NCBI RefSeq assembly: GCF_003148665.1
Contig: NZ_QGGQ01000005.1
Location: forward strand, 124,001 to 188,000
Direction of reading: 5' to 3'
Origin: Maribacter polysiphoniae
Lineage (GTDB): Bacteria > Bacteroidota > Bacteroidia > Flavobacteriales > Flavobacteriaceae
DNA: 64,000 nucleotides
The stretch's first letter is position 1; each line of letters begins with the position of its first letter. The notes below the pieces were generated by a model, which saw only the letters and a list, made by a program, of their open reading frames with translations, made no database searches and was not told the origin of the DNA. This document shows, piece after piece, positions 1 to 64,000 of the stretch. Made by a program: the position numbers and the translations under genes.

Positions 1-438
1 GAAAAGAGCCATGTAAACCAAACCACAAGGTAAAAAGCCATTTAAAAAACCAATGGTCAAAAATGTGTCCGGCGATTTTTTCTTCAATTCTTGTCCCAGT
101 CGGCTCTTTATTCTTGATATAACCCTGAATAAGGGCTTCGAAAGGTTGTACTTCGCAAAGGTTTTGTAGGGGATAAGAACGGCAATAATCATAATGACAC
201 CAATGATGATCGATAGTTTTTGTTGCATACCAAAAACATAAAGGCCCTTGCCTAAAAGGCCAAAGACCAATCCAATCAAACCATAGGCCAAAAGGCGGCC
301 AGCATGGTACAATGTTATCTGAAATACTTTCTTGAAACCATTGTTGCGATCAACAGGGAGCATAAATGCAATGGGGCCGCACATACCTACGCAGTGTAGA
401 CTGCCCATAAGACCCAATGCCAAAGCTGATAATAACAT
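1..438 (-). CDS. SafE/TauE-family (DsbD_2-like) membrane protein, 3' end cut by window edge
   Basis: The reading frame starts with ATG at 438 and runs off the left edge after 146 codons. The N-terminus reads MLLSALALGLMGSLHCVGMC, the hallmark of the sulfite exporter TauE/SafE group (DsbD_2-like transmembrane domain). A second conserved element, GFLNGFLPCGLVY, lies near residues 130-142. These proteins are polytopic inner-membrane proteins with paired cysteines, and in Bacteroidetes they commonly close the cbb3 oxidase operon, where they are thought to help copper or redox delivery during assembly. It follows ccoH after a 2-bp gap on the same strand, so it is very probably the last gene of that operon. 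The exact substrate cannot be read from sequence. Confidence 0.85.
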   Translation of the reverse strand, partial: MLLSALALGLMGSLHCVGMCGPIAFMLPVDRNNGFKKVFQITLYHAGRLLAYGLIGLVFGLLGKGLYVFGMQQKLSIIIGVIMIIAVLIPYKTFAKYNLSKPLFRVISRIKSRLGQELKKKSPDTFLTIGFLNGFLPCGLVYMALF

Positions 439-440
439 GA

Positions 441-887
441 TTAATAGGTGATGCTCTCTTTAAATAAATAGGGAAGGTCAAGATATTCCCATGAAATTTT
501 AATGTCCCAGCGACCATCCAACAAACGTTTGTCAGGTATGAGCAAATGTGTATTGGATAAACTTATGGGTAAGTCAAAATCCAAGTGTTTATTGGACGGT
601 CTGTATAGGGACACTGTGCCTTTAATTTTCTCAGGTTCTATTTCTTCAGGAAATTGAACGAGCAATCCTTCTGGGGTTTTTTGTACTATAAGTTTTGAAG
701 ACAGATTATTGGCATTGGTCTCGGCATCAATCTCTTTTTGAAACCCCAATTCCGCCTTGTAATACTCTTCAGTGACCAAATCGTGATTCGCATGGTCATC
801 CATATTCATTCGTACGACAAAAAATAGTATAAAGCTTATAAAGCCAATGAATGCCAGTACAATTCCTGTTCCCCAATTAATTTTCAT
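441..887 (-). CDS. ccoH: FixH/CcoH-like cbb3 oxidase assembly protein
   Basis: A 148-residue protein with one N-terminal membrane helix (about residues 5-26) and a periplasmic domain. FixH family members share this layout and assist assembly or stability of the cbb3 oxidase. The motif YYKAELGFQKEID just after the membrane segment is typical of the family. It lies 29 bp after ccoG and 2 bp before the SafE-like gene on the same strand, the usual ccoG-ccoH-safE order. Function is assigned from family and position. Confidence 0.85.
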   Translation of the reverse strand: MKINWGTGIVLAFIGFISFILFFVVRMNMDDHANHDLVTEEYYKAELGFQKEIDAETNANNLSSKLIVQKTPEGLLVQFPEEIEPEKIKGTVSLYRPSNKHLDFDLPISLSNTHLLIPDKRLLDGRWDIKISWEYLDLPYLFKESITY

Positions 888-916
888 ATGACTCTTTTTA
901 TTGCTTTATGCATGGT

Positions 917-2338
917 TTAATTATAACTCCTTGGTGCCAAGAATCGTGCTGTGGTGGTTTCGATTAGTTCGTCCCCACTATATACCCCGATTTTCAGCTT
1001 ATCCTTATCGCCATTCAGTGCCGAATTGTTTATTTCGATAAATAGGGTGCCTTCCGCCAAATCCTGGGCAGGTACCACAAAGTTATCATGGGTCACTAAT
1101 TTGATGGTACCCTTGTGGGACATGAGTTTAAAACTTACATCAGGAATATCCTTGGTTGTCTTATTGATCAATTTATAAGTAAAGACATTACTGATGATGT
1201 TGCCCTCTTTGTGTTCGTATAGTTGTCCGGGAAGTCGCAATATGTTTGCTTCCAAATCATTACGCAAGAAAAGCATACCGATCAACACTCCGGTCAATAT
1301 GACCAAAACAGCGGTGTAACCTTTAAGCCTTGGTGTAAACTTGAATTTTTCCTTTTTGGTGATTTCGTCTTCACTGGCATATCGGATCAGACCCTTAGGG
1401 AGGTTTATTTTCTCCATTACCGTGTCGCATTCATCAATACAGGCGGTACAGTTAATGCACTCCAATTGGGTCCCGTTTCGAATATCGATGTTGGTTGGAC
1501 ACACATGGACGCATTGTTTGCAATCAATACAATCCCCGTGGCCAAGCGCTTCACGGTCTTCGTTTTTCCGGAATTTTTTTCTGCCATTTTCGCCTTCACC
1601 CCGTTTGTGGTCATAGGCGACAATAATCGATTTATTATCGAGTAATACACCCTGCATTCTTCCATAAGGACAGGCGATGATACATACCTGCTCTCTAAAC
1701 CATGCAAATATGAAGTAGAATACCGCCGTGAATATCAATAGGGCTACCAAGGTGCTTATATGGGACATTGGTCCTTCGAATACATATTGTATCAGCTTGT
1801 CACTACCGATCAAATAGGCTAGAAAGACATTGGCTATGATAAAGGATATCAGAAAGAAGATAATCCATTTGGTGACCCTCTTCCTTATTTTCTCACTATT
1901 CCAAGGTTGTCGGTCCAAACGCATTTGCGCAGGACGATCCCCATCGATCCAAAACTCGATTCGTCGGAAAACCATTTCCATAAAAATGGTTTGTGGGCAG
2001 ATCCATCCACAGAAAATACGGCCAAAAGCCACGGTAAAAAGAGCGATGAAAATAACGCCTATAATCATGGAAATCACGAAAAGATGAAAATCCTGGGGCC
2101 AGAAAGGGAATCCAAAAATATTGAAACGACGTTCCAATACGTTGAACATTAAAAACTGGTTGCCATTGACTTTGATAAAAGGCGATAAAATCAAGAATGC
2201 CAATAGAAAGTAGCTTACCAGCTTTCTGTATTTATAAAACTTCCCACTCGGTTTCTTGGGGAAGACCCAAGCGCGTTTACCATCTTCCCTTATGGTGCCT
2301 ATGGAATCCCTGAAATTATCCTTTTCTTGATTTGCCAT
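917..2338 (-). CDS. ccoG: Cytochrome c oxidase accessory protein CcoG (FixG/RdxA type)
   Basis: A 473-residue membrane iron-sulfur protein. It has about five membrane helices, a CGWICPQT motif in the first half, the CIIACPYGRMQ motif, and two ferredoxin-type clusters (CIDCKQCVHVCP and CINCTACIDECD) around residues 270-310. The C-terminal part is an Ig-like periplasmic domain. CcoG proteins act in copper handling during cbb3 oxidase maturation (family knowledge). It sits 32 bp downstream of ccoP on the same strand. Length and domain order are normal. Confidence 0.95.
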   Translation of the reverse strand: MANQEKDNFRDSIGTIREDGKRAWVFPKKPSGKFYKYRKLVSYFLLAFLILSPFIKVNGNQFLMFNVLERRFNIFGFPFWPQDFHLFVISMIIGVIFIALFTVAFGRIFCGWICPQTIFMEMVFRRIEFWIDGDRPAQMRLDRQPWNSEKIRKRVTKWIIFFLISFIIANVFLAYLIGSDKLIQYVFEGPMSHISTLVALLIFTAVFYFIFAWFREQVCIIACPYGRMQGVLLDNKSIIVAYDHKRGEGENGRKKFRKNEDREALGHGDCIDCKQCVHVCPTNIDIRNGTQLECINCTACIDECDTVMEKINLPKGLIRYASEDEITKKEKFKFTPRLKGYTAVLVILTGVLIGMLFLRNDLEANILRLPGQLYEHKEGNIISNVFTYKLINKTTKDIPDVSFKLMSHKGTIKLVTHDNFVVPAQDLAEGTLFIEINNSALNGDKDKLKIGVYSGDELIETTTARFLAPRSYN

Positions 2339-2370
2339 TATCTATTCCTTTTTATATGGAATGAAATTTA

Positions 2371-3333
2371 TTAATTAACGGCCACTGTGATTGAATCGGT
2401 CGCTTGTTCCGGTGTTTGTTCTTGTGTTTGTTCTTGTGTTTGTTCTTTTGCTGGGGCATTCTCATCTACCCAAATATCACCTTCCGGTGCTTTCGGATTG
2501 GCTGGTGTCGTACCCTGAAGACTCAGTACATAACTGGCTATCTGGGCAATTTCAGCAGGTTTGAAGTTCGATTTCCAGGCAACCATACCTTTACCATCAC
2601 GACCACCTTCTGAAATGGTGTTGAAGACATTCTTTATTCCCCCACCCAAAATCCAGTGGTCATCGGTTAGGTTGGGTCCAATTCCCCCACCACCATCGGC
2701 CATATGACAGGCTACACATGTGGTTTCAAAAATTGCTTTACCGGCATTTAAATCGGATGCATCGGTCAATAATTCAACCGAATTGGCATCGACTAGGTCT
2801 TTGGCAGTTTTTTTATATTCCTCTATTGCCAAGTTGGCAGCTGCAACTTCCTGTTCGTATTCCAGTTCTTGGTCATAATCCCCATAAACTTCAAAACGTA
2901 CCAAATAGACCACGGCAAAGACTATGGTCGCATAGAACATATATACCCACCAAGGTGGTAATTCATTGTCAAGCTCCTTGATACCATCATAATTGTGGTC
3001 TAGGATAATCTCACCTTCTTCCGCGATGGGTTTGTTGGCTGTTAACTTGGCCCAAACCTTTTTGGCCCAAGGCCATTCCCATTGTTTTGATTTTGCCGAT
3101 AAGTAGCGTTCTTTTGCCTCTTCGCTAAGCGTTTGGAACATCACATTCTCAATCGACTTCAAAATCAATTCTATGGCAATCAAAATCAATAGCACCATCA
3201 ACATAAAGAATTGTGTAATGGGGTATTCTATGATGGCCAATTTATCGCCAGAGTCTATAAAGTACTCCATCAATCCGAAAATGACGAAGAAGGTTACGGG
3301 GATTCTAATCCACCAAGGTGACATATTTTTCAT
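2371..3333 (-). CDS. ccoP: cbb3-type cytochrome c oxidase subunit III (CcoP), single-heme form
   Basis: A 320-residue membrane-anchored c-type cytochrome. Two N-terminal helices (about residues 10-60) match the CcoP N-terminal domain, and a third lies near residues 130-148. Only one heme c site is visible, CVACH at residues 206-210, with Met250 as likely axial ligand. Classic proteobacterial CcoP has two heme c groups, so this is a one-heme variant. The C-terminus carries a TQEQ-type repeat of low complexity (about residues 294-310). The start codon overlaps the ccoQ stop (ATGA). The subunit passes electrons from the bc complex or soluble cytochromes to CcoNO. Confidence 0.92.
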   Translation of the reverse strand: MKNMSPWWIRIPVTFFVIFGLMEYFIDSGDKLAIIEYPITQFFMLMVLLILIAIELILKSIENVMFQTLSEEAKERYLSAKSKQWEWPWAKKVWAKLTANKPIAEEGEIILDHNYDGIKELDNELPPWWVYMFYATIVFAVVYLVRFEVYGDYDQELEYEQEVAAANLAIEEYKKTAKDLVDANSVELLTDASDLNAGKAIFETTCVACHMADGGGGIGPNLTDDHWILGGGIKNVFNTISEGGRDGKGMVAWKSNFKPAEIAQIASYVLSLQGTTPANPKAPEGDIWVDENAPAKEQTQEQTQEQTPEQATDSITVAVN

Positions 3334-3527
3334 AATTCTAGTTGGTTATTTTGGTTGTTATCATCTTCTAAAGGGAGTTCGCTTACCTCTTTGATGTATG
3401 CCTTGCGTGCGGTGAAAACCCACAAAAAAAGGATGGCAAAGAAGAGGAAGAATATACATAATGATATCATGGGATAGGTGGCTACGCCATCTATGCTTTC
3501 CATGTGTCCTTTAATGAATTTCAGCAT
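3330..3527 (-). CDS. ccoQ: CcoQ-like small cbb3 oxidase subunit
   Basis: A 65-residue protein with one membrane helix (about residues 20-40) followed by a charged, Asn-rich tail. It sits between ccoNO (4-bp gap) and ccoP (ATGA overlap), the standard position of CcoQ, which stabilises the oxidase. Sequence similarity in CcoQ is weak by nature, so the name rests on size, topology and position. Confidence 0.75.
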   Translation of the reverse strand: MLKFIKGHMESIDGVATYPMISLCIFFLFFAILFLWVFTARKAYIKEVSELPLEDDNNQNNQLEL

Positions 3528-3531
3528 GACT

Positions 3532-5733
3532 TTATTTGTTTTGGGTTAAAACTTCGCCTGTCTCCTTGACCTTGATGTCGGTTCCCAATCGCTGTAAATA
3601 GGCGATTAGGGAAACAATCTCGCGATCTTTCATTTCCACGAATTCCTCTCCGCTTTCTTCAGCAAATTTTTTGTCGGCCTCATAAGAACTTACAAAATCG
3701 GGATCTGCATAAAGGTTTTTCTCGATTTTTGACGCTTGGGTGTCCATTAACTCGTAAGCATTGGCAATTTCCTCTTCGGTGTAAGGAACGCCTAGGCTAA
3801 CCATGACCTCCATTTTAGCTTGAATGTCACTACGGTCGTGTTTGTTGCGGATCAACCATCGGTAGGCCGGCATAATCGATCCCGAGGAAGTACTTTGGGG
3901 ATCGTACATATGATTGAAATGCCAGTTGTCCGAATACTTGCCACCGACTCTTAAAAGATCCGGTCCGGTACGCTTACTACCCCATAGGAATGGGTGGTCG
4001 TACACAAATTCCCCGGCTTTGGCATATTCACCATATCTTTCCACTTCACTTCTGAAAGGACGCACCATTTGTGAGTGGCAGCTCACACAACCTTCCCGTA
4101 TATAAAGATCCCTTCCCTCCAGTTCCAAGGGAGTGTATGGTTTAACACTGCTTATTGTAGGTATGTTTGATTTTACCATGATGGTAGGGACTATCTCGAT
4201 CATACCACCAATTAAGATGGCGACGGTAGCCCAGACGGTCATTTGAACAGGTTTGCGTTCCAACCAAGTATGTAGTGTCTCTCCAGCGGTTCTTTTGCTC
4301 GATACACGGGTCAAGGCAGGGGCCTCGGCCAACTCATCCTCTACCTTGCTACCTGATCTAATGGTAACAATGATGTTGTAAACCAAGGTAAACATTCCTA
4401 GGATGTAAAGGCTACCACCGATGGCGCGCATCCAATACATTGGCATGATTTCGTGTACGGTTTCCAAGAAGTTCCCATAGGCCAATGTTCCGTCAGGATT
4501 GAAGTCTTTCCACATCAATGCTTGGGTGAACCCGGCAACGTACATGGGTAACGTATAAAGAATGATCCCTAAGGTACCGATCCAAAAATGGAAGTTGGCC
4601 ATGCCTACGGAATATAATTTGGTCTTGAACATTCTTGGCACCAACCAATAGATCATACCAAAGGTCAAGAAACCGTTCCAGGCCAAGGCTCCAACGTGTA
4701 CGTGGGCAATAATCCAATCACTAAAGTGGGCAATGGCGTTTACGTTCTTGAGGGAAAGCATGGGTCCTTCGAATGTGGCCATACCATAACCGGTAATCGC
4801 CACTACCATGAATTTTAGGGTAGGGTCTACGCGAACCTTGTCCCAAGCACCACGCAAGGTCAACAATCCGTTGATCATACCTCCCCAAGATGGGGCGATC
4901 AACATTACAGAAAAGGCAACCCCTAAATTTTGTGCCCAGTCAGGTAAGGCGGAATACAACAAATGGTGTGGTCCTGCCCATATGTAGATAAAGATCAAAG
5001 ACCAGAAATGGACTATCGATAATCGATATGAATACACGGGTCTATTGGCGGCTTTAGGTACGAAATAGTACATAAGCCCCAAGAAAGGCGTTGTCAAAAA
5101 GAATGCAACGGCATTGTGACCGTACCACCATTGTACCAAGGCATCCTGAACACCAGCGTACACGGAGTAACTTTTCATTGCGCTTACGGGTAATTCCAAA
5201 CTGTTGAAAATATGTAATACGGCAACGGTTACGAATGTGGCTAGGTAAAACCAGATGGCAACATACAGGTGACGTTGCCTTCTTTTGAACATGGTCATTA
5301 TCAAGTTTACACCAAAAGCAACCCAGACAACTGCAATGGCGATGTCAATCGGCCATTCCAATTCTGCATATTCCTTGGTTGTAGTATACCCTAATGGAAG
5401 TGAGATCGCGGCAGCTACAATAATCAATTGCCATCCCCAAAAGTTGAATTTACTTAAGAAATCGCTGTACATACGCGCTTTCAACAATCGCTGTGTGGAA
5501 TAGTATACCCCTGCGAAAATAGCGTTACCCACGAAGGCAAAAATCACAGCATTGGTATGCAAGGGTCTTAAACGACCAAAGCTTAACCATGCGATGCCAT
5601 CGGTTACATTTGGGAAAAGAAACATGAAGGCCAGTAGTAGGCCTACCGACATTCCCACAACTCCCCAGAACATGGTAGCATAGAGGAAATTTTTTACGAT
5701 TTTGTTATCGTAATAGAATTGTTGTACTTCCAT
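3532..5733 (-). CDS. ccoNO: Fused cbb3 cytochrome c oxidase subunits I and II (CcoN-CcoO)
   Basis: A 733-residue fusion. Residues 1 to about 480 are the catalytic heme-copper subunit CcoN, with about twelve membrane helices and conserved His-containing segments such as RPLHTNAVIF, WWYGHNAVAFF and DWIIAHVHVGALAWNG. Residues from about 500 on are the monoheme cytochrome CcoO, with heme c motif CVSCH (Cys549, Cys552, His553) and the signature SQMVRPFRSE. The fusion is common in Bacteroidetes and absent from classical proteobacterial operons. The enzyme reduces oxygen to water with high affinity and pumps protons. It lies 2 bp downstream of ccoS. Confidence 0.97.
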   Translation of the reverse strand: MEVQQFYYDNKIVKNFLYATMFWGVVGMSVGLLLAFMFLFPNVTDGIAWLSFGRLRPLHTNAVIFAFVGNAIFAGVYYSTQRLLKARMYSDFLSKFNFWGWQLIIVAAAISLPLGYTTTKEYAELEWPIDIAIAVVWVAFGVNLIMTMFKRRQRHLYVAIWFYLATFVTVAVLHIFNSLELPVSAMKSYSVYAGVQDALVQWWYGHNAVAFFLTTPFLGLMYYFVPKAANRPVYSYRLSIVHFWSLIFIYIWAGPHHLLYSALPDWAQNLGVAFSVMLIAPSWGGMINGLLTLRGAWDKVRVDPTLKFMVVAITGYGMATFEGPMLSLKNVNAIAHFSDWIIAHVHVGALAWNGFLTFGMIYWLVPRMFKTKLYSVGMANFHFWIGTLGIILYTLPMYVAGFTQALMWKDFNPDGTLAYGNFLETVHEIMPMYWMRAIGGSLYILGMFTLVYNIIVTIRSGSKVEDELAEAPALTRVSSKRTAGETLHTWLERKPVQMTVWATVAILIGGMIEIVPTIMVKSNIPTISSVKPYTPLELEGRDLYIREGCVSCHSQMVRPFRSEVERYGEYAKAGEFVYDHPFLWGSKRTGPDLLRVGGKYSDNWHFNHMYDPQSTSSGSIMPAYRWLIRNKHDRSDIQAKMEVMVSLGVPYTEEEIANAYELMDTQASKIEKNLYADPDFVSSYEADKKFAEESGEEFVEMKDREIVSLIAYLQRLGTDIKVKETGEVLTQNK

Positions 5734-5735
5734 AA

Positions 5736-5951
5736 TTACAATTTTTGACTTTTATTTAGTTGGTTTGATTTATTCTTGTCCTCTTTTTTTAAGGCGGTGT
5801 CGTCTTTTACTAACTCGTCATCAAAGAGCATGCGAACAGATGGCGTATACGAATCATCGTACTGCCCGCTGCGCACTGAAATAATAAAAGCTGTGAAAAA
5901 GATTATAGCAACAACGATGCTAATAGTCAATAGCACATAAATAACACTCAT
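5736..5951 (-). CDS. ccoS: cbb3 oxidase assembly protein CcoS
   Basis: A 71-residue protein with one N-terminal helix (residues 2-25) followed by the conserved SGQYDD segment and an acidic/lysine-rich cytoplasmic tail, all typical of CcoS. CcoS is needed for cofactor insertion into cbb3 oxidase. It is the first gene of the ccoS-NO-Q-P-G-H run; the FNR-type box at 6003-6014 and the -7 element at 5972-5979 lie just upstream, so it may head its own transcription unit separate from ccoI. Confidence 0.92.
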   Translation of the reverse strand: MSVIYVLLTISIVVAIIFFTAFIISVRSGQYDDSYTPSVRMLFDDELVKDDTALKKEDKNKSNQLNKSQKL

Positions 5952-5971
5952 ACCTTACCTGAAATTCGACC

Positions 5972-6014
5972 CAAACATATGTATTCACCAAAAGGCAAAA
6001 TATGATTTTTGTCA
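5972..6014 (-). promoter_or_regulatory. ccoS promoter with FNR-type box
   Basis: On the minus strand the sequence TGACAAAAATCA (6014 to 6003) matches the core of an FNR/Crp site (TGAN-N4-ATCA). The -7 element TATGTTTG (5979 to 5972) fits the Bacteroidetes consensus TAnnTTTG exactly. The box centre is 36.5 bp from the last G of the -7 element; if the start point lies 5 bp further on, the box is centred near -41.5, the class II activator position. Confidence 0.7.
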
Positions 6015-6024
6015 TGTTTTTAAA

Positions 6025-8400
6025 TTAATTTACTTTTTTTCCTAAAATATTTGTGGCCAAGGTGGTAAAACCTACCACGCTTATAGAGCTTAAAGGCATT
6101 AGGATTGCTGCTATAACGGGCTCTAATTGCCCAGTTACCGCAAAATACAAACCAACAACATTATATACAAGTGATAATAGGAAACTTAACTTAATAATTT
6201 TCATTGCTTTCTTTGCCGCTAGGATATATTGGTCCAATTGGTCAAATTTTGAAGCGTCCAATATGCCATCACATGCCGGTGAAAAAACATTGATATTCTC
6301 TGATATGGCAATACCGACATTACTTTGGGCCAGCGCCCCGGCATCATTGAGTCCGTCACCCACCATCATGACTTTTTTGCCCTGCTCTTGCAATGTCTTT
6401 ATGAAATTCAGCTTGTCCTTCGGCTTTTGGTTGAAATACATGGGGGTAAGCGGGGGCAATATCTTTTCGAGCCGGTATTTTTCCCCTTCGTTGTCCCCAG
6501 ATAAAATGGCTAAATGTAAATGCTGGTCCATGGCCTTAAAAACATCGGAAACACCTTCCCTGTAGTGGTTGTGGAATACAAAACGGCCTTTGTATGTGTT
6601 GTTGGCGCTGATATGGACCGAAGTGGTTTCGGAATCATAATCGGTAGTGTTTCCAACAAAATCCGCTGATCCCACCTTGATATGGCTTTCATTTTTTTGT
6701 CCTTCGATCCCTTTGCCCAGATGTTCTTGGTAGTCGTCTAGAGGTACGATATTGTGGGCTGCCAACATATCGTACAGGGTTCTGCTCAATGGATGGTTGG
6801 AGGCCCTTAGGGTATTTTTCAAAAGTGATTCTTCTTCCAGTGTCAGTTCCATGCCCTCATAGGTGGCCTTGCTTTTCATGGTGGTGGTAATGGTTCCGGT
6901 TTTGTCAAAGATGGCCGTGTCTATTTGGGCCAATTGCTCAAGGGTTTGGGTGTTTTTCAAGTAGAATTTCTTGCGCCCAAAGATCCGTAGCATATTGCCA
7001 AGGGTAAATGGCGCGGCCAGGGCAATGGCACATGGGCAGGCAATGATAAGTACTGCCGTAAACACATTCATGGCTTTGCTGCTATCGTAATAGAGCCAAA
7101 ACGCCGTGGTTATAAAGGCAATGGTCAAAACAGCCCAGGTAAACCGCTTTCCAATACTATCGGTCAGGGTTTGGAACTTGCTCTCTTTATTTTCGCTAAA
7201 TACCGTACTGCTCCATAATTGGGTCAAATAACTTTGGGAAACGGTCTTTAGTACATCCATCTCTATGGCACCGTCCAATTGTTTTCCCCCTGCGTAGATT
7301 TTGTCGCCCGATTCCTTGAATACCGGTTCGGACTCACCCGTGACAAAGCTATAATCGATTTGGGCCCTACCGTTGATAAGTATACCATCAACGGGAATCA
7401 ATTCTTCATTGCGGATCAAGAGGCGATCCCCTTTTTTTATGTCATAAACCTGGACGGTCTCCTCTTTATGGTCTTCTGATATTTTGGTGACAGCGATGGG
7501 GAAATAAGATTTATAATCCCGCTCAAAAGAGAGGAAGGAATATGTTTTTTGTTGAAAAAACTTCCCTATTAGCAGAAAGAATATGAGTCCGGTCAAGCTA
7601 TCGAAAAAACCAGTTCCCCAATCAAAAATGATTTCTGCGGTGCTCCGAAGGAATAAAACAAGGATTCCCAGAGCAATAGGGACATCGATATTCAGTATTT
7701 TGGAACGAAGGCCCTTAAAGGCTGAGATTAGATAATCCTGCCCGGCATAGAACACAACGGGTAGTGAAAAAGCGAACATCAACCATCGGAACAGCCCTTT
7801 GTATTGGTCTAGCCAAAACTCATTGACCTCAAAGTATTCTGGAAAAGAAAGAAACATTACGTTGCCGAATGCAAAACCTGCGACGCCCAATTTATAGATA
7901 AGCCCCCGATCTATATTCTTCTTGCCCTTGTCAAAATCCTCTAGTGAGATATAGGGTTCGTATCCGATACGTGCCAGTAGGACGACAAGGTCTTTAAGCC
8001 CCATATTTTCGGGGTTGAAGATAACGCGTACCGTCTTTTTGGGGAAATCCACTTGGGAACTACTGACCGCTGGGTTTAATTTGTTGAGGTTTTCCAAAAC
8101 CCAAATACAGGAACTACAATGGATTTGTGGAATATAAAGGTTTACGATTTGTAGGTTTTCCCCATTGAATTCCAAGAGTTTCTCGATGATTTTGGAATCA
8201 TTTAAAAAGTCGTATTTGCTTTCGACAACGTTCGGTGTGGAACCGGCGGAGGATTGCAGATCGTAGTAATAGGACAGGTCGTTGGAGGAGAAAATTTCGT
8301 ATACGGTCTTACAGCCGTTACAACAGAAATTCTTCCCATCGTGAACAATAGGGTTTCTGCCGCAATCGTCACCACAATGATAACATCGGACTTTCTCCAT
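6025..8400 (-). CDS. ccoI: Copper-translocating P-type ATPase of the FixI/CcoI type
   Basis: A 791-residue P1B-type ATPase. An N-terminal cysteine-rich zinc-finger-like domain (CYHCGDDC and CCNGC, residues 5-30) precedes a heavy-metal-associated domain with CSSC near residue 95. The membrane core has the metal-binding CPC motif (Cys455-Pro456-Cys457) and the catalytic DKTGT starts at Asp499; GDGLNDAGAL closes the phosphorylation domain. FixI/CcoI pumps copper across the inner membrane for the CuB site of cbb3 oxidase. It heads the cluster and is followed after 73 bp by ccoS, with a promoter in between. Confidence 0.95.
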   Translation of the reverse strand: MEKVRCYHCGDDCGRNPIVHDGKNFCCNGCKTVYEIFSSNDLSYYYDLQSSAGSTPNVVESKYDFLNDSKIIEKLLEFNGENLQIVNLYIPQIHCSSCIWVLENLNKLNPAVSSSQVDFPKKTVRVIFNPENMGLKDLVVLLARIGYEPYISLEDFDKGKKNIDRGLIYKLGVAGFAFGNVMFLSFPEYFEVNEFWLDQYKGLFRWLMFAFSLPVVFYAGQDYLISAFKGLRSKILNIDVPIALGILVLFLRSTAEIIFDWGTGFFDSLTGLIFFLLIGKFFQQKTYSFLSFERDYKSYFPIAVTKISEDHKEETVQVYDIKKGDRLLIRNEELIPVDGILINGRAQIDYSFVTGESEPVFKESGDKIYAGGKQLDGAIEMDVLKTVSQSYLTQLWSSTVFSENKESKFQTLTDSIGKRFTWAVLTIAFITTAFWLYYDSSKAMNVFTAVLIIACPCAIALAAPFTLGNMLRIFGRKKFYLKNTQTLEQLAQIDTAIFDKTGTITTTMKSKATYEGMELTLEEESLLKNTLRASNHPLSRTLYDMLAAHNIVPLDDYQEHLGKGIEGQKNESHIKVGSADFVGNTTDYDSETTSVHISANNTYKGRFVFHNHYREGVSDVFKAMDQHLHLAILSGDNEGEKYRLEKILPPLTPMYFNQKPKDKLNFIKTLQEQGKKVMMVGDGLNDAGALAQSNVGIAISENINVFSPACDGILDASKFDQLDQYILAAKKAMKIIKLSFLLSLVYNVVGLYFAVTGQLEPVIAAILMPLSSISVVGFTTLATNILGKKVN

Positions 8401-8422
8401 TTACATTTGCATATACCTACAA

Positions 8423-8465
8423 CAAATATCTAGAACTTTCCTGAAATAATTCATGATAATTGTCA
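8423..8465 (-). promoter_or_regulatory. ccoI promoter with FNR-type box
   Basis: Minus-strand TGACAATTATCA (8465 to 8454) is an FNR-type box in the gap between ccoI and the divergent fnr gene. The -7 candidate GATATTTG (8430 to 8423) matches five of six fixed consensus positions. Centre-to-G distance is 36.5 bp, identical to the ccoS promoter. The same box could also serve the regulator gene on the plus strand (autoregulation), which the sequence does not decide. Confidence 0.6.
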
Positions 8466-8516
8466 GCTTTTCGATATTTTTATACCATATTAAAGGTAGA
8501 GCAAATAGATTACTTT

Positions 8517-9218
8517 ATGGATGAGGCAGAACAGAGTAGGTGTGAGAACTGTATTGTACGGCAGTTCAACTCTTTACGTGCCATGAGTAAGACCGAATTA
8601 AAGAAGGTTTCTGACTCGAAGGTCACGAAAAAGATTAAAAAGGGGGAGGCTCTTTTCGAGGAAGGGGACAAACTCGATGGGGTGTTCTGTGTTCGGGAAG
8701 GTGTTTCCAAGCTTTCCAAATTGAGTTCTAACGGTAAAGATCAAATCATAAAGTTAGCCAGTAAAGGTGAGGTGATGGGTCAAAGATCCGTCATTGCCGA
8801 AGAATATACCAATTTAAGTGCCGTGGCTGTCAGTGACATGGAAGTGTGTTTTATCCCAAAAGACAGTATCGTTCATACCTTAAGTAAAAATCCGGATTTC
8901 GCCATTGAGGTTTTAAGGCATATGGCCCACGACCTTAAGGAAGCCGATGATGTAATAGTGAATATGTCCCAGAAAACGGTAAAACAACGTATTGCCGAGG
9001 CCTTTGTTTATTTAAAGAACAATTATGGGGAGGATGATCAGGGATTTTTAAAACTGACCCTTTCCAGAGAGGATATCGCAAATGTTGTGGGTACCGCAAC
9101 GGAATCCGCCATCCGGATAATCTCCGAATTCAAGAAAAAAGGAATGATCAAGACCTCCGGCAAAAAAATCGGGGTTTTGAATGAAAAATTGCTCCAAGAT
9201 CTTATTGAGGGCTTTTGA
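8517..9218 (+). CDS. Crp/Fnr-family transcription regulator
   Basis: A 233-residue regulator. Residues about 25-140 form a cyclic-nucleotide-binding-type sensor domain; the C-terminal helix-turn-helix includes LSREDIANVVGTATESAIRIISEF, a typical Crp/Fnr recognition region. The N-terminus has Cys-x2-Cys (CENC) within the first 15 residues, plus a cysteine near residue 60 and another near 120, resembling but not copying the four-cysteine iron-sulfur site of E. coli FNR. ATG 8517 is chosen over the upstream TTG 8460 because the family starts close to the CENC motif. It faces ccoI and is the natural candidate to bind the three FNR-type boxes here. Confidence 0.92.
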   Translation: MDEAEQSRCENCIVRQFNSLRAMSKTELKKVSDSKVTKKIKKGEALFEEGDKLDGVFCVREGVSKLSKLSSNGKDQIIKLASKGEVMGQRSVIAEEYTNLSAVAVSDMEVCFIPKDSIVHTLSKNPDFAIEVLRHMAHDLKEADDVIVNMSQKTVKQRIAEAFVYLKNNYGEDDQGFLKLTLSREDIANVVGTATESAIRIISEFKKKGMIKTSGKKIGVLNEKLLQDLIEGF

Positions 9219-9306
9219 TAAGCCCGTTTTATCCTTCTATTTCCAAGCTTCCACATGTCTTATAAACCCTCTATTTTATTAAGGGTTTGGCGCATTTATG
9301 AAAAAC

Positions 9307-9349
9307 TGACATAAATCATAGTTTGCCAGAACGTCTTCCGATAATTTTA
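9307..9349 (+). promoter_or_regulatory. Universal stress gene promoter with FNR-type box
   Basis: TGACATAAATCA (9307-9318) is nearly identical to the box in front of ccoS. The -7 candidate TAATTTTA (9342-9349) differs from TAnnTTTG only in its last base. The box centre lies 36.5 bp from the last base of the -7 element, the same value as at the ccoS and ccoI promoters. It places the downstream UspA gene in the same predicted low-oxygen regulon. Confidence 0.65.
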
Positions 9350-9370
9350 CACCTTATAAAATGGATTGGA

Positions 9371-10270
9371 ATGAAAAATGTTTTACTACCCACGGACTTT
9401 TCAGAGAATGCTTGGAATGCCACTAAGTATGCTATTGAGTTGTTCAAAGAAGAGGAATGTGTTTTTCATTTGCTCAACACCTATACCCCTGCCATTGTCA
9501 GTAGTAGGTTTATGGGGACCAGTATGGGCCACGTACAGGAAAGTAATGTTCGTGATAATTCGGAAAAGGGATTAAAAGATCTCTTGGGTAAAATAAAGAA
9601 GAATTTCAATTACCCCAAACATAGTTTCAAAACCATCTCATCTTTTAGCCTGCTCGTTGACGAAATCAAGGATATCGTTGAAAGAGTGGGTATAGATATG
9701 ATAATCACGGGAACCAAGGGGGCATCAGGTTTGGATGAGGTATTCATGGGTAGTAATACCGTACGAATAATCAAGTCCGTAAAGAATTGTCCCGTATTGG
9801 CCATTCCTCAGCATTTTGAATATGCGAGTCCTACTGAAATCGCTTTTGCAACGGACTTCAATAGGTTCTATTCGCTTTCCGAGCTTCAACCGATTATCGA
9901 TTTGGCCAAGACTTTTAAGGCGTCATTGCGTATTGTTCATGTGCAGTACGAGATAAAGGCATTGACAGAGATTCAAATGTTCAATTTAAATATGTTGCGT
10001 AAATACTTAAATGAAGTTGAGCACTACGTGCATACGGTTTCCGAATTGAATTCCGTGTCAAAGACGTTGGAGGTTTTTGCCAAAGAGCTCGATATCCATT
10101 TATTGGCCATGTTGAATTACCAACATAGCTATATGGAGAAAATGACTCGTGAGGCAGTAGTGAAACGTATGGCTTTCCACACCCAAATACCTTTATTGGT
10201 CATTCCCGAACTGGGTATGAACACGCCCTTGAAATCTTCATCGAATAGGGAAAATGCGGTAATGGATTAA
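9371..10270 (+). CDS. Universal stress protein with two tandem UspA domains
   Basis: A 299-residue cytoplasmic protein. The first UspA domain (residues 1-145) opens with MKNVLLPTDFS and ends with an intact ATP-binding motif G-x2-G-x9-G-S (GTKGASGLDEVFMGS). The second domain (about 155-285) lacks a clear copy of that motif, so only the first is predicted to bind nucleotide. ATG 9371 is preferred over an upstream TTG because it starts exactly at the family N-terminus. It follows fnr on the same strand but has its own FNR-type promoter. Its stop overlaps the stop of the convergent gene. Confidence 0.9.
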   Translation: MKNVLLPTDFSENAWNATKYAIELFKEEECVFHLLNTYTPAIVSSRFMGTSMGHVQESNVRDNSEKGLKDLLGKIKKNFNYPKHSFKTISSFSLLVDEIKDIVERVGIDMIITGTKGASGLDEVFMGSNTVRIIKSVKNCPVLAIPQHFEYASPTEIAFATDFNRFYSLSELQPIIDLAKTFKASLRIVHVQYEIKALTEIQMFNLNMLRKYLNEVEHYVHTVSELNSVSKTLEVFAKELDIHLLAMLNYQHSYMEKMTREAVVKRMAFHTQIPLLVIPELGMNTPLKSSSNRENAVMD

Positions 10271-10491
10271 GAAGTTTGTCCAATAGGATGGTCTTCGTAG
10301 AAATCCTTGAATGTTTTTTTCGTGGTGTAGTTATCCGTTAAAACCTTATACACCATATAAACGACCATTGACTGGCCTAGTACGGTTATGTAAAATACCC
10401 AATTGAAAGAGAAATTCATAGCAGCCATAATCGTTACGACAACTAAGGTTAAGGTGGTGTTGGCTACCCAGAACATTGCGGAGTTTTTCAT
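10267..10491 (-). CDS. Small two-helix membrane protein of unknown function
   Basis: A 74-residue protein with two predicted membrane helices (about residues 6-24 and 29-50) and a polar, charged tail. I do not recognise a named family. It is transcribed towards the UspA gene and the two stops share bases (10267-10270). Its regular length, good ATG and helical pattern support a real gene. Confidence 0.65.
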   Translation of the reverse strand: MKNSAMFWVANTTLTLVVVTIMAAMNFSFNWVFYITVLGQSMVVYMVYKVLTDNYTTKKTFKDFYEDHPIGQTS

Positions 10492-10704
10492 GTTTTATTT
10501 ACAAAATACGAAAATGGTGGTTTTTCAGGGTTAAATAAATACTAAAAAAGGTGTTCCTTATAAGGGCTGTTCAACGTGTTCCTGGTATGCAGCCCATTGG
10601 GATGTCCCTATGGTTATGGATGTTACGCTGATGTTAAAGACATGGTAAAGGGTGTTATAATGGTGTCGTAACCGCTTGGGATTGCTTAATTTTGTATAAA
10701 AAGC
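10492..10704. promoter_or_regulatory. Divergent intergenic region with NDH-2 promoter
   Basis: This 213-bp gap separates two divergent genes. TAATTTTG at 10687-10694 fits the Bacteroidetes -7 consensus and would give an almost leaderless NDH-2 transcript (start point near 10699, ATG at 10705). No FNR-type box was found, unlike the promoters to the left. Confidence 0.45.
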
Positions 10705-11982
10705 ATGAATATTCCCAAGACGGATAAGAAAAGGGTTGTGGTCATCGGAGGCGGCTTTGCCGGAATCTCATTGGCCAAAAAACTCAAGGATTTGGATGTG
10801 CAATTGGTATTGCTCGACAAACAAAACTACCATACGTTTCAACCTTTGTTGTATCAAGTGTCGACAAGTGGGTTGGAGCCCGATTCGATAGCCTATCCCT
10901 TGCGAAAGGTGTTGCGTAAACTCAATAATTTTTATTTTCGATGGGCCACTGTAGAGCGAATTGACCCCGTACAGCAACGTGTGATAACATCCAAAGGGGA
11001 TTTGTCCTATGATTTTTTGGTGCTGGCCACAGGTACAAAAACCAATTATTTCGGGAACAAGGATATTGAAAAATATACCATGCCCATGAAGAATGTTCCC
11101 CAGGCATTGAATATTCGAAGTCTTATGCTCCAGAATTTTGAAAAGGCCGACGATTGTGTCGATGAAAAGGAGCGCAATGCCCTGATGAATTTTTGTATCA
11201 TAGGGGCAGGACCTACCGGGGTGGAATTGGCAGGGGCCTTTGCAGAACTCAAGAATAATGTTTTCCCCAAGGATTATCGTCATTTGGATATTTCCGAAAT
11301 GCAAATTCATTTATTTGAAGGCGGTCCCCGGGTCTTGCCCCCCATGAGTGTAAAAGCCTCGAAAAAAGCCCTTCAGTTTCTTTGTAAATTAGGGGTTACA
11401 GTGCATTTGAATACGATTGTTGAAGATTATGATGGGGAAACACTGACCTTGAAAAACCAGGAAACCATTGCCAGTAAGAACTGTATTTGGACGGCAGGGG
11501 TCACCGGTGCCTCCATTGAAGGATTCAATAAGGACGCACTGGTAGATCGGATAAATAGGTATAAGGTAAATGAATACAACCAAGTTGAAGGGTATTCGAA
11601 TATTTTTGCCATTGGTGATATAGCGTTGATGCAGACCAAGGAATATCCGAAAGGGCATCCGCAGGTGGCCCAGCCCGCCATACAACAAGGGGAACTCTTG
11701 GCTAAAAATTTAAAAAGCCTATTGGTCGGTAAGGAGATGAAACCATTTCGGTATTATGACAAGGGTACTATGGCCACGGTTGGGAGAAATAAGGCTGTGG
11801 TCGATTTAAAGAGGGCGAAATTCGGAGGCTTCTTTGCCTGGTATATTTGGATGTTCGTGCATTTAATGGCCTTGGTCGGTTTTCGAAATCGTGTGATTGT
11901 CTTTTTCAATTGGGTTTATAATTACATTAATTTTGATAAGGCGGCCCGTTTGATCGTTCGGCCGTATCAGCCCAAGGAGTAG
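10705..11982 (+). CDS. ndh: Type II NADH dehydrogenase (NDH-2)
   Basis: A 425-residue FAD-dependent pyridine nucleotide-disulfide oxidoreductase. The FAD-binding GGGFAG lies at residues 16-21, the NADH-binding GAGPTGVELAG near residues 168-178, and the late FAD contact IFAIGDIA near 304-311. The C-terminal stretch has amphipathic and aromatic segments (WYIWMFVHLMALVGF) fitting a membrane-associated NDH-2. The enzyme passes electrons from NADH to quinone without pumping protons. It stands alone on its strand; a candidate small RNA with a terminator follows. Confidence 0.9.
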   Translation: MNIPKTDKKRVVVIGGGFAGISLAKKLKDLDVQLVLLDKQNYHTFQPLLYQVSTSGLEPDSIAYPLRKVLRKLNNFYFRWATVERIDPVQQRVITSKGDLSYDFLVLATGTKTNYFGNKDIEKYTMPMKNVPQALNIRSLMLQNFEKADDCVDEKERNALMNFCIIGAGPTGVELAGAFAELKNNVFPKDYRHLDISEMQIHLFEGGPRVLPPMSVKASKKALQFLCKLGVTVHLNTIVEDYDGETLTLKNQETIASKNCIWTAGVTGASIEGFNKDALVDRINRYKVNEYNQVEGYSNIFAIGDIALMQTKEYPKGHPQVAQPAIQQGELLAKNLKSLLVGKEMKPFRYYDKGTMATVGRNKAVVDLKRAKFGGFFAWYIWMFVHLMALVGFRNRVIVFFNWVYNYINFDKAARLIVRPYQPKE

Positions 11983-12028
11983 ATACCTGAATTGTGTGAT
12001 TCTATATCCCGGATCCGAAAAACCTTTG

Positions 12029-12036
12029 TATATTTG
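12029..12036 (+). promoter_or_regulatory. -7 element of candidate small RNA
   Basis: TATATTTG is an exact TAnnTTTG match, 47 bp past the NDH-2 stop, and the three hairpins described next begin about 10 bp after it. No clear -33 TTTG was found. Confidence 0.5.
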
Positions 12037-12040
12037 TAAT

Positions 12041-12135
12041 GTTGTGTTGAGCTTCGATTTCGGTTGAGGCTATGGTGAAAATGCCTTAGGGCATCTACCA
12101 ATGAAAGGCTTTCCTACTACTGGGAGGCTTTTTTT
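12041..12135 (+). ncRNA. Candidate structured small RNA or leader, three hairpins
   Basis: Three hairpins follow one another. Hairpin 1 pairs 12051-12057 with 12064-12070 (7 bp with wobbles). Hairpin 2 pairs 12073-12077 with 12096-12100 and 12081-12085 with 12090-12094 around a TTAG loop. Hairpin 3 pairs 12104-12114 with 12122-12132 and runs into seven Ts, a normal intrinsic terminator. With the promoter-like TATATTTG upstream this makes a self-contained RNA of about 95 nt. It could be an independent sRNA or an attenuated leader of the hmgA gene 124 bp further on. I do not recognise the family. Confidence 0.5.
12104..12135 (+). terminator. Intrinsic terminator
   Basis: An 11-bp stem (with G-T pairs), a 7-nt loop and a T run to 12135. 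It ends the candidate small RNA and could also end NDH-2 read-through. Confidence 0.7.
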
Positions 12136-12258
12136 ATGCACTTTTCCAAGATTTTACACAGCATACCCAGTCATTCTCTTCATCTAAATAATTGAGTTGG
12201 ATTTCAATGGTTAGATGGTTTATCGTATTTTTAAGAAAGTTTAATCAATACCACGATC

Positions 12259-13416
12259 ATGCCATTATATCATAAATTGGGTAAGATTCCCCATAAACGA
12301 CATACGGTTTTCAAAAAGGCAGATGGTTCTTTGCATTATGAGCAATTGTTCGGAACGATAGGGTTTGATGGTATGTCATCCTTGCTCTATCATTTGCATA
12401 GACCAACGATGGTCAAGCAAGTTGGGGCGACCAAGGATGTATCTCCCAAGGCGGCAGTGCCACATAATATAAAGTCGAGATTGCTAAAGGGCTTCCAGGT
12501 GCAGGCCGAAGATGATTTTTTGGATAGTAGGAAGATTGTACTTTTCAATTCCGATGTGAATGTGGGTTTGGCAGCACCACGAAAATCAATGACCGATTAT
12601 TTTTACAAGAATGCCGATGCCGATGAATTGATGTTTGTTCATAAAGGGACCGGTACATTGAAAACATTCTTGGGTGAAATTGATTTTGAGTATGGGGATT
12701 ATCTCTTGATTCCCCGTGGAATGATCTATCAGATTGAGTTTGACTCCGAAGACAACCGTTTATTGGTAACCGAATCGTATAGCCCTATTTATACCCCCAA
12801 ACGATATCGCAATTGGTTTGGACAGCATTTGGAGCATTCGCCTTTCTGTGAACGCGATTTTAAACTGCCCCAAAATTTAAAGACCCATGATGAGAAGGGC
12901 GAATTTGTGTTGAAGGTAAAGAAGCAAGGTCAGTTGCACGAATTGGTCTATGCCTCGCACCCTTTTGATGTTGTGGGTTGGGACGGATACAATTATCCTT
13001 ATGGATTCTCCATACACGATTTTGAACCGATAACCGGAAGGGTACACCAACCGCCACCAGTACACCAGACTTTTGAAACGAATGCTTTTGTGGTCTGTTC
13101 CTTTGTGCCCCGGATATACGATTACCATCCCAAGGCCATTCCGGCCCCATACAACCATTCGAACATAGATTCTGATGAGGTGTTGTACTATGTGGATGGC
13201 GATTTTATGAGCCGAAGGAATATTGATCAAGGCTATATTTCATTACATCCCGCGGGAATACCCCACGGACCGCACCCGGGTACTTATGAGGCAAGTATCG
13301 GTAAAACCAAAACGGAGGAGCTCGCGGTTATGATCGATACCTTTAAACCGTTACAACTCACCCAGACCGCCTTGGATATTGATGATGGAAAATACTACCA
13401 GTCCTGGTTGGAGTAG
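12259..13416 (+). CDS. hmgA: Homogentisate 1,2-dioxygenase
   Basis: A 385-residue cupin-type iron dioxygenase that opens the ring of homogentisate to maleylacetoacetate in tyrosine and phenylalanine breakdown. The ligand region VHQPPPVHQTFE (about residues 263-274) and the later HPAGIPHGPHPG carry the conserved His and Glu residues. The length is shorter than the 430-440 residues of the animal enzyme, as usual for Bacteroidetes. No other tyrosine catabolic gene lies beside it. The histidine operon converges on it from the right. Confidence 0.9.
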   Translation: MPLYHKLGKIPHKRHTVFKKADGSLHYEQLFGTIGFDGMSSLLYHLHRPTMVKQVGATKDVSPKAAVPHNIKSRLLKGFQVQAEDDFLDSRKIVLFNSDVNVGLAAPRKSMTDYFYKNADADELMFVHKGTGTLKTFLGEIDFEYGDYLLIPRGMIYQIEFDSEDNRLLVTESYSPIYTPKRYRNWFGQHLEHSPFCERDFKLPQNLKTHDEKGEFVLKVKKQGQLHELVYASHPFDVVGWDGYNYPYGFSIHDFEPITGRVHQPPPVHQTFETNAFVVCSFVPRIYDYHPKAIPAPYNHSNIDSDEVLYYVDGDFMSRRNIDQGYISLHPAGIPHGPHPGTYEASIGKTKTEELAVMIDTFKPLQLTQTALDIDDGKYYQSWLE

Positions 13417-13552
13417 GGTGATTTCCATGGTTGTCCTGTTTTCAATTGGTATCCCCCACGCTAAGGCCGTCAACACAGTGAAGGTTGAACGCCAAAAGTA
13501 AGTGCCGTATTAAGATAGTATCGCCTTGTAGCGCCATACCCGTTATGGTAGT

Positions 13553-14515
13553 TTAGATCCTATGCAGTACATATTGGATCAAAGAGGCCGCCAGTTTAGC
13601 GGTTTGGTGGTCCCTATCATATTTTGGGTTCATCTCAGCAATATCCATACCTATCATTTTATTGGATCTGATTATCGTCCATAAGGATTTAAGTACAATA
13701 TCGGGGGCAAAACCCATAGGCGATGCTGCACTGACCCCAGGGGCGTATGCCGATGAAAATCCGTCTAAATCTATGGTCGTATAAATGTAATCCACCCCAG
13801 CGATAAAATCTTTGATGGTTTGTCTCACAGCATCCAAATGTTGCATATTGAATTCCTTTTTTCGCAAGAATTCAACATTGAAGTCTATAGCTGTTTCAAA
13901 GAGGGTTCTGTCATTGGCATCTTTACGAATGCCTAGGCACAAGTATTTAAAATTGTGTTTGCCGGCAGTGGCGTCTTGTGCGATTTGATAAAAGGGTGTT
14001 CCTGAATTATTGCCTTTTTCATTGGAACGAAGGTCGAAATGGGCGTCAAAATTGATAATGCCAATGGTCTTATCCTTTTCGATATGGTCAAGTAAGCCGT
14101 TATAATGGCCATAGGCGATATCATGACCGCCCCCAAGGAGTATCGGAAATGTATGTAGCTCCAATAACTTGGACACTTTTTGTGATAATAGGTTTTGGGC
14201 GGCCTCCATATCATCATCCACGCATTCAATAGTGCCACAATCAAGTATTTGCGACTTTTCATCCATATGGTTGGGCATATTTCCCAATTGGGACCTAATG
14301 GCATCCGGTCCGGCAGAGGCTCCTATTCTCCCTTGATTGCGTTTTACCCCGGTGTCACAGGCATAGCCCAATAAGGCAATTGTCTTTTGGGTTGCACTTG
14401 CGCTGATTTTATCAATATCGGTACATTCTACTTTTTCATGCAGATAGAGTTTCTGGTCAGAGGTTCTTCCCGTCCAGATTTTTCGGTTTGGTTTTTTGTA
14501 AATAGCCATAATCAA
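13553..14515 (-). CDS. hutG: Formimidoylglutamase (arginase/ureohydrolase family)
   Basis: A 320-residue ureohydrolase. Metal ligands are visible in GGGHDIAYGHY, in NFDAHFDLR and in TIDLDGFS, the three binuclear manganese motifs of the family; GVSAASPMGF follows the last. Its place as the final gene of a hut operon makes formimidoyl-glutamate hydrolysis (to glutamate and formamide) the best assignment rather than arginase. Its start overlaps the hutU stop by 4 bp, pointing to coupled translation. Confidence 0.9.
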   Translation of the reverse strand: MIMAIYKKPNRKIWTGRTSDQKLYLHEKVECTDIDKISASATQKTIALLGYACDTGVKRNQGRIGASAGPDAIRSQLGNMPNHMDEKSQILDCGTIECVDDDMEAAQNLLSQKVSKLLELHTFPILLGGGHDIAYGHYNGLLDHIEKDKTIGIINFDAHFDLRSNEKGNNSGTPFYQIAQDATAGKHNFKYLCLGIRKDANDRTLFETAIDFNVEFLRKKEFNMQHLDAVRQTIKDFIAGVDYIYTTIDLDGFSSAYAPGVSAASPMGFAPDIVLKSLWTIIRSNKMIGMDIAEMNPKYDRDHQTAKLAASLIQYVLHRI

Positions 14516-16536
14516 TCAAATAAATTATTCAACAATTTGTTATCCACTAGATTAGGTAGGGTAACCTTGAGTTCGGGCGTACGCTCCATTTCCCGTTTTA
14601 TTGCAAACAGGGCTTCTTTGTTTCGAGCCCAACTTCTACGCGAAATTCCGTTATTGACATCATAGAACAACATGTTCTTTAATCGTCTTGAGGCATCCTT
14701 TGAGCCATCCAAGACCATTCCGAAACCGCCATTAACAACTTCCCCCCAACCTACACCGCCACCATTATGGATAGAGACCCAGGTAGCGCCCCTAAAACTG
14801 TCCCCGATAACATTGTGAATCGCCATATCCGCGGTGAACTTACTACCGTCGTATATATTGCTGGTCTCTCGGAAGGGGGAATCGGTACCACTCACATCAT
14901 GATGGTCACGACCTAAGACGATCGGTGCGGAAATCTCCCCACTTTTTATGGCCTTATTGAATGCCTCGGCAATTTTACTGCGACCTTCGGCATCGGCATA
15001 TAGGATTCGTGCTTGGGATCCCACAACCAGTTTGTTTTGTCCGGCTTCCTGGATCCAGGTGATATTGTCTTGTAATTGTTGTTGGATTTCCTGGGGGGCT
15101 TCAGTCAAAATCTGTTTCATTACCGCAAGGGCAATGGCATCTGTTTTTTGAAGGTCTTTCGGATTGCCCGAGGTGCAAACCCATCGAAAAGGTCCAAAAC
15201 CATAATCAAAACATAGGGGCCCCAAAATGTCCTGCACATAGGAAGGGTATTTAAAATCAACTTGATTTTGAGCCATGACATCAGCCCCAGCCCGTGAAGC
15301 TTCCAATAGAAAGGCATTCCCATAATCAAAGAAATAGGTTCCTTTGGCAGCGTGTTTATTAATGGTTGACACCTGTCTTCGCAAGGACTTTTGTACTTCA
15401 GTCTTAAAAGTGTTGGGGTCCGTGGCCATCATTTCGTTCGATGCCTCAAAACTTATTCCGACAGGATAATACCCGCCCGACCAAGGATTGTGTAATGAGG
15501 TTTGGTCCGAACCGATGTGTATGAATATGTCCTCCATGTCGAATCGCTCCCAGACGTCGACAATATTGCCGATAAAAGCCAGGGAAACCACCTCGTTTTC
15601 GGCAATGGCTTTTTGGGCCCTGACAACCAGTTGGTCCATATCGTCAATTAATTCATCGACCCATCCTTGTGCATGCCTTTTTTGTGCTGCGGTCCTATTC
15701 ACTTCGGCACAAATGGTGATGCACCCGACTATGTTTCCGGCTTTGGGTTGTGCCCCACTCATGCCCCCCAATCCAGCGGTTAGGAAGATTTTTCCTTTGG
15801 GCGACTCATTTTTCTTCAACACCTTCCGGAAGGCGTTCATTACCGTTATGGCTGTACCGTGAACGATGCCCTGTGGGCCAATATACATATAGGACCCAGC
15901 GGTCATTTGGCCGTATTGGGTAACTCCCAAGGCATTGTATTTTTCCCAGTCGTCCGGTTTGGAGTAGTTGGGGACCATCATGCCATTGGTCACCACAATC
16001 CTTGGTGCTTCTTTGGAAGAAGGAAAAAGCCCCATGGGATGCCCTGAATAGATATGTAAAGTCTGCTCCTCGGTCATTGTGGCCAAATAGTGCATGGTCA
16101 ACAGGTATTGTGCCCAATTTTGGAATACGGCGCCATTGCCACCGTAGGTAATCAATTCTTCAGGATGTTGGGCGACAGCTGGATCTAGATTGTTTTGGAT
16201 CATGAGCATTATTGCGGCTGCTTGCGGGGTTTGGGCCGGATATTCATCAATTGGCCGTGCATAAATCCCGTATTCCGGTTTAAAACGGTACATGTAAATT
16301 CTGCCGAAATCATGGAGCTCTTGCGCAAATTCTTGGGATAATTCTAAATGCCAATCTTTTGGAAAATAGCGTAAGGCATTATGAATGGCCAGTTTCTTTT
16401 CTTCCAGGGAGAGGATGTCCTTGCGCTTTGGCGCATGGCTGACAGCGGAGGACCTTTCCCTTTTAATGGGTAACACTTTGGGAATACCCTGAAGTATTTG
16501 GGATTTAAAATCCAATGATGGGCTATTTGTTTGCAT
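14512..16536 (-). CDS. hutU: Urocanate hydratase
   Basis: A 674-residue enzyme of the urocanase family, which hydrates urocanate to imidazolonepropionate using tightly bound NAD. Typical signatures are the glycine-rich YGGNGAVFQNWAQY and TAGLGGMSGAQPKA segments, and DHHDVSGTDSPFRET with FGPFRWVCTSG in the C-terminal half. It is longer than the roughly 560-residue Bacillus and Pseudomonas enzymes, as usual for the Bacteroidetes form. It lies 6 bp after hutI. Confidence 0.97.
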   Translation of the reverse strand: MQTNSPSLDFKSQILQGIPKVLPIKRERSSAVSHAPKRKDILSLEEKKLAIHNALRYFPKDWHLELSQEFAQELHDFGRIYMYRFKPEYGIYARPIDEYPAQTPQAAAIMLMIQNNLDPAVAQHPEELITYGGNGAVFQNWAQYLLTMHYLATMTEEQTLHIYSGHPMGLFPSSKEAPRIVVTNGMMVPNYSKPDDWEKYNALGVTQYGQMTAGSYMYIGPQGIVHGTAITVMNAFRKVLKKNESPKGKIFLTAGLGGMSGAQPKAGNIVGCITICAEVNRTAAQKRHAQGWVDELIDDMDQLVVRAQKAIAENEVVSLAFIGNIVDVWERFDMEDIFIHIGSDQTSLHNPWSGGYYPVGISFEASNEMMATDPNTFKTEVQKSLRRQVSTINKHAAKGTYFFDYGNAFLLEASRAGADVMAQNQVDFKYPSYVQDILGPLCFDYGFGPFRWVCTSGNPKDLQKTDAIALAVMKQILTEAPQEIQQQLQDNITWIQEAGQNKLVVGSQARILYADAEGRSKIAEAFNKAIKSGEISAPIVLGRDHHDVSGTDSPFRETSNIYDGSKFTADMAIHNVIGDSFRGATWVSIHNGGGVGWGEVVNGGFGMVLDGSKDASRRLKNMLFYDVNNGISRRSWARNKEALFAIKREMERTPELKVTLPNLVDNKLLNNLFD

Positions 16537-16542
16537 CTTAGA

Positions 16543-17787
16543 TCAGTGCTTATGTTTATTATAGACCAATTCCCCTTTTTTCCATACCATACATGGTTTA
16601 AAGTTTCCTTGATTGTATAGTATCTCTTTGTAATTTCCTGTGTGGAATATGCACATATCGGCCAGGAGACCAGTTTGCAATTGACCCCTATCGGAAAGGT
16701 TCAAGGCGGCGGAAGCCCTTGAGGTAATTCCTGCGAGTACTTCGGCATTGGTCAATTTTTCGAAAGTTCCCAAGATGGCCGCTTGCGTCAATAAATCGCC
16801 CATAGGGGCCGAACCTGGGTTATGGTCACTGGCAATGGCCAGGGCACCACCGGCATCAAGGATTTTACGGGCAGGGGCGAAAGCGCATCCCAACCCTATG
16901 GAAGCCCCTGGCAGTGCGGTCGCAATCACATCGCTTTTTGCCAATAGTTTTATTTCCACTTCGGTACTGGCCTCTAGATGGTCAGCACTGATGGCTTTGT
17001 ATTTTATGGCGACTTCACTTCCCCCTGTGGTAAATTGGTCGGCATGTACGGTAATGTCGAAACCAAGTTCCTTGGCTTTATTGAAATAGGGTTCTATCAA
17101 TAGGGGGTAGAAGGCCCCTTCTTCAATAAAAGCATCGATCCGATTTGTGAGTTTTTCGGCCTTAAGGATAGGTAGCAATTCGGTTATGATCAATTCCAGG
17201 TATTCGGCAGGGATGCCATCAAAATCCTTCGGAACCATATGTGCGGCCAGGCAGGTAGGAACCAAATCAATAGGTAGTTGGGTGTCGGCCTCCTTAATCG
17301 CATAAAGCATTTTCAATTCCTCTTGAATTGAAAGTCCGTAACCACTTTTAACTTCAATCGTTGTTACACCATTGGCCATATGCCGTTTGGCTCTTTTTAC
17401 AATGCCTTTGACCAAGGCTTCCTTGGTGGCCTTACGGGTTTGGGTAACCGTATCCCAGATACCCCCACCGGCTTTTGAGATTTCCATATAGGTCTTGCCG
17501 GAATTGCGTAGGGCATAATCATTGGCCCTTGATCCAGCAAAACAGATGTGCGTATGCGCATCTACAAAGCCTGGTAAACAGGTGTGGTCCCCATGCAGTT
17601 CATGGATTTCCGTATCCGTGGAAACGGCTTTTGCCAATACATCGAATTCCCCTATGGATTTTATATGGTGACCTTCAATAAGAATCCCCCCGTTTTCTAT
17701 GGTTTTCAAGTCTTGGTCTGCGATGGGTCCCTTTAGGGAAAGCCCTGTCATGGGGATGATTTGTTTAAATGGTCCTATTAATTTCAT
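16543..17787 (-). CDS. hutI: Imidazolonepropionase
   Basis: A 414-residue amidohydrolase of the cytosolic HutI family. The metal site HTH is in GFVDAHTHICFAGSR (about residues 72-86); a second ligand region is DITVHADQFT, and the C-terminal Asp is in IASDHNPGSAP. It hydrolyses imidazolonepropionate to formimidoylglutamate. It lies between hutH (60-bp gap) and hutU (6-bp gap) on the same strand. Confidence 0.97.
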   Translation of the reverse strand: MKLIGPFKQIIPMTGLSLKGPIADQDLKTIENGGILIEGHHIKSIGEFDVLAKAVSTDTEIHELHGDHTCLPGFVDAHTHICFAGSRANDYALRNSGKTYMEISKAGGGIWDTVTQTRKATKEALVKGIVKRAKRHMANGVTTIEVKSGYGLSIQEELKMLYAIKEADTQLPIDLVPTCLAAHMVPKDFDGIPAEYLELIITELLPILKAEKLTNRIDAFIEEGAFYPLLIEPYFNKAKELGFDITVHADQFTTGGSEVAIKYKAISADHLEASTEVEIKLLAKSDVIATALPGASIGLGCAFAPARKILDAGGALAIASDHNPGSAPMGDLLTQAAILGTFEKLTNAEVLAGITSRASAALNLSDRGQLQTGLLADMCIFHTGNYKEILYNQGNFKPCMVWKKGELVYNKHKH

Positions 17788-17847
17788 GCGTTTTTTTTAA
17801 TTGTAAAAAGATTCCCATTTCCGTGAAAAAGCGGTTGGGCATATCCT

Positions 17848-19428
17848 TTAAAATACTTCAAATTCGTCTGAATAGGGTGTCTTGAACGAAATCTTTTTTT
17901 GCTTTTTGGTTGCATCGATGACATTCATGATGGTTTTGTCCTTTATCATTTCGATACCGATGGCTATGTCATCGGCAAAGACCCTGTCCTTGGCTGCAAA
18001 GGCAACCTTCTTACGTACCGCTTTATGTACTTCATCCAATAATATACCCGATTTTAAGGGTTTTCGAAATTCAAAGGCCTGGGCTGCCGTTAAAAGTTCT
18101 ATGGCCAATATTTTCTCAACATTCTTCAATACCTGTAATGCCTTTCGACCACTTATCGACCCCATGCTTACGTGGTCTTCCTGGCCAAGGGAGGTCGGAA
18201 TACTGTCAGCACTTGAAGGGAAGCATAATCCCTTGTTCTCGCTGGCCAATGCGGCAGTAGTGTATTGTAGGATCATATAGCCGGAATTGATTCCCGTGTC
18301 CTTCATCAAGAGTTTGGGTACTCCGGGGCTGTTGCCTTCCAAGGCCAAATAAATCCTGCGGTCCGAGATATTACCAATTTCAGAGGCGGCCAAACACGCA
18401 TAATCCAGGGCCATTGCCAAAGGTTGTCCGTGAAAGCTTCCACCACTGATGGTAAGGTCATTGTTAATGATAACGGGATTGTCGGTAACGGAGTTCAGTT
18501 CAATCTCCAGCAATTCTTTCAGGTGTAACCACGCATTGCGCGATGCCCCATGTACTTGGGGGATACATCGTAGGGAATAGGGGTCCTGCACACGTTCACA
18601 GTTGGCATGGGCTTCCATGATTTCCGAACCTTTCAATAAGCGTTTGATTCTTTTGGCCACATGGATGTTGCCTTTAAAGGGCCTCAGTTTATGAAGTTCG
18701 TTGTAAAAAGGTTTTATGGAGCCTTGCAAACCTTCGATCATCATGGCCCCGATAATATCTGCCTGTGAAAGACAGCTGTGCAGTTTTTCAACCACTTTTA
18801 TGGCGTGCGCCGCAATGAATTGGGTGCCGTTAATAAGGGCCAACCCCTCTTTTGCCCCAAGGGCAATGGCTTTGAGTCCCGTTTTTTTAAAAAGTTCAGC
18901 TGTGGTCAGGGTTTCACCATCATACTCCACCTTTCCCAAACCAATTAAGGGAAGGAACAAATGGGAAAGCGGGGCCAAATCCCCGGAGGCACCTACGGAG
19001 CCCTGGGATGGAACGACGGGAATCGCATCGTGCCCAATATGCCAAAGGATGCGTTCTATAGTTGTTTCGGAAATTCCGGAAAAGCCCTTGGCAAGCGAAT
19101 GCGCTTTTAAGATAAGCATCAACTTGGCAATTTCCCTGTCGATAGGTTTACCAACACCAACACTGTGACTTTGTAAAATATTCGTTTGTAATATTTGGGT
19201 TTCTTCCTTCGATATCTTCGTGGTGCATAAAGGCCCGAAACCAGTGTTGATTCCGTAAACAGGCAGGCCTTTCTCGACAATATTCCCCACGATTTTCCAA
19301 CTCTCGTTGATTTTGTCCCTGCTCGATTTGGACAACCAGACTTCCGTTTGGCCATTGGCAATGGCAATCGCTGTACTGGCAGTTAACCAATCTTCACCTA
19401 ATTTGAACCTTTTTGGAGTTGAAACCAT
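17848..19428 (-). CDS. hutH: Histidine ammonia-lyase
   Basis: A 526-residue lyase of the aromatic amino acid lyase family. The Ala147-Ser148-Gly149 triad in GSVGASGDLAPLSHL forms the MIO cofactor, and YGINTGFG (about residues 58-65) is the conserved active-site Tyr region. It removes ammonia from histidine to give urocanate and is the first gene of the hutH-I-U-G run. ATG at 19428 is chosen over a TTG one codon upstream. The divergent LysR gene is only 78 bp away. Confidence 0.95.
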   Translation of the reverse strand: MVSTPKRFKLGEDWLTASTAIAIANGQTEVWLSKSSRDKINESWKIVGNIVEKGLPVYGINTGFGPLCTTKISKEETQILQTNILQSHSVGVGKPIDREIAKLMLILKAHSLAKGFSGISETTIERILWHIGHDAIPVVPSQGSVGASGDLAPLSHLFLPLIGLGKVEYDGETLTTAELFKKTGLKAIALGAKEGLALINGTQFIAAHAIKVVEKLHSCLSQADIIGAMMIEGLQGSIKPFYNELHKLRPFKGNIHVAKRIKRLLKGSEIMEAHANCERVQDPYSLRCIPQVHGASRNAWLHLKELLEIELNSVTDNPVIINNDLTISGGSFHGQPLAMALDYACLAASEIGNISDRRIYLALEGNSPGVPKLLMKDTGINSGYMILQYTTAALASENKGLCFPSSADSIPTSLGQEDHVSMGSISGRKALQVLKNVEKILAIELLTAAQAFEFRKPLKSGILLDEVHKAVRKKVAFAAKDRVFADDIAIGIEMIKDKTIMNVIDATKKQKKISFKTPYSDEFEVF

Positions 19429-19431
19429 CAA

Positions 19432-19506
19432 TTCTCTTGTTTTACCCTAAATTTATTGATTAAGTTTGATACTTACTAATACCAATAAAATCAATATTCA
19501 ATTACC
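19432..19506. promoter_or_regulatory. hutH / LysR divergent promoter region
   Basis: The 75-bp region holds an inverted repeat TATTGAT (19454-19460) and ATCAATA (19490-19496) with a 29-bp spacer, containing several T-N11-A arrangements of the kind LysR proteins bind. On the minus strand TAAATTTA is a plausible -7 box for hutH. The operator role is inference from the divergent layout. Confidence 0.4.
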
Positions 19507-20391
19507 ATGGGTTATCAATTGGAGCTTCGACATTTCACTTATTTTTTGGCGGTTGCCGAGGAGTTGCATTTTAGGAAAGCGGCTGAAAAATTATTTATAT
19601 CCCAGCCGGGCCTGAGTAGGCAAATCAAGCAAATGGAGGGGATTTTACAAGTGCAATTGTTTGTTCGGGATAAAAAAAAGGTGATTCTAACGCCAGCGGG
19701 ACATTATCTAAAGGGCCAGGCAGAAGCCATATTCCATCAGATAAACGAAGCAAAAAGACAATTGCAATTGATCGGGGAAGGGGACAAAGGGGAAATCCGG
19801 ATCGGATTTTTGGGGTCTGCCATGCAAAGTGTAATTCCCAATTTGCTTTTAAGTCTCAAGGATAAATACCCTAACATAAAAACGTCCCTGGAAGAGCGTT
19901 CGAATATGGCACAGGTAGAGGCCGTTTTAAAGGATGAGTTGGATATAGGGTTTGTAAGGTTGTCCAGGGTTCCCAAGGCCTTGGGAATGACAACGGTTTA
20001 TAGGGATACGTTTTCGTTGGTGCTTCCTGAGAATTATCCTATGCTTACAAGAAATTTTGAGGGGATGCATCAATTTGCCAACGATGATTTTATACTCTTC
20101 AGTAAGGAATACAGCCCTTTTTATTTTGAAACGATCATGAGTATTTGTTCCGATGCAGGTTTTGTTCCCAAGGTGTCGCACAAAACGGTTCATGCGCATA
20201 CCATTTTTAAATTGGTAGAGAATAATATGGGAATTGCCATTGTGCCCACTGCCTTGAAATCGGGCTTTCAGATGCGGGTAAAATTCATTGAATTAAGGAA
20301 TATTGACCAACGTGCCTTATTGTCTGCCATATGGAAAAAGGATAACCCTAACCCCGTTTTGAAAAATTGTATGGATTTACTTTTGAAGTAA
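19507..20391 (+). CDS. LysR-family transcription regulator, probable hut regulator
   Basis: A 294-residue LysR protein. The N-terminal winged helix-turn-helix (FRKAAEKLFISQPGLSRQIKQME, about residues 20-43) is canonical; residues about 90-290 form the periplasmic-binding-like effector domain. Divergent orientation with hutH over a short shared promoter strongly suggests that it controls histidine breakdown with urocanate or a related inducer, but no site has been shown. Confidence 0.9.
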   Translation: MGYQLELRHFTYFLAVAEELHFRKAAEKLFISQPGLSRQIKQMEGILQVQLFVRDKKKVILTPAGHYLKGQAEAIFHQINEAKRQLQLIGEGDKGEIRIGFLGSAMQSVIPNLLLSLKDKYPNIKTSLEERSNMAQVEAVLKDELDIGFVRLSRVPKALGMTTVYRDTFSLVLPENYPMLTRNFEGMHQFANDDFILFSKEYSPFYFETIMSICSDAGFVPKVSHKTVHAHTIFKLVENNMGIAIVPTALKSGFQMRVKFIELRNIDQRALLSAIWKKDNPNPVLKNCMDLLLK

Positions 20392-20432
20392 GCTTGATAA
20401 AATAGTAGTTTTAAAATCTAAATATGCAATAA

Positions 20433-20996
20433 ATGATTTTTGACTTAATCAAAGATAGACGTTCGGTATTTCCTGACCAATATGTTGATATCCCCATCTC
20501 CAAGAAAGATTTGGATCAAATTTTGGAAGCCGCCAATTGGGCACCATCCCATAAAAAGACGGAACCATGGCGATTTAAGGTGATGCAAGGGGAATCCAAG
20601 GAAAGATTGGGGACCTTCCTTTCTACAAAATACCAAGAGGTTGAAGAAAGACCGAAGCAGGTAAAGATTAAAAAACTGAAAGAAAATCCGACTAAATCGG
20701 CCGTTGTTATAGCCATTTGTATGCAGCGTGACCCCAATGGGAGTGTGCCTGAATGGGAAGAAGTCGCAGCTGTGGCCATGGCCGTGCAAAATATGTGGCT
20801 TTGCTGTACAGAAATCGGGATTGGGTGCTATTGGAGTTCTCCCGGTTTAATCACCCATATGGATGAATTTTTTGATTTGGCCGAAGGGGAGAAGTGTCTC
20901 GGATTTTTATATATGGGATTTTTTGAAGGGGAATTGGCGATTGGCCAACGAAACCCGATTAAGGATAAGGTGGTTTGGCTCGATCAATTGAAATAA
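20433..20996 (+). CDS. Nitroreductase-family flavoprotein
   Basis: A 187-residue protein of the nitroreductase fold. The FMN-binding start RRSVFPDQYVD and NWAPSHKKTEPWRFKV, and the C-terminal GCYWSS and GFLYMGF segments, fit the YdjA-like branch. Its natural substrate cannot be told. Its last 13 bases overlap the end of the convergent DUF456 gene. Confidence 0.85.
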   Translation: MIFDLIKDRRSVFPDQYVDIPISKKDLDQILEAANWAPSHKKTEPWRFKVMQGESKERLGTFLSTKYQEVEERPKQVKIKKLKENPTKSAVVIAICMQRDPNGSVPEWEEVAAVAMAVQNMWLCCTEIGIGCYWSSPGLITHMDEFFDLAEGEKCLGFLYMGFFEGELAIGQRNPIKDKVVWLDQLK

Positions 20997-21499
20997 GGAA
21001 ACAAGGCTCCTTTGTACTCCCAAAACGTGGCTATAAAGAGTCCTAAATAAACGATTGTGACCATAAACTTTAAGAAAGTCCCGGTTAAGAACCCGATAAA
21101 AGAACCAAAAGCGGCCTTTGTGGCCGTTTTTTTATCGGCCTTATTCAAAAGTTCCCCGACCAAAGCCCCGACAAAGGGCCAGATTATAATACCAAAAGGT
21201 CCCAGGACAGGAAAAAATAAGGCAACCAAAAGTCCTATGGTGGTACCTAGCATTCCGGCTTTGGTGCCCCCAAATTTTTTGGTCCCTACAGCTGGAATGA
21301 TATAATCAAGAGCAAAAACAATCAGGGCAATCACTAAGGTAATGCCCAAGAACACCCAATCATTGGGAACCGCCTTGGTCAGATATAACAGTAATAGTCC
21401 GATCCAACTCACGGGAGGGCCGGGCAGTACTGGTAGAAAACTACCCAAAATCCCGATCAACATAAAAATAAATCCGAAAATCAGTAAAGCAATATCCAT
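20984..21499 (-). CDS. DUF456 family membrane protein
   Basis: A 171-residue hydrophobic protein with about five membrane helices and glycine/proline-rich loops such as FLPVLPGPPVSWIGLL and GTKKFGGTKAGMLGT, the pattern of DUF456. Function is unknown. ATG 21499 is preferred over TTG 21523 because it begins directly at the family N-terminus. The gene converges on the nitroreductase gene and overlaps it by 13 bp. Confidence 0.85.
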   Translation of the reverse strand: MDIALLIFGFIFMLIGILGSFLPVLPGPPVSWIGLLLLYLTKAVPNDWVFLGITLVIALIVFALDYIIPAVGTKKFGGTKAGMLGTTIGLLVALFFPVLGPFGIIIWPFVGALVGELLNKADKKTATKAAFGSFIGFLTGTFLKFMVTIVYLGLFIATFWEYKGALFPYFN

Positions 21500-21599
21500 G
21501 GTTGTGTTTTTACTATTGGACAAATGTAACCGACAAATGTTACAAACAAAATCAAATTGTCCTGTTCATTTCAAATTTGATAAGTAAATTTGAATAAGA

Positions 21600-22052
21600 T
21601 TGGATCAGTTAGTGAAAACCCACAAAACATCTCGAAACTCCAGAATGGCAAGAATGGGATGTGCAGTACTTTGTATGTTCTATTTATTGGGACTGTTTAA
21701 TGGTCTCGTTTTGGAAACATTGCATGAGGTTTCACATATTATGGGACCAAAAATACACCATCATAATTTTGCCTCTAGTCATGAACGGATGGATTATTCC
21801 TCATTGGAAGCAATGGCAGGGCACTCGCACGAAGCTTTGGAGGCTTTGAAGCAGTTGTTGGAGGCCAACCAGCAGGACGAACAAGAATCCAATAGTGAAA
21901 CCAACCTTAAACTGGATAAACACATCGTTGAAGAATCCTGTTTTGTATCTGAAATAACGACTTCAGTTGTCCGATATGACAATTGGGAATACAAAAGCGT
22001 AAATTCTTTTTGGTATAAAGGTGTGAGTACTCCCCCTCCCCAAAATAGCTAA
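21600..22052 (+). CDS. His-rich single-helix protein upstream of TonB receptor
   Basis: A 150-residue protein from a TTG start, or 135 residues from ATG 21645; the sequence does not decide. It has one hydrophobic segment (CAVLCMFYLLGLFNGLVLETL) followed by a His-rich stretch (HIMGPKIHHHNFASSHERM) and a soluble acidic part. I do not recognise a named family. The His cluster and the position 109 bp upstream of a TonB-dependent receptor on the same strand suggest a metal-related partner; this is inference. Confidence 0.6.
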   Translation: MDQLVKTHKTSRNSRMARMGCAVLCMFYLLGLFNGLVLETLHEVSHIMGPKIHHHNFASSHERMDYSSLEAMAGHSHEALEALKQLLEANQQDEQESNSETNLKLDKHIVEESCFVSEITTSVVRYDNWEYKSVNSFWYKGVSTPPPQNS

Positions 22053-22161
22053 CATGGGCCAGGCCAAAATTTCAAAGAACAGGTTCCAAACTAAATGGAA
22101 CAGGGTCTAGGTTTCCTATTGTTCAGGCTTATTTATACAAATCAAATTAAAAAACAACGAC

Positions 22162-24387
22162 ATGAAATATTTTATGACGGCATTCACCATGCTGTTCATG
22201 GGCACGATTGCTGCACAAAACTTGGGAGGAAAATTGATTGATGAATCCGGTTCGCCTTTAGAGGATGCGGGCATATTTAACAAAACCAATGGCCAACATA
22301 GCCATACCGATGGCACAGGACATTTTGTTCTTGATAGGACTTCGGTTAACGATACGGTCTATTTTTCCAGACTGGGGTATGCTACGCAAACCAAGGTGGT
22401 AAGTCCTGCTGATTTGGAGGGGTCGATAACGATAATACTCCAAGAAAGTGCGATTTCCTTAGATCAAGTGGTTTTGGTTTCAGAGGTTGATGCCTTGAGT
22501 AAATTGGTTGATGTGGATGTAAAGACGAACCCCGTAAAATCATCGCAAGAAATCCTAAGAAAAGTTCCAGGGTTGATCATTGGCCAACACGCAGGAGGCG
22601 GAAAGGCAGAGCAAATATTTTTGCGGGGTTTTGATGTGGACCACGGTACCGATGTGGCTATTAATGTGGATGGAATGCCCGTAAACATGGTTTCCCATGC
22701 CCATGGGCAGGGTTACGCCGATCTGCACTTTGTAATTCCCGAAACCATAGAAAATGTAAACTTTGGGAAAGGGCCCTATTATGCCGACCAAGGCAATTTT
22801 AATACGGCAGGTTACGTAAACCTGAAGTTGAGAAAAAGTTTGGATAAAAGTATGTTGTCTACTGAAGTGGGGCAATATGGAACTCGGAGGTTTATGGGGA
22901 TGTTCAATGTAATCGACAGCCAGAACAGCAATGCGTATCTAGCTTCCGAACTGTATTTGGCGGATGGCCCGTTTGATTCACCCCAGCATTTTAATCGAAT
23001 CAATATGTTGGGAAGATACCGTTACGCATTGTCCGGGGAACAAGAGTTACTATTGACAGCTTCCCACTTTTCAAGTAAATGGGATGCATCCGGTCAAATT
23101 CCGCAAAGGGCAATTGACCAAGGTTTGATAGGTCGTTTTGGTGCTATCGACGATACGGAAGGCGGACAGACTAGTAGAACCAATTTCCTTTTGAACCATA
23201 ACAAGAATCTAGGGTCGGGTAAATCCTTGAACACAATGGCTTTTGCCTCCCATTATGATTTTGGGCTCTATTCCAATTTTACCTTTTTCTTGGAAGACCC
23301 GGTCAATGGGGACCAGATCAAACAGTATGAAGATCGTTTATTGGCCGGGGCAAAAACGGAATTTAAAAACAATTCGGCACGTTTGGGGGATTTGGGTTTT
23401 AAATACAATGCAGGGATTGGTTTTAGGTACGATAATGTGGATGATAACCAGTTGTCGCACACCGCAAATCGACAAGAATTGTTAGAGCGTTTGGCCTATG
23501 GCGATGTAGATGAGGTGAATGGTTATGCATTTGCCGGAGCAGCTTTTAAATCGGGCAAATTTACTTTTGAACCAGGGCTTCGTTTGGATTATTTTAAGTT
23601 TGATTACAGCAACAGTATGAGTGAACTTTACGATAGTCGGAGTGAAGAAAAAGTGGCGTTCAGTCCAAAGTTCAATATTATTTATAGTCCAGCGGAAAAG
23701 ACACAGTTGTTCCTGAAAACAGGAATTGGATTTCATTCCAATGATACTAGGGTAGTGGTGGCAAATGGTGGGGAGGAAATTCTACCGGCAGCTTATGGGG
23801 TCGATTTGGGAACCATTATAAAACCTGTGGATAAATTGGTCTTGAATGCCACTTTGTGGAGCTTGTTTTTAGATCAGGAGTTTGTTTATGTGGGTGATGC
23901 GGGAATTGTAGAGCCTAGTGGAAAAACGCGAAGAATGGGACTTGAAGTCGGAGCCAGGTACCAACCTTTGGATTGGCTCTATGTCTATTCTGATGCCAAT
24001 TATACCCATGCGCGAAGCACCGAAGAGGCCGATGGGGAGGATTACATCCCATTGGCACCTGATTTCACCATGGCCGGTGGCGTGACTTTAGGTGGGAGTC
24101 AAGGTTTTTCAGGTGGACTTAACTATCGATATATTGATGATAGACCCGCCAATGAGGATAATTCCATCGTTGCCGAAGGGTATTTTGTGACCGATGCGAC
24201 ATTCAATTACAGTATAGGCAATTGGACCTTTGGACTCATTGTGGAAAATATTTTCGATACGGAATGGAACGAAACGCAATTCGCCACCGAAAGCCGTTTG
24301 TTCAATGAACCGGAGTCTGTGGAGGAAATCCATTTCACACCGGGTACCCCATTCTATCTGAGGGGAAAAGTAACGGTAGCTTTCTAA
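22162..24387 (+). CDS. TonB-dependent receptor with N-terminal carboxypeptidase-like domain
   Basis: A 741-residue outer membrane receptor. A signal peptide (MKYFMTAFTMLFMGTIAAQ) is followed by a carboxypeptidase-regulatory-like domain (about residues 22-105), the plug (about 115-225, with ILRKVPGL and FLRGFDVDHGTDVAINVDGMPVN split across it) and a long beta-barrel ending in aromatic VTVAF. Members import scarce ligands with TonB energy. The His-rich partner upstream and the His/Asp-rich plug loop (VDHGTD, SHAHGQGYADLH) fit a metal or metal complex, but the substrate is not shown. A terminator follows. Confidence 0.92.
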   Translation: MKYFMTAFTMLFMGTIAAQNLGGKLIDESGSPLEDAGIFNKTNGQHSHTDGTGHFVLDRTSVNDTVYFSRLGYATQTKVVSPADLEGSITIILQESAISLDQVVLVSEVDALSKLVDVDVKTNPVKSSQEILRKVPGLIIGQHAGGGKAEQIFLRGFDVDHGTDVAINVDGMPVNMVSHAHGQGYADLHFVIPETIENVNFGKGPYYADQGNFNTAGYVNLKLRKSLDKSMLSTEVGQYGTRRFMGMFNVIDSQNSNAYLASELYLADGPFDSPQHFNRINMLGRYRYALSGEQELLLTASHFSSKWDASGQIPQRAIDQGLIGRFGAIDDTEGGQTSRTNFLLNHNKNLGSGKSLNTMAFASHYDFGLYSNFTFFLEDPVNGDQIKQYEDRLLAGAKTEFKNNSARLGDLGFKYNAGIGFRYDNVDDNQLSHTANRQELLERLAYGDVDEVNGYAFAGAAFKSGKFTFEPGLRLDYFKFDYSNSMSELYDSRSEEKVAFSPKFNIIYSPAEKTQLFLKTGIGFHSNDTRVVVANGGEEILPAAYGVDLGTIIKPVDKLVLNATLWSLFLDQEFVYVGDAGIVEPSGKTRRMGLEVGARYQPLDWLYVYSDANYTHARSTEEADGEDYIPLAPDFTMAGGVTLGGSQGFSGGLNYRYIDDRPANEDNSIVAEGYFVTDATFNYSIGNWTFGLIVENIFDTEWNETQFATESRLFNEPESVEEIHFTPGTPFYLRGKVTVAF

Positions 24388-24394
24388 ATATAAG

Positions 24395-24426
24395 TCCGCC
24401 GGTATGCTACACTGGCGGATTTTTTT
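24395..24426 (+). terminator. Intrinsic terminator after TonB receptor
   Basis: TCCGCC (24395-24400) pairs with GGCGGA (24414-24419) and is followed by seven Ts, 8 bp after the receptor stop codon. Confidence 0.8.
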
Positions 24427-24436
24427 AATTAATTTC

Positions 24437-24504
24437 AACTAAAAAATTAGTTTAAACTAAATATTTAGTTATATTTGTTGCATCAATGAACTAAAAACTT
24501 AGTT
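24437..24504 (+). promoter_or_regulatory. Promoter and triple operator of the first BlaI/BlaR1 pair
   Basis: Three 16-bp inverted repeats of the form AACTAA-N4-TTAGTT lie at 24437-24452, 24455-24470 and 24489-24504; the second is a perfect palindrome. The -7 box TATATTTG (24470-24477) starts on the last base of the second repeat, and the third repeat lies just downstream of the expected start point (about 24482). This is the layout of a self-repressing BlaI-type promoter. Confidence 0.75.
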
Positions 24505-24508
24505 GAAT

Positions 24509-24871
24509 ATGAAACAATTGACCAAGGCAGAGGAAGAGGTGATGCAAATTTTATGGCTATTAAAACGGTGTAATGTTGCAGCCATAATCAAGGAATTACC
24601 TGAGCCTAAACCCGCATATAATACGGTCTCTACCATAGTTCGAATATTGGAGGGTAAGGGTTTTGTAGATCATGAGCAGGAAGGTAAGGGTTATTTGTAT
24701 TTTCCGTTGGTGCAAAAATCGGATTATAGTAATCAATCGATCAATAAACTGGTTGATGGGTATTTCCAAGGGTCGTTCAAAAGTATGGTCTCTTTTTTCA
24801 TGAAAAAAAACGATATGGGGCTTTCTGAGTTGGAAGCTATTCTAAATGAAATTAAAAAAGAGGACAAATGA
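24509..24871 (+). CDS. BlaI/MecI-family repressor
   Basis: A 120-residue winged-helix repressor. The N-terminus KQLTKAEEEVMQILW and YNTVSTIVRILEGKGFV recognition helix are typical of the family; the C-terminal part is the dimerisation helix pair. It overlaps the M56 gene by 4 bp (ATGA), as in bla/mec systems, where the membrane protease triggers loss of the repressor. ATG 24509 is taken instead of TTG 24503. The operators upstream indicate self-control. Confidence 0.92.
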   Translation: MKQLTKAEEEVMQILWLLKRCNVAAIIKELPEPKPAYNTVSTIVRILEGKGFVDHEQEGKGYLYFPLVQKSDYSNQSINKLVDGYFQGSFKSMVSFFMKKNDMGLSELEAILNEIKKEDK

Positions 24872-26115
24872 TACAGTATATCTTGGAATGTATTTCCTTT
24901 CAGTTGGTCTTTCTTATTGTTTATGACTTCTTCCTTAAGAGGGAAACCTTTTTTCAATGGAACCGGTTGTATTTATTGGGCACCCATGTATTGTCCTTGT
25001 TTTTGCCCTGGGTAAAGATCGAGGCGTTTAAGACCGAGGTTCCGTTTGAATCTTACAGCTACCCTGATTTTTTATGGCATATTCAAATGGCCCCAATAGA
25101 GCCTTCGACAAAAGACACTTCTTGGATAGAACTTACATCGCAAGAAGGGGTGTTTTTATTCGGTGTTTTGATAGCCCTTGTGCTGTTTGCCTATAAAATG
25201 TACAAAATCTACTTACTTCGGAAGAATGGGGAAATTCAATATTTTGAAGAGTTCACTCAAATCATTATTTCCAATAGCCATTTGGCGTTTTCATTTTTCA
25301 AATCCATTTTCTTAGGAGATCAGGTCGTAAAGGAAGGACATGATAAAATCATACAGCATGAGCTTGTACATATAAAACAGAGACATACCATAGACCTTAT
25401 GATCTTCGAATTGTTGCGTATTGGCTGTTGGTTCAACCCGCTGGTATATATCTATCAAAATCGGATTTCGGAATTACATGAGTTCATTGCAGACGCACAG
25501 GTTGCGAAGACCAATAAGAAAGAACAATATCAATTAATGCTTTCACAAGTATTTCAAACACAACATATATCATTTATCAATCAATTTTTCAAATCATCAT
25601 TAATTAAAAAACGAATAGTCATGTTACAAAAATCAAAATCCAAAAAAATCTTTCGATTAAAGTATTTAGTGTTATTGCCTCTTGTTATGGGCATTTTGTT
25701 TTATACCTCATGTAAAATTGATTCTAGCTCTGAAACTAGTTCCAATAAAAAACTATCCTTAGAAGAACGTTTGGTTCCTTTTGCGGTTGTTGATGAAGTC
25801 CCGGTTTTCCCAGGTTGCGAAGATGCTACGGATAAAAGGGCCTGCTTTCAGCAAAAAATGCAAGAACACATTAGTAAAAACTTCCACTATCCAGAGGGAG
25901 CACAAAAATTGGGTTATCAAGGTAGGGTTAACGTCTTATTTACCATTAATAGTTCTGGGAAAATTGAAAATATTAAAAAACGGGGTCCACATAAATTATT
26001 GGAAGAAGAAGTACATCGTATAATTTCCAGTTTACCACAAATGCAACCAGGAAAACAAAAGGGGGAAGTAGTAGATGTTCCGTATTCGATTCCCGTTTCG
26101 TTTGTGTTGGACTAA
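24868..26115 (+). CDS. BlaR1-type M56 metallopeptidase with TonB-like C-terminal domain
   Basis: A 415-residue membrane protein. Four membrane helices surround a cytoplasmic zinc protease site with HELVH (in QHELVHIKQRH, about residues 166-176), and WFNPLVY follows as usual for M56. After the last helix (about 270-287) a C-terminal periplasmic domain (about 320-415) resembles the TonB C-terminal fold, not a beta-lactam sensor. Such proteins in Bacteroidetes sense envelope signals of unknown nature. It is translationally coupled to the BlaI repressor. Confidence 0.88.
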   Translation: MIQYILECISFQLVFLIVYDFFLKRETFFQWNRLYLLGTHVLSLFLPWVKIEAFKTEVPFESYSYPDFLWHIQMAPIEPSTKDTSWIELTSQEGVFLFGVLIALVLFAYKMYKIYLLRKNGEIQYFEEFTQIIISNSHLAFSFFKSIFLGDQVVKEGHDKIIQHELVHIKQRHTIDLMIFELLRIGCWFNPLVYIYQNRISELHEFIADAQVAKTNKKEQYQLMLSQVFQTQHISFINQFFKSSLIKKRIVMLQKSKSKKIFRLKYLVLLPLVMGILFYTSCKIDSSSETSSNKKLSLEERLVPFAVVDEVPVFPGCEDATDKRACFQQKMQEHISKNFHYPEGAQKLGYQGRVNVLFTINSSGKIENIKKRGPHKLLEEEVHRIISSLPQMQPGKQKGEVVDVPYSIPVSFVLD

Positions 26116-26224
26116 TCAAAATGTTCAAGTTAAATCCGGGTTAACGGTTTTTTTAAAAAAACCTCCAAATTCAGTTCTTCCTTTTAAAAATGTCTCTACA
26201 TTTATATTACAACAGGCAGGTTTG

Positions 26225-26250
26225 GCCCCATTTATCCGATGGGGCTTGTT
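26225..26250 (+). terminator. Intrinsic terminator after M56 gene
   Basis: GCCCCAT (26225-26231) pairs with ATGGGGC (26239-26245) and is followed by a T-rich tail. An 18-bp A/T palindrome at 26146-26163 lies just upstream. Confidence 0.55.
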
Positions 26251-26316
26251 TATTCTATATAAACGTATTGGTGAAGCTCCTTAAAAAATCGTAATTTCCG
26301 CCTTGAAATAGGGTTC

Positions 26317-26796
26317 ATGAGAAAGTTTTTAACCATACTGCTTTTATGTTCTTGTTTTTCTTGTGGTTTGTTCGAATCCAAGGAGGCAAAAACCCAAAAA
26401 TTGGTCAATAAGGAAATGCTTACCATTGATTGGAATGATGTTGACAACTACCCGCTTTTTGCAAATTGCGATGAGTCAACTTCCAAAACCATACAAAGGC
26501 AATGTTTTGAGAGGGAATTGCTCAATCATTTTTGGACAACCTTACAAGAGTTCGAGTTTGTCATCGATACTGACACGAATACTACGGTTTATGTGGATTT
26601 TTTAATAGATCAAGAGGGGAAGATAACGGTTGTGAATATTGAAAAGGATAAGGGCATCGAAAAGACAATGCCGGAATTCGACGCAATTATTTCACAGAGT
26701 CTACGAAACTTACCACCATTGGCACCGGCATTGAAAAGGGGTATACCCGTACGTGCGAAATTCAGGATACCGATTGTACTCAATACCAATAGTTAG
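26317..26796 (+). CDS. Lipoprotein with TonB-like C-terminal domain
   Basis: A 159-residue protein with a lipoprotein-type signal (MRKFLTILLLCSCFSC, lipid-carrying Cys probably at residue 13 or 16). The mature part (about 40-155) has the pattern YPLFANCDESTSK...QCFERELLNHF, closely parallel to VPVFPGCEDATDK...ACFQQKMQEHI in the C-terminal domain of the neighbouring M56 protein. I read it as a stand-alone copy of that TonB-like periplasmic domain. It may belong to the same sensory unit. Confidence 0.7.
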   Translation: MRKFLTILLLCSCFSCGLFESKEAKTQKLVNKEMLTIDWNDVDNYPLFANCDESTSKTIQRQCFERELLNHFWTTLQEFEFVIDTDTNTTVYVDFLIDQEGKITVVNIEKDKGIEKTMPEFDAIISQSLRNLPPLAPALKRGIPVRAKFRIPIVLNTNS

Positions 26797-26874
26797 GTCA
26801 TTCAAGATAGTAATAAAGTGTAAAACAAGGAGCACAGGATATTTCCGATGGCTAACAACTAACAATAATAAAAT

Positions 26875-27429
26875 TTGGCGAACGAAAAAATCATATTGGG
26901 AATCGATCCAGGAACCACGATTATGGGGTTTGGCATCATTAAAGTGGAGAACAAGCAAATGAAGTTCGTTCAAATGAACGAATTATTGCTTCAGAAATAT
27001 AACGATCCCTATACCAAACTTAAACTCATCTTTGAGCGCACCATCGAATTGATCGATACGTATCATCCCGATGAAATAGCCATTGAGGCCCCATTTTTCG
27101 GAAAAAATGTACAGTCCATGTTAAAGTTGGGTCGTGCCCAAGGCGTTGCCATGGCTGCAGGGTTGTCACGGCAAATCCCCATCACGGAATATCTTCCCAA
27201 GAAAATTAAAATGGCGATTACCGGTAATGGAAATGCAAGTAAGGAACAAGTGGCACGAATGCTTCAAAGTACCCTTGGATTGAAATCCTTACCGAAAAAC
27301 CTGGATAGTACCGACGGACTTGCAGCTGCCGTTTGCCATTTTTACAATGAGGGCAAGATAGATATTGGAAAAAGCTATTCGGGCTGGGATGCTTTTGTAA
27401 AACAAAATGAGAAAAGGGTTAAGAAGTGA
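26875..27429 (+). CDS. ruvC: Crossover junction endodeoxyribonuclease RuvC
   Basis: A 184-residue Holliday junction resolvase. Active-site acids are visible as Asp11 (GIDPGT), Glu71 (IAIEAPFF) and the Asp pair region STDGLAAAVCH near the C-terminus. The start is TTG at 26875, since no ATG exists before the family N-terminus EKIILGIDPGTT. RuvC cuts four-way junctions brought by RuvAB in recombination repair. The next gene is an insertion-like four-helix-bundle gene before hemW. Confidence 0.95.
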   Translation: MANEKIILGIDPGTTIMGFGIIKVENKQMKFVQMNELLLQKYNDPYTKLKLIFERTIELIDTYHPDEIAIEAPFFGKNVQSMLKLGRAQGVAMAAGLSRQIPITEYLPKKIKMAITGNGNASKEQVARMLQSTLGLKSLPKNLDSTDGLAAAVCHFYNEGKIDIGKSYSGWDAFVKQNEKRVKK

Positions 27430-27439
27430 AGGGGGGACA

Positions 27440-27505
27440 GTGAACAATTAGCAATTAGCAATTTACAATGAACAATGAATGATCTACAATGAACAATTCG
27501 TAATT
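27440..27505 (+). repeat. Left inverted repeat of AATTAGCAATT family
   Basis: Short degenerate units built from CAATTAGCAATT and ACAATGAACAAT. Its reverse complement matches 27866-27930 (shared CAATTAGCAATT-N-ACAAT), so the two stretches bracket the four-helix-bundle gene in inverted orientation. Confidence 0.65.
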
Positions 27506-27508
27506 AAG

Positions 27509-27868
27509 ATGAAGAATAATCCTTTAGCTGATAAATCATATGAGTTTGCATTGAAAATTGTGGTGTTGTATAAAAAAATTATTTCCAACCATAAGGAATA
27601 TGTGCTTTCTAAACAATTACTACGTTCAGGTACTTCAATAGGGGCAAATGTTTCGGAAGCTAATGGGGCCATTTCCAACGCTGATTTTTCTGCTAAAATA
27701 TCTATTGCTTACAAAGAGAGTCTCGAAACGAAGTATTGGCTTAATTTATTGAAAGATACTGAATATATTGGTTCATCTGAGGCTAATTCTTTGATTTGTG
27801 ATGCTGATGAGCTTTCGAAAATTATGTTTTCTATTTTGAAAACAACACGCATAAGTAAAAACAATTAA
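27509..27868 (+). CDS. Four-helix-bundle protein (23S rRNA IVP / S23 family)
   Basis: A 119-residue protein with the family signatures LSKQLLRSGTSIGANVSEANGA and YKESLETKYWLNLL, forming an up-down four-helix bundle. Members are found inside 23S rRNA intervening sequences or, as here, as free-standing genes of unknown role. ATG 27509 is preferred over 27479 because the first ten residues of the longer form come from the repeat. The gene is bracketed by inverted repeats between ruvC and hemW, suggesting a mobile or once-mobile unit. Confidence 0.8.
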   Translation: MKNNPLADKSYEFALKIVVLYKKIISNHKEYVLSKQLLRSGTSIGANVSEANGAISNADFSAKISIAYKESLETKYWLNLLKDTEYIGSSEANSLICDADELSKIMFSILKTTRISKNN

Positions 27869-27930
27869 TTGGTCATTGGTCACTGCACTCTGCCAATTGA
27901 TTATTGTTAATTGCTAATTGAAAACTGAAT
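27866..27930 (+). repeat. Right inverted repeat of AATTAGCAATT family
   Basis: Contains ATTGTTAATTGCTAATTG (27903-27920), the reverse complement of the unit at 27440-27505. It ends directly at the hemW start codon. Confidence 0.65.
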
Positions 27931-27931
27931 T

Positions 27932-29065
27932 ATGTCCGGCATTTATATCCATATTCCTTTTTGCAAACAGGCCTGTCACTATTGTGACTTTCACTTTTCG
28001 ACCAGTATGGCGAAGAAAGATGCGATGATAGCAGCCTTAAAACAAGAGTTGGTATTGCGAAAGGATGAATTCAAGGGTGATACTATAGCGACCATCTATT
28101 TTGGCGGGGGTACACCATCCGTATTGACGACAACCGAGATCAATGATCTGATAGCAACCGTTTACTCAAATTATAAAGTCATTGAAAATCCGGAAATTAC
28201 CTTAGAGGCCAATCCCGATGACTTGTCACAGGGGAAAATTGTGGAATTGTCCCAAAGTGGTATTAATCGTTTAAGTATTGGGGTCCAATCATTCTTTGAA
28301 CAGGATTTGAAAATGATGAATCGGGCCCATAGTGCCATAGAGGCGGAGCAATCCATAGGGGAAGCGACTAAATTTTTTGATAATATCTCTATAGACCTTA
28401 TCTACGGTATTCCCGATATGACCGATGCGCGGTGGAGGCAGAACATTGCAAAAGCCCTTTCTTTCGGAATTCCCCATATTTCTTCCTATGCCTTGACGGT
28501 GGAGCCTAAAACGGCTTTGGACAGTTTTATTAAAAAAGGGTTGATGAAACCGTTGGATGACGAGCTCGCCCAGATCCATTTTCAAACACTTTACGATGTT
28601 TTGACCAAGGCTGGTTTTGATTGCTATGAAGTGTCCAACTTTGGTAAACCAGGGTATTATTCCAAAAATAATACGGCCTATTGGCTAGGGGAAAAATATA
28701 TGGGTATTGGTCCTTCGGCACATTCTTACGATGGGGAACATAGAAGTTGGAATATCGCCAATAATCCAAAATATATCAAAGCCATTGGTCAAGGAAAATT
28801 ACCCAGTACCAGTGAGCTACTTTCACAAACCGACAAGTACAATGAGTACGTGATGACCGGCCTGCGTACAAGTTGGGGGATTTCCTTGGATCGGATTCGG
28901 TCCGATTTTGGTGAAAAATACCATGGCTATATAATCCGTCAGATGCAAAATTACATAGACCAAGGATTGTTGGGTCTTTCAAAAGATCGATTGACGGCCA
29001 CAAAAAAAGGAAAGTTTTTGGTTGACGGGATTGCCAGCGATTTGTTTATGATTAATTTAGGTTGA
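27932..29065 (+). CDS. hemW: Radical SAM heme chaperone HemW-like protein
   Basis: A 377-residue radical SAM protein with the cluster motif CKQACHYCDF (residues 11-20), that is C-x3-C-x2-C, and YFGGGTPS for SAM binding. The HemW C-terminal domain is present. Proteins of this type were long called oxygen-independent coproporphyrinogen oxidase, but the extra cysteine of HemN is absent and HemW delivers heme to membrane proteins. This fits a genome with cbb3 oxidase and H-NOX. Confidence 0.88.
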   Translation: MSGIYIHIPFCKQACHYCDFHFSTSMAKKDAMIAALKQELVLRKDEFKGDTIATIYFGGGTPSVLTTTEINDLIATVYSNYKVIENPEITLEANPDDLSQGKIVELSQSGINRLSIGVQSFFEQDLKMMNRAHSAIEAEQSIGEATKFFDNISIDLIYGIPDMTDARWRQNIAKALSFGIPHISSYALTVEPKTALDSFIKKGLMKPLDDELAQIHFQTLYDVLTKAGFDCYEVSNFGKPGYYSKNNTAYWLGEKYMGIGPSAHSYDGEHRSWNIANNPKYIKAIGQGKLPSTSELLSQTDKYNEYVMTGLRTSWGISLDRIRSDFGEKYHGYIIRQMQNYIDQGLLGLSKDRLTATKKGKFLVDGIASDLFMINLG

Positions 29066-29135
29066 AATTAAAGTTTGCTTCCTACTAAACGTATGCTGAA
29101 CATTGTTCCAAAATTGTAAGGAAGCCTTCCATATC

Positions 29136-29210
29136 GGTTTTTGACTGTTCGAGCGCAGTCAAAAACCAAAACCCTTAAACCCAATATGTCTCGACTGCGC
29201 TCGACGAGAC
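29136..29210. repeat. Two TCGAGCGCAGTC repeat units in inverted order, with hairpins
   Basis: Unit 1 is a 12-bp perfect hairpin, GGTTTTTGACTG (29136-29147) with CAGTCAAAAACC (29156-29167). Unit 2 (29188-29210) has GTCTCG pairing with CGAGAC, then CCTTTTTT, so it may act as a terminator for hemW. Both carry TCGAGCGCAGTC or its complement; a third copy lies near 51580. These are REP-like intergenic elements. Confidence 0.6.
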
Positions 29211-29219
29211 CTTTTTTAT

Positions 29220-29972
29220 ATGCTTGCAACCCTGAAAGTTAATAACAGAAACCATACGATAGACCTTTCAAATCCACTTGATATATCCATTGCCATGAGT
29301 GGTAATGTATCCAATGTGAATGCCTGGTATATTACGCATCCACGAATAGAACCGCACACCGAAGGCAAGTTTATTGGGGCAGTATCCAAGGGGGCAGCAG
29401 TAAATTTCAATGATATTTGGTTCAATCCCCATGCGCATGGGACGCATACCGAATGTGTGGGACATATTACCGAAGAATTCCATTCCATCAATAAGAACCT
29501 GAATCAATATTTCTTTTATGCCGAGGTCGTCACTATTGCCCCGGAAAAGTCAAATGATGATTTTGTGATTTCAAAAAAACAGTTGCAATATGCCTTTGGC
29601 AACAAAAAAAGGGATGCGATTATCATACGTACCTTGCCCAATTTAAGCGATAAATGCTCCCGGCAGTATTCCAAGACCAATCCACCTTATCTAACGGAGG
29701 AAGCCGCCAGGTTTTTGGTGGATAAGGGCGTGGAACATTTGTTGGTCGACCTGCCCTCTGTTGACAAGGAGCGGGATGGAGGGGAGTTGCTTGCGCACAA
29801 AGCTTTTTGGGACTTCAATGGTAAAATACGTAAGCAAGCGACAATCACGGAGTTTGTATTTGTGCCCAACAGTATTGGGGATGGGACTTATTTTCTAAAT
29901 TTACAGGTGGCTCCTTTTGAGAACGACGCATCGCCAAGTAGACCGGTGTTGTACAGGAACATAGAGGAGTAA
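29220..29972 (+). CDS. Cyclase-family (kynurenine formamidase-like) metal hydrolase
   Basis: A 250-residue protein of the putative cyclase family. The signature H-x-G-T-H-x-(D/E) appears as HAHGTHTECVGH (about residues 78-89), a zinc-binding site. A late acidic metal ligand region LLVDLPSVDKERDGGELLAH is also present. Characterised relatives are arylformamidases and isatin hydrolases; no tryptophan catabolic gene is nearby, so the substrate is open. Confidence 0.8.
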   Translation: MLATLKVNNRNHTIDLSNPLDISIAMSGNVSNVNAWYITHPRIEPHTEGKFIGAVSKGAAVNFNDIWFNPHAHGTHTECVGHITEEFHSINKNLNQYFFYAEVVTIAPEKSNDDFVISKKQLQYAFGNKKRDAIIIRTLPNLSDKCSRQYSKTNPPYLTEEAARFLVDKGVEHLLVDLPSVDKERDGGELLAHKAFWDFNGKIRKQATITEFVFVPNSIGDGTYFLNLQVAPFENDASPSRPVLYRNIEE

Positions 29973-30054
29973 ATAGTCGTTGGGAATAGTATCTTTGGTG
30001 TTGTTACCGTGGTTTGATATTGCCTTTATGCGGACTAATTTTAAAAGTAAGTAG

Positions 30055-30414
30055 ATGAAAACATTGATTAAATTGGAAGAGTTGATGATGCTTGCCCTAG
30101 GTATTTTCATGTTCGGGTTATTGGGGTACCAATGGTGGTGGTTTTTGGTTTTGATACTCGCTCCCGATATTGGAATGGCAGGGTATTTGTTTGGAAATAA
30201 AACAGGGGCAATGACGTATAACCTTTTTCATCATAAAGGTTTGGCCATAATTTTATATTTTGCCGGAATGTATTTTTCATCCCCTATTGTTCAATTGATA
30301 GGGGTTATTATATTCTCACATGCCGCATTGGATAGGGCTTTGGGCTATGGGTTGAAATATAATAAGGGATTCAAGTATACCCATTTAGGGGAAATCGGAA
30401 ATAAAAATGGATAG
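30055..30414 (+). CDS. DUF4260 family membrane protein
   Basis: A 119-residue protein with four short membrane helices and the conserved LAPDIGMAGYLFG, TYNLFHHKG and HAALDRALGYGLKY segments of DUF4260. Function unknown. It overlaps the next gene by 8 bp and starts a run of small genes on one strand (30055-32259). Confidence 0.85.
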   Translation: MKTLIKLEELMMLALGIFMFGLLGYQWWWFLVLILAPDIGMAGYLFGNKTGAMTYNLFHHKGLAIILYFAGMYFSSPIVQLIGVIIFSHAALDRALGYGLKYNKGFKYTHLGEIGNKNG

Positions 30415-31030
30415 TATTTTAGAGATATTTTTAGGGCTCATCCTTGGTGCCATACTCATGTATTGGATGTTTTCCATGTTCAGGAAAAAGAAGAGCAAGG
30501 AGCTTACAGAGCATCAGTCGACCGTGCTTTTGGAAAAGATAAAAAGTGTTTGTAAGCTCATTTCGGTGGAAGGTGATTTTGCCGAAATCTATAAATACGA
30601 AAATACCAAGGAGCGTTTTCTGAGTTTGGTGAGCAGTAAAAAGAAAGCCTTGATCGTCATCAATGCCAAAGCCCTGATCGGATACGATCTACAGAAGATA
30701 TTGATGCATGCCGATAACGATAAGAAAAAAATCATCCTAACGAATTTTCCTGATCCCGAAGTAATTTCCATAGAGCCCGAATTGGAGTTTTATGATATCC
30801 AAAACGGACTCTTCAATACGTTTACCCCAAATGATCTTACGTCATTGAATAAGGAGGCCAGAAAGCATATCATGGAGAAAATACCCGAGAGTGGCTTAAT
30901 GGAAACGGCAAAACGAGAGGCCTTGGAGGCTGTATTGTTGATTGAGAAGATCGTTGAGACCATAGGGTGGAAATTGGATTATTCCGCTTTGAAGATAGAT
31001 GGAAAACAAAAAAAATTATTGGACTTATGA
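30407..31030 (+). CDS. DUF4230 family protein, membrane anchored
   Basis: A 207-residue protein with one N-terminal helix (residues 5-23) and a soluble domain of the DUF4230 type (LLEKIKSVCKLISVEGDFAEIY...KKALIVINAKALIGYDL). Function unknown. It overlaps DUF4260 by 8 bp and the next gene by 4 bp (ATGA), so the three are probably translated together. Confidence 0.85.
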   Translation: MDSILEIFLGLILGAILMYWMFSMFRKKKSKELTEHQSTVLLEKIKSVCKLISVEGDFAEIYKYENTKERFLSLVSSKKKALIVINAKALIGYDLQKILMHADNDKKKIILTNFPDPEVISIEPELEFYDIQNGLFNTFTPNDLTSLNKEARKHIMEKIPESGLMETAKREALEAVLLIEKIVETIGWKLDYSALKIDGKQKKLLDL

Positions 31031-31419
31031 AAATTGTATTAACCGTATTGCTTATCACCTTCAGCATGGTCGGTTATGGCCAAACAGACAACACTATGGG
31101 GAATTTCGATACTAATTTTGCACATACCGTTTATTTTTGGTTGCACAATCCTGATAGCCAGGAAGACCGTGCGGCTTTTGAAACATCCCTACAAAAATTC
31201 ATGGATGCTTCGGCCTATGCCAAGACCAAGTTCATTGGTACCCCTCCAAGGGCCAGTAGGGATGTGGTCGATGGTTCTTTTACCTATTCCTTGATTGTTA
31301 CTTTTGAATCTGCAGAGGCGCAGCAAAAATACCAGGATGAGGCACCCCATAAATTGTTTATAAGGGAGGTGGGCCACCTTTGGGCCAAGGTTGTTGTTTA
31401 TGATTCCAAAGGTATTTAG
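31027..31419 (+). CDS. Secreted Dabb-family (stress-responsive A/B barrel) protein
   Basis: A 130-residue protein with a signal peptide (MKIVLTVLLITFSMVGYG, cleavage before Gln) and a dimeric alpha/beta-barrel domain (HTVYFWLHNPDSQEDRAAFETSLQKF...). ATG 31027 overlaps the DUF4230 stop and gives a proper signal peptide, so it is preferred over an upstream TTG. Its role is unknown. Confidence 0.8.
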   Translation: MKIVLTVLLITFSMVGYGQTDNTMGNFDTNFAHTVYFWLHNPDSQEDRAAFETSLQKFMDASAYAKTKFIGTPPRASRDVVDGSFTYSLIVTFESAEAQQKYQDEAPHKLFIREVGHLWAKVVVYDSKGI

Positions 31420-31422
31420 GAT

Positions 31423-31782
31423 ATGAACATAGAGGAATTCAGGGAGTATTGCATTTCCAAAAAAGGGATTACCGAGGAGTTTCCTTTTGATGCGGAGACC
31501 TTGGTGTTCAAGGTCATGGGCAAGATGTTCGCCCTAGTGCCCCTGGAACGACTCCCTTCCCAAGTGAATTTAAAATGTGATCCCGAACGGGCCATTGCAC
31601 TTCGCGAGGAATATGAAGGTAGAATCCTCCCCGGATATCACATGAGCAAAGTACATTGGAACACCCTTTTTATTGAAAACCTGCCACATCCCTTGATGAA
31701 AGATTTGATAGATCATTCCTATGACCTGGTGGTTTCGAAATTCACAAAAAAACTCAAAGCGGAATTTGATGCCTTAGAATAA
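31423..31782 (+). CDS. MmcQ/YjbR family protein
   Basis: A 119-residue protein of the MmcQ/YjbR (CyaY-like) fold. FPFDAETLVFKVMGKMFALV near the N-terminus and MSKVHWNTLFI near residue 78 are the family signatures. Some members bind DNA in vitro, but the biological role is unclear. It lies 3 bp after the Dabb gene and 3 bp before the DinB gene. Confidence 0.85.
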   Translation: MNIEEFREYCISKKGITEEFPFDAETLVFKVMGKMFALVPLERLPSQVNLKCDPERAIALREEYEGRILPGYHMSKVHWNTLFIENLPHPLMKDLIDHSYDLVVSKFTKKLKAEFDALE

Positions 31783-31785
31783 GTT

Positions 31786-32259
31786 ATGCGGACTAATTTG
31801 GAATACATAATCCATGATTTAAAGGAATGCTTTGATGGCAAGCCCTGGTATGGGGATGCTGTCATGACAAAACTCGATACCGTCGATTGGCATATTGTCA
31901 ATGATCGCATTTATGGGGATAAGACGATTGCGGTTGTGTTACAGCATATGATCAATTGGCGCATTTTTGTCATTAAAAAATTACAAGGTGATGCCGATTA
32001 TGATATCATTATCGACACATTGAACGACTGGGTCCCGATCACTATTGGCAACGAAAAGGAATGGGAACGGTTAAAACAGGGAATCAGGCAAACACAAAAT
32101 GAACTTTTGGGGCTATTGGCGGATAGAAATGATGCGGTTTTAGATAAAAAAGTACCCGGTAAAAACTATGTTTTCGGGGCTATTCTTAGAAGTGTTGCAC
32201 AGCACGATATTTATCATTTGGGGCAGATTGCCATGCTTAGCTCCATGACAAAAAGCTAG
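31786..32259 (+). CDS. DinB-like four-helix metalloprotein
   Basis: A 157-residue protein of the DinB/YfiT superfamily. Conserved metal-binding histidines are seen in VVLQHMINWR and in QHDIYHLGQIAML. Family members include thiol-dependent transferases; this one has no assigned substrate. It is the last gene of the 30055-32259 run. Confidence 0.85.
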   Translation: MRTNLEYIIHDLKECFDGKPWYGDAVMTKLDTVDWHIVNDRIYGDKTIAVVLQHMINWRIFVIKKLQGDADYDIIIDTLNDWVPITIGNEKEWERLKQGIRQTQNELLGLLADRNDAVLDKKVPGKNYVFGAILRSVAQHDIYHLGQIAMLSSMTKS

Positions 32260-32302
32260 GATGGTTTCCTTATATTTACAGCTTAAATAAGTTACCGCCC
32301 GA

Positions 32303-34075
32303 ATGCAAGAACCTTTATCGTTCTACAACGAACAGATTTCAGAATATAAACATCAGTTATCCCAAGTGAAAAAACGATTGTACGCATCGAGTATGCTGCG
32401 ATTGGCCATTTTTTGTATCGCGGTTGTCGGTATTTATTTGGCTTATGGGAATGGAAAATTAGTGGCAGGTATCATCGTTGGTACTATTGTGCTTTTCATT
32501 TTCTTGGTTTCACGACATTCCGATTTACAATATAAGCGGGATAGGATTAAGGCCTTACTTCAAATCAATAGTACGGAAATTGAGGTGCTGGAGCGAAAAT
32601 TCCATCATCTACCGGATGGTAAGGAATTCAATAGGGGCGATCATTACTTTTGTCAGGATATCGATCTCTTTGGAAGGGGGTCCTTTTATCAATATGCAAA
32701 CCGAACAGCCTTGAAGGAAGGGGGGGCGTATTTTTCGTCCTTGTTATTGGGTAATGACATTGAGGACATTCCAGCCAAACAAGAAGCTATCGATGAATTG
32801 GGTAAAATGCCCAAGTGGAGACAAGGGTTTTCTGCGGTGGCCAGCTTGGTAAAAACAGAGACTCCTTTTAATGTTATTGTAAAATGGTTAAAGGGATATC
32901 AGGTTTTTGTTCCTCAGTATATGTCCTTTCTGCCCACGATCTTTTCGTTGGTTTCATTGGTACTGATCACGTTGTATTTTATGGGGTTGCTAAATGGATG
33001 GGGCGTTGTGGTTTGGATGTTCCTAGGGTTGGGCATTACAGGTGCCCACTTAAAGAAAATCAATAAACTTTCCGAAAATACTTCAAAGGTCCAAAGTACC
33101 TTCCATCAATATCAAAAGTTGATAATGCAATTGGAGGAGACTGAATTTACAGCCGGTCTGCTAAAAAAAGAACAGGCGGTGGTATTGCATGATAAAGTAC
33201 GGACATCAAAAATATTGGAGGAGTTCTCCAAGATCTTAAATGCGTTTGACCAAAGGAACAATATGATTTTTGGGTTTTTGGGAAATGCCTTTTTGTTATG
33301 GGATCTACGGCAGTCTTTCCGGCTGGAGAATTGGATCCAAAGCCATGGGGGCATGGTGGAGGGTTGGTTCGATGTTGTCATTTTCTTTGATGCCTATAAT
33401 AGTTTGGGCAACTTCGCCTACAATCATCCGAAGTATGCTTTTCCAAAGATTACAAATGACGACGTTGTTCTAAAACCGACCAAGGCAGGTCATCCCTTGC
33501 TGGATCCCAATAAAAGTGTCTTGAATGATTTCCAGATTGATAAGGAGCAATTCTTTATCATTACCGGGGCCAATATGGCAGGTAAGAGTACATTCTTAAG
33601 AACAGTGTCCCTGCAGATAGTAATGGCCAATGTAGGTTTGCCCGTATGTGCGTCCTATTCGGAATATGCTCCGATTAAATTGATTACCAGTATGAGGACC
33701 TCCGATTCCTTGGCCGATGACGAATCGTACTTTTTCTCCGAACTGAAACGCTTGAAATTCATTGTGGATGAAATTCAAAAAGACCGTTATTTTATCATCC
33801 TGGATGAAATATTAAAGGGCACCAACAGTACGGACAAGGCCATTGGGTCTAGAAAGTTCGTAGAGAAACTGGTCGCCTCAAAATCAACCGGAATCATTGC
33901 CACCCATGATCTTAGTCTTTGTGAGGCAGCGGAAGACATGGCCCAAGTGCATAATTTTTATTTTGATGCCGAAATCATCAATAATGAACTTCATTTTGAC
34001 TATACACTCAAGAATGGCATCTGTAAGAATATGAATGCGTCCTTTTTATTGAAAAAGATGGAAATCGTGGAATAA
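32303..34075 (+). CDS. Membrane-anchored MutS-family ATPase
   Basis: A 590-residue protein whose C-terminal domain is the MutS ABC-type ATPase: Walker A GANMAGKST (residues 422-430), the MRTSDSLADDESYFFSELKR signature, Walker B YFIILDEIL and the ATHD switch. The MutS mismatch-recognition domain is missing. Instead there are two pairs of membrane helices (about 30-70 and 210-255), unusual for a DNA-repair ATPase. This class occurs widely in Bacteroidetes with unknown function. Confidence 0.88.
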   Translation: MQEPLSFYNEQISEYKHQLSQVKKRLYASSMLRLAIFCIAVVGIYLAYGNGKLVAGIIVGTIVLFIFLVSRHSDLQYKRDRIKALLQINSTEIEVLERKFHHLPDGKEFNRGDHYFCQDIDLFGRGSFYQYANRTALKEGGAYFSSLLLGNDIEDIPAKQEAIDELGKMPKWRQGFSAVASLVKTETPFNVIVKWLKGYQVFVPQYMSFLPTIFSLVSLVLITLYFMGLLNGWGVVVWMFLGLGITGAHLKKINKLSENTSKVQSTFHQYQKLIMQLEETEFTAGLLKKEQAVVLHDKVRTSKILEEFSKILNAFDQRNNMIFGFLGNAFLLWDLRQSFRLENWIQSHGGMVEGWFDVVIFFDAYNSLGNFAYNHPKYAFPKITNDDVVLKPTKAGHPLLDPNKSVLNDFQIDKEQFFIITGANMAGKSTFLRTVSLQIVMANVGLPVCASYSEYAPIKLITSMRTSDSLADDESYFFSELKRLKFIVDEIQKDRYFIILDEILKGTNSTDKAIGSRKFVEKLVASKSTGIIATHDLSLCEAAEDMAQVHNFYFDAEIINNELHFDYTLKNGICKNMNASFLLKKMEIVE

Positions 34076-34091
34076 TTGCAAATCGGGTAAT

Positions 34092-34127
34092 TCACAAACG
34101 CTTTACCTGTAAGGCATGAAAAGCATC
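34092..34127 (-). pseudogene. Remnant identical to the 3' end of a DUF4407 gene
   Basis: On the minus strand this codes DAFHALQVKRL and a stop, the same residues that end the DUF4407 protein at 50439. At DNA level 34094-34129 and 50441-50476 agree at 35 of 36 bases. Upstream of it the frame closes at once. It looks like the last trace of a lost second DUF4407 gene or a copied 3' end. Confidence 0.55.
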
Positions 34128-34191
34128 GGTTTGTTATTTCGGGCATTCCTCTTCCTCCTGTTTGGGAAAAGCGCTTATCCATAACAATCAA

Positions 34192-34261
34192 CCACTCGTC
34201 TACACTTTTTCTTCATTCATCCCTACCTTTATGGAATTAGCTTTTAAATTAAGCATATTTG
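34192..34261 (+). promoter_or_regulatory. Promoter with 21-bp-spaced direct repeats, receiver/H-NOX operon
   Basis: Repeat 1 CCACTCGTC (34192-34200) and repeat 2 TCATTCATC (34213-34221) start 21 bp apart. The -7 candidate CATATTTG is 34254-34261; its last G is 69 bp from the start of repeat 1, exactly as at 40123, 41683 and 49031. Direct repeats one to two helical turns apart upstream of the core promoter are typical of LytTR regulators. Confidence 0.7.
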
Positions 34262-34285
34262 GTGTTCACTTAATTCAAGAATTTC

Positions 34286-34687
34286 ATGAAAATATTATTT
34301 ATAGAGGATGATACCATTGAAACCATGAAACTTCATAGAACGGTTTCTAAGTTACAGATGAGGTTTGATATTGTGGAGGCCAAAAATGGGGAGGAGGCAT
34401 TGGCGGTTTTAAGATCAGGGGATGAATTACCGGACATTATTTTATTAGACCTGAATATGCCTAGAATGAGTGGTATAGAATTCCTTAGAATTTTAAAGAA
34501 AGACGATAAGTTGAAATATCTTCCGACAATAGTATTGACTACCTCAGAGAATAGGGCCGATTTATTGGAATGTTATCGCATAGGAATTGCGGGATATGTG
34601 ATTAAGCCCTTGAAATATGCGGACTACGAACTGAAATTGCAGAAGGTATTGGACTACTGGAGTGTCAATGAATTGGTGAAAGCCTAA
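34286..34687 (+). CDS. Single-domain response regulator receiver
   Basis: A 133-residue receiver domain with no output domain. Acidic pocket Glu7-Asp8-Asp9, phospho-acceptor Asp55 (in ILLDLNMP), the Thr of TTSEN and Lys of IKPLKY are present, so it should be phosphorylated. It resembles Rcp-type receivers that interact with PAS/phytochrome kinases. It is the first of five signalling genes in a row and carries the shared direct-repeat promoter, which suggests feedback control of the pathway. Confidence 0.9.
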   Translation: MKILFIEDDTIETMKLHRTVSKLQMRFDIVEAKNGEEALAVLRSGDELPDIILLDLNMPRMSGIEFLRILKKDDKLKYLPTIVLTTSENRADLLECYRIGIAGYVIKPLKYADYELKLQKVLDYWSVNELVKA

Positions 34688-34764
34688 CAAAATAATGCTT
34701 TTCACAACATATTTTATCATTTATGTATTACTATTCTTACATTTATTACTTAATTACAGAATAA

Positions 34765-35307
34765 ATGAAGGGAATTGTTTTTACGGAGTTTTTGGAAATG
34801 GTCGAATCAAAGTTCGGACTGGAAACGGTAGATAACATTATTGAACAGACCAATCTGTCTTCTGAAGGTGTTTATACTTCTGTTGGGACCTATGATTTCA
34901 ATGAGATGGTTAGTTTGATAACCGGTCTCAGTGATGAGGTGAATATACCGGTTGATGATCTGATATACACTTTCGGGCTTTATCTTTTTACTGGTTTGGC
35001 CAATGCTCATCCCGAGGTGATAAAAAGTTATAATTCCCCACTAGGACTTTTATATTCAATAGAAGATCATATTCACGTTCATGTAAAGAAGTTATATCCA
35101 GATGCCGAACTTCCTACGTTCAAAATTTTGGATAAGACCGATACCTCCATTTCAATGATCTACTCCTCTTCACGGGGCCTTTACCGATTGGCCCATGGAT
35201 TAATCGAAAAAGCCTTTGAACATTTTAATGGGAGTGCGGATATTACGTATGAACTGATCAAGGAAGATGGGACAGAAGTGAAATTCAATATAACCCAGAA
35301 TGGATAA
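34765..35307 (+). CDS. H-NOX heme gas sensor
   Basis: A 180-residue heme-NO/oxygen-binding protein. It starts MKGIVF as usual, has the proximal heme ligand at the canonical position His102 (IEDHIHVHV) and the porphyrin-binding Y-x-S-x-R at residues 133-137. Aligned to the T. tengcongensis protein, the position of its oxygen-stabilising Tyr140 is Leu142 here, so I predict a nitric oxide sensor that does not hold oxygen. It overlaps the histidine kinase gene by 8 bp, so the two are almost certainly partners. Confidence 0.93.
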   Translation: MKGIVFTEFLEMVESKFGLETVDNIIEQTNLSSEGVYTSVGTYDFNEMVSLITGLSDEVNIPVDDLIYTFGLYLFTGLANAHPEVIKSYNSPLGLLYSIEDHIHVHVKKLYPDAELPTFKILDKTDTSISMIYSSSRGLYRLAHGLIEKAFEHFNGSADITYELIKEDGTEVKFNITQNG

Positions 35308-36892
35308 TAAGGAAGTTATCCTACTAAGGAAGGCACTAGACAGGCAAAAGAAAGCACGTGTTCAGGCAGAGAAGATCCTTGAACGGAAATCAAAGGATCT
35401 TTACGATGTGACATTGCATCTTAAACATGCCAATAGCAAGTTGGAAAATCTGTTGTCCGAGAAAACCTCGGAATTGGATGGTGTTTTTATTAATATCATA
35501 GATCCTTATGTAGTAATGGATCTTGCCTTCAATGTAATCAACATGAATTTGTCAGCAAAGGAGTTCTTGGGGTATGACCATACCAAGGAAACCATAAACT
35601 TGGAAAAGTTGGTGCATAAGGATTATATGGAATACACGATCAGTTCGTTCAGGTCGTTGTTAGAGCTTGGTACCCTAAAGAATTATAAGGCCAAGATCTA
35701 TGTAAAGGATGGATCCGAAAAATATGTTCAGATCAACTGTAGCCTAATCTATAATAAAGAACATCAACCTATAGCGGCACAAGGTATTATTCGGGATGTG
35801 ACCCGTGAAATGGAGATCAGCCATTTATTGACGGAGCAGAAAAGACAGCTGGATATTATTATAGAAAATTCGCCATTGAGCATTGCTTTGGTAGTAGCGA
35901 ATAAAATAGTAAAAGCAAATAACACCTTTAAGAATCTTTTGGGGTATTCGGACGCAGAACTTAAAAAATTATGTTTAAAAGATATTTCCTTTCCTGAGGA
36001 AAGGGAAGAGTCCAATAAACTAATGACCTTGATGGAATCTGGAAAACTTGATAATTTCTCGATTACAAAGCATTATGTACGCAAAGATGGCACCAGCCTT
36101 TTGGCCAAGACCTCGATAAACGCGGTTAGGGACGAACAAGGGGTGGTCGAGTATCAAGTAGCGATGATCGAGGATATTACCGAGCAAAGAAACCTTGAAC
36201 TTCAAAAAGAGAAATTAATGAAGGAATTGGAGGCTAGCAATCAAGGACTTCAGGAATATGCACATATTGTTTCCCATGATTTGAAATCACCCCTCCGTAG
36301 CCTTAGTGCACTTGCTACATGGCTAAATGAGGATTATAAAGAGGTTCTGGATGATAATGGGGTCTTTAATTTACAGATGATGCAAGAGCGCATCGAGGGA
36401 ATGGATAAACTTATTGACGGGATATTGAAGTACTCAAGTATCACGGCGGAAAACTTGGAGTATTCTTTAGTGGATTTTAACAAAATCATACATGATATCC
36501 GCGAAATAATATTTATTCCCAAGCATGTCAATGTGATTATCATGAATACATTGCCAACAATCAATGCCGATAAAACCAAAATCCACCAATTGTTCCAGAA
36601 TATTATCAGCAATGCGGTGGTGAATATAGAAAAGGAGGAAGGGGTTGTAGCGATAAGCAGTTTGGAGACCGATTCACATTGGCAGTTCAGTGTTAAGGAT
36701 AATGGCAAAGGAATTCCGAAGGAATACCATGAAAAAATATTCAAAATATTCCAATCGGTGGGAGATAAAGAAAGGTCTACGGGAATAGGATTGTCAATAG
36801 TAAAGAAGATAGTCGATCTTTATGAAGGGGAAATTTGGCTTGATAGTGCCATTGACGAAGGAACGACCTTCCATTTTACCATAAAAAAATAA
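35300..36892 (+). CDS. PAS-domain histidine kinase paired with H-NOX
   Basis: A 530-residue cytoplasmic kinase. Residues 5-58 are a long coiled coil, followed by two PAS domains (about 60-175 and 185-300). The phospho-acceptor is His326 in HIVSHDLKSPLRS; the ATPase domain (about 410-530) has the N, G1 (KDNGKGIP) and G2 (GIGLSIV) boxes. No membrane segment is present, matching a soluble gas-sensor partner such as H-NOX. The start overlaps the H-NOX stop by 8 bp. Confidence 0.93.
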   Translation: MDNKEVILLRKALDRQKKARVQAEKILERKSKDLYDVTLHLKHANSKLENLLSEKTSELDGVFINIIDPYVVMDLAFNVINMNLSAKEFLGYDHTKETINLEKLVHKDYMEYTISSFRSLLELGTLKNYKAKIYVKDGSEKYVQINCSLIYNKEHQPIAAQGIIRDVTREMEISHLLTEQKRQLDIIIENSPLSIALVVANKIVKANNTFKNLLGYSDAELKKLCLKDISFPEEREESNKLMTLMESGKLDNFSITKHYVRKDGTSLLAKTSINAVRDEQGVVEYQVAMIEDITEQRNLELQKEKLMKELEASNQGLQEYAHIVSHDLKSPLRSLSALATWLNEDYKEVLDDNGVFNLQMMQERIEGMDKLIDGILKYSSITAENLEYSLVDFNKIIHDIREIIFIPKHVNVIIMNTLPTINADKTKIHQLFQNIISNAVVNIEKEEGVVAISSLETDSHWQFSVKDNGKGIPKEYHEKIFKIFQSVGDKERSTGIGLSIVKKIVDLYEGEIWLDSAIDEGTTFHFTIKK

Positions 36893-36893
36893 C

Positions 36894-37211
36894 ATGGAGC
36901 AACCAAACTTATCATATATTAAGGAACTGGCTGGGGATGATATCGCTTTTGAGCGAAAATTCATTGATATCATTAAGCAGGAATTTCCTTTGGAAGTGGC
37001 CGAATACATGGGCCTAATAAACAAAGACCTACCTAGGTCGGCGGCGGAAACCGTACATAAATTGAAACATAAGTTCAATATCCTGAGTATGGAGAAAGCC
37101 TATGTATTCTCAGTAAACTACGAAGAGGAACTGCGACTTGGACATACTGAATTACATCCGAAATTCACCGCGATTTTAAATCATATAGAAACCTACCTAA
37201 AAACAATTTGA
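36894..37211 (+). CDS. HPt phosphotransfer protein
   Basis: A 105-residue histidine phosphotransfer protein. His55 lies in HKLKHK, fitting the H-x2-K-x-K HPt signature within a helical bundle. It starts 1 bp after the kinase stop. An HPt between kinase and response regulators implies a branched phosphorelay that can serve several receivers: the stand-alone receiver, the LytTR regulator and possibly the receiver-GT2 fusion. Confidence 0.88.
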   Translation: MEQPNLSYIKELAGDDIAFERKFIDIIKQEFPLEVAEYMGLINKDLPRSAAETVHKLKHKFNILSMEKAYVFSVNYEEELRLGHTELHPKFTAILNHIETYLKTI

Positions 37212-37213
37212 CA

Positions 37214-37924
37214 ATGAATTGTATCATTATAGATGACGAAGCTGCCGCTAGGGCCATAGTTGTACAATTGTGTTCCAAAGTTCCTGAACTAGATGTAATT
37301 GATGAATTTTCAAGTGCGATAGATGCTATTAAATTTCTGAATCAGCAAACTGTCGATCTTATTTTTTTGGATATTCATATGCCTGGATTCAGTGGTATCG
37401 ATTTCGTTCAAACCCTAAAGGATCCACCCAAAATTATACTGACCACTTCAGATACCAATTTTGCGATTGCCGCCTATGAATACGAGGCCATAGTGGATTA
37501 TCTGGTAAAGCCTATGACCTTGGGGCGATTTGAGAAATCAATCCAGAAAGTGAAGAATACGTTGTCAAAACAACCAAAATCCGAGAATAGGGAAAGCGCT
37601 TCTTCAGGGGCAGGGGAAGATTTGTATATTAATATCGATAGGAGGCTTATCAAGTTAAAGTTCAATGAAATTCTATTGATTGAGGCCAAAGGGGATTATA
37701 TTGAAGTGAAGACCGAAAAAGAGTCCTATAGGGTTCATAATACCTTAAAAAAAATCAAGGAGAAATTGCCGGAAGGGATTTTCTTGCAGACGCACCGATC
37801 CTTCATCATTAATTTTACAAAGATTATCGATATAGAGGATAATAGTGTGCTTATTGAAAAGAACGTAGTGCCCATTAGCCGTTCAAACCGTCCAGAATTA
37901 ATGCGACGACTTAATCTATTATAA
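37214..37924 (+). CDS. LytTR-type response regulator
   Basis: A 236-residue regulator with a receiver domain (acidic pair Asp7-Asp8, phospho-acceptor Asp53 in IFLDIHMP) and a LytTR DNA-binding domain (about residues 136-236; FNEILLIEAKGDYIEVKT and FLQTHRSFIIN are typical). ATG 37214 is chosen over TTG 37208. LytTR proteins bind pairs of about 9-bp direct repeats, and such pairs occur upstream of four genes within 15 kb, making this the prime candidate for their regulator. It closes the signalling run. Confidence 0.92.
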   Translation: MNCIIIDDEAAARAIVVQLCSKVPELDVIDEFSSAIDAIKFLNQQTVDLIFLDIHMPGFSGIDFVQTLKDPPKIILTTSDTNFAIAAYEYEAIVDYLVKPMTLGRFEKSIQKVKNTLSKQPKSENRESASSGAGEDLYINIDRRLIKLKFNEILLIEAKGDYIEVKTEKESYRVHNTLKKIKEKLPEGIFLQTHRSFIINFTKIIDIEDNSVLIEKNVVPISRSNRPELMRRLNLL

Positions 37925-37937
37925 ACGTTCCAATATG

Positions 37938-40007
37938 CTACTCTTCCAGTTTAGTATGAAAGATAGGTTTCTTGGTCAATAACCATTTTAATTTTACTCC
38001 AAGTTCAGTAAACTCGAATCCTGCGGCAGTGGCCGAGGCTATATTACTGTATTTTCCATAAAGATTTGCACTTAAACGCTTCGATATTTGGTGCTGTAGA
38101 CTCGCTTCCGTCCTAAAAATAGCAGTTTGGGGATCTTGCTCGACTTGCTGGAAACCTGTTGCAGCACTGGCCATGAAATTTGTTTTTTTTGAAAATTTCC
38201 CACGTACATCAATAAAAATCTCTATCGCTTTGTATTGGTCTGGACTAAAGTATATGGTGGGTATCTGGTCTTTAAAGGTTATATACTGAAAATTGACCCC
38301 CGTTTTTAAGGTAGGTTTTCGCAGAAGGGTATAATACAGCGATGTAAATATAAGATTACGGGTGTTTGTATCGGTCTGTTGTGTGTGCATCAATTGGGTA
38401 TACCAACCTAGATTAAAGTTCGTACCTAAATTGTAATCCAAGCTATAATGGTTCATCACAATTTCACGCTCGATCAAGTCCGCATTAAAATTTTGTACTT
38501 CGCGCTGGTAACCAAGGTTTAAATTTTGGAGTTTGTAGGGTTGCATCTGTAATTTGATGTCGAGCACCGGTTGTGTGTAGGCCGTTGTCATAAATCTGGA
38601 GTTGTTGAGTCCGAATATGGTCTTTAGTGTCGTTTTTGGGAGCAGTTTGTATTCCAAACCGGCCAAAAGCACATGGGAATTGGCCTTATTCAATGTTACC
38701 GTGTTTTCAGTGGTTCTATACAGATAGGAGAATGTAGTTCGGAATTTTGTGGAAAATGAAACATCTACCTTGGTGTTGGTATAAAACGCAATGTTGTTGC
38801 CATTGTCAAAAGTGTAAGCCGCATGTTCCTCAATGTTCGGGGTATGCATGAGGTTCAATTTTTCGATAAATCCCATGGCATCCTTTTGGTTTTTATAGAT
38901 TTCCAAGGTTTTAAAGGCAGCATGGTAGGCATTTTCGATTTGATCTGCGGCAAATAAGGCATTGGCCTTTCCTAGATTGCCGTCGAAGGAGGTGCTATCC
39001 TGGGTTAAAATCGCATCGTAACTTTCGATACTTATCTTTGTGTTTGAGGTATATAGGCCTAAGGTTGCTTTCAGGGCAAGTATCCATTTTCGCTGGGGAT
39101 TTGTGCTTTCCAAGCTATCGATTTGCTCTTGGGCCGTCTTGAATTTCCGATTCCAAATCAAGGCTTGGACATAACGGTCATAGGTACGTTCGGTAAGTTC
39201 AGGATCCTTCAATTTAAGTACTTTTGACTTGGCTATACGGGCTATGTGAAGTGCTTTTTTGTCTTTTTCCCCAATATGCGCTGCCAAGGAAATTCCGTTT
39301 AACGCCGTAATTGAATCTTTTGGACTAGTAGCATATCGCAGATAGGTGGTTTTTGCACTATCCACTTCCTTGGAGATCAAATACACATTGGCCAGATTCA
39401 ACAAGGCATCCTTATCTTCCGGGAAATCCCAAAAAATGTCTTTCAATAGTTGTTTTCCTTGGTCATACAACTGCTGATTCACAAATTGGTTGGCATAACC
39501 CAATCTCATGTATTTTTTTGAAATTGTGGCACTTTCATTTTTTGGCTGGATACTCAAGGCCTTATCAACCCAAAGTAAGGCTTCCTTATATTCCTTTAGA
39601 TTACTTAAAGTATTTGCGTAGCCCAGAACTGCCCCAAAATTATTTGGATAATCGGCAACTAGGTCAGCATATAAAGGTTTTGCCTTTTCGTACTGTTTGT
39701 CCCATAATAAGGATTCATTATAATTGATTTGTATTTCAAAGTCCTCCGGATAGGTTTCCAACATAGTTGCAAATAATGCAATGGCTTTTTGGGGTTCGCC
39801 ACTTAAACCTATCGCCCTGCCATAACATATTTGGGCAGTTTTGTTTTCGGGGTCCGATTTTAAATAAGACTCGAAAAAAATCCCAGCAGCCGCAAACTGT
39901 CCTTTTTCCAATAACTGAAATCCGGCCTCCATGGAATTTTGGGCAACACCTGAAAAAATATTCAGGAAGAAAAATACGGAAAGGGTAAAATAGTATTTAT
40001 AAGTCAT
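37938..40007 (-). CDS. TPR protein with outer-membrane beta-barrel (YaiO/PgaA/PelB-like layout)
   Basis: A 689-residue exported protein. After a signal peptide (ending GVAQN) about residues 20-390 are helical TPR repeats (for example YANTLSNLKEYKEALLWVDKALSIQP). From about residue 400 to the end are alternating amphipathic strands typical of an outer-membrane barrel of the YaiO type. TPR-barrel proteins export exopolysaccharides in Pel, cellulose and PNAG systems, and here it lies beside a flippase and glycosyltransferases. ATG 40007 is preferred to TTG 40010. It converges on the LytTR gene. Confidence 0.82.
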   Translation of the reverse strand: MTYKYYFTLSVFFFLNIFSGVAQNSMEAGFQLLEKGQFAAAGIFFESYLKSDPENKTAQICYGRAIGLSGEPQKAIALFATMLETYPEDFEIQINYNESLLWDKQYEKAKPLYADLVADYPNNFGAVLGYANTLSNLKEYKEALLWVDKALSIQPKNESATISKKYMRLGYANQFVNQQLYDQGKQLLKDIFWDFPEDKDALLNLANVYLISKEVDSAKTTYLRYATSPKDSITALNGISLAAHIGEKDKKALHIARIAKSKVLKLKDPELTERTYDRYVQALIWNRKFKTAQEQIDSLESTNPQRKWILALKATLGLYTSNTKISIESYDAILTQDSTSFDGNLGKANALFAADQIENAYHAAFKTLEIYKNQKDAMGFIEKLNLMHTPNIEEHAAYTFDNGNNIAFYTNTKVDVSFSTKFRTTFSYLYRTTENTVTLNKANSHVLLAGLEYKLLPKTTLKTIFGLNNSRFMTTAYTQPVLDIKLQMQPYKLQNLNLGYQREVQNFNADLIEREIVMNHYSLDYNLGTNFNLGWYTQLMHTQQTDTNTRNLIFTSLYYTLLRKPTLKTGVNFQYITFKDQIPTIYFSPDQYKAIEIFIDVRGKFSKKTNFMASAATGFQQVEQDPQTAIFRTEASLQHQISKRLSANLYGKYSNIASATAAGFEFTELGVKLKWLLTKKPIFHTKLEE

Positions 40008-40122
40008 CAAACAAGTAAGGTTAATACTACAAAAACATAACGGTCAAGTCATGTTATTATTAGCATGATTTTGGTTTTATAAAGGTATTGTAGGCATTCC
40101 CAAACTGGAAGTTCGATTTTGT

Positions 40123-40192
40123 CCATTCACCTACAGCAAAGTGTCATTGAACCACATGGGCATCAGATTACATGCTGATCTGAAGATATTTG
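40123..40192 (+). promoter_or_regulatory. Promoter with 21-bp-spaced direct repeats, flippase gene
   Basis: Repeat 1 CCATTCACC (40123-40131) and repeat 2 TCATTGAAC (40144-40152) start 21 bp apart. The -7 candidate GATATTTG is 40185-40192, its G 69 bp from the repeat 1 start. The 215-bp gap is shared with the divergent TPR-barrel gene, for which no matching repeat pair was found. Confidence 0.7.
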
Positions 40193-40222
40193 TCGTGTTA
40201 CATCCAATAAAAACAACGTACA

Positions 40223-41461
40223 ATGAACACATTAAGAATAGTATTAAAAAAAGTTTCCCCAGAGCAAATGTTCATGGCCAGTGTACTCCTGGTAAATGGG
40301 GGGAATTATATCTACAACCTGATTTTAGGCCGATTGTTGGGGCCTGAATCATTTGCTGATGCAGCACTCTTGATAACCTTATTATTGGTATTGTCCTTCG
40401 TGGGAATGACTTTTCAACTGGCAACGGCAAAGTTCGCCGTTGTTTTTTCAGGAAGTGAATGGATGAACTTTAGGAACCTTATCTATAGGTATGCCATTAT
40501 TTTTGGAATGGTTACAGGGGGCTTGGTTGTTTTCTTTTCAAAGGAAATGCAGTTGTTTTTTAAAACCCAAACGCCATATATGTTTGTTGTCTTTGGATTT
40601 GGAATACCCCTATATTTTTTAATGAGCGTTAATCGTGGGTCATTTCAAGGAAACTTGGAGTTTAAAAATCTATCAGGTACCTATCAAACCGAAATGTGGA
40701 GTCGATTGATAATTACTTTGGCCTTGCTTTTGTTTATTCCAATGGAACCGGCTTTCATTGTAGCTATAGGTATCTCCCTATCTTTCCTGTTTGGTTTGAT
40801 ACCTTCAAATTTTAAGGGATTGTCATTTTCCAAGCCGATCATATTACAACCACAAAGCTCTAAACGTGTTTCCCAATTCATCATTTTGACCGCTTGTTAT
40901 GAATTCACACAGATTATTATTAACAATAGCGATGTACTCTTGGTAAAGCATTATTTTGATGAGATGGATGCGGGATTATACGCATCCTTGGCGCTTATTG
41001 GTAGGGTGGTCTACTTCGTGGCATGGATGTTCGTGATGTTATTGTTGCCAGCCGTGGTCCAAAAACAAAAGGATGGTGATCCTACCGCGCCTATCTTGTT
41101 TAAATATGTTGGTTATGTAGGACTTTTGTCGGTATCTATAGTGGCTGTTTGTTATCTGTTTCCCGAACTGATCATTACGCTGATGTTTGGTGATGCCTAT
41201 GTGTCGGTGGCAGGACTTTTATGGCAATATGCATTGGCGACATCACTTTTTGCAATCTCCAATATTTTCGCATATTATTTTTTGTCTTTGGATCATTACA
41301 TCCCTGTAATACTATCTGGTGTTTTGGGGTTGTCACAAATCTTTTTAATCGTGTTGTTTCATGAGAACCTATTCAATGTTGTGCAGATGCAAATAATTTC
41401 AATGGCCATTTTGTTGGTAGTTCAACTTATCTATTTTATGAAAAAGAGAAATAGCCTATAA
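40223..41461 (+). CDS. Wzx/PelG-like polysaccharide flippase
   Basis: A 412-residue membrane protein with about twelve helices and the start pattern NGGNYIYNLILGRLLGPESFADAALL of the oligosaccharide flippase superfamily. It would move lipid-linked or growing glycan across the inner membrane. It is divergent from the TPR-barrel gene and 323 bp upstream of a GT4 gene; both plus-strand genes carry the same direct-repeat promoter. Confidence 0.85.
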   Translation: MNTLRIVLKKVSPEQMFMASVLLVNGGNYIYNLILGRLLGPESFADAALLITLLLVLSFVGMTFQLATAKFAVVFSGSEWMNFRNLIYRYAIIFGMVTGGLVVFFSKEMQLFFKTQTPYMFVVFGFGIPLYFLMSVNRGSFQGNLEFKNLSGTYQTEMWSRLIITLALLLFIPMEPAFIVAIGISLSFLFGLIPSNFKGLSFSKPIILQPQSSKRVSQFIILTACYEFTQIIINNSDVLLVKHYFDEMDAGLYASLALIGRVVYFVAWMFVMLLLPAVVQKQKDGDPTAPILFKYVGYVGLLSVSIVAVCYLFPELIITLMFGDAYVSVAGLLWQYALATSLFAISNIFAYYFLSLDHYIPVILSGVLGLSQIFLIVLFHENLFNVVQMQIISMAILLVVQLIYFMKKRNSL

Positions 41462-41486
41462 ACCTATTGTTGCTTGAGTTTGGCCT

Positions 41487-41519
41487 AAACCGGAAACAAC
41501 CCCATGTTTTCGGTTTTTT
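41487..41519 (+). terminator. Intrinsic terminator after flippase
   Basis: A 12-bp stem, 41487-41498 with 41505-41516, 6-nt loop and T run. It separates the flippase from the GT4 gene, which therefore needs its own promoter. Confidence 0.75.
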
Positions 41520-41621
41520 ATTTTTGATTCCGGGATAAGATAGCAAAGACAACAGATATCCGCCTTGAAAGGGAACGAGGAATTCCATTGGTATCATCCT
41601 CTAATAATATTATATGTCCCC

Positions 41622-41643
41622 GTACAACGTTGGATGGTTGTAC
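41622..41643. promoter_or_regulatory. Inverted repeat GTACAAC-N8-GTTGTAC
   Basis: A perfect 7-bp inverted repeat in the promoter region of the GT4 gene, 40 bp upstream of the direct repeats. It may be the site of a second regulator; it has no T run. Confidence 0.4.
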
Positions 41644-41682
41644 CTCTCCGCCATAGCGTATTTCTTTACCGAAACAGTTTTT

Positions 41683-41752
41683 CCATTCGTCTACAGCAAT
41701 CTTCCATCCACCACTGTACGGCCTGTATTCTTTGGTCTTTGAGGCATATTTG
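41683..41752 (+). promoter_or_regulatory. Promoter with 21-bp-spaced direct repeats, GT4 gene
   Basis: Repeat 1 CCATTCGTC (41683-41691) and repeat 2 CCATCCACC (41704-41712) start 21 bp apart. The -7 candidate CATATTTG is 41745-41752, its G 69 bp from the repeat 1 start. The octamer is identical to the -7 candidate of the receiver/H-NOX operon. Confidence 0.72.
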
Positions 41753-41784
41753 TATCAGAATTAAACCAAAAAAAACTTAACCTT

Positions 41785-43020
41785 ATGAAATTAGCAATTG
41801 TAACGGCGTACCCACCGAGTAAAGTAACCTTAACCGAATACGGATATCATTTGGTCAAACATTTTAGGTTACAGGAAGAAGTAAGTGAGATTATTTTGAT
41901 CACCGATAAGACCGAAGGTGAAAAAGATCTGTCCTTCGAAGGGGATGGATGTAAAATCACGGTTAAGGAATGTTGGAGCTTTAATAGCTACAAAAACCTG
42001 TGGGGTATCACCAATGTTATTTTAGAAACCAAACCGGATGCCATTTTGTTCAATTTGCAATTTTTGAAGTTCGGGGATAAAAAGATACCGGCTGCATTGG
42101 GGCTTATACTGCCATTGATATGTAAGTTGAAAGGCATACCCACTATTTCCTTATTGCATAACATATTGGAACAGGTAGATCTGGAAAATGCAGGGATTAC
42201 CAAAAATAAGTGGTTACAAAAAGCCTATAATTTTATTGGAAGCACATTGACCCGATTTGTTTTGTCATCAGATATTGTAGCAGTGACCATTAGTAAATAT
42301 GTTGGAATCTTAGAGGGAAAATACAAAGCACGGAATGTTGCCTTGGTACCACATGGTTCTTTTGATACGCCACCAGAACCCGATTATTTATTACCAAAAG
42401 GCCCCAAGCAGGTTATGGCATTTGGGAAATTCGGTACGTATAAGAAGGTCGAAATTATGATAGAAGCTGTTGAGCTGATACGGCTGCGTACCCAAGAGGA
42501 CATTGAAATCGTAATAGCGGGTACTGATAGTCCAAACACCCCTGGTTATTTGGAAGGGATGAAGGCGAAATATAGCCATGTTTCCCAATTGAGGTTTACG
42601 GGCTACGTTGCAGAAGAGGATGTTCCGGTTATTTTTGCGGATAGTTCGGTTGTGGTTTTTCCATATACATCGACAACAGGAAGTTCGGGGGTTTTGCACC
42701 AGGCAGGTAGTTATGGTAAGGCTGTGGCACTTCCTGATTTGGGGGATTTAAGTATTTTGGTTCGTGAGGAAGGTTACAACGGAGCATTCTTTGACCCGGA
42801 AAGTACGGAATCCTTGGCGGATGCAATACAAGGTGTGTTGACTGATGATTCTAACCGTATCCATTTGGGGCAAACCAATTATAAGGCTGCTTGTTCCCTG
42901 CCAATGAGTTCAATAACCAAAATGTATATAGATTATTTTGAGGCCATACGGTTTGCCAAGTCAGGCGGACTTTCATTAAACTTACTCAAAAAATTAGAGC
43001 ATCTAGAAAATGAGGTTTAA
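41785..43020 (+). CDS. GT4-type glycosyltransferase
   Basis: A 411-residue GT-B enzyme without membrane helices. The C-terminal half holds FGKFGTYKKVEIMIEAVELI, the sugar-nucleotide region VVFPYTSTTGSSGVLHQAGSYGKAVALP and the conserved acidic residue region before FDPESTESLADAI. It would add sugars to a glycan in the cytoplasm, comparable in role to PelF. It is a single-gene unit with the direct-repeat promoter upstream and a bidirectional terminator downstream. Confidence 0.85.
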   Translation: MKLAIVTAYPPSKVTLTEYGYHLVKHFRLQEEVSEIILITDKTEGEKDLSFEGDGCKITVKECWSFNSYKNLWGITNVILETKPDAILFNLQFLKFGDKKIPAALGLILPLICKLKGIPTISLLHNILEQVDLENAGITKNKWLQKAYNFIGSTLTRFVLSSDIVAVTISKYVGILEGKYKARNVALVPHGSFDTPPEPDYLLPKGPKQVMAFGKFGTYKKVEIMIEAVELIRLRTQEDIEIVIAGTDSPNTPGYLEGMKAKYSHVSQLRFTGYVAEEDVPVIFADSSVVVFPYTSTTGSSGVLHQAGSYGKAVALPDLGDLSILVREEGYNGAFFDPESTESLADAIQGVLTDDSNRIHLGQTNYKAACSLPMSSITKMYIDYFEAIRFAKSGGLSLNLLKKLEHLENEV

Positions 43021-43044
43021 ATCTTTTTATTGTTGGGTTAAGTG

Positions 43045-43080
43045 AAAAAGGGGGCAGTCTGGTTAACTGTTCCTCTTTTT
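43045..43080. terminator. Bidirectional terminator between convergent genes
   Basis: 43045-43058 pairs with 43066-43080 (one bulged T), with A and T runs on both sides, so it can work for the GT4 gene and for the glycoside hydrolase gene. Confidence 0.75.
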
Positions 43081-43090
43081 ATTTATCATA

Positions 43091-44635
43091 TCATTCTTTG
43101 TTTTTTAAAGTCAAATACTTGAAGGCAGCTTTTTGTTTTCCTTCTATATCCATAAAACCAAAATACTTCTGCCGTTGTTTGCGCCAAGGTAATCGCCCAA
43201 CTACCCCAGTGGGGATATGATCAAAATCATGCATGGTCCAAAAAAGATAAGGAAGGTTTTCATTCTTTAAAGTAACCTGCATCTTTTTATAATATTCAGC
43301 CTGTCTCTCTTCGGAACCATTGAATATATTCCATATACCACTATAGGAAGAATAACCATATTCTTGTAGTACCAATATTTTATTGGGTATCGCCTGTCTT
43401 ACTTTTTGATAGGCTTGGTTGAAATCGGATACTTCCCTATAATAATGGAATGATACGAAGTCTACATGGTCATTCAATTGAATGGCAGCTTCCGGACAGG
43501 ACCAGCCTATGGTCACAGGATGTCCATGGTCCCATCGCTTTATGTTACCGGCCATTTGCTGTAGCCATGCGAGCACTTTTTCTTTCCCCCGGGATTCAAA
43601 GTCCAAATCAGGTTCATTTTTAATATCCCACGCCAAGATACCGTCATGGTCTTTGAAAGTCGTTACGATTTGTTCGGCATGCCTATTGGTCAAGGTCCAA
43701 TCTTGGATACTATAATCCCCATAAAAATCGAAAAGGGTTACAACCACTTGTAGTTTGTGTGCCACAGCGAGGTCTAGGGTTGACCTTAGTTTATCGAGTT
43801 TCCCCAAATCCATATTTGCTTTCCCGAAGTCTTTATAGGGCACGAAAATACGAATGGTATTGAGCCCCATATCGCGAATTGTCTGGAAGTCATCCGCTAT
43901 TGTGTTTTCCTGATAATTCGCCCCGAACATATCCCAAGGGCTATCTTTAGGATAGTAGTTTACGCCCTTGCAATTGGAAATTGCAGGATATTCTTCTTGT
44001 AAGGGAGTTATTTTTTCCATTGACTTTTCCGTATTGACAGGAACCTCTTTCATGTGGCGTATTCGCCAAAAACCATCTTCCAAAAGCATCATAATCTTAA
44101 ATGAACTCGTATGGTTTTGTTTGGTGACCAATTTTTGGTCTTTGTAGATTTCGGTATAGGTCTGTACATGATTATCCGTAAAAACCACTAGTTTGCCATC
44201 AGCACTATAAAAATTGAGTTCCGGGTGATGTTCAAGGCTAGTCGTTTTCAAATGGGTCCCGTTAGCTTTATTATGGTCGATGATTCTGTATATTTTGACG
44301 CGCATACTATCGGTAAAATAATCGGCAATGCCATAGGGGTCGTTGTTGGCATAGGCCTGGTTTCGAACATGCCAGGCACTTAGATAGTCTTCTTCGATTT
44401 TCTTCAAGTTTTGTGCTTCCATAGGCCTACCTTCATTAGCGACATTCGTCCAAGTTATTTTGGGGAGATAAATGTCCTCAAAGGCAGATTCAACATGGAG
44501 GATTGAGGATTTATCAGCTCCTGTGTTGAGATAGGATAAGACCGAACTGATTCCAAAGAGCAATAGGGCGTTCACACCCAAAAAGCTGAGAATCAAACCT
44601 GCACGATATATGTTTTTGTTCAAGCCTTTTTTCAT
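43091..44635 (-). CDS. Membrane-anchored glycoside hydrolase with NTF2-like domain
   Basis: A 514-residue protein: one N-terminal membrane helix (residues 11-35), an NTF2-like domain (about 75-200) and a GH5/GH2-type TIM barrel (about 220-510). The two catalytic glutamates are probably Glu341 (DIKNEPD) and Glu425 (VLQEYGYSS). Anchored in the inner membrane and facing the periplasm, it could trim or transfer the polysaccharide during export, as PelA or BcsZ do. It overlaps the lipoprotein gene by 4 bp and is the last of three co-transcribed genes. Confidence 0.82.
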   Translation of the reverse strand: MKKGLNKNIYRAGLILSFLGVNALLLFGISSVLSYLNTGADKSSILHVESAFEDIYLPKITWTNVANEGRPMEAQNLKKIEEDYLSAWHVRNQAYANNDPYGIADYFTDSMRVKIYRIIDHNKANGTHLKTTSLEHHPELNFYSADGKLVVFTDNHVQTYTEIYKDQKLVTKQNHTSSFKIMMLLEDGFWRIRHMKEVPVNTEKSMEKITPLQEEYPAISNCKGVNYYPKDSPWDMFGANYQENTIADDFQTIRDMGLNTIRIFVPYKDFGKANMDLGKLDKLRSTLDLAVAHKLQVVVTLFDFYGDYSIQDWTLTNRHAEQIVTTFKDHDGILAWDIKNEPDLDFESRGKEKVLAWLQQMAGNIKRWDHGHPVTIGWSCPEAAIQLNDHVDFVSFHYYREVSDFNQAYQKVRQAIPNKILVLQEYGYSSYSGIWNIFNGSEERQAEYYKKMQVTLKNENLPYLFWTMHDFDHIPTGVVGRLPWRKQRQKYFGFMDIEGKQKAAFKYLTLKNKE

Positions 44636-45858
44636 TTGAGCACTACAGTTATGTTTTTGGTTATTCCGGCTGATTTTATTTGTAAATGATAAATCCCGTT
44701 TTCAAAAAAGTCAGGGGGTAATCTAAATTTTGCCAAACCGTTTTTGGAAGTGGTCATTTTGGTTTCCAACAATTGACTTTGGGAATTATAAATAGCCAGT
44801 TGGATTACCAAGCCATCTGGAATATCCTGGTTCATAAAACTTTTTATCGGTCCTACGAATACCGTTCTCTTGTCTTCCGGGAAACTGATGGTATAATCCT
44901 TAACCGCTGCTTCAAAATCTATGGTAATGGTATTGCTTTTTGCAATCCCTGTAATATAGGCGGTTACTTTCCATGTTTGTTCTTCAACAGGGTGTAAAAG
45001 TTTTGCCGTTGCAATACCATTCAAGGTGCTACCTGAAGTTTGGAGTAAATTACCGGTTTTGTCTTCAATCAGAAAGGAAACCAAGGTTCCGTCACTTATG
45101 ATGTTGTTGAATTGATCGGTAATGACAGAGGACGAAAAGGTGATGATTTGATTGCCATCGGCATATTGGTGGTCCCTTTTGGAGGTGATGGTGAAATCAA
45201 TGGCGTTTGAAGGATAAACGAGGGTAGTAAGTTCTTTGGAATCCGTATGGTTACAGGAAGCGGTGACAAGTATCCTACCCGCTTTTGCGGTTGTGCCAAT
45301 CTTGGTCCAGGCCATTGAATTCTTGATTTCAATTTCATTTTCGAAAATAGTTTCTTTAAACTGATGCTTAACGGTTATGTCAGTTCCATCTGCGAAAGTA
45401 TTGTCATAAATATCCGTTGGGACGATAACAAACATAGAGAAGTCAATATTTCCAGCGGTTATACTTCTAGGGCCTAAATATGATTCGATCAGTGTTTCTT
45501 CTGTTGTGTTTGGGGCTATTTGTAGGGTTCCCGAAATTGATTTTTCTCGGGGTGTTACAAATTCCCAGCGACAAATCCCGGCTTTTTGGGAATAATCAGG
45601 GGGCATTTGAAATTCCAGTAGTCCCTCTTTCATTACAGGTTCGAGAAGGGAAGAACCGAGAGCATTCCTTACAACAAGTGCGCTACCTGTTTTTTGATTG
45701 GATTTGAATCTTAATGTAATGGTGTCACCTGCATTATAGTTGGTCTGTTTTGTCAATAACAGGGAAGCCTGGGTGCTGGGTGCTTCAAGCTTGGGCGTTT
45801 CAGGGGAGCACCCTTGGGTCATAATGACAAGCCATACTATGTAAATTGTCTGTCTCAA
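44632..45858 (-). CDS. Lipoprotein with Ig/invasin-like domains
   Basis: A 408-residue lipoprotein starting at TTG 45858, the only start that keeps the signal peptide; lipobox MTQGC with Cys at residue 17. The mature part consists of about four beta-sandwich domains, two of them with the invasin-like pattern DQFNNIISDGTLVSF and YDNTFADGTDITV. It probably works at the periplasmic side of the outer membrane in the polysaccharide machine. It lies 1 bp after the GT-C-like gene and overlaps the hydrolase gene (ATGA). Confidence 0.78.
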   Translation of the reverse strand: MRQTIYIVWLVIMTQGCSPETPKLEAPSTQASLLLTKQTNYNAGDTITLRFKSNQKTGSALVVRNALGSSLLEPVMKEGLLEFQMPPDYSQKAGICRWEFVTPREKSISGTLQIAPNTTEETLIESYLGPRSITAGNIDFSMFVIVPTDIYDNTFADGTDITVKHQFKETIFENEIEIKNSMAWTKIGTTAKAGRILVTASCNHTDSKELTTLVYPSNAIDFTITSKRDHQYADGNQIITFSSSVITDQFNNIISDGTLVSFLIEDKTGNLLQTSGSTLNGIATAKLLHPVEEQTWKVTAYITGIAKSNTITIDFEAAVKDYTISFPEDKRTVFVGPIKSFMNQDIPDGLVIQLAIYNSQSQLLETKMTTSKNGLAKFRLPPDFFENGIYHLQIKSAGITKNITVVLK

Positions 45859-45859
45859 A

Positions 45860-48800
45860 TTATTTGGGATTTCCTATGTAACTATTGACTTCAAACTTGA
45901 TAAAACCAAAACCATCGCCTCCATATTTCTGCAGCTGGTTTTTACCATGGTCATTATCTCTTAAGGGAATCATTTTTTTCGCTATTTCAGAATTCGGCAA
46001 TCCATTCACAAAACAAAATTCCAAACTGGAATTGATAAGGTCTATTCTAGAGAGTCCCATGGTTTGATAATCAAAAAATTGTTTTCTTTGGATACGTACA
46101 CCTTCCGTCAAAAATTTATGGTCTACCCAAAGAAGCTCTTTATCGTTGTTATAATAAGAAATCAACAATTGGGGAATAGTGACTTCTTGAATACCTGAAT
46201 TGAACAGTACCCCTTCAATGCGACCATCGGTAATGTGTATCTCTTGTATGGCCACTTCCTTGTACAAATCGGTGTTAGCCACATTTCCTGCACATTGCAG
46301 ATTGAATTTAGTTGGCTGTTCTTCCAAATTAACGGGGGTGAATTCATCAGGGTCGAAAGTTGCAGGCATATTTTCCTCTGTGGAGGACCAGGCAATACCT
46401 TCAAAATTTATCTTAAAGTTGGTGGTTTCCTTCGGCATTAGTTTGTGCTTAATGTGGTATTTTGCATTGTAATTTGCAAGCTCGACATCATCATTGTTAT
46501 ATAGAGTTCCCTTTAAAACGACGTCGGCCGGGACATTATCAACATTTTGTAATTCGCCTATAATTGAAAACCTCCCGTTAAGTTTTACCAGTTTGGCTGA
46601 TAGTATTTCTAGAACAGGCTGTTTTAGAACATCCTCATGATGTGTCTGTTGGGTGGTAATCCTTCGCTTGCCGTGATTGTAAAAGGTGGTTCCACTGGAA
46701 GTGAAAAGCTGATCGGGAGGTAGGTCATTGTTGAAACCCAGTGGTTTTATATACCATTTCCCTCGTTTTTTTACCAGTTCGTGATAATGTTCTTTGTTTA
46801 CTTTCTCCAATGGGGTGATGTATCGTGTGCCTACGTGTACCTTAGCACTGTTCTCGGTTTTTTCCAATACCGTAATGCCAATGGAATCCAATTTTGCATA
46901 GGAGCTTAAAATGCCATCGGTTACCGAAACTTCCAACATATATTGCGATAAGGTTACATCGCTTTCAGGATTTAAATAAGAATATGCTTTCTGAAACTCC
47001 TTGAAGTCCATGGCATCATAATAGGCATGTACAACATTTTCCGGGGAAAGCTGGGTATTGTTCTTTAGATAGAATTCATATCCTCCATAAGAAAGACAGA
47101 GTAGCACAAAGCTTGCCCAAATATGATTGACGGTCACTAATTTTTTTGAAAACCCATGGTACGGGATAGTATACCTTAAATAAGGGGGGTCGGGTATTTT
47201 TTTTGATTTCAATACCCTGTACCAGACCAATTGAATATTAATGATGAATGCCAAAATAATCGTCAGGATCGGAATAATGCCCCACATGATCTTTAAAAAA
47301 GTGGGTACGTCTTCTTTGGGTAAAATAGAGGGTACGGGGGGTACATTCAATTTTTCCCACACCATAATGCCATTTTCCAATTGTTGCAATCGTTGCCAAC
47401 CACAGAAGTACAATATGGGATCGTAGAATTTGTCATTGGAGAAGATATATTTAAGGTTGTATTTCTCAGGTACGGTTAAAAATTGTTGTAATGATCCGAT
47501 ACCCTCAACGCCCCTGAATTTTGAGTTTTCCAGTCGTTCGATTGCCCGAGTTGTTAATTCCGGCAAGCGTCGTGCGGAATGGTAGTTCCCGTCTACGGTC
47601 ATTGCGTTGGTTTGGGCAGAGAGCCATGCCATTTGGTCTCCAAACCCCAAGGGCAAATACCTCCACTGGTCGTGTTGATCTTGGTTCAGGAAATTAACAA
47701 TGGGTAGCATCTTTATTTTTGATGGTTGCGACGGTCTAAAATAACCGAGACTCATGGTGAAAATGACCATAAACAATATACCACCGACTAATAATCCACC
47801 TAATATTCTATGATACACCGCGCCAAACCGATTTTGTAAGTTGGTTTTTAGATCACCTTCGACCATGCGATAGGTGAATTCACCCAACAAGGGTAACGCC
47901 ATAATGGTTGCCCAAAGGGTAAAGCGGTCCAAGGTTAATATATTGAAAGCCGTTTCCCCCAATATTTTTAAAGGAATCGGTGTGGTACCACCTGTTCCTA
48001 AGATGGTCAACATGGTAATTGATAATCCGAAAAACAGGTAACGTTTACTAAAATATCTGTAAAAGATATAAGGCATAATAAAAAGTAGAATTCCCCAAGG
48101 AATCATAAAAAAAACCAATCCTGATGAGGTAACCTCAAGAAAATTATCCCTGGATCCATGGGGTATGGGTACCTGTGTTATGGGATTTTTTTTTGAATTT
48201 ATCCAATAGGGGAGAATGCAGACCACAATCAACACCAATGAGGAAGATCCAAACCCGACGATACGCCAAAAGAGTTTTTTGAAAGTTTGTATAAAGACCT
48301 TGAACGTTATTGTCTTATTGGTCTTTACTCGGTCCTTTGAGGCATCCATTATGACCATTCCAATTAAGGGAAAGACAAAGAACACCATACCAAAAATGGG
48401 GGTCACATGATGTGAGGTAACTGTTACCGCAATGAGGGAAAGACTAGTGGCTAAATATTTCCATTTACCTGTTTTGATCCAGGAATAGATTTCGGGTAAA
48501 GCATGTAAAAGCACAGATAATCCAATGATACTGGGCAATTGACCAAAAATATGCAATGTTTCAACAAATGTCGATGAGAAAACAGCCATTAGGGCTGTAT
48601 ATCCGGCTACTTTTCGGTTTCCGGTCATTAATAATCCAAACCGATAAGCCCCCGTAATAAAAAGAATAATGCCGATCAAGGCTACTGTGAACATACCAAA
48701 TTTGAGTCCACCAATATAGGATAGCAAAGCAATTGATTGATGGACCAAGGGGGGATAAGCCTGAACTGTAAACCCCGTGTACCACCTATAATCCCACGGT

Positions 48801-48946
48801 TCAAACCAACTATTGGCATAATGGTCGGCAAAGAATAAATGGATCAAAGCATCATAGGTGTATTCAAGAGTAAAGAATATGCTTGAACCGTGAAAAGCCA
48901 CCCCTATGAAAAGGGCTAAAATAAGTAAGATATTGGTTCTATTCAT
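45860..48946 (-). CDS. Large GT-C-like polytopic membrane protein with NTF2-like domain
   Basis: A 1028-residue protein. Residues 1 to about 420 contain roughly eleven helices with the early acidic loop pattern of polyprenyl-phosphate-sugar-dependent GT-C enzymes (FFADHYANSWFEPWDYRWYT, close to the PTPS-related membrane domain). A periplasmic segment (about 430-545), two more helices, an NTF2-like domain (about 645-760) and a beta-rich tail follow. I infer a polymerase or transferase using lipid-linked sugar. It heads the three-gene unit and faces the receiver-GT2 fusion, which could make its donor. Confidence 0.7.
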   Translation of the reverse strand: MNRTNILLILALFIGVAFHGSSIFFTLEYTYDALIHLFFADHYANSWFEPWDYRWYTGFTVQAYPPLVHQSIALLSYIGGLKFGMFTVALIGIILFITGAYRFGLLMTGNRKVAGYTALMAVFSSTFVETLHIFGQLPSIIGLSVLLHALPEIYSWIKTGKWKYLATSLSLIAVTVTSHHVTPIFGMVFFVFPLIGMVIMDASKDRVKTNKTITFKVFIQTFKKLFWRIVGFGSSSLVLIVVCILPYWINSKKNPITQVPIPHGSRDNFLEVTSSGLVFFMIPWGILLFIMPYIFYRYFSKRYLFFGLSITMLTILGTGGTTPIPLKILGETAFNILTLDRFTLWATIMALPLLGEFTYRMVEGDLKTNLQNRFGAVYHRILGGLLVGGILFMVIFTMSLGYFRPSQPSKIKMLPIVNFLNQDQHDQWRYLPLGFGDQMAWLSAQTNAMTVDGNYHSARRLPELTTRAIERLENSKFRGVEGIGSLQQFLTVPEKYNLKYIFSNDKFYDPILYFCGWQRLQQLENGIMVWEKLNVPPVPSILPKEDVPTFLKIMWGIIPILTIILAFIINIQLVWYRVLKSKKIPDPPYLRYTIPYHGFSKKLVTVNHIWASFVLLCLSYGGYEFYLKNNTQLSPENVVHAYYDAMDFKEFQKAYSYLNPESDVTLSQYMLEVSVTDGILSSYAKLDSIGITVLEKTENSAKVHVGTRYITPLEKVNKEHYHELVKKRGKWYIKPLGFNNDLPPDQLFTSSGTTFYNHGKRRITTQQTHHEDVLKQPVLEILSAKLVKLNGRFSIIGELQNVDNVPADVVLKGTLYNNDDVELANYNAKYHIKHKLMPKETTNFKINFEGIAWSSTEENMPATFDPDEFTPVNLEEQPTKFNLQCAGNVANTDLYKEVAIQEIHITDGRIEGVLFNSGIQEVTIPQLLISYYNNDKELLWVDHKFLTEGVRIQRKQFFDYQTMGLSRIDLINSSLEFCFVNGLPNSEIAKKMIPLRDNDHGKNQLQKYGGDGFGFIKFEVNSYIGNPK

Positions 48947-49030
48947 AGGTGACTATCGTAGGAAAATATAACAAGGTAAAGATAGATATATTGTGGTATT
49001 ACCTCATTATCAACCATCGATGGCTTAAAA

Positions 49031-49100
49031 CCATTCGACTATAGAAAAGCCCCATTGACCTTTTACTGCCGAAAATGGAAGTTGGTTGTTTCTACTTTCG
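49031..49100 (+). promoter_or_regulatory. Promoter with 21-bp-spaced direct repeats, receiver-GT2 fusion gene
   Basis: Repeat 1 CCATTCGAC (49031-49039) and repeat 2 CCATTGACC (49052-49060) start 21 bp apart. The -7 candidate TACTTTCG is 49093-49100 (one mismatch), its G again 69 bp from the repeat 1 start. The 219-bp gap is shared with the divergent GT-C-like operon. Confidence 0.62.
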
Positions 49101-49165
49101 CCTCAGAAATCATTAAAACCAAATTGATTTTTTTACCATTTATCTGAAACATTAAAACTTAACCT

Positions 49166-50308
49166 ATGAAAATTTTGACCATTGACGACCAGCAGCTGAT
49201 ATTATTGTCTGTAGAAAAAAGACTTACAGAACAGGGCTATGAAGTAGAAACCGCCAATTGTGGCCAATTGGGCATCGAATTGTTCGACACTTTTCAACCG
49301 GATTTGGTTATTGTCGATATCAATATGCCAGTTATGTCCGGTTTGGAAGTCGTGAAACATATCCGTGTCAATAAAAAATCCCACACACCTATTATGGTAA
49401 TGTCCGGAAACACCAATGAAAAGATAATCGTTGACGGATTTGACTTGGGGATTGACGATTATATGAAAAAACCGGTCAGTTTAGATGAGGTAGTAGCCCG
49501 TGTAAAACGCATATTGGGGAATACAGCGAAACAAGCAATTATCAGAAAAGAGGACAATACCCAAATGTTGCAAAAATATTGTGTGGGTGTTGTCATTCCT
49601 TGCTATAATGAGGAAGATCGCTTGTCTAGTGTATTGTTCCAGGAATTTGCACATAAAAACCTTGGATATCATTTATGTTTTGTAAACGATGGCAGTACGG
49701 ACAATACCTTGGCTGTTTTGGAAGACCTGCGAAAAGGTAATGAAGATACCATCAGTATCTATAATTGTGAAAAAAATGGAGGAAAGGCCGAAGCGGTTCG
49801 CCAAGGGATACTTCATTTATCCAAAGATCCACAATTGGATTATATAGGATATCTCGATGCCGATCTTTCAACAGATTTTGAAGATTTTGATGAGTTGGTC
49901 CAAACGCTTGAAAATTCTGATTTCAAGATAGTAAGTGGTTCTAGGATCAGTAGGATGGGTGCAGACATCACCAAGGAATCTGCCCGAAAAATAATCAGTA
50001 TGACCATTAATTTCATCATTCAAAAGATTTTGGGAATGCCTTTTAAGGATACGCAATGCGGAGCTAAGATCATGGATCGTGAGATTGCGTCCTTAATGTT
50101 CGATAAAAAGTTCATTACCCGCTGGTTGTTTGATGTTGAGATCTTCATGCGCATGCGTAAATATTACGGCAGGGAAAAAGTACAGGGTTTGATTTGTGAG
50201 CAACCTTTGAAACGTTGGATACATGCTGACGGTTCCAAGTTATCCATGAAAGATTCCATAACGATTGTAGGACAATTGGCAAGAATCGCTGTACAGTACA
50301 ACACCTAA
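49166..50308 (+). CDS. Receiver domain fused to DPM1/ALG5-like GT2 glycosyltransferase
   Basis: A 380-residue fusion. Residues 1-118 are a complete receiver (Asp7-Asp8, phospho-acceptor Asp51, Ser80, Lys102). Residues from 139 are a GT2 enzyme of the polyprenyl-phosphate sugar type: VVIPCYNEE, NDGSTD, donor motif Asp231-Ala-Asp233 and the DTQCGAK signature seen in DPM1/ALG5. No C-terminal membrane helix is present. The enzyme is thus likely to be switched by phosphorylation while it loads sugar onto a polyprenyl phosphate. It is divergent from the GT-C-like gene. Confidence 0.9.
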   Translation: MKILTIDDQQLILLSVEKRLTEQGYEVETANCGQLGIELFDTFQPDLVIVDINMPVMSGLEVVKHIRVNKKSHTPIMVMSGNTNEKIIVDGFDLGIDDYMKKPVSLDEVVARVKRILGNTAKQAIIRKEDNTQMLQKYCVGVVIPCYNEEDRLSSVLFQEFAHKNLGYHLCFVNDGSTDNTLAVLEDLRKGNEDTISIYNCEKNGGKAEAVRQGILHLSKDPQLDYIGYLDADLSTDFEDFDELVQTLENSDFKIVSGSRISRMGADITKESARKIISMTINFIIQKILGMPFKDTQCGAKIMDREIASLMFDKKFITRWLFDVEIFMRMRKYYGREKVQGLICEQPLKRWIHADGSKLSMKDSITIVGQLARIAVQYNT

Positions 50309-50385
50309 ACAAATTTAGGCTAGGAATTGACAACCGTACGATCAAAGTGTATGTCAGTTTGGTTTAATTAAAAACTATGATATAA

Positions 50386-50416
50386 AAAAACCAACCAGGA
50401 TTTATGGTTGGTTTTT
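50386..50416. terminator. Bidirectional terminator
   Basis: AAAAACCAACC (50386-50396) pairs with GGTTGGTTTTT (50406-50416) between the convergent receiver-GT2 and DUF4407 genes. Confidence 0.8.
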
Positions 50417-50438
50417 CGGTTTTTAAGGATTCTCCAAG

Positions 50439-51539
50439 TTACAAACGCTTTACCTGTAAAGCATGAAAAGCATCGGCCTGAAGTTTAAGGAGTTCTTCGG
50501 CTTTTTGTTTTTTATGGGCATATACGGCTTCTTCCTCTTCGATTTCGTTATAGATTTTAGTGTTCAAAGCAATATCGGTAGCCAAAATCTGTTCGCGTTG
50601 TTGTACTTTTTGGGCTACCCAGGTTTTTAGAATACTTTCCTCTTCTTCCTGTTTTATGTCATATTCACCCTTAGGGGCCAACAATTTGGCTATAATCGGC
50701 GAAGTCTCAATAGCTAGGAACAAAAGAAAAATGAAGAATGAGGGAAACCAAGGTAACTTACCAAGGGCATTAATACGAGCCATGAGTCCATCAAAACCGT
50801 CGATAATGGGTTGTGAGGTATTTACAGCGTTATTGTAATCGGTGTTTAAAGCTGCAATTTGCGATTCCAATGTTGCTATTTTTTCGGCGTTGGCAGTCTT
50901 CAATTGTTGCAATTCGGCCAAGGCGGCATCGTGTTTTTCCCGTTTTTCACCATAAACAGGGCCTTTTCCCAAAAGACCTGTTCCTGCGGTGCCCTCGGCT
51001 TCACTAATATAGGTGTCGTAAAGGACATTGGTTTCGGCTTCCTTTGTTGATACTTCAGTTTTTAACGTCGTGATATCCTGATTCAATTTTTCGATCAAAG
51101 GGGTGTATTGCATTGCTATTTGATCTTTGTTGGCCAACGTGAGTTCGTTTTTTTGTTCCAATAATACCTGGTTGATTTCCTTTTCAAAAATCTTCATTTC
51201 CAAAGGTTTTGAAATGACTACGGCAATTATCACGGCCAAGATAATACGAGGTGTGGCTTGTAGTAGTTCATTGGCAAAACTATTGCGTTTCTTTATGGTA
51301 GAAACGATAAAACGATCCAAATTAAAAATCAACAGCCCCCAAATAAGTCCAAAAAAGATAGCCGTATAGAGGGTGTCAAAAACGGTGAACAGGGCATAGG
51401 CGCTAGCCAAAAAAGCCATTACAGCAGTGAAGAACACCGTGGCGCCGATACCGGCATATTTATTTTGTTCACCTTGTGAACAGGTTTGGAGTAAGGTGGC
51501 ATCTGCCCCCGAGCAGAGGATAAAAAAGCGTTGTAACAT
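50439..51539 (-). CDS. DUF4407 family membrane protein with coiled coil
   Basis: A 366-residue protein with two helices near the N-terminus (about 30-80), a third near 95-112, a long coiled coil (about 115-225) and a fourth helix (about 240-265). The sequence order and NKYAGIGATVFFTAVMAFLAS start are those of DUF4407. Function unknown. The last eleven codons are duplicated at 34092-34127. Confidence 0.88.
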   Translation of the reverse strand: MLQRFFILCSGADATLLQTCSQGEQNKYAGIGATVFFTAVMAFLASAYALFTVFDTLYTAIFFGLIWGLLIFNLDRFIVSTIKKRNSFANELLQATPRIILAVIIAVVISKPLEMKIFEKEINQVLLEQKNELTLANKDQIAMQYTPLIEKLNQDITTLKTEVSTKEAETNVLYDTYISEAEGTAGTGLLGKGPVYGEKREKHDAALAELQQLKTANAEKIATLESQIAALNTDYNNAVNTSQPIIDGFDGLMARINALGKLPWFPSFFIFLLFLAIETSPIIAKLLAPKGEYDIKQEEEESILKTWVAQKVQQREQILATDIALNTKIYNEIEEEEAVYAHKKQKAEELLKLQADAFHALQVKRL

Positions 51540-51577
51540 AGTGTTCTGATTTTGATTGATGATGGCAATACTACGGT

Positions 51578-51600
51578 CAGTTCGAGCGCAGTCGAGAACT
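51578..51600. repeat. Dispersed TTCGAGCGCAGTC repeat
   Basis: Contains the same core as the two units near 29150 and 29190 and forms a short hairpin (AGTTC with GAACT). REP-like intergenic element in the DUF4407 upstream region. Confidence 0.55.
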
Positions 51601-51697
51601 TTTGATCATGGTTCTATACTAAATCTGAATTGGTCGTAGTACTGCAAAATGTTTCATATAGATAGTTAGAACGCCATCTACGATGATTTGTTACAAA

Positions 51698-51720
51698 AAA
51701 GCCTCGATTTTCGAGGCTTT
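51698..51720 (-). terminator. Intrinsic terminator after second M56 gene
   Basis: A 10-bp perfect stem (51698-51707 with 51711-51720), 3-nt loop, followed on the minus strand by six Ts. It lies 38 bp after the stop of the M56 gene. Confidence 0.85.
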
Positions 51721-51758
51721 GGTGTAAAATTTATGATAAATGGGGCATTTTAATATGT

Positions 51759-53720
51759 TCAATGGCGGATTTTGACAATTGGAGGATTGTCGTTCTTCTG
51801 ATTGATATCTATACTGAGGTCTTCATCTTTTGTTAAAAGGTTAAGAGCCTTATCTGGTGTAATCTCTTTGCCTTTATAATAAAACAAAGCACCTTTCATG
51901 TCCATTTCAATTAGAAGATCTAATGGAGAAATAGTTTTTTGGGGTTCTGGTGGTGTTGGAATATCATTTGTTTCTTCAAACTCTGCTTTATCCTCTTTTT
52001 GAAGAAAAAAACCAGTTTTCTTAGCCGATGAGATTGCATCTGGTGTGTTAAGGTTATCATAGGGGTCTTGATTTGCTATGATTTCTTGCATTATGCTATC
52101 TGCATTATGGTCTAGGGGACTTGGAGGTACGGGAGGTGTGGGAGGTTCAGGTAAATCAGGGAAGGGTTCCGCATTTTCTTTTTGCTCATGGGTCATTAAT
52201 CCATGTAGGTATTCCAATCTTTCAACATCTGATTTAAGAATATGAATTTCTTTGGCATCACTCAATTGACGATTATATTTTTTGGCTAAAGCATTGTACT
52301 CTATAATTTGTTTTTTAGTGACACCTTCCTGAGGAGGGCATTCGGGAAAAGGGACTGCTTCATTTCTCTGTTGCCCACTCATCGATTGGTAGATATTTTC
52401 CAAAATTCGGAGGTCCTTCAATGGAATTCTCCTAGAGGCAAGAGGTTGTTGGTTGTACTTTTGGGCTAAGGAATTGAATGTCCGTATTTGGGCGATGGTA
52501 GCTCCCTTTTGTGTATTGATGTCGCGATTCGGGTCAAAAGATGCCTCAGGACCAATAAGGTTGACTTGTGCCACCCCATAATCGATTAAAACAGCTTCTA
52601 CATTTTTCAAAATTTCAATGGGGGCTTCCGCAGCTGGTCGAATTATGGCGCGTATCCTATTGGAGCGTTGTTCCTTGGTCAAATTCGTATGGTGTTTTAG
52701 TAAAAAGCTTTTAAGGCGCTCTATGGGGATGACAGTGCTGTCCCCTGCAAGGATTTCACCTTTTTTCGAAATTCGAATTTCTATGGTTTCTGATCGTAGT
52801 GATTGTCCAATACTTTGCGGGTCCTGTTCAGGGGATATTGGGGCTGCAACTACTTTCCTGTCACTAAAAGCATAAAGCATTATGGCTAATAGGGGTGGGA
52901 CGAATACACTTCTTAAGACAATGGCTTTTTTTGATGTTTTTGTTTTCATGACTGTAAATCGTTTTTTGATTGATGAATAATTGATGGCGTTAGCCAACTC
53001 GACTGAAGGTGAACTATAGGGATTTGATGAGAATCCCAGTAATATTTTTTGATATGTATTTGATGGAATGCCATGGGTGAGTACCTCCCGGTCAGCCAAA
53101 AATTCATGGTTTAGTTTTATGGCTTTTTTAGTTAAATAAACAAGTGGATTAAACCAGAATAATACCTGTATCAATTCAATAAGCAGTATATCGACACTGT
53201 GTTTCTGCTTGGCGTGGGTCTCTTCGTGTAATAGGACTTCCTTTGGGATCTGATTGGTTTCGAATCTTTGCTTGTTTAGGAAGATATAATGGAAGAATGT
53301 ATGGGGTATTACACGGTTTTGCATCAATACATGGGTAATCCTATTGAATTTGTACTTTGGGTTTATATGTATGCGATGAAGAATCAGGTAGAGGTTTTTT
53401 AAGAATTTAAATCCGAAAACCAGAACCCCCAGGCCATAAAGTCCCCATAAGAATGTTGGTAAATAGGCCATCGGGTCAATATCGTTATGTGTGTTGATCG
53501 CATTTTGAACGGTTGAACCGGTTTCATCCTGAAACTGTTGTATATGGGGTAAGGAACCATATTCGACAATGGTAATCAAGGGGATGCCTAAAGCGGCAAC
53601 CAAGACCCCGATCAAATAAAAACGCTTAAAGGTGTGCATGTTTTCCCTTTCAAGAAACAACTTGTAAAAGGCCAAGAATATGGCTAGACAAGTCCCGGAC
53701 TTTATGAGGTATAAAAACAT
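51759..53720 (-). CDS. BlaR1-type M56 metallopeptidase, long form
   Basis: A 653-residue membrane protein. Four N-terminal helices hold the zinc site HEETH (in LLHEETHAKQKHS, about residues 164-176) and WFNPLVYL. After the last helix (about 270-287) comes a long periplasmic part without a penicillin-binding domain; it contains two related segments with ITYNALAKKYNRQ-type and AQIRTFNSLAQKYNQQ-type helices (about 400-500). It lies 3 bp after the second BlaI gene. The signal it senses is unknown. Confidence 0.88.
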   Translation of the reverse strand: MFLYLIKSGTCLAIFLAFYKLFLERENMHTFKRFYLIGVLVAALGIPLITIVEYGSLPHIQQFQDETGSTVQNAINTHNDIDPMAYLPTFLWGLYGLGVLVFGFKFLKNLYLILHRIHINPKYKFNRITHVLMQNRVIPHTFFHYIFLNKQRFETNQIPKEVLLHEETHAKQKHSVDILLIELIQVLFWFNPLVYLTKKAIKLNHEFLADREVLTHGIPSNTYQKILLGFSSNPYSSPSVELANAINYSSIKKRFTVMKTKTSKKAIVLRSVFVPPLLAIMLYAFSDRKVVAAPISPEQDPQSIGQSLRSETIEIRISKKGEILAGDSTVIPIERLKSFLLKHHTNLTKEQRSNRIRAIIRPAAEAPIEILKNVEAVLIDYGVAQVNLIGPEASFDPNRDINTQKGATIAQIRTFNSLAQKYNQQPLASRRIPLKDLRILENIYQSMSGQQRNEAVPFPECPPQEGVTKKQIIEYNALAKKYNRQLSDAKEIHILKSDVERLEYLHGLMTHEQKENAEPFPDLPEPPTPPVPPSPLDHNADSIMQEIIANQDPYDNLNTPDAISSAKKTGFFLQKEDKAEFEETNDIPTPPEPQKTISPLDLLIEMDMKGALFYYKGKEITPDKALNLLTKDEDLSIDINQKNDNPPIVKIRH

Positions 53721-53723
53721 AGG

Positions 53724-54089
53724 TTACTTTTTTTCAAGTTCTTTGTCGATCATCGCTTTTAATTCCTCCAACTCGGTTTTGCTGAGGTTGGTTTCTTGGG
53801 TGAAAAATGAAGCGAATTGTGAGGCGCTGTCATTAAAGAAGTTCTTGATCAATCCGTTGACGTGTTTCGAGAAATAATCTTTCTTTTTTACCGTCGGATA
53901 ATATTCTCGGGAACGACCATAACTTTTGTAGGCAACAAAACCCTTGTCGGTCATTCTTTTTAGCAAAGTGGCAATGGTCGTATTGGCCGGTTTTGGATCA
54001 GGATAAGCATTCAATAAATCCTTAAGGAACGCTTTTTGCTGCTGCCACAAAATATTCATGAGTTCTTCCTCTGTTTTTGATAATTGCAC
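53724..54089 (-). CDS. BlaI/MecI-family repressor, second copy
   Basis: A 121-residue winged-helix repressor starting at GTG 54089 (QLSKTEEELMNILWQQQ). The recognition segment ANTTIATLLKRMTDKGFV differs from the first copy, in line with its different operator. It lies 3 bp before the M56 gene and should repress itself through three inverted repeats directly upstream. Confidence 0.92.
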   Translation of the reverse strand: MQLSKTEEELMNILWQQQKAFLKDLLNAYPDPKPANTTIATLLKRMTDKGFVAYKSYGRSREYYPTVKKKDYFSKHVNGLIKNFFNDSASQFASFFTQETNLSKTELEELKAMIDKELEKK

Positions 54090-54090
54090 G

Positions 54091-54154
54091 TTCTACGTTT
54101 TTAGAATTACTTCTACAAACATAGAATAAATAATTTAATTCTACAAATGTAGAG
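54091..54154 (-). promoter_or_regulatory. Promoter and triple operator of the second BlaI/BlaR1 pair
   Basis: Three 16-bp inverted repeats of the form TTCTAC-N4-GTAGAA lie at 54091-54106, 54111-54126 and 54139-54154. On the minus strand -7 TATGTTTG falls within the middle repeat and a -33 TTTG within the outer one, 20 bp apart, an almost perfect Bacteroidetes promoter fully covered by operators. The innermost repeat ends 1 bp before the GTG start. Confidence 0.8.
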
Positions 54155-54250
54155 TATAAAATGCGGTAGTAAGTCATTCAAAAATGAGGCTTCCATACAT
54201 GGGAAATATTATTTATATGTAGCTTTGCAGCTCTTAAAAAAATATATATA

Positions 54251-54829
54251 ATGGGTTTATTGGAAGACTTACAAGCGAGAAGCGGTGCAAAATGTGAAAT
54301 ATGTGGGGCAACGGAAAATTTGAAAATCTATGAAGTACCCCCGGTATCGACAGGTGGTGTTGATGGTAGTTTATTGGGTTGTGAAACTTGTTTAAGTCAG
54401 ATTGAGGACCCGGATTCGGTAGACCCTAACCATTGGCGTTGTTTGAATGATAGTATGTGGAGCGAACATCCTCCTGTACAAGTAGTGGCCTGGCGCATGC
54501 TTTCCCGATTGAAATCTGAAGGATGGCCCCAGGATCTGCTCGATATGATGTATTTGGATGATGAACTACTGGCTTGGGCGAAGGCCACAGGGGAAGGTCA
54601 GGATGAATCTGAGAAGATCATTCACAGGGATGTGAACGGCGTCATATTGGAAAATGGGGATAGTGTGGTCCTTATCAAAGATTTGAAGGTAAAAGGATCT
54701 AGTATGGTGGCTAAGCAGGGAACCGCTGTAAGGCGTATTTCCTTGGATAGGGAGAATGCTGAATATATCGAAGGCAAGGTAGGTGCCCAGCAAATCGTTA
54801 TTATCACGAAGTACGTTAAAAAGTTATAA
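54251..54829 (+). CDS. PhnA/YjdM-like zinc-ribbon protein
   Basis: A 192-residue protein. The N-terminus has a zinc ribbon (CEICGATENL and CETCLSQ) and the C-terminal 75 residues form the PhnA domain (RDVNGVILENGDSVVLIKDLKVKG). Despite the old name, PhnA-type proteins are not established in phosphonate use. The middle portion (CLNDSMWSEHPPVQVVAWRML) is typical of the Bacteroidetes form. It stands alone. Confidence 0.85.
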   Translation: MGLLEDLQARSGAKCEICGATENLKIYEVPPVSTGGVDGSLLGCETCLSQIEDPDSVDPNHWRCLNDSMWSEHPPVQVVAWRMLSRLKSEGWPQDLLDMMYLDDELLAWAKATGEGQDESEKIIHRDVNGVILENGDSVVLIKDLKVKGSSMVAKQGTAVRRISLDRENAEYIEGKVGAQQIVIITKYVKKL

Positions 54830-54934
54830 GTTAAAAGTGCTAAGTGCGGAGTGCTGAATATAGGATTGAAATTATACTTTTAATCCAGCACTCTTCACCT
54901 AGAAAAGAGCTATTGCTTTTTGATTTAATTGGCC

Positions 54935-56323
54935 TTAGGCCATCATTTCCGTGAAATACTTGAAAAAGTATGGAATGGTCTCAATGCCCTTGTAGTAAAA
55001 CCAGAGTCCAAAATGCTCATTGGGTGAATGTATGGCATCGCTATCCGAACCAAAGCCCAACAATATGGATTTACTACCCAATTCTTTCTCGAAAAGGGAT
55101 ACAATGGGAATACTACCGCCACTTCGTTGGGGTATTGGGGTTTTGCCAAAAGTCGTTTCATAGGCTTTGGCGGCAGCTTTATAGGCTATAGTGTCAATAG
55201 GGGTAACGTAGCCTTGGCCTCCATGATGTGGTGTTACTTTTACTTTTACACCTTTTGGGGCGATATTGGTAAAATGCTTCACAAAAAGATCGGTAATCAC
55301 TTCCCATTCTTGATGGGGGACCAAACGCATCGATATTTTGGCGTAAGCCTTACTTGGAATTACGGTTTTGGCCCCTTCACCCGTGTAGCCACCCCATATT
55401 CCATTAACGTCCAAGGTGGGTCTAATGGAGTTCCGTTCGTTGGTGGTATATCCTTTTTCGCCGTATACACTTTCAATATCCAACGCCTTTTGGTAGGCAT
55501 TGATATCGAATGGGGCTTTGGCCATTTCGGCTCTTTCTTCAGAAGATAATTCCTCTACCTTATCATAGAACCCTGGAATGGTAATATGGTTGTCCTCATC
55601 ATGCAGCGAAGCGATCATTTTCGTTAATATATTGATGGGATTTGCGACAGCCCCTCCGTATAGGCCGGAATGCAGGTCACGATTGGGTCCTGTCACTTCT
55701 ACTTCAACATAACTCAAACCACGTAAACCTGTGGTAATCGAAGGATATTCCTTACTGATCATTCCAGTGTCGGAAATCAAGATCACATCATTCTTTAATT
55801 TCTCCCTGTTATTGGCGACATAGGTCGCAATATTGACGCTGCCAACTTCTTCTTCCCCTTCAATCATGAATTTAACGTTACAGGGGAGTTGATTGGTCTT
55901 TACCATAAACTCCAAGGCTTTTACATGCATGTACATCTGACCTTTATCATCACTGGCACCTCTTGCGAATATCGCCCCTTCAGGGTGTTCTTCGGTTTCT
56001 TTGATAACCGGTTCAAAAGGGGGTGAGTCCCAAAGCTCAACGGGATCGGGGGGTTGAACGTCATAATGGCCATAGACCAGAACGGTTGGTAGGTTGGGGT
56101 CGATTATTTTTTCACCATATACAATTGGGTAGCCATCGGTCTCACATATTTCAACGTGATCACACCCTGCTTCGTCCAATGCTTTCCCCACCATTTCCGC
56201 AGTGTTGATCACATCCTGTGAAAAAGCCGAATCTGCGCTGATCGAAGGCATTTTGAGAAGCTCGATAATCTCGGTTAAAAATCGTTCTTTGTTCTTCGCT
56301 ACGTACTCTTTACTATTTTGCAT
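54935..56323 (-). CDS. M20-family dipeptidase
   Basis: A 462-residue zinc peptidase of the M20 family. Metal and catalytic residues appear in VLVYGHYDVQPPDP, ARGASDDKGQ and EGEEEVGS, and the late His in SDAIHSPNEHF. A dimerisation domain is inserted at about residues 200-350. It hydrolyses dipeptides or N-acyl amino acids in the cytoplasm. It is a single-gene unit on the minus strand, with its start 125 bp from the tRNA gene. Confidence 0.9.
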   Translation of the reverse strand: MQNSKEYVAKNKERFLTEIIELLKMPSISADSAFSQDVINTAEMVGKALDEAGCDHVEICETDGYPIVYGEKIIDPNLPTVLVYGHYDVQPPDPVELWDSPPFEPVIKETEEHPEGAIFARGASDDKGQMYMHVKALEFMVKTNQLPCNVKFMIEGEEEVGSVNIATYVANNREKLKNDVILISDTGMISKEYPSITTGLRGLSYVEVEVTGPNRDLHSGLYGGAVANPINILTKMIASLHDEDNHITIPGFYDKVEELSSEERAEMAKAPFDINAYQKALDIESVYGEKGYTTNERNSIRPTLDVNGIWGGYTGEGAKTVIPSKAYAKISMRLVPHQEWEVITDLFVKHFTNIAPKGVKVKVTPHHGGQGYVTPIDTIAYKAAAKAYETTFGKTPIPQRSGGSIPIVSLFEKELGSKSILLGFGSDSDAIHSPNEHFGLWFYYKGIETIPYFFKYFTEMMA

Positions 56324-56448
56324 GTATATGGCTTTGTTAGAAATTCAAAATTACAAAAAGAACTTTTTAAAGAGAGAGTATCGTAAATTGAAATTTTGCT
56401 TTATATTTGCATCCCGATAATCAAATTAGGATTAAGGATTATTGTTTT

Positions 56449-56530
56449 GCGGGCGTGGTGGAATTGGTAGACACGCTAGACTTAGGATCTAGTGCCGCAA
56501 GGTGTGAGAGTTCGAGTCTCTCCGCCCGTA
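56449..56530 (+). tRNA. tRNA-Leu, anticodon TAG
   Basis: An 82-nt tRNA. The 7-bp acceptor stem (56449-56455 with 56523-56529, one G-T end pair), anticodon loop CTTAGGA giving anticodon TAG, a long variable arm and the TTCGAGTC T-loop fit tRNA-Leu. CCA is not encoded. The start of an eroding region directly downstream makes it a candidate past integration site. Confidence 0.95.
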
Positions 56531-56537
56531 CAAAGCG

Positions 56538-56568
56538 AAAGCCGACTTTTAGGAGTCGGCTTTTTTGT
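56538..56568 (+). terminator. Intrinsic terminator after tRNA-Leu
   Basis: A 10-bp perfect stem (56538-56547 with 56554-56563), 6-nt loop, T-rich tail. Confidence 0.85.
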
Positions 56569-56582
56569 TTTTAAACTGTACT

Positions 56583-56955
56583 ATTTGCTCCTCATAATAG
56601 TGGTTGAGGGGGCATTGAGTACGGTAAAAGGGTTGTCGCTATTCCACTGCATTCCAAATATTCCTTTTAGGATATTGTTTTTGTTCCCATTACATACCTA
56701 CAAAAATAAAGGTGGTTTGATTGGAACCTCCTTTCTCATTCATTTTAAGGGGAATAGTATGGTTCGGAATTACATTCTCCATGAAATCATACTTAAACGG
56801 CCCCTGGCATTGTTGAATACCATTAGGATTGGAGGATACTTGTTTGGATGCTAATATTGGCGCTTTCGTTTTCCTCTTGTGTGGCAAAATCACACAGGAT
56901 GGGTTCAAATAGTTTATTTTTGGGTTCCAGTCGATAACGCAATTTATTTGATCGG
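56583..56955 (-). pseudogene. Decayed gene of unknown family, several frameshifts
   Basis: On the minus strand three overlapping frames each give protein-like stretches in order: LRYRLEPKNKLFEPILCDF and following (56955 to about 56845), GPFKYDFMENVIPNHTIPL (about 56800-56740), and NILKGIFGMQWNSDNPFTVL ending in a stop at 56583-56585. None is open alone. This fits the 3' part of one gene broken by at least two frameshifts. I do not recognise the family. Confidence 0.4.
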
Positions 56956-57069
56956 ACAGAATTTAGTTAAATGGGAAACTAAAAAAACCAATTACATTGT
57001 ACCATAATAGGTGTGCAACGAATAATGAATGAAATACCCGCATGTACAATAAAAACCGAATCCTTGATT

Positions 57070-58578
57070 ATGATTGAATTTTACAAAATCCTTTTGGCCC
57101 TATTGTGTGTCAATTATGTCGCACAGGCACAAGAAATTAAAAACTTCGATCAAAATGGGGAACAGATTACCCGTTTTGATGAACTTGGAAATGCGGTGGA
57201 CGCCCATGACGGTAAAATTGCCTATTTCAATGACACTTATTATTTATATGGAACGAGTTACGACTGTGGCTTTGAATGGCAAAATGAAGTGGCACGTTTT
57301 TGTGGTTTTAAATCCTATTCTTCCAAGGATATGGTTCATTGGAAGGACGAAGGCTTTTTATTTGACGCACAGACACCTTTGTGGCAATCTCGATGTGATG
57401 GAAAAACCTATGGCTGTTTTCGCCCCCATGTGGTTTATAATAAAAAAAATAAAAACTATGTGCTTTGGATAAATGTTTACGACAACGTTACGGGATACCG
57501 CGTATTTACCGCAAAAAAACCTACTGGGCCATTTGTTGAAGTGGAGCAACCAAGAATTGAGGTTAATAAGGATAAACCTGCGGCTGGTTTAAACAATGGG
57601 GACCATGATCTTTTTGTGGATGATGACGGAACCTGTTATCTCGCTATTACGGACTGGAGAACTACAGGGACAATTGCGATTGAGCAACTTAATGATGACT
57701 ATTTGTCTGGAACAGGTAAAGTGGCTACGTTAATTACTTCCGGGCGTACAGAGGCACCCGGGCTTTTTAAACGAAAGGGTATTTATTACGTTACTTACTC
57801 CGATCCAAACTGTGGTTACTGTTCAGGTACGGGAACCTCCTATAAAACCGCTAGTTCTCCATTGGGACCTTGGTCAGAAGGCACAAAAATCAGTGACAAT
57901 TCTTGTGGTGGGCAACCTTCTTTTGTGTCGGTCATGAAAATTAATTCCGATACCATTTATCTTTATGGTAGTGACCTTTGGAATAATGCGGCAAGAAATG
58001 AAGCCTTGGCCAATTTTTATTGGGCTCCTCTTACCTTTGCGGAAGATGGCTCCATAAATCCAATGGATTGTATTAAATCCTTTGTTCTGGACAAAAAGGG
58101 GGAGGAAAATAAGGTTGATGACCAAATCACAACAAATGGGGATTATAAAGCCTCATGTGACATTGGAGGGGGAATTCAGCGCTCCCAGTCATTCACGGCG
58201 AGTTCTAGTGGTACGTTAAAGTCATTTTCAATTACGACATTGAAAAGTGGGTACCCTACTGCGGATTTAACCCTTACTTTCTATGAGTCTCCAGACGGTT
58301 TAACAAAGAAAGGTAGTCCCCTTGCAACCGTAGTTATCCCCCAAAATACGCTTGGTTGGTCTGCACGAAACATCACCACAACCCCTTCCTTTGATTTGAC
58401 TTTAGGCAAACGATATATGGTGATCCTTAAGTCAACTACCAATACGGGATGTTATGGGTTTGCGTATAGTGGTACTGTGTTGAATGCTGATGAAATTGCA
58501 TCGATTAGTACAGACAATGGCGAAAATTTTATACCTGAAAAAAATAGCAAACTGAAATACAACTTGGTAATCGAATAG
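57070..58578 (+). CDS. Secreted GH43-like glycoside hydrolase with C-terminal beta domain
   Basis: A 502-residue exported enzyme. ATG 57070 begins a clean signal peptide (MIEFYKILLALLCVNYVAQA); an upstream ATG would bury it. Residues about 30-350 form a five-blade propeller of GH43 type: likely catalytic residues are Asp in VDAHDGKIAYF, Asp in NNGDHDLFVDDDG and Glu in GRTEAPGLF. The last 140 residues are a beta-sandwich that may bind carbohydrate. The substrate is not shown; the enzyme is isolated among gene remnants, so it may be the survivor of a lost polysaccharide-use cluster. Confidence 0.85.
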   Translation: MIEFYKILLALLCVNYVAQAQEIKNFDQNGEQITRFDELGNAVDAHDGKIAYFNDTYYLYGTSYDCGFEWQNEVARFCGFKSYSSKDMVHWKDEGFLFDAQTPLWQSRCDGKTYGCFRPHVVYNKKNKNYVLWINVYDNVTGYRVFTAKKPTGPFVEVEQPRIEVNKDKPAAGLNNGDHDLFVDDDGTCYLAITDWRTTGTIAIEQLNDDYLSGTGKVATLITSGRTEAPGLFKRKGIYYVTYSDPNCGYCSGTGTSYKTASSPLGPWSEGTKISDNSCGGQPSFVSVMKINSDTIYLYGSDLWNNAARNEALANFYWAPLTFAEDGSINPMDCIKSFVLDKKGEENKVDDQITTNGDYKASCDIGGGIQRSQSFTASSSGTLKSFSITTLKSGYPTADLTLTFYESPDGLTKKGSPLATVVIPQNTLGWSARNITTTPSFDLTLGKRYMVILKSTTNTGCYGFAYSGTVLNADEIASISTDNGENFIPEKNSKLKYNLVIE

Positions 58579-58643
58579 AATTTTCTACGTTATTGGTGAT
58601 CAATAGGTTCGTGTCCATGGTTGGGTTAACAAATACATCGACT

Positions 58644-58938
58644 TCAAAATAAAAAAAACCGGGGCTGCCCTAGGGCATCATCCATATTGTCAACGGGGAG
58701 TTTGTACTTATTGCCCTTACACTTATTAATATATGTCCCATCGAAAACATACCCGCCTTTGATTAAAGGTTAAGGTTTCGGTGGTTGCTTATTTACATAC
58801 TGGGTCTTTAATAACGAAATAGGCCTTCGCATATGGGTTCACTAATTGGGCGTTGTCATCAAGCATTTCCTCAAAATGGGGAATCCCCCGATGGGCATCT
58901 TTACTATACCGATAGAACCTTCCAGTACAAGGGTGCTA
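58644..58938 (-). pseudogene. Decayed gene of unknown family, two fragments
   Basis: On the minus strand fragment 1 (58938-58792) reads HPCTGRFYRYSKDAHRGIPH and on to a stop after VIKDPVCK. Fragment 2 (58766-58644), in another frame, reads LIKGGYVFDGTYINKCKGNK and on to a stop. Both have strongly protein-like composition but no usable start, pointing to one frameshifted gene. The family is not recognised. Confidence 0.4.
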
Positions 58939-59011
58939 TATTTCTCTGAGGCGATTTGGTAAAGTTGTTTTTATAAAGGAAAATGATGCGGTGTCATTGG
59001 TCGGTAGAGCA

Positions 59012-59041
59012 TAAAAAAAAGTCCATTATTAAAATGGACTT
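59012..59041 (-). terminator. Intrinsic terminator of the 42-residue gene
   Basis: AAGTCCATT (59019-59027) pairs with AATGGACTT (59033-59041); on the minus strand it is followed by eight Ts. It lies 58 bp past the small-protein stop codon. Confidence 0.8.
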
Positions 59042-59098
59042 GTTATTTTTCAGAATAAATTAGGAGGTAATATTTGGGGAAATCTTAGTTCGATCGCA

Positions 59099-59227
59099 TT
59101 AAATGATTCCAACGGCAGCCAATAAAAGTCCACCAACTACGGATAGCAAAATCGCGATTAAAACCACAACCATAATACCCAAAAAAAGGTTGAGTATTTT
59201 AGTGCCAAATGTAATTTCTTGCTCCAT
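59099..59227 (-). CDS. 42-residue hydrophobic membrane protein
   Basis: ATG at 59227 opens a 42-residue frame ending in TAA. It starts MEQEITFGTKILNLFLGIMV and the rest is almost purely hydrophobic with Gly and Ala (VVLIAILLSVVGG, LLLAAVGII), a single or hairpin membrane helix. It has no overlap with another gene and its own terminator. Such short proteins are usually missed in annotation. Function unknown. Confidence 0.65.
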   Translation of the reverse strand: MEQEITFGTKILNLFLGIMVVVLIAILLSVVGGLLLAAVGII

Positions 59228-59340
59228 GATTTTATTAATTTATTACAATTTAAGAAAATACGGCTTAAAATCCATCTGTTTTCAGCGATAATTCGACTAA
59301 AAGGCTGTTCCTTAGTATGTTTCTTGGGTGTAATACCTGT

Positions 59341-59448
59341 TTATTCGATGAAAAGCAGGGCTGAATTAGTCCTTAGCCTTACGTCCACTGAGCCTATCAC
59401 TATTTCCTCTAAGGAAATCCCTTTGGTTTCGGGCATCATAAAAAGAGT
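59341..59448 (-). pseudogene. Remnant of the C-terminus of an MFS sugar porter
   Basis: The minus-strand frame reads TLFMMPETKGISLEEI then 19 more residues and a stop. PETKG-x-S-LEE is the C-terminal signature of the sugar porter family after its last helix. Just upstream the frame is closed by TGA, and no other part of a transporter is found, so this is a relic. Confidence 0.6.
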
Positions 59449-59693
59449 TCAAGAACAATTGTTGTGTTTATGTAATTGATTGGGTTAACCTATAGAGGAA
59501 GAATGCTACATTTTTCACACCCCTGAACTGGGTCCTAAAGGCGGTTCATGCTTAATTATGGTGTTTTTTAATCGTTGGTTTTTAGTATTGGGAATAATCG
59601 AGTAAAACTTATATTGGGATTATTCTTTCATTTTAGTAGTAAATCAGGGTATTCCCACAAGGGAAATAGGAAGACATCCATAGCGTATAAGAC

Positions 59694-59740
59694 CATGTCA
59701 TTTCGACGGAGGGGGGAACGAGCGACGGGAAATCCCATAA
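59694..59740. repeat. Dispersed GTCATTTCGACGGAGG-type repeat
   Basis: The stretch has the form GTCATTTCGACGGAGG, GGAACGAGCGACGG, GAAATCCCATAA, a pattern familiar from many Flavobacteriia intergenic regions. Only one copy is seen in this window. Confidence 0.45.
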
Positions 59741-59830
59741 CCATATTCTAGTGCGATTCCTCTTCGAACCTCATTCGGAATTAAGTTGGAGTTTATAAGT
59801 TGGTTTGAGTAAATCCAACACCCCAATAGC

Positions 59831-60097
59831 TTAGGAATATAGCATGGCCACTTTAGGTTTCAGCGTATCCAGGTCCCTTGATTGCTTCCGCTTTTTTAAA
59901 ATACTATCCTGGTTGTTGCTGTTCGGGACGGCCTTGTTCTTTTTGTTGGGGTCGGATTTCAATTTTTGGAGTTCCTCGGCAGGAGGGGTGTTGTCCTCTT
60001 GATTTGGTGGATTGACCTTTCTCCCTTGTCGGTTACCACAAGAATGGGTCAATATACTTAACAAGGCCAAAAGCATAAAAATTTGGGGAATTCTCAT
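59831..60097 (-). CDS. Small lipoprotein
   Basis: An 88-residue protein with a lipoprotein signal (MRIPQIFMLLALLSILTHSC, Cys20) and a short Asn/Lys/Pro-rich mature part without clear fold. It lies 18 bp after waaA on the same strand. No family recognised. Confidence 0.65.
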   Translation of the reverse strand: MRIPQIFMLLALLSILTHSCGNRQGRKVNPPNQEDNTPPAEELQKLKSDPNKKNKAVPNSNNQDSILKKRKQSRDLDTLKPKVAMLYS

Positions 60098-60115
60098 AGT
60101 GGCTACATATTCGTG

Positions 60116-61351
60116 TCATAGTAATGTACGAACGTATGCCATAATTTGGATGCTTGCCCCTTTATTCCCATTTACATAATCCGCATTGACCTGACCGGTT
60201 TTCCTTAAATAATCCGGGTTTTCCAATAATTGGGTTATTGTGGTGTCGAATTCAGCACGGTCTTTGATTACCAGGATGCCTTTTTTAAGGACCAAGGCCT
60301 TTGCTTCATTGAATTTCGAAAAGTCCGGGCCAATGATAATGGGGATGCCAAAAACAGCCGGTTCGAGGGTGTTGTGCAGCCCGGTGGCAAAAGCACCACC
60401 CACATAGGCGATATTCGAATAACTGTATATTTTGGTCAAAAGGCCTATGGTGTCAATAATCAATACATCAAACTGGCTAGGGTCATTATTTTCCCATTCG
60501 GAATAGAGCAAGGTTTTTTTGGTGATTGATTTTTTTAAGTCCGTAATGTGTTCCGGTTTTATGTTATGCGGGGCGAGAACGAACTTTAAAGGGGATTGGG
60601 TTTCATTGATGAACGGGAGCATAATGGCTTCATCCTCGGGCCAAGTGCTTCCAGCCACAAAACAGGGGGAAGTTCCTTTGAACTGCTCCATAAATGGAAG
60701 TTTGTTGTCCCTTTCCAGAATTTCGGCGACCCGATCAAATCGGGTGTCACCACTTAGTGTTATGTTGTTGAGGCCAATCCCTTTCAACAGGTTCACCGAT
60801 TTTTCATCCTGAACAAAGAATTGGGTAAATGTGTCAAGAGCCTTACGCATGATGCCTCCATACCATTTGAAAAATATTTGGTCTTTTCTGAAAATGGCCG
60901 ATATCAAAACGGTCGGGATGTTATTGTCGCCCAAAACTTTTAAATAATTGGGCCAGATTTCATATTTGACGAATATCGCTAGCTTGGGATTGACCGTGGC
61001 TATAAACCGTTTGGCATTGTCCAGGGTGTCGATGGGTAGATAGATGACGGCATCTGCCACGGGTGTGTTTTTTTTCACTTCGTAGCCAGAGGGGGAAAAA
61101 AAGCTGATCAGTATTTGGTAAGTTGGGTATTCGGCTTTGATTTTTTCCATGACGGGAAGGCCCTGTTCAAATTCCCCCAATGAGGCAACATGAAACCAGA
61201 TAACATCCTTTTTTTTATCAATGGTTTTTTGAAGAATAGGGAAAGTGTCTTTTCTACCTTGAACGAATAGTTTGATTTTTGGATGGAAAAATGCTACTAT
61301 TTTCAAGAAGAACCACGTGATTTGTGCGATAAGATTGTAGATATGATTCAC
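60116..61351 (-). CDS. waaA: 3-deoxy-D-manno-octulosonic acid (Kdo) transferase
   Basis: A 411-residue GT-B enzyme starting at GTG 61351. One N-terminal membrane-associated helix precedes VIWFHVASLGEFEQGLPVM, the Kdo transferase signature; YLPIDTL and AYVGGAFATGLHNTLEPAVFGIPIIIGP also match. It attaches Kdo to lipid A precursor in outer-membrane lipopolysaccharide synthesis. The divergent aminotransferase starts 82 bp away. Confidence 0.93.
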   Translation of the reverse strand: MNHIYNLIAQITWFFLKIVAFFHPKIKLFVQGRKDTFPILQKTIDKKKDVIWFHVASLGEFEQGLPVMEKIKAEYPTYQILISFFSPSGYEVKKNTPVADAVIYLPIDTLDNAKRFIATVNPKLAIFVKYEIWPNYLKVLGDNNIPTVLISAIFRKDQIFFKWYGGIMRKALDTFTQFFVQDEKSVNLLKGIGLNNITLSGDTRFDRVAEILERDNKLPFMEQFKGTSPCFVAGSTWPEDEAIMLPFINETQSPLKFVLAPHNIKPEHITDLKKSITKKTLLYSEWENNDPSQFDVLIIDTIGLLTKIYSYSNIAYVGGAFATGLHNTLEPAVFGIPIIIGPDFSKFNEAKALVLKKGILVIKDRAEFDTTITQLLENPDYLRKTGQVNADYVNGNKGASIQIMAYVRTLL

Positions 61352-61433
61352 TTGGTTATGGTTTGTGGCTAAAATACGTTTCTTTCCAGAATTGTTCCTT
61401 ATTTTTGCACTGTTACTATGCTAAAACTTGCAG

Positions 61434-62591
61434 ATGCGAAAAATACAAATGGTTGACCTAAATGGTCAATACCAATCCATCAAAGAGCAAATAAACTCAT
61501 CGATATCAAATATTCTGGATACTTCGGCATTTATCAATGGTCCCGAAGTGCACGCCTTTCAAAAAGAACTGGAGGAATATTTAGGGGTAAAACATGTGAT
61601 ACCCTGTGCCAACGGTACGGATGCATTACAAATTGCCATGATGGGTTTAGGATTGCAGCCCGGTGATGAGGTTATTACCGTGGATTTTACCTTTGCGGCC
61701 ACCGTTGAGGTAGTTGCCTTGCTCCAATTGACACCGGTTTTGGTCGATGTCGAAAAAGATACCTTCAATATCGATATTGCAGCCGCAGAGCGGGCAATAA
61801 CCCCAAAGACAAAGGCGATTGTCCCCGTACACCTATTTGGTCAATGTGCCAATATGGATGCCATTATGGCCTTGGCCAAAAAACACGATTTATTCGTTAT
61901 TGAGGATAATGCCCAAGCCATTGGAGCCACGTATAAGTGGGCCGATGGTTCAAAACAAATGGCCGGAACCATTGGTCATGTAGGTGCCACTTCATTTTTC
62001 CCTTCTAAAAACTTGGGATGCTATGGCGATGGAGGTGCTATTTTTACCAATGATGATGCTTTGGCGCACACCATTAGGGGTATTGTGAACCATGGTATGT
62101 ACGAAAGGTACCATCATGATGTTGTGGGTGTGAATTCACGCCTAGACTCCATTCAGGCCGCAGTCCTAAGGGCGAAACTTCCACTTTTGGATAGCTATTG
62201 CGATGCTCGTAGAAAAGCGGCACGGGCATATTCAAAAGCATTTAAAGGCCAAGAACATATTGTTGTTCCTGTGACCGTGAACAATTGCGGGGAGATTTGT
62301 GATACCTGTGACTGCCATGTCTTTCATCAGTACACCTTGCGTATTACCAATGGAAAACGCGATGCCTTGGTAGCGCACTTAGGGGAAAAACAAATTCCAT
62401 GTGGGGTGTATTACCCTATACCTTTACATAGTCAAAAAGCCTATGCAGATGAACGGTATAGTGAATCGGATTTCCCGGTGACCAATCAATTGGTGAAAGA
62501 GGTTGTTTCACTTCCCATGCATACCGAACTCGATGAAGAACAAATAGATTTTATTACTGAGACGGTTATCCGTTTTGTTAATGGCGAATAA
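61434..62591 (+). CDS. DegT/DnrJ/EryC1/StrS-family sugar aminotransferase
   Basis: A 385-residue PLP enzyme. GTDALQIAMMGLGLQPGDEV, the VIEDNAQAIGATY segment and the PLP-lysine region FFPSKNLGCYGDGGAI (Lys in SKN) are typical of sugar 3- or 4-aminotransferases. A cysteine-rich insert NNCGEICDTCDCHVFHQYT near residue 285 is notable. ATG 61434 is preferred over TTG 61428. With waaA and galE it fits surface glycan synthesis. Confidence 0.9.
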   Translation: MRKIQMVDLNGQYQSIKEQINSSISNILDTSAFINGPEVHAFQKELEEYLGVKHVIPCANGTDALQIAMMGLGLQPGDEVITVDFTFAATVEVVALLQLTPVLVDVEKDTFNIDIAAAERAITPKTKAIVPVHLFGQCANMDAIMALAKKHDLFVIEDNAQAIGATYKWADGSKQMAGTIGHVGATSFFPSKNLGCYGDGGAIFTNDDALAHTIRGIVNHGMYERYHHDVVGVNSRLDSIQAAVLRAKLPLLDSYCDARRKAARAYSKAFKGQEHIVVPVTVNNCGEICDTCDCHVFHQYTLRITNGKRDALVAHLGEKQIPCGVYYPIPLHSQKAYADERYSESDFPVTNQLVKEVVSLPMHTELDEEQIDFITETVIRFVNGE

Positions 62592-62635
62592 ACGCACTTT
62601 TTAATAGAATTGAATTTCAAAATAAACAAGATTAT

Positions 62636-63652
62636 ATGAAAGTATTGGTAACAGGTGGATTGGGTTTTATAGGCTCACATACCGTAGTGGAGCTTCAGAA
62701 TGAAGGGTATGAGGTCGTTATTATTGATGATTGTTCCAATTCCTCTGAAAAAGTACTCGATGGTATCACTGCGATAACAGGAAAGAGGCCATTGTTCGAA
62801 AAAATTGATTTAAAGGAAAAATCGAAGGTGGAGGATTTTTTCAAAAGACATACCGATGTGCAAGGTGTAATTCACTTTGCGGCCTCAAAAGCCGTCGGGG
62901 AAAGTGTTGAAAAACCCTTGTTGTATTATGAAAACAACATTGGTACCCTTGTTTATTTATTGAAGGAACTATCAAGGAAATCGAAATCCAGTTTTATATT
63001 CAGTTCTAGTTGTACCGTTTATGGTCAGGCAGATACCATGCCTATTACTGAGAATGCCCCTGTTAAGGCTGCAGAATCGCCATATGGCAATACCAAGCAA
63101 ATGGGCGAGGAGATCATAAGGGACACCTGTAAGGTCACCGAAGGCCTAAATGCCATTGCCCTGCGTTATTTCAATCCTATGGGGGCCCATCCCAGTTCTG
63201 AGATTGGGGAACTACCCATTGGGGTGCCACAAAACCTCGTGCCATTCATTACACAGACGGGGGTAGGCCTACGGGAACAGTTGTCTGTTTTCGGGGACGA
63301 TTATCCCACTTCAGATGGCACTTGTGTCCGTGATTACATCTATGTGGTGGATTTGGCAAAAGCCCATGTTGTTGCACTTCAGCGTTTGTTGGGTGGGAAG
63401 AACAAGACGAATTACGAGGTGTTTAATGTAGGTACGGGAAAAGGAAGCACTGTTCTTGAGGTAATCAAAAGTTTTGAAAAGGTGTCAGGTAAAAAACTCA
63501 ATTATAAAATTGTGGATAGAAGACCTGGGGACATCACTTCGGCCTATGCCGATACCACCCTTGCCAATGAAGAGCTTGGCTGGAAAGCACAATTTACCTT
63601 GGATGAGGCTATGAAATCAGCTTGGGATTGGGAACAAAAGATAAGAAGCTGA
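62636..63652 (+). CDS. galE: UDP-glucose 4-epimerase
   Basis: A 338-residue short-chain dehydrogenase-type epimerase. The NAD site GGLGFIGSH (residues 7-15), the catalytic pair SSSCTVYG and YGNTK (Ser and Tyr-x3-Lys), and RYFNPMGAHPSSEIGE are characteristic of GalE. It converts UDP-glucose and UDP-galactose for surface polysaccharides. It is 44 bp downstream of the aminotransferase on the same strand. Confidence 0.95.
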   Translation: MKVLVTGGLGFIGSHTVVELQNEGYEVVIIDDCSNSSEKVLDGITAITGKRPLFEKIDLKEKSKVEDFFKRHTDVQGVIHFAASKAVGESVEKPLLYYENNIGTLVYLLKELSRKSKSSFIFSSSCTVYGQADTMPITENAPVKAAESPYGNTKQMGEEIIRDTCKVTEGLNAIALRYFNPMGAHPSSEIGELPIGVPQNLVPFITQTGVGLREQLSVFGDDYPTSDGTCVRDYIYVVDLAKAHVVALQRLLGGKNKTNYEVFNVGTGKGSTVLEVIKSFEKVSGKKLNYKIVDRRPGDITSAYADTTLANEELGWKAQFTLDEAMKSAWDWEQKIRS

Positions 63653-63749
63653 ATGTAAGGGGTTGATTCCTGTCTTTTTTGTAAAGCCAATTCATAGGTT
63701 AGTATAGAAAGGAATAAACCAAAAACAGTTTGGGAAACGTATTTAGTTT

Positions 63750-64000
63750 ATGGAACTTGATTTTGTAGATAGCAATGAGCTTTTGGCGAATGCCCAAGCT
63801 GAAAACCTTTACGGCAAGTTGGTGCTTCAGGTAAAGAAGGACTTCGGACTTGCCAATATCCCCATTGACCTTGCCGATACTGTTTCACCTGGACACCTGC
63901 GGGTCTTTATGCATGAGAAGATTTATTTTTTGATCATGGAGAAATTCACCGATTACCTCAATCTACTCTATGTGGTCGATGTCCCGGAAAAATCCTTTAA
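63750..64000 (+). CDS. Hypothetical protein, 3' end cut by window edge
   Basis: ATG 63750 opens a frame with 83 complete codons running off the right edge. It starts MELDFVDSNELLANAQAENL and is a soluble alpha/beta-looking sequence. I recognise no named family. It is 97 bp downstream of galE. Confidence 0.65.
   Translation, partial: MELDFVDSNELLANAQAENLYGKLVLQVKKDFGLANIPIDLADTVSPGHLRVFMHEKIYFLIMEKFTDYLNLLYVVDVPEKSF

Follow-up and report, generated by a model that had tools for sequence, protein, structure and literature searches.

A conserved receiver-glycosyltransferase fusion as a candidate phosphorelay target at an exopolysaccharide locus of Flavobacteriaceae

A gene of Maribacter polysiphoniae joins a receiver domain to a glycosyltransferase, which raises the question of whether the loading of sugar onto a lipid carrier may be placed directly under the control of a phosphorelay. 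The gene lies in a window of 64,000 nucleotides (assembly GCF_003148665.1, contig NZ_QGGQ01000005.1, positions 124,001 to 188,000 of the forward strand), where an open reading frame at 49166-50308 (+) encodes 380 amino acids, a receiver followed by a GT2 domain (REC-GT2). It forms the end of a 16-kb array, consisting of a stand-alone receiver, an H-NOX protein, a PAS kinase, an HPt-like protein and a LytTR regulator, and then of an exopolysaccharide (EPS) block (Table 1). A first-pass annotation of these letters had proposed that sugar loading is switched by a phosphorelay, that the divergent GT-C-like gene is the natural user of the product and that the free HPt protein could be the phosphodonor; the H-NOX sensor and the conserved EPS block were not part of that finding. 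Judging from sequence comparisons, we would put at about 0.6 the probability that a phosphorelay controls REC-GT2, as an ArnC/DPM-like, membrane-peripheral polyprenyl-phosphate glycosyltransferase, via its own receiver.

Table 1. Features of the array, with positions in the 64,000-nucleotide window
Feature	Position	Strand	Basis
Stand-alone receiver, proposed Spo0F-like relay intermediate	34286..34687	+	Response_reg 5.5e-21
H-NOX haem-NO sensor	34765..35307	+	HNOB 2.1e-39; Y133-x-S135-x-R137
PAS-PAS histidine kinase	35300..36892	+	HisKA 4.6e-7, HATPase_c 2.8e-24, PAS_9 3.7e-21
Free HPt-like protein, proposed phosphodonor (His55)	36894..37211	+	VHKxKHK motif
LytTR response regulator, alternative HPt target	37208..37924	+	LytTR 6.1e-19, Response_reg 7.1e-18
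TPR protein, C-terminal outer-membrane beta-barrel (BcsC/PgaA-like exporter)	37938..40010	-	TPR_19 2.6e-22, BCSC_C 5.4e-7
Flippase-like membrane protein, tentative	40223..41461	+	10 segments over hydropathy cut-off; synteny
GT4 glycosyltransferase	41785..43020	+	Pfam Glyco_trans_1_4 2e-18
GH5-like glycoside hydrolase	43091..44635	-	Pfam Cellulase 6.1e-12
Big1-like surface protein, T9SS sorting-tail-like end	44632..45858	-	Big_1 6.5e-5 (below cut-off); TIGR04183 1.1e-5 (over cut-off)
GT-C-like membrane glycosyltransferase, 1028 aa, with NTF2-like and beta-rich parts	45860..48946	-	VIA-align of model
Divergent intergenic region, GT-C gene / REC-GT2 gene	48947..49165	.	Divergent in 37 of 53 loci of relatives
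Receiver domain, aa 1-117 of REC-GT2	49166..49516	+	Asp51 phospho-acceptor, acidic pair Asp7/Asp8, Ser80, Lys102
Variable linker of REC-GT2, about aa 118-139	49517..49582	+	pLDDT <50 at aa 120-136; entropy 2.79 bits
GT-A (GT2) polyprenyl-phosphate-type glycosyltransferase domain	49583..50308	+	Pfam PF00535; without transmembrane segment by hydropathy

REC-GT2 is a genuine protein. The same domain order was found in 62 of 299 Flavobacteriaceae genomes, evenly drawn from a larger group (three of the 62 matches end at or near contig ends), and an assembly or annotation artefact, a concern of the first-pass annotation, is therefore rejected. A sample of 345 genomes from the phylum, searched at 1e-60, gave 13 matches, of which 12 were full-length fusions and one was a GT2 domain alone; 11 of these fusions were from the same family (the window genome included) and one from another family (G448). 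The fusion is likely to be nearly confined to Flavobacteriaceae. The G448 locus has an EPS block with kinase, HPt and LytTR genes and no H-NOX gene within the stretch covered. In L205, L206 and L207 of the phylum sample, two copies of REC-GT2 lie a few kilobases apart in some genomes, the second copy of L207 being divergent (36%).

The receiver is recognised by Pfam Response_reg (aa 3-114, 1.4e-26) and matched a solved receiver in Foldseek (2a9o, TMt 0.93). Asp51, Ser80 and Lys102 were each present in 142 of the 142 distinct full-length homologues gathered in this analysis, a set which may include the window genome's own copy, and Asp7 and Asp8 each in 141; the phosphorylation residues read from the single sequence are thus all kept. 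Among the five receiver helices, the lowest entropy was that of alpha1 (0.88 bits versus 1.03-1.87), the usual partner-docking helix of receivers. Such conservation is what a functional receiver that keeps its partner over time would be expected to show. The linker has the top entropy among the elements scored (2.79 bits for aa 119-136), and an AlphaFold2 model from a 38-sequence alignment (mean pLDDT 79.6, pTM 0.59) has two domains, with low confidence for the linker between them (aa 120-136). A VIA comparison of the whole model was uninformative for the GT2 part because the receiver fills the rows, the best 50 being all receivers. In its domain make-up, with an intact receiver covalently joined to an enzyme domain, REC-GT2 is a putative response regulator with an enzymatic output. 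Additional stand-alone receivers, 52-57% identical to that of REC-GT2, occur within the REC-GT2 locus in L131, L154 and L067; these might act as a phosphate sink or represent a split copy.

The GT2 part matched Pfam Glycos_transf_2 (PF00535) at aa 142-308 (4e-25). Its nearest solved relatives by sequence are GtrB (1.6e-10), ArnC (8.6e-10) and DPM synthase (2e-5), and it aligned with the ArnC structure over the whole domain (TMt 0.54-0.58, 239-248 alignment columns). The motifs VNDGS, DAD, QCGAK and FDVE, which we take to be of the DPM1/ALG5 type, are present and near-invariant among the homologues. A GT-A fold with a DXD motif and a closest similarity to ArnC, GtrB and DPM synthase are thus both found, and the initial assignment to a polyprenyl-phosphate-type enzyme is supported by these nearest solved relatives. 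Among NCBIfam models, ArnC came first (2.3e-15), just ahead of PgaC/IcaA (5.9e-15), with both far below their cut-offs. Hydropathy windows of 19 residues over the whole of REC-GT2 gave a maximum of 1.21, and none above 1.6, so that no transmembrane segment was detected by this measure. ArnC and GtrB have C-terminal transmembrane helices, and soluble members exist in the wider group. Membership of REC-GT2 in the ArnC/GtrB subfamily was dropped for this reason; we describe it only as working like these enzymes. REC-GT2 is probably an enzyme that loads sugar onto a membrane lipid carrier for a surface polysaccharide.

The likely user of such a product is encoded next to it. The GT-C-like and REC-GT2 genes are divergent in 37 of 53 named-relative loci of at least 18 kb that hold the GT-C gene (from the best 80 of 482 relatives), with a gap of 141-372 bp (median, 217). 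Neither Pfam (nothing at E 0.001) nor the sequences of solved structures in the PDB (best, E 0.96) identified the neighbour. VIA-align of its model gave STT3 (Z 15.6), AglB (15.2) and ArnT (15.1), followed at lower scores by AftA (12.1) and DPY19 (11.7), for a weak model (mean pLDDT 61.6) and against a typical best Z of 14 for helical models without a clear match. Rows 1-15 (Z 13.2-15.6) were STT3, AglB or ArnT entries only; for three translocon entries among the rows, we presume that the chain aligned is STT3. NTF2-like rows covered aa 628-746, behind the GT-C part. Plain Foldseek placed penicillin-binding proteins, transglutaminases and others at the top and STT3 at rank 45. By comparison of this moderate model, the neighbour appears to have a GT-C transmembrane fold and to resemble GT-C transferases such as STT3 and ArnT. 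It is likely that REC-GT2 and this neighbour form an ArnC/ArnT-like pair.

The distribution of the two genes bears on this pairing. A GT-C match (one fragment included) was found in 59 of 62 fusion genomes versus 17 of 237 others, in Fisher tests which, for this and the other co-occurrences in the 299 genomes, ignore shared ancestry. Full-length GT-C was present in 75 of the 299 genomes, 59 with the fusion and 16 with only a receiver-less GT2; a 76th genome (G201) has a GT-C fragment and neither GT2 form. No GT-C match was found in three fusion genomes (G077, G113 and G117). The proposal that GT-C uses the product is thus strengthened by the fold and by the presence of GT2 in 75 of 75 full-length GT-C genomes, and is weakened by these three. 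The same three genomes would fit a GT2 that transfers sugar straight to a growing glycan or another acceptor, with no carrier loading, as would the closeness of the PgaC/IcaA and ArnC scores for part of the domain and the lack of a transmembrane segment to hold polyprenyl phosphate. We consider direct transfer quite unlikely, as the structural match to ArnC spans the whole domain, the sequence ranking is GtrB, ArnC and DPM synthase, and no full-length GT-C genome is without a GT2, fused or receiver-less.

The pair belongs to a conserved EPS block. Neighbourhoods were sampled as the best 80 of 482 relatives (Maribacter, Zobellia, Cellulophaga, Arenibacter, Muriicola, Tenacibaculum and others), and six EPS genes were scored (>90 bits): TPR-barrel, flippase, GT4, GH5, Big1 and GT-C. 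In the 57 named-relative loci of at least 18 kb from this sample, 42 had all six genes, 11 had five and four, all from Aquimarina, had none. The flippase-like protein matched no Pfam family at E 10 except for one chance row, and the TPR-barrel protein matched the PgaA model far below its cut-off (4.9e-10). The TPR-barrel, flippase, GT4 and hydrolase genes seem to us to recall pelB/G/F/A. A Pel-type operon was nevertheless rejected because Pfam and NCBIfam gave no Pel-named family for the flippase or GT4 and because the window genome had no match to GGDEF or PilZ. GGDEF was also absent from all 61 other fusion genomes, and was detected in 8 of 14 control genomes. The diguanylate cyclase of c-di-GMP-controlled EPS systems (Pel, Bcs, Pga) was thus found in none of 62 fusion genomes. 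Together with the receiver built into REC-GT2 and the frequent nearness of its gene to a nitric-oxide sensor and a phosphorelay, this suggests that slime production may be switched directly, without the usual messenger c-di-GMP.

Two possible traces of rearrangement flank the array. A 36-bp direct repeat occurs at 34094-34129 and 50441-50476 of the window (35/36 identical), and a 28-residue remnant of a DUF4407 C-terminus (34095-34178) immediately precedes the relay, with an intact DUF4407 gene beyond the block on the other side. Possibly the entire 16-kb array was inserted or duplicated here; the repeat arrangement was not found in L111-L170 or L190-L208, only some of which extend upstream of the relay. 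In L169 (G288; about 9.1-10.5 kb), the relay is retained and the EPS block has been lost, except for a fragment of GT-C and a receiver that lacks the GT2 part.

What could phosphorylate the receiver? The relay genes lie farther upstream of the EPS genes in the window and in many relatives, and the stand-alone receiver lies upstream of H-NOX in relatives whose loci extend that far. The H-NOX protein combines an HNOB match with the motif Y133-x-S135-x-R137, presumably the haem motif, which is invariant in eight aligned sequences. The VHKxKHK motif of the HPt-like protein is invariant in 16 aligned sequences, yet no Pfam HPt model recognises the protein; a free HPt nearby is thus supported by its motif and not by its family. 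In many loci the relay holds a second kinase-like match, which makes the proposed sensor less certain. HPt (E up to 1e-20) was found in 61 of 62 fusion genomes versus 55 of 237 others, and H-NOX in 56 of 62 versus 47 of 237. HPt and the fusion share a contig in 54 genomes, no more than 40 kb apart in 53 of them; for H-NOX these numbers are 52 and 51. Four of the six fusion genomes in which H-NOX was not found are 73-84% complete, and G123 is a single contig and 99% complete.

The domains, the key residues and their conservation, the synteny and the lack of GGDEF matches are observed; from them we infer the following pathway, whose phosphotransfer steps, NO input, sugar, polymer and direction of switching are all conjectural. 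Binding of NO, or of another haem ligand, to H-NOX would alter the PAS kinase, whose phosphate would pass to the stand-alone receiver and then to the free HPt. From HPt, two terminal receivers would be served: that of the LytTR regulator, for a slow, transcriptional response, and that of REC-GT2, for a fast, post-translational one. Phosphorylation of Asp51 would set the activity or the recruitment of REC-GT2, which would load sugar onto the lipid carrier; the GT-C protein would spend the lipid-linked sugar outside the membrane, building or decorating an exopolysaccharide to be exported by the TPR-barrel. A change in phosphorylation may thus change the supply of lipid-linked sugar to GT-C and, in turn, exopolysaccharide synthesis. 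For NO as the input of the relay, we see about an even chance.

Receiver-less orthologues provide a ready natural comparison, as they lie beside the same GT-C gene. All 16 GT-C genomes with only a receiver-less GT2 have HPt and 15 have H-NOX, with the relay adjoining the block in 10, at a distance of about 30 kb in one (G019) and on a different contig in the other five. The relay thus accompanies the EPS locus itself, and its linkage is no proof that HPt serves REC-GT2. Because HPt and H-NOX persist in these genomes, HPt very probably has targets other than REC-GT2, with LytTR being the obvious second one. Service to REC-GT2 alone is rejected on the same grounds and by the HPt tree, in which genomes with and without the receiver are mixed, a detached group aside. 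A GT2 tree of 60 sequences with the receiver and 20 without implied one change (SH-aLRT 96); this was a quick tree with long branches, excluding matches of fewer than 150 residues, and as its root is not fixed, gain and loss of the receiver are both possible. Of the 16 receiver-less GT2 proteins encoded next to GT-C, 12 have -AA at the C-terminus, in most cases following an extended tail (L165, L166, L168, L171-L176, L178, L180 and L181), compared with only 4 of 142 fusions. ALAA is also the ending of the tmRNA tags identified in six genomes. The -AA ending is possibly an ssrA-like degradation signal, which would give the receiver-less branch a different form of post-translational control.

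The persistence of HPt and H-NOX where GT2 lacks a receiver could mean that the relay acts on the EPS locus via LytTR only, while the GT2 receiver is phosphorylated by another kinase or by small phosphodonors. LytTR immediately adjoins HPt in the window and is adjacent in most relatives showing both, which fits this explanation. It is made doubtful by four Aquimarina genomes, in which the GT2 beside GT-C is receiver-less and REC-GT2 lies elsewhere. In all four, the detached REC-GT2 gene directly adjoins an HPt gene, in convergent orientation (L103 was inspected in full). Three of these detached loci have no LytTR match at E 1e-6 within about 10 kb on each side, and the match in the other (L108) is weak (34%) and lies 8.8 kb from where the fusion begins. 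Each of the four genomes has two HPt matches at E 1e-8; the second lies in the relay near the block in three genomes and, in G633, on a contig other than that of GT-C. In the HPt tree, which has few columns, the detached HPts cluster separately from those of the block (SH-aLRT 94 and 99). As the two genes adjoin without the EPS block, their adjacency argues for a direct functional link between REC-GT2 and HPt. The proposed role of HPt as phosphodonor is thus favoured by co-occurrence, nearness and the Aquimarina pair, but its retention in 16 of 16 receiver-less genomes counts against it.

Control of REC-GT2 through its receiver may have a parallel at other loci with this relay. Ten genomes of the family were chosen in which the relay is present and the fusion and GT-C are absent. 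In six of the ten loci, LytTR is followed by a stand-alone receiver and then by a fusion of a receiver-like part to a Bac_transf sugar-1-phosphate transferase, with two sugar-nucleotide genes between LytTR and the stand-alone receiver in L193; the remaining four are without this arrangement. After the fusion come genes that resemble those of L194 for efflux-type (OEP), Wzz-like, Wzx-like (no match in L199) and Wzy-like proteins, where the names Wzx and Wzy are ones we assign from appearance. The stand-alone receiver and this fusion of a receiver-like part to a WcaJ/WbaP-type transferase head another polysaccharide locus (L194:8955-10567, L199:8702-10345, L193:8330-9960), downstream of the H-NOX/HPt/LytTR relay. 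With receiver-like fusions in both locus types, one relay is therefore found near two unrelated lipid-carrier enzymes.

Scans of three Bac_transf fusions gave Bac_transf at about 1e-52 in all, whereas Response_reg was found at 1.1e-8 in L193, at 2.8e-4 (below cut-off) in L194 and not in L199. These scores bear on the possibility that the receiver of REC-GT2 is a docking or dimerisation module, through which the soluble GT2 would reach the membrane or GT-C, with phosphorylation of minor importance for catalysis. The hydropathy of the fusion (maximum, 1.21) would suit such a module, with a range of 1.03-2.06 in the 20 receiver-less GT2 proteins examined. We regard it as unlikely, since a pure docking module would not need the full retention of Asp51, Ser80 and Lys102, and since this retention contrasts with the Bac_transf fusions, only one of three having Response_reg over the cut-off. 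A broader idea, which we hold tentatively and at somewhat less than even odds, is that Flavobacteria replaced c-di-GMP by an NO-sensing four-step phosphorelay. Its terminal receivers would sit on enzymes that load sugar onto lipid carriers, independently in two unrelated families (REC-GT2 feeding GT-C, and a receiver-like part with a WcaJ/WbaP-type transferase by a stand-alone receiver), forming a general EPS switch at the first membrane step.

Control of exopolysaccharides is known mostly via transcription or c-di-GMP. If phosphorylation does control REC-GT2, a two-component system would act directly and post-translationally on the synthesis of lipid-linked sugar, which would offer a testable explanation for the switching of biofilm matrix, possibly by nitric oxide, in Flavobacteriaceae in which no GGDEF was found. 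A search of the literature, covering few subscription papers, found nothing on a fusion of receiver and polyprenyl-phosphate glycosyltransferase or on exopolysaccharide regulation by H-NOX in Flavobacteriia. REC-GT2 shares with ArnC, GtrB and DPM synthase the GT-A fold, the DXD-type DAD motif, the nearest similarity in sequence and structure and, in its partner gene, a GT-C-like protein; unlike ArnC and GtrB, it has an N-terminal receiver and no membrane segment by hydropathy. Spo0F-Spo0B is a four-step phosphorelay, with which the genes described here share a kinase, a stand-alone receiver, a separate phosphotransferase and terminal receivers, here in one array. However, a small HPt-like protein stands here in the place of Spo0B, one of the proposed terminal receivers belongs to an enzyme, and the order of transfer is the one we infer. 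Receivers on enzymes are known, and a fusion of receiver and BcsA-like glycosyltransferase from Methanobacteriaceae (MTH_548) is among the response regulators with enzymatic output (PMC5847659). MTH_548, like REC-GT2, joins a receiver to a glycosyltransferase, but is archaeal and cellulose-synthase-like (PF13641), and the available part of that source does not mention an H-NOX, HPt or GT-C context (PMC5847659). In Vibrio fischeri, HahK is inhibited by H-NOX with NO and likely signals through SypF, by way of its HPt, to the syp exopolysaccharide genes (PMC8738867). There too, an exopolysaccharide locus is under the control of H-NOX, a histidine kinase and HPt, the output being the induction of syp genes (PMC8738867). 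Here, by contrast, no GGDEF was found and one proposed terminal receiver is part of the biosynthetic enzyme.
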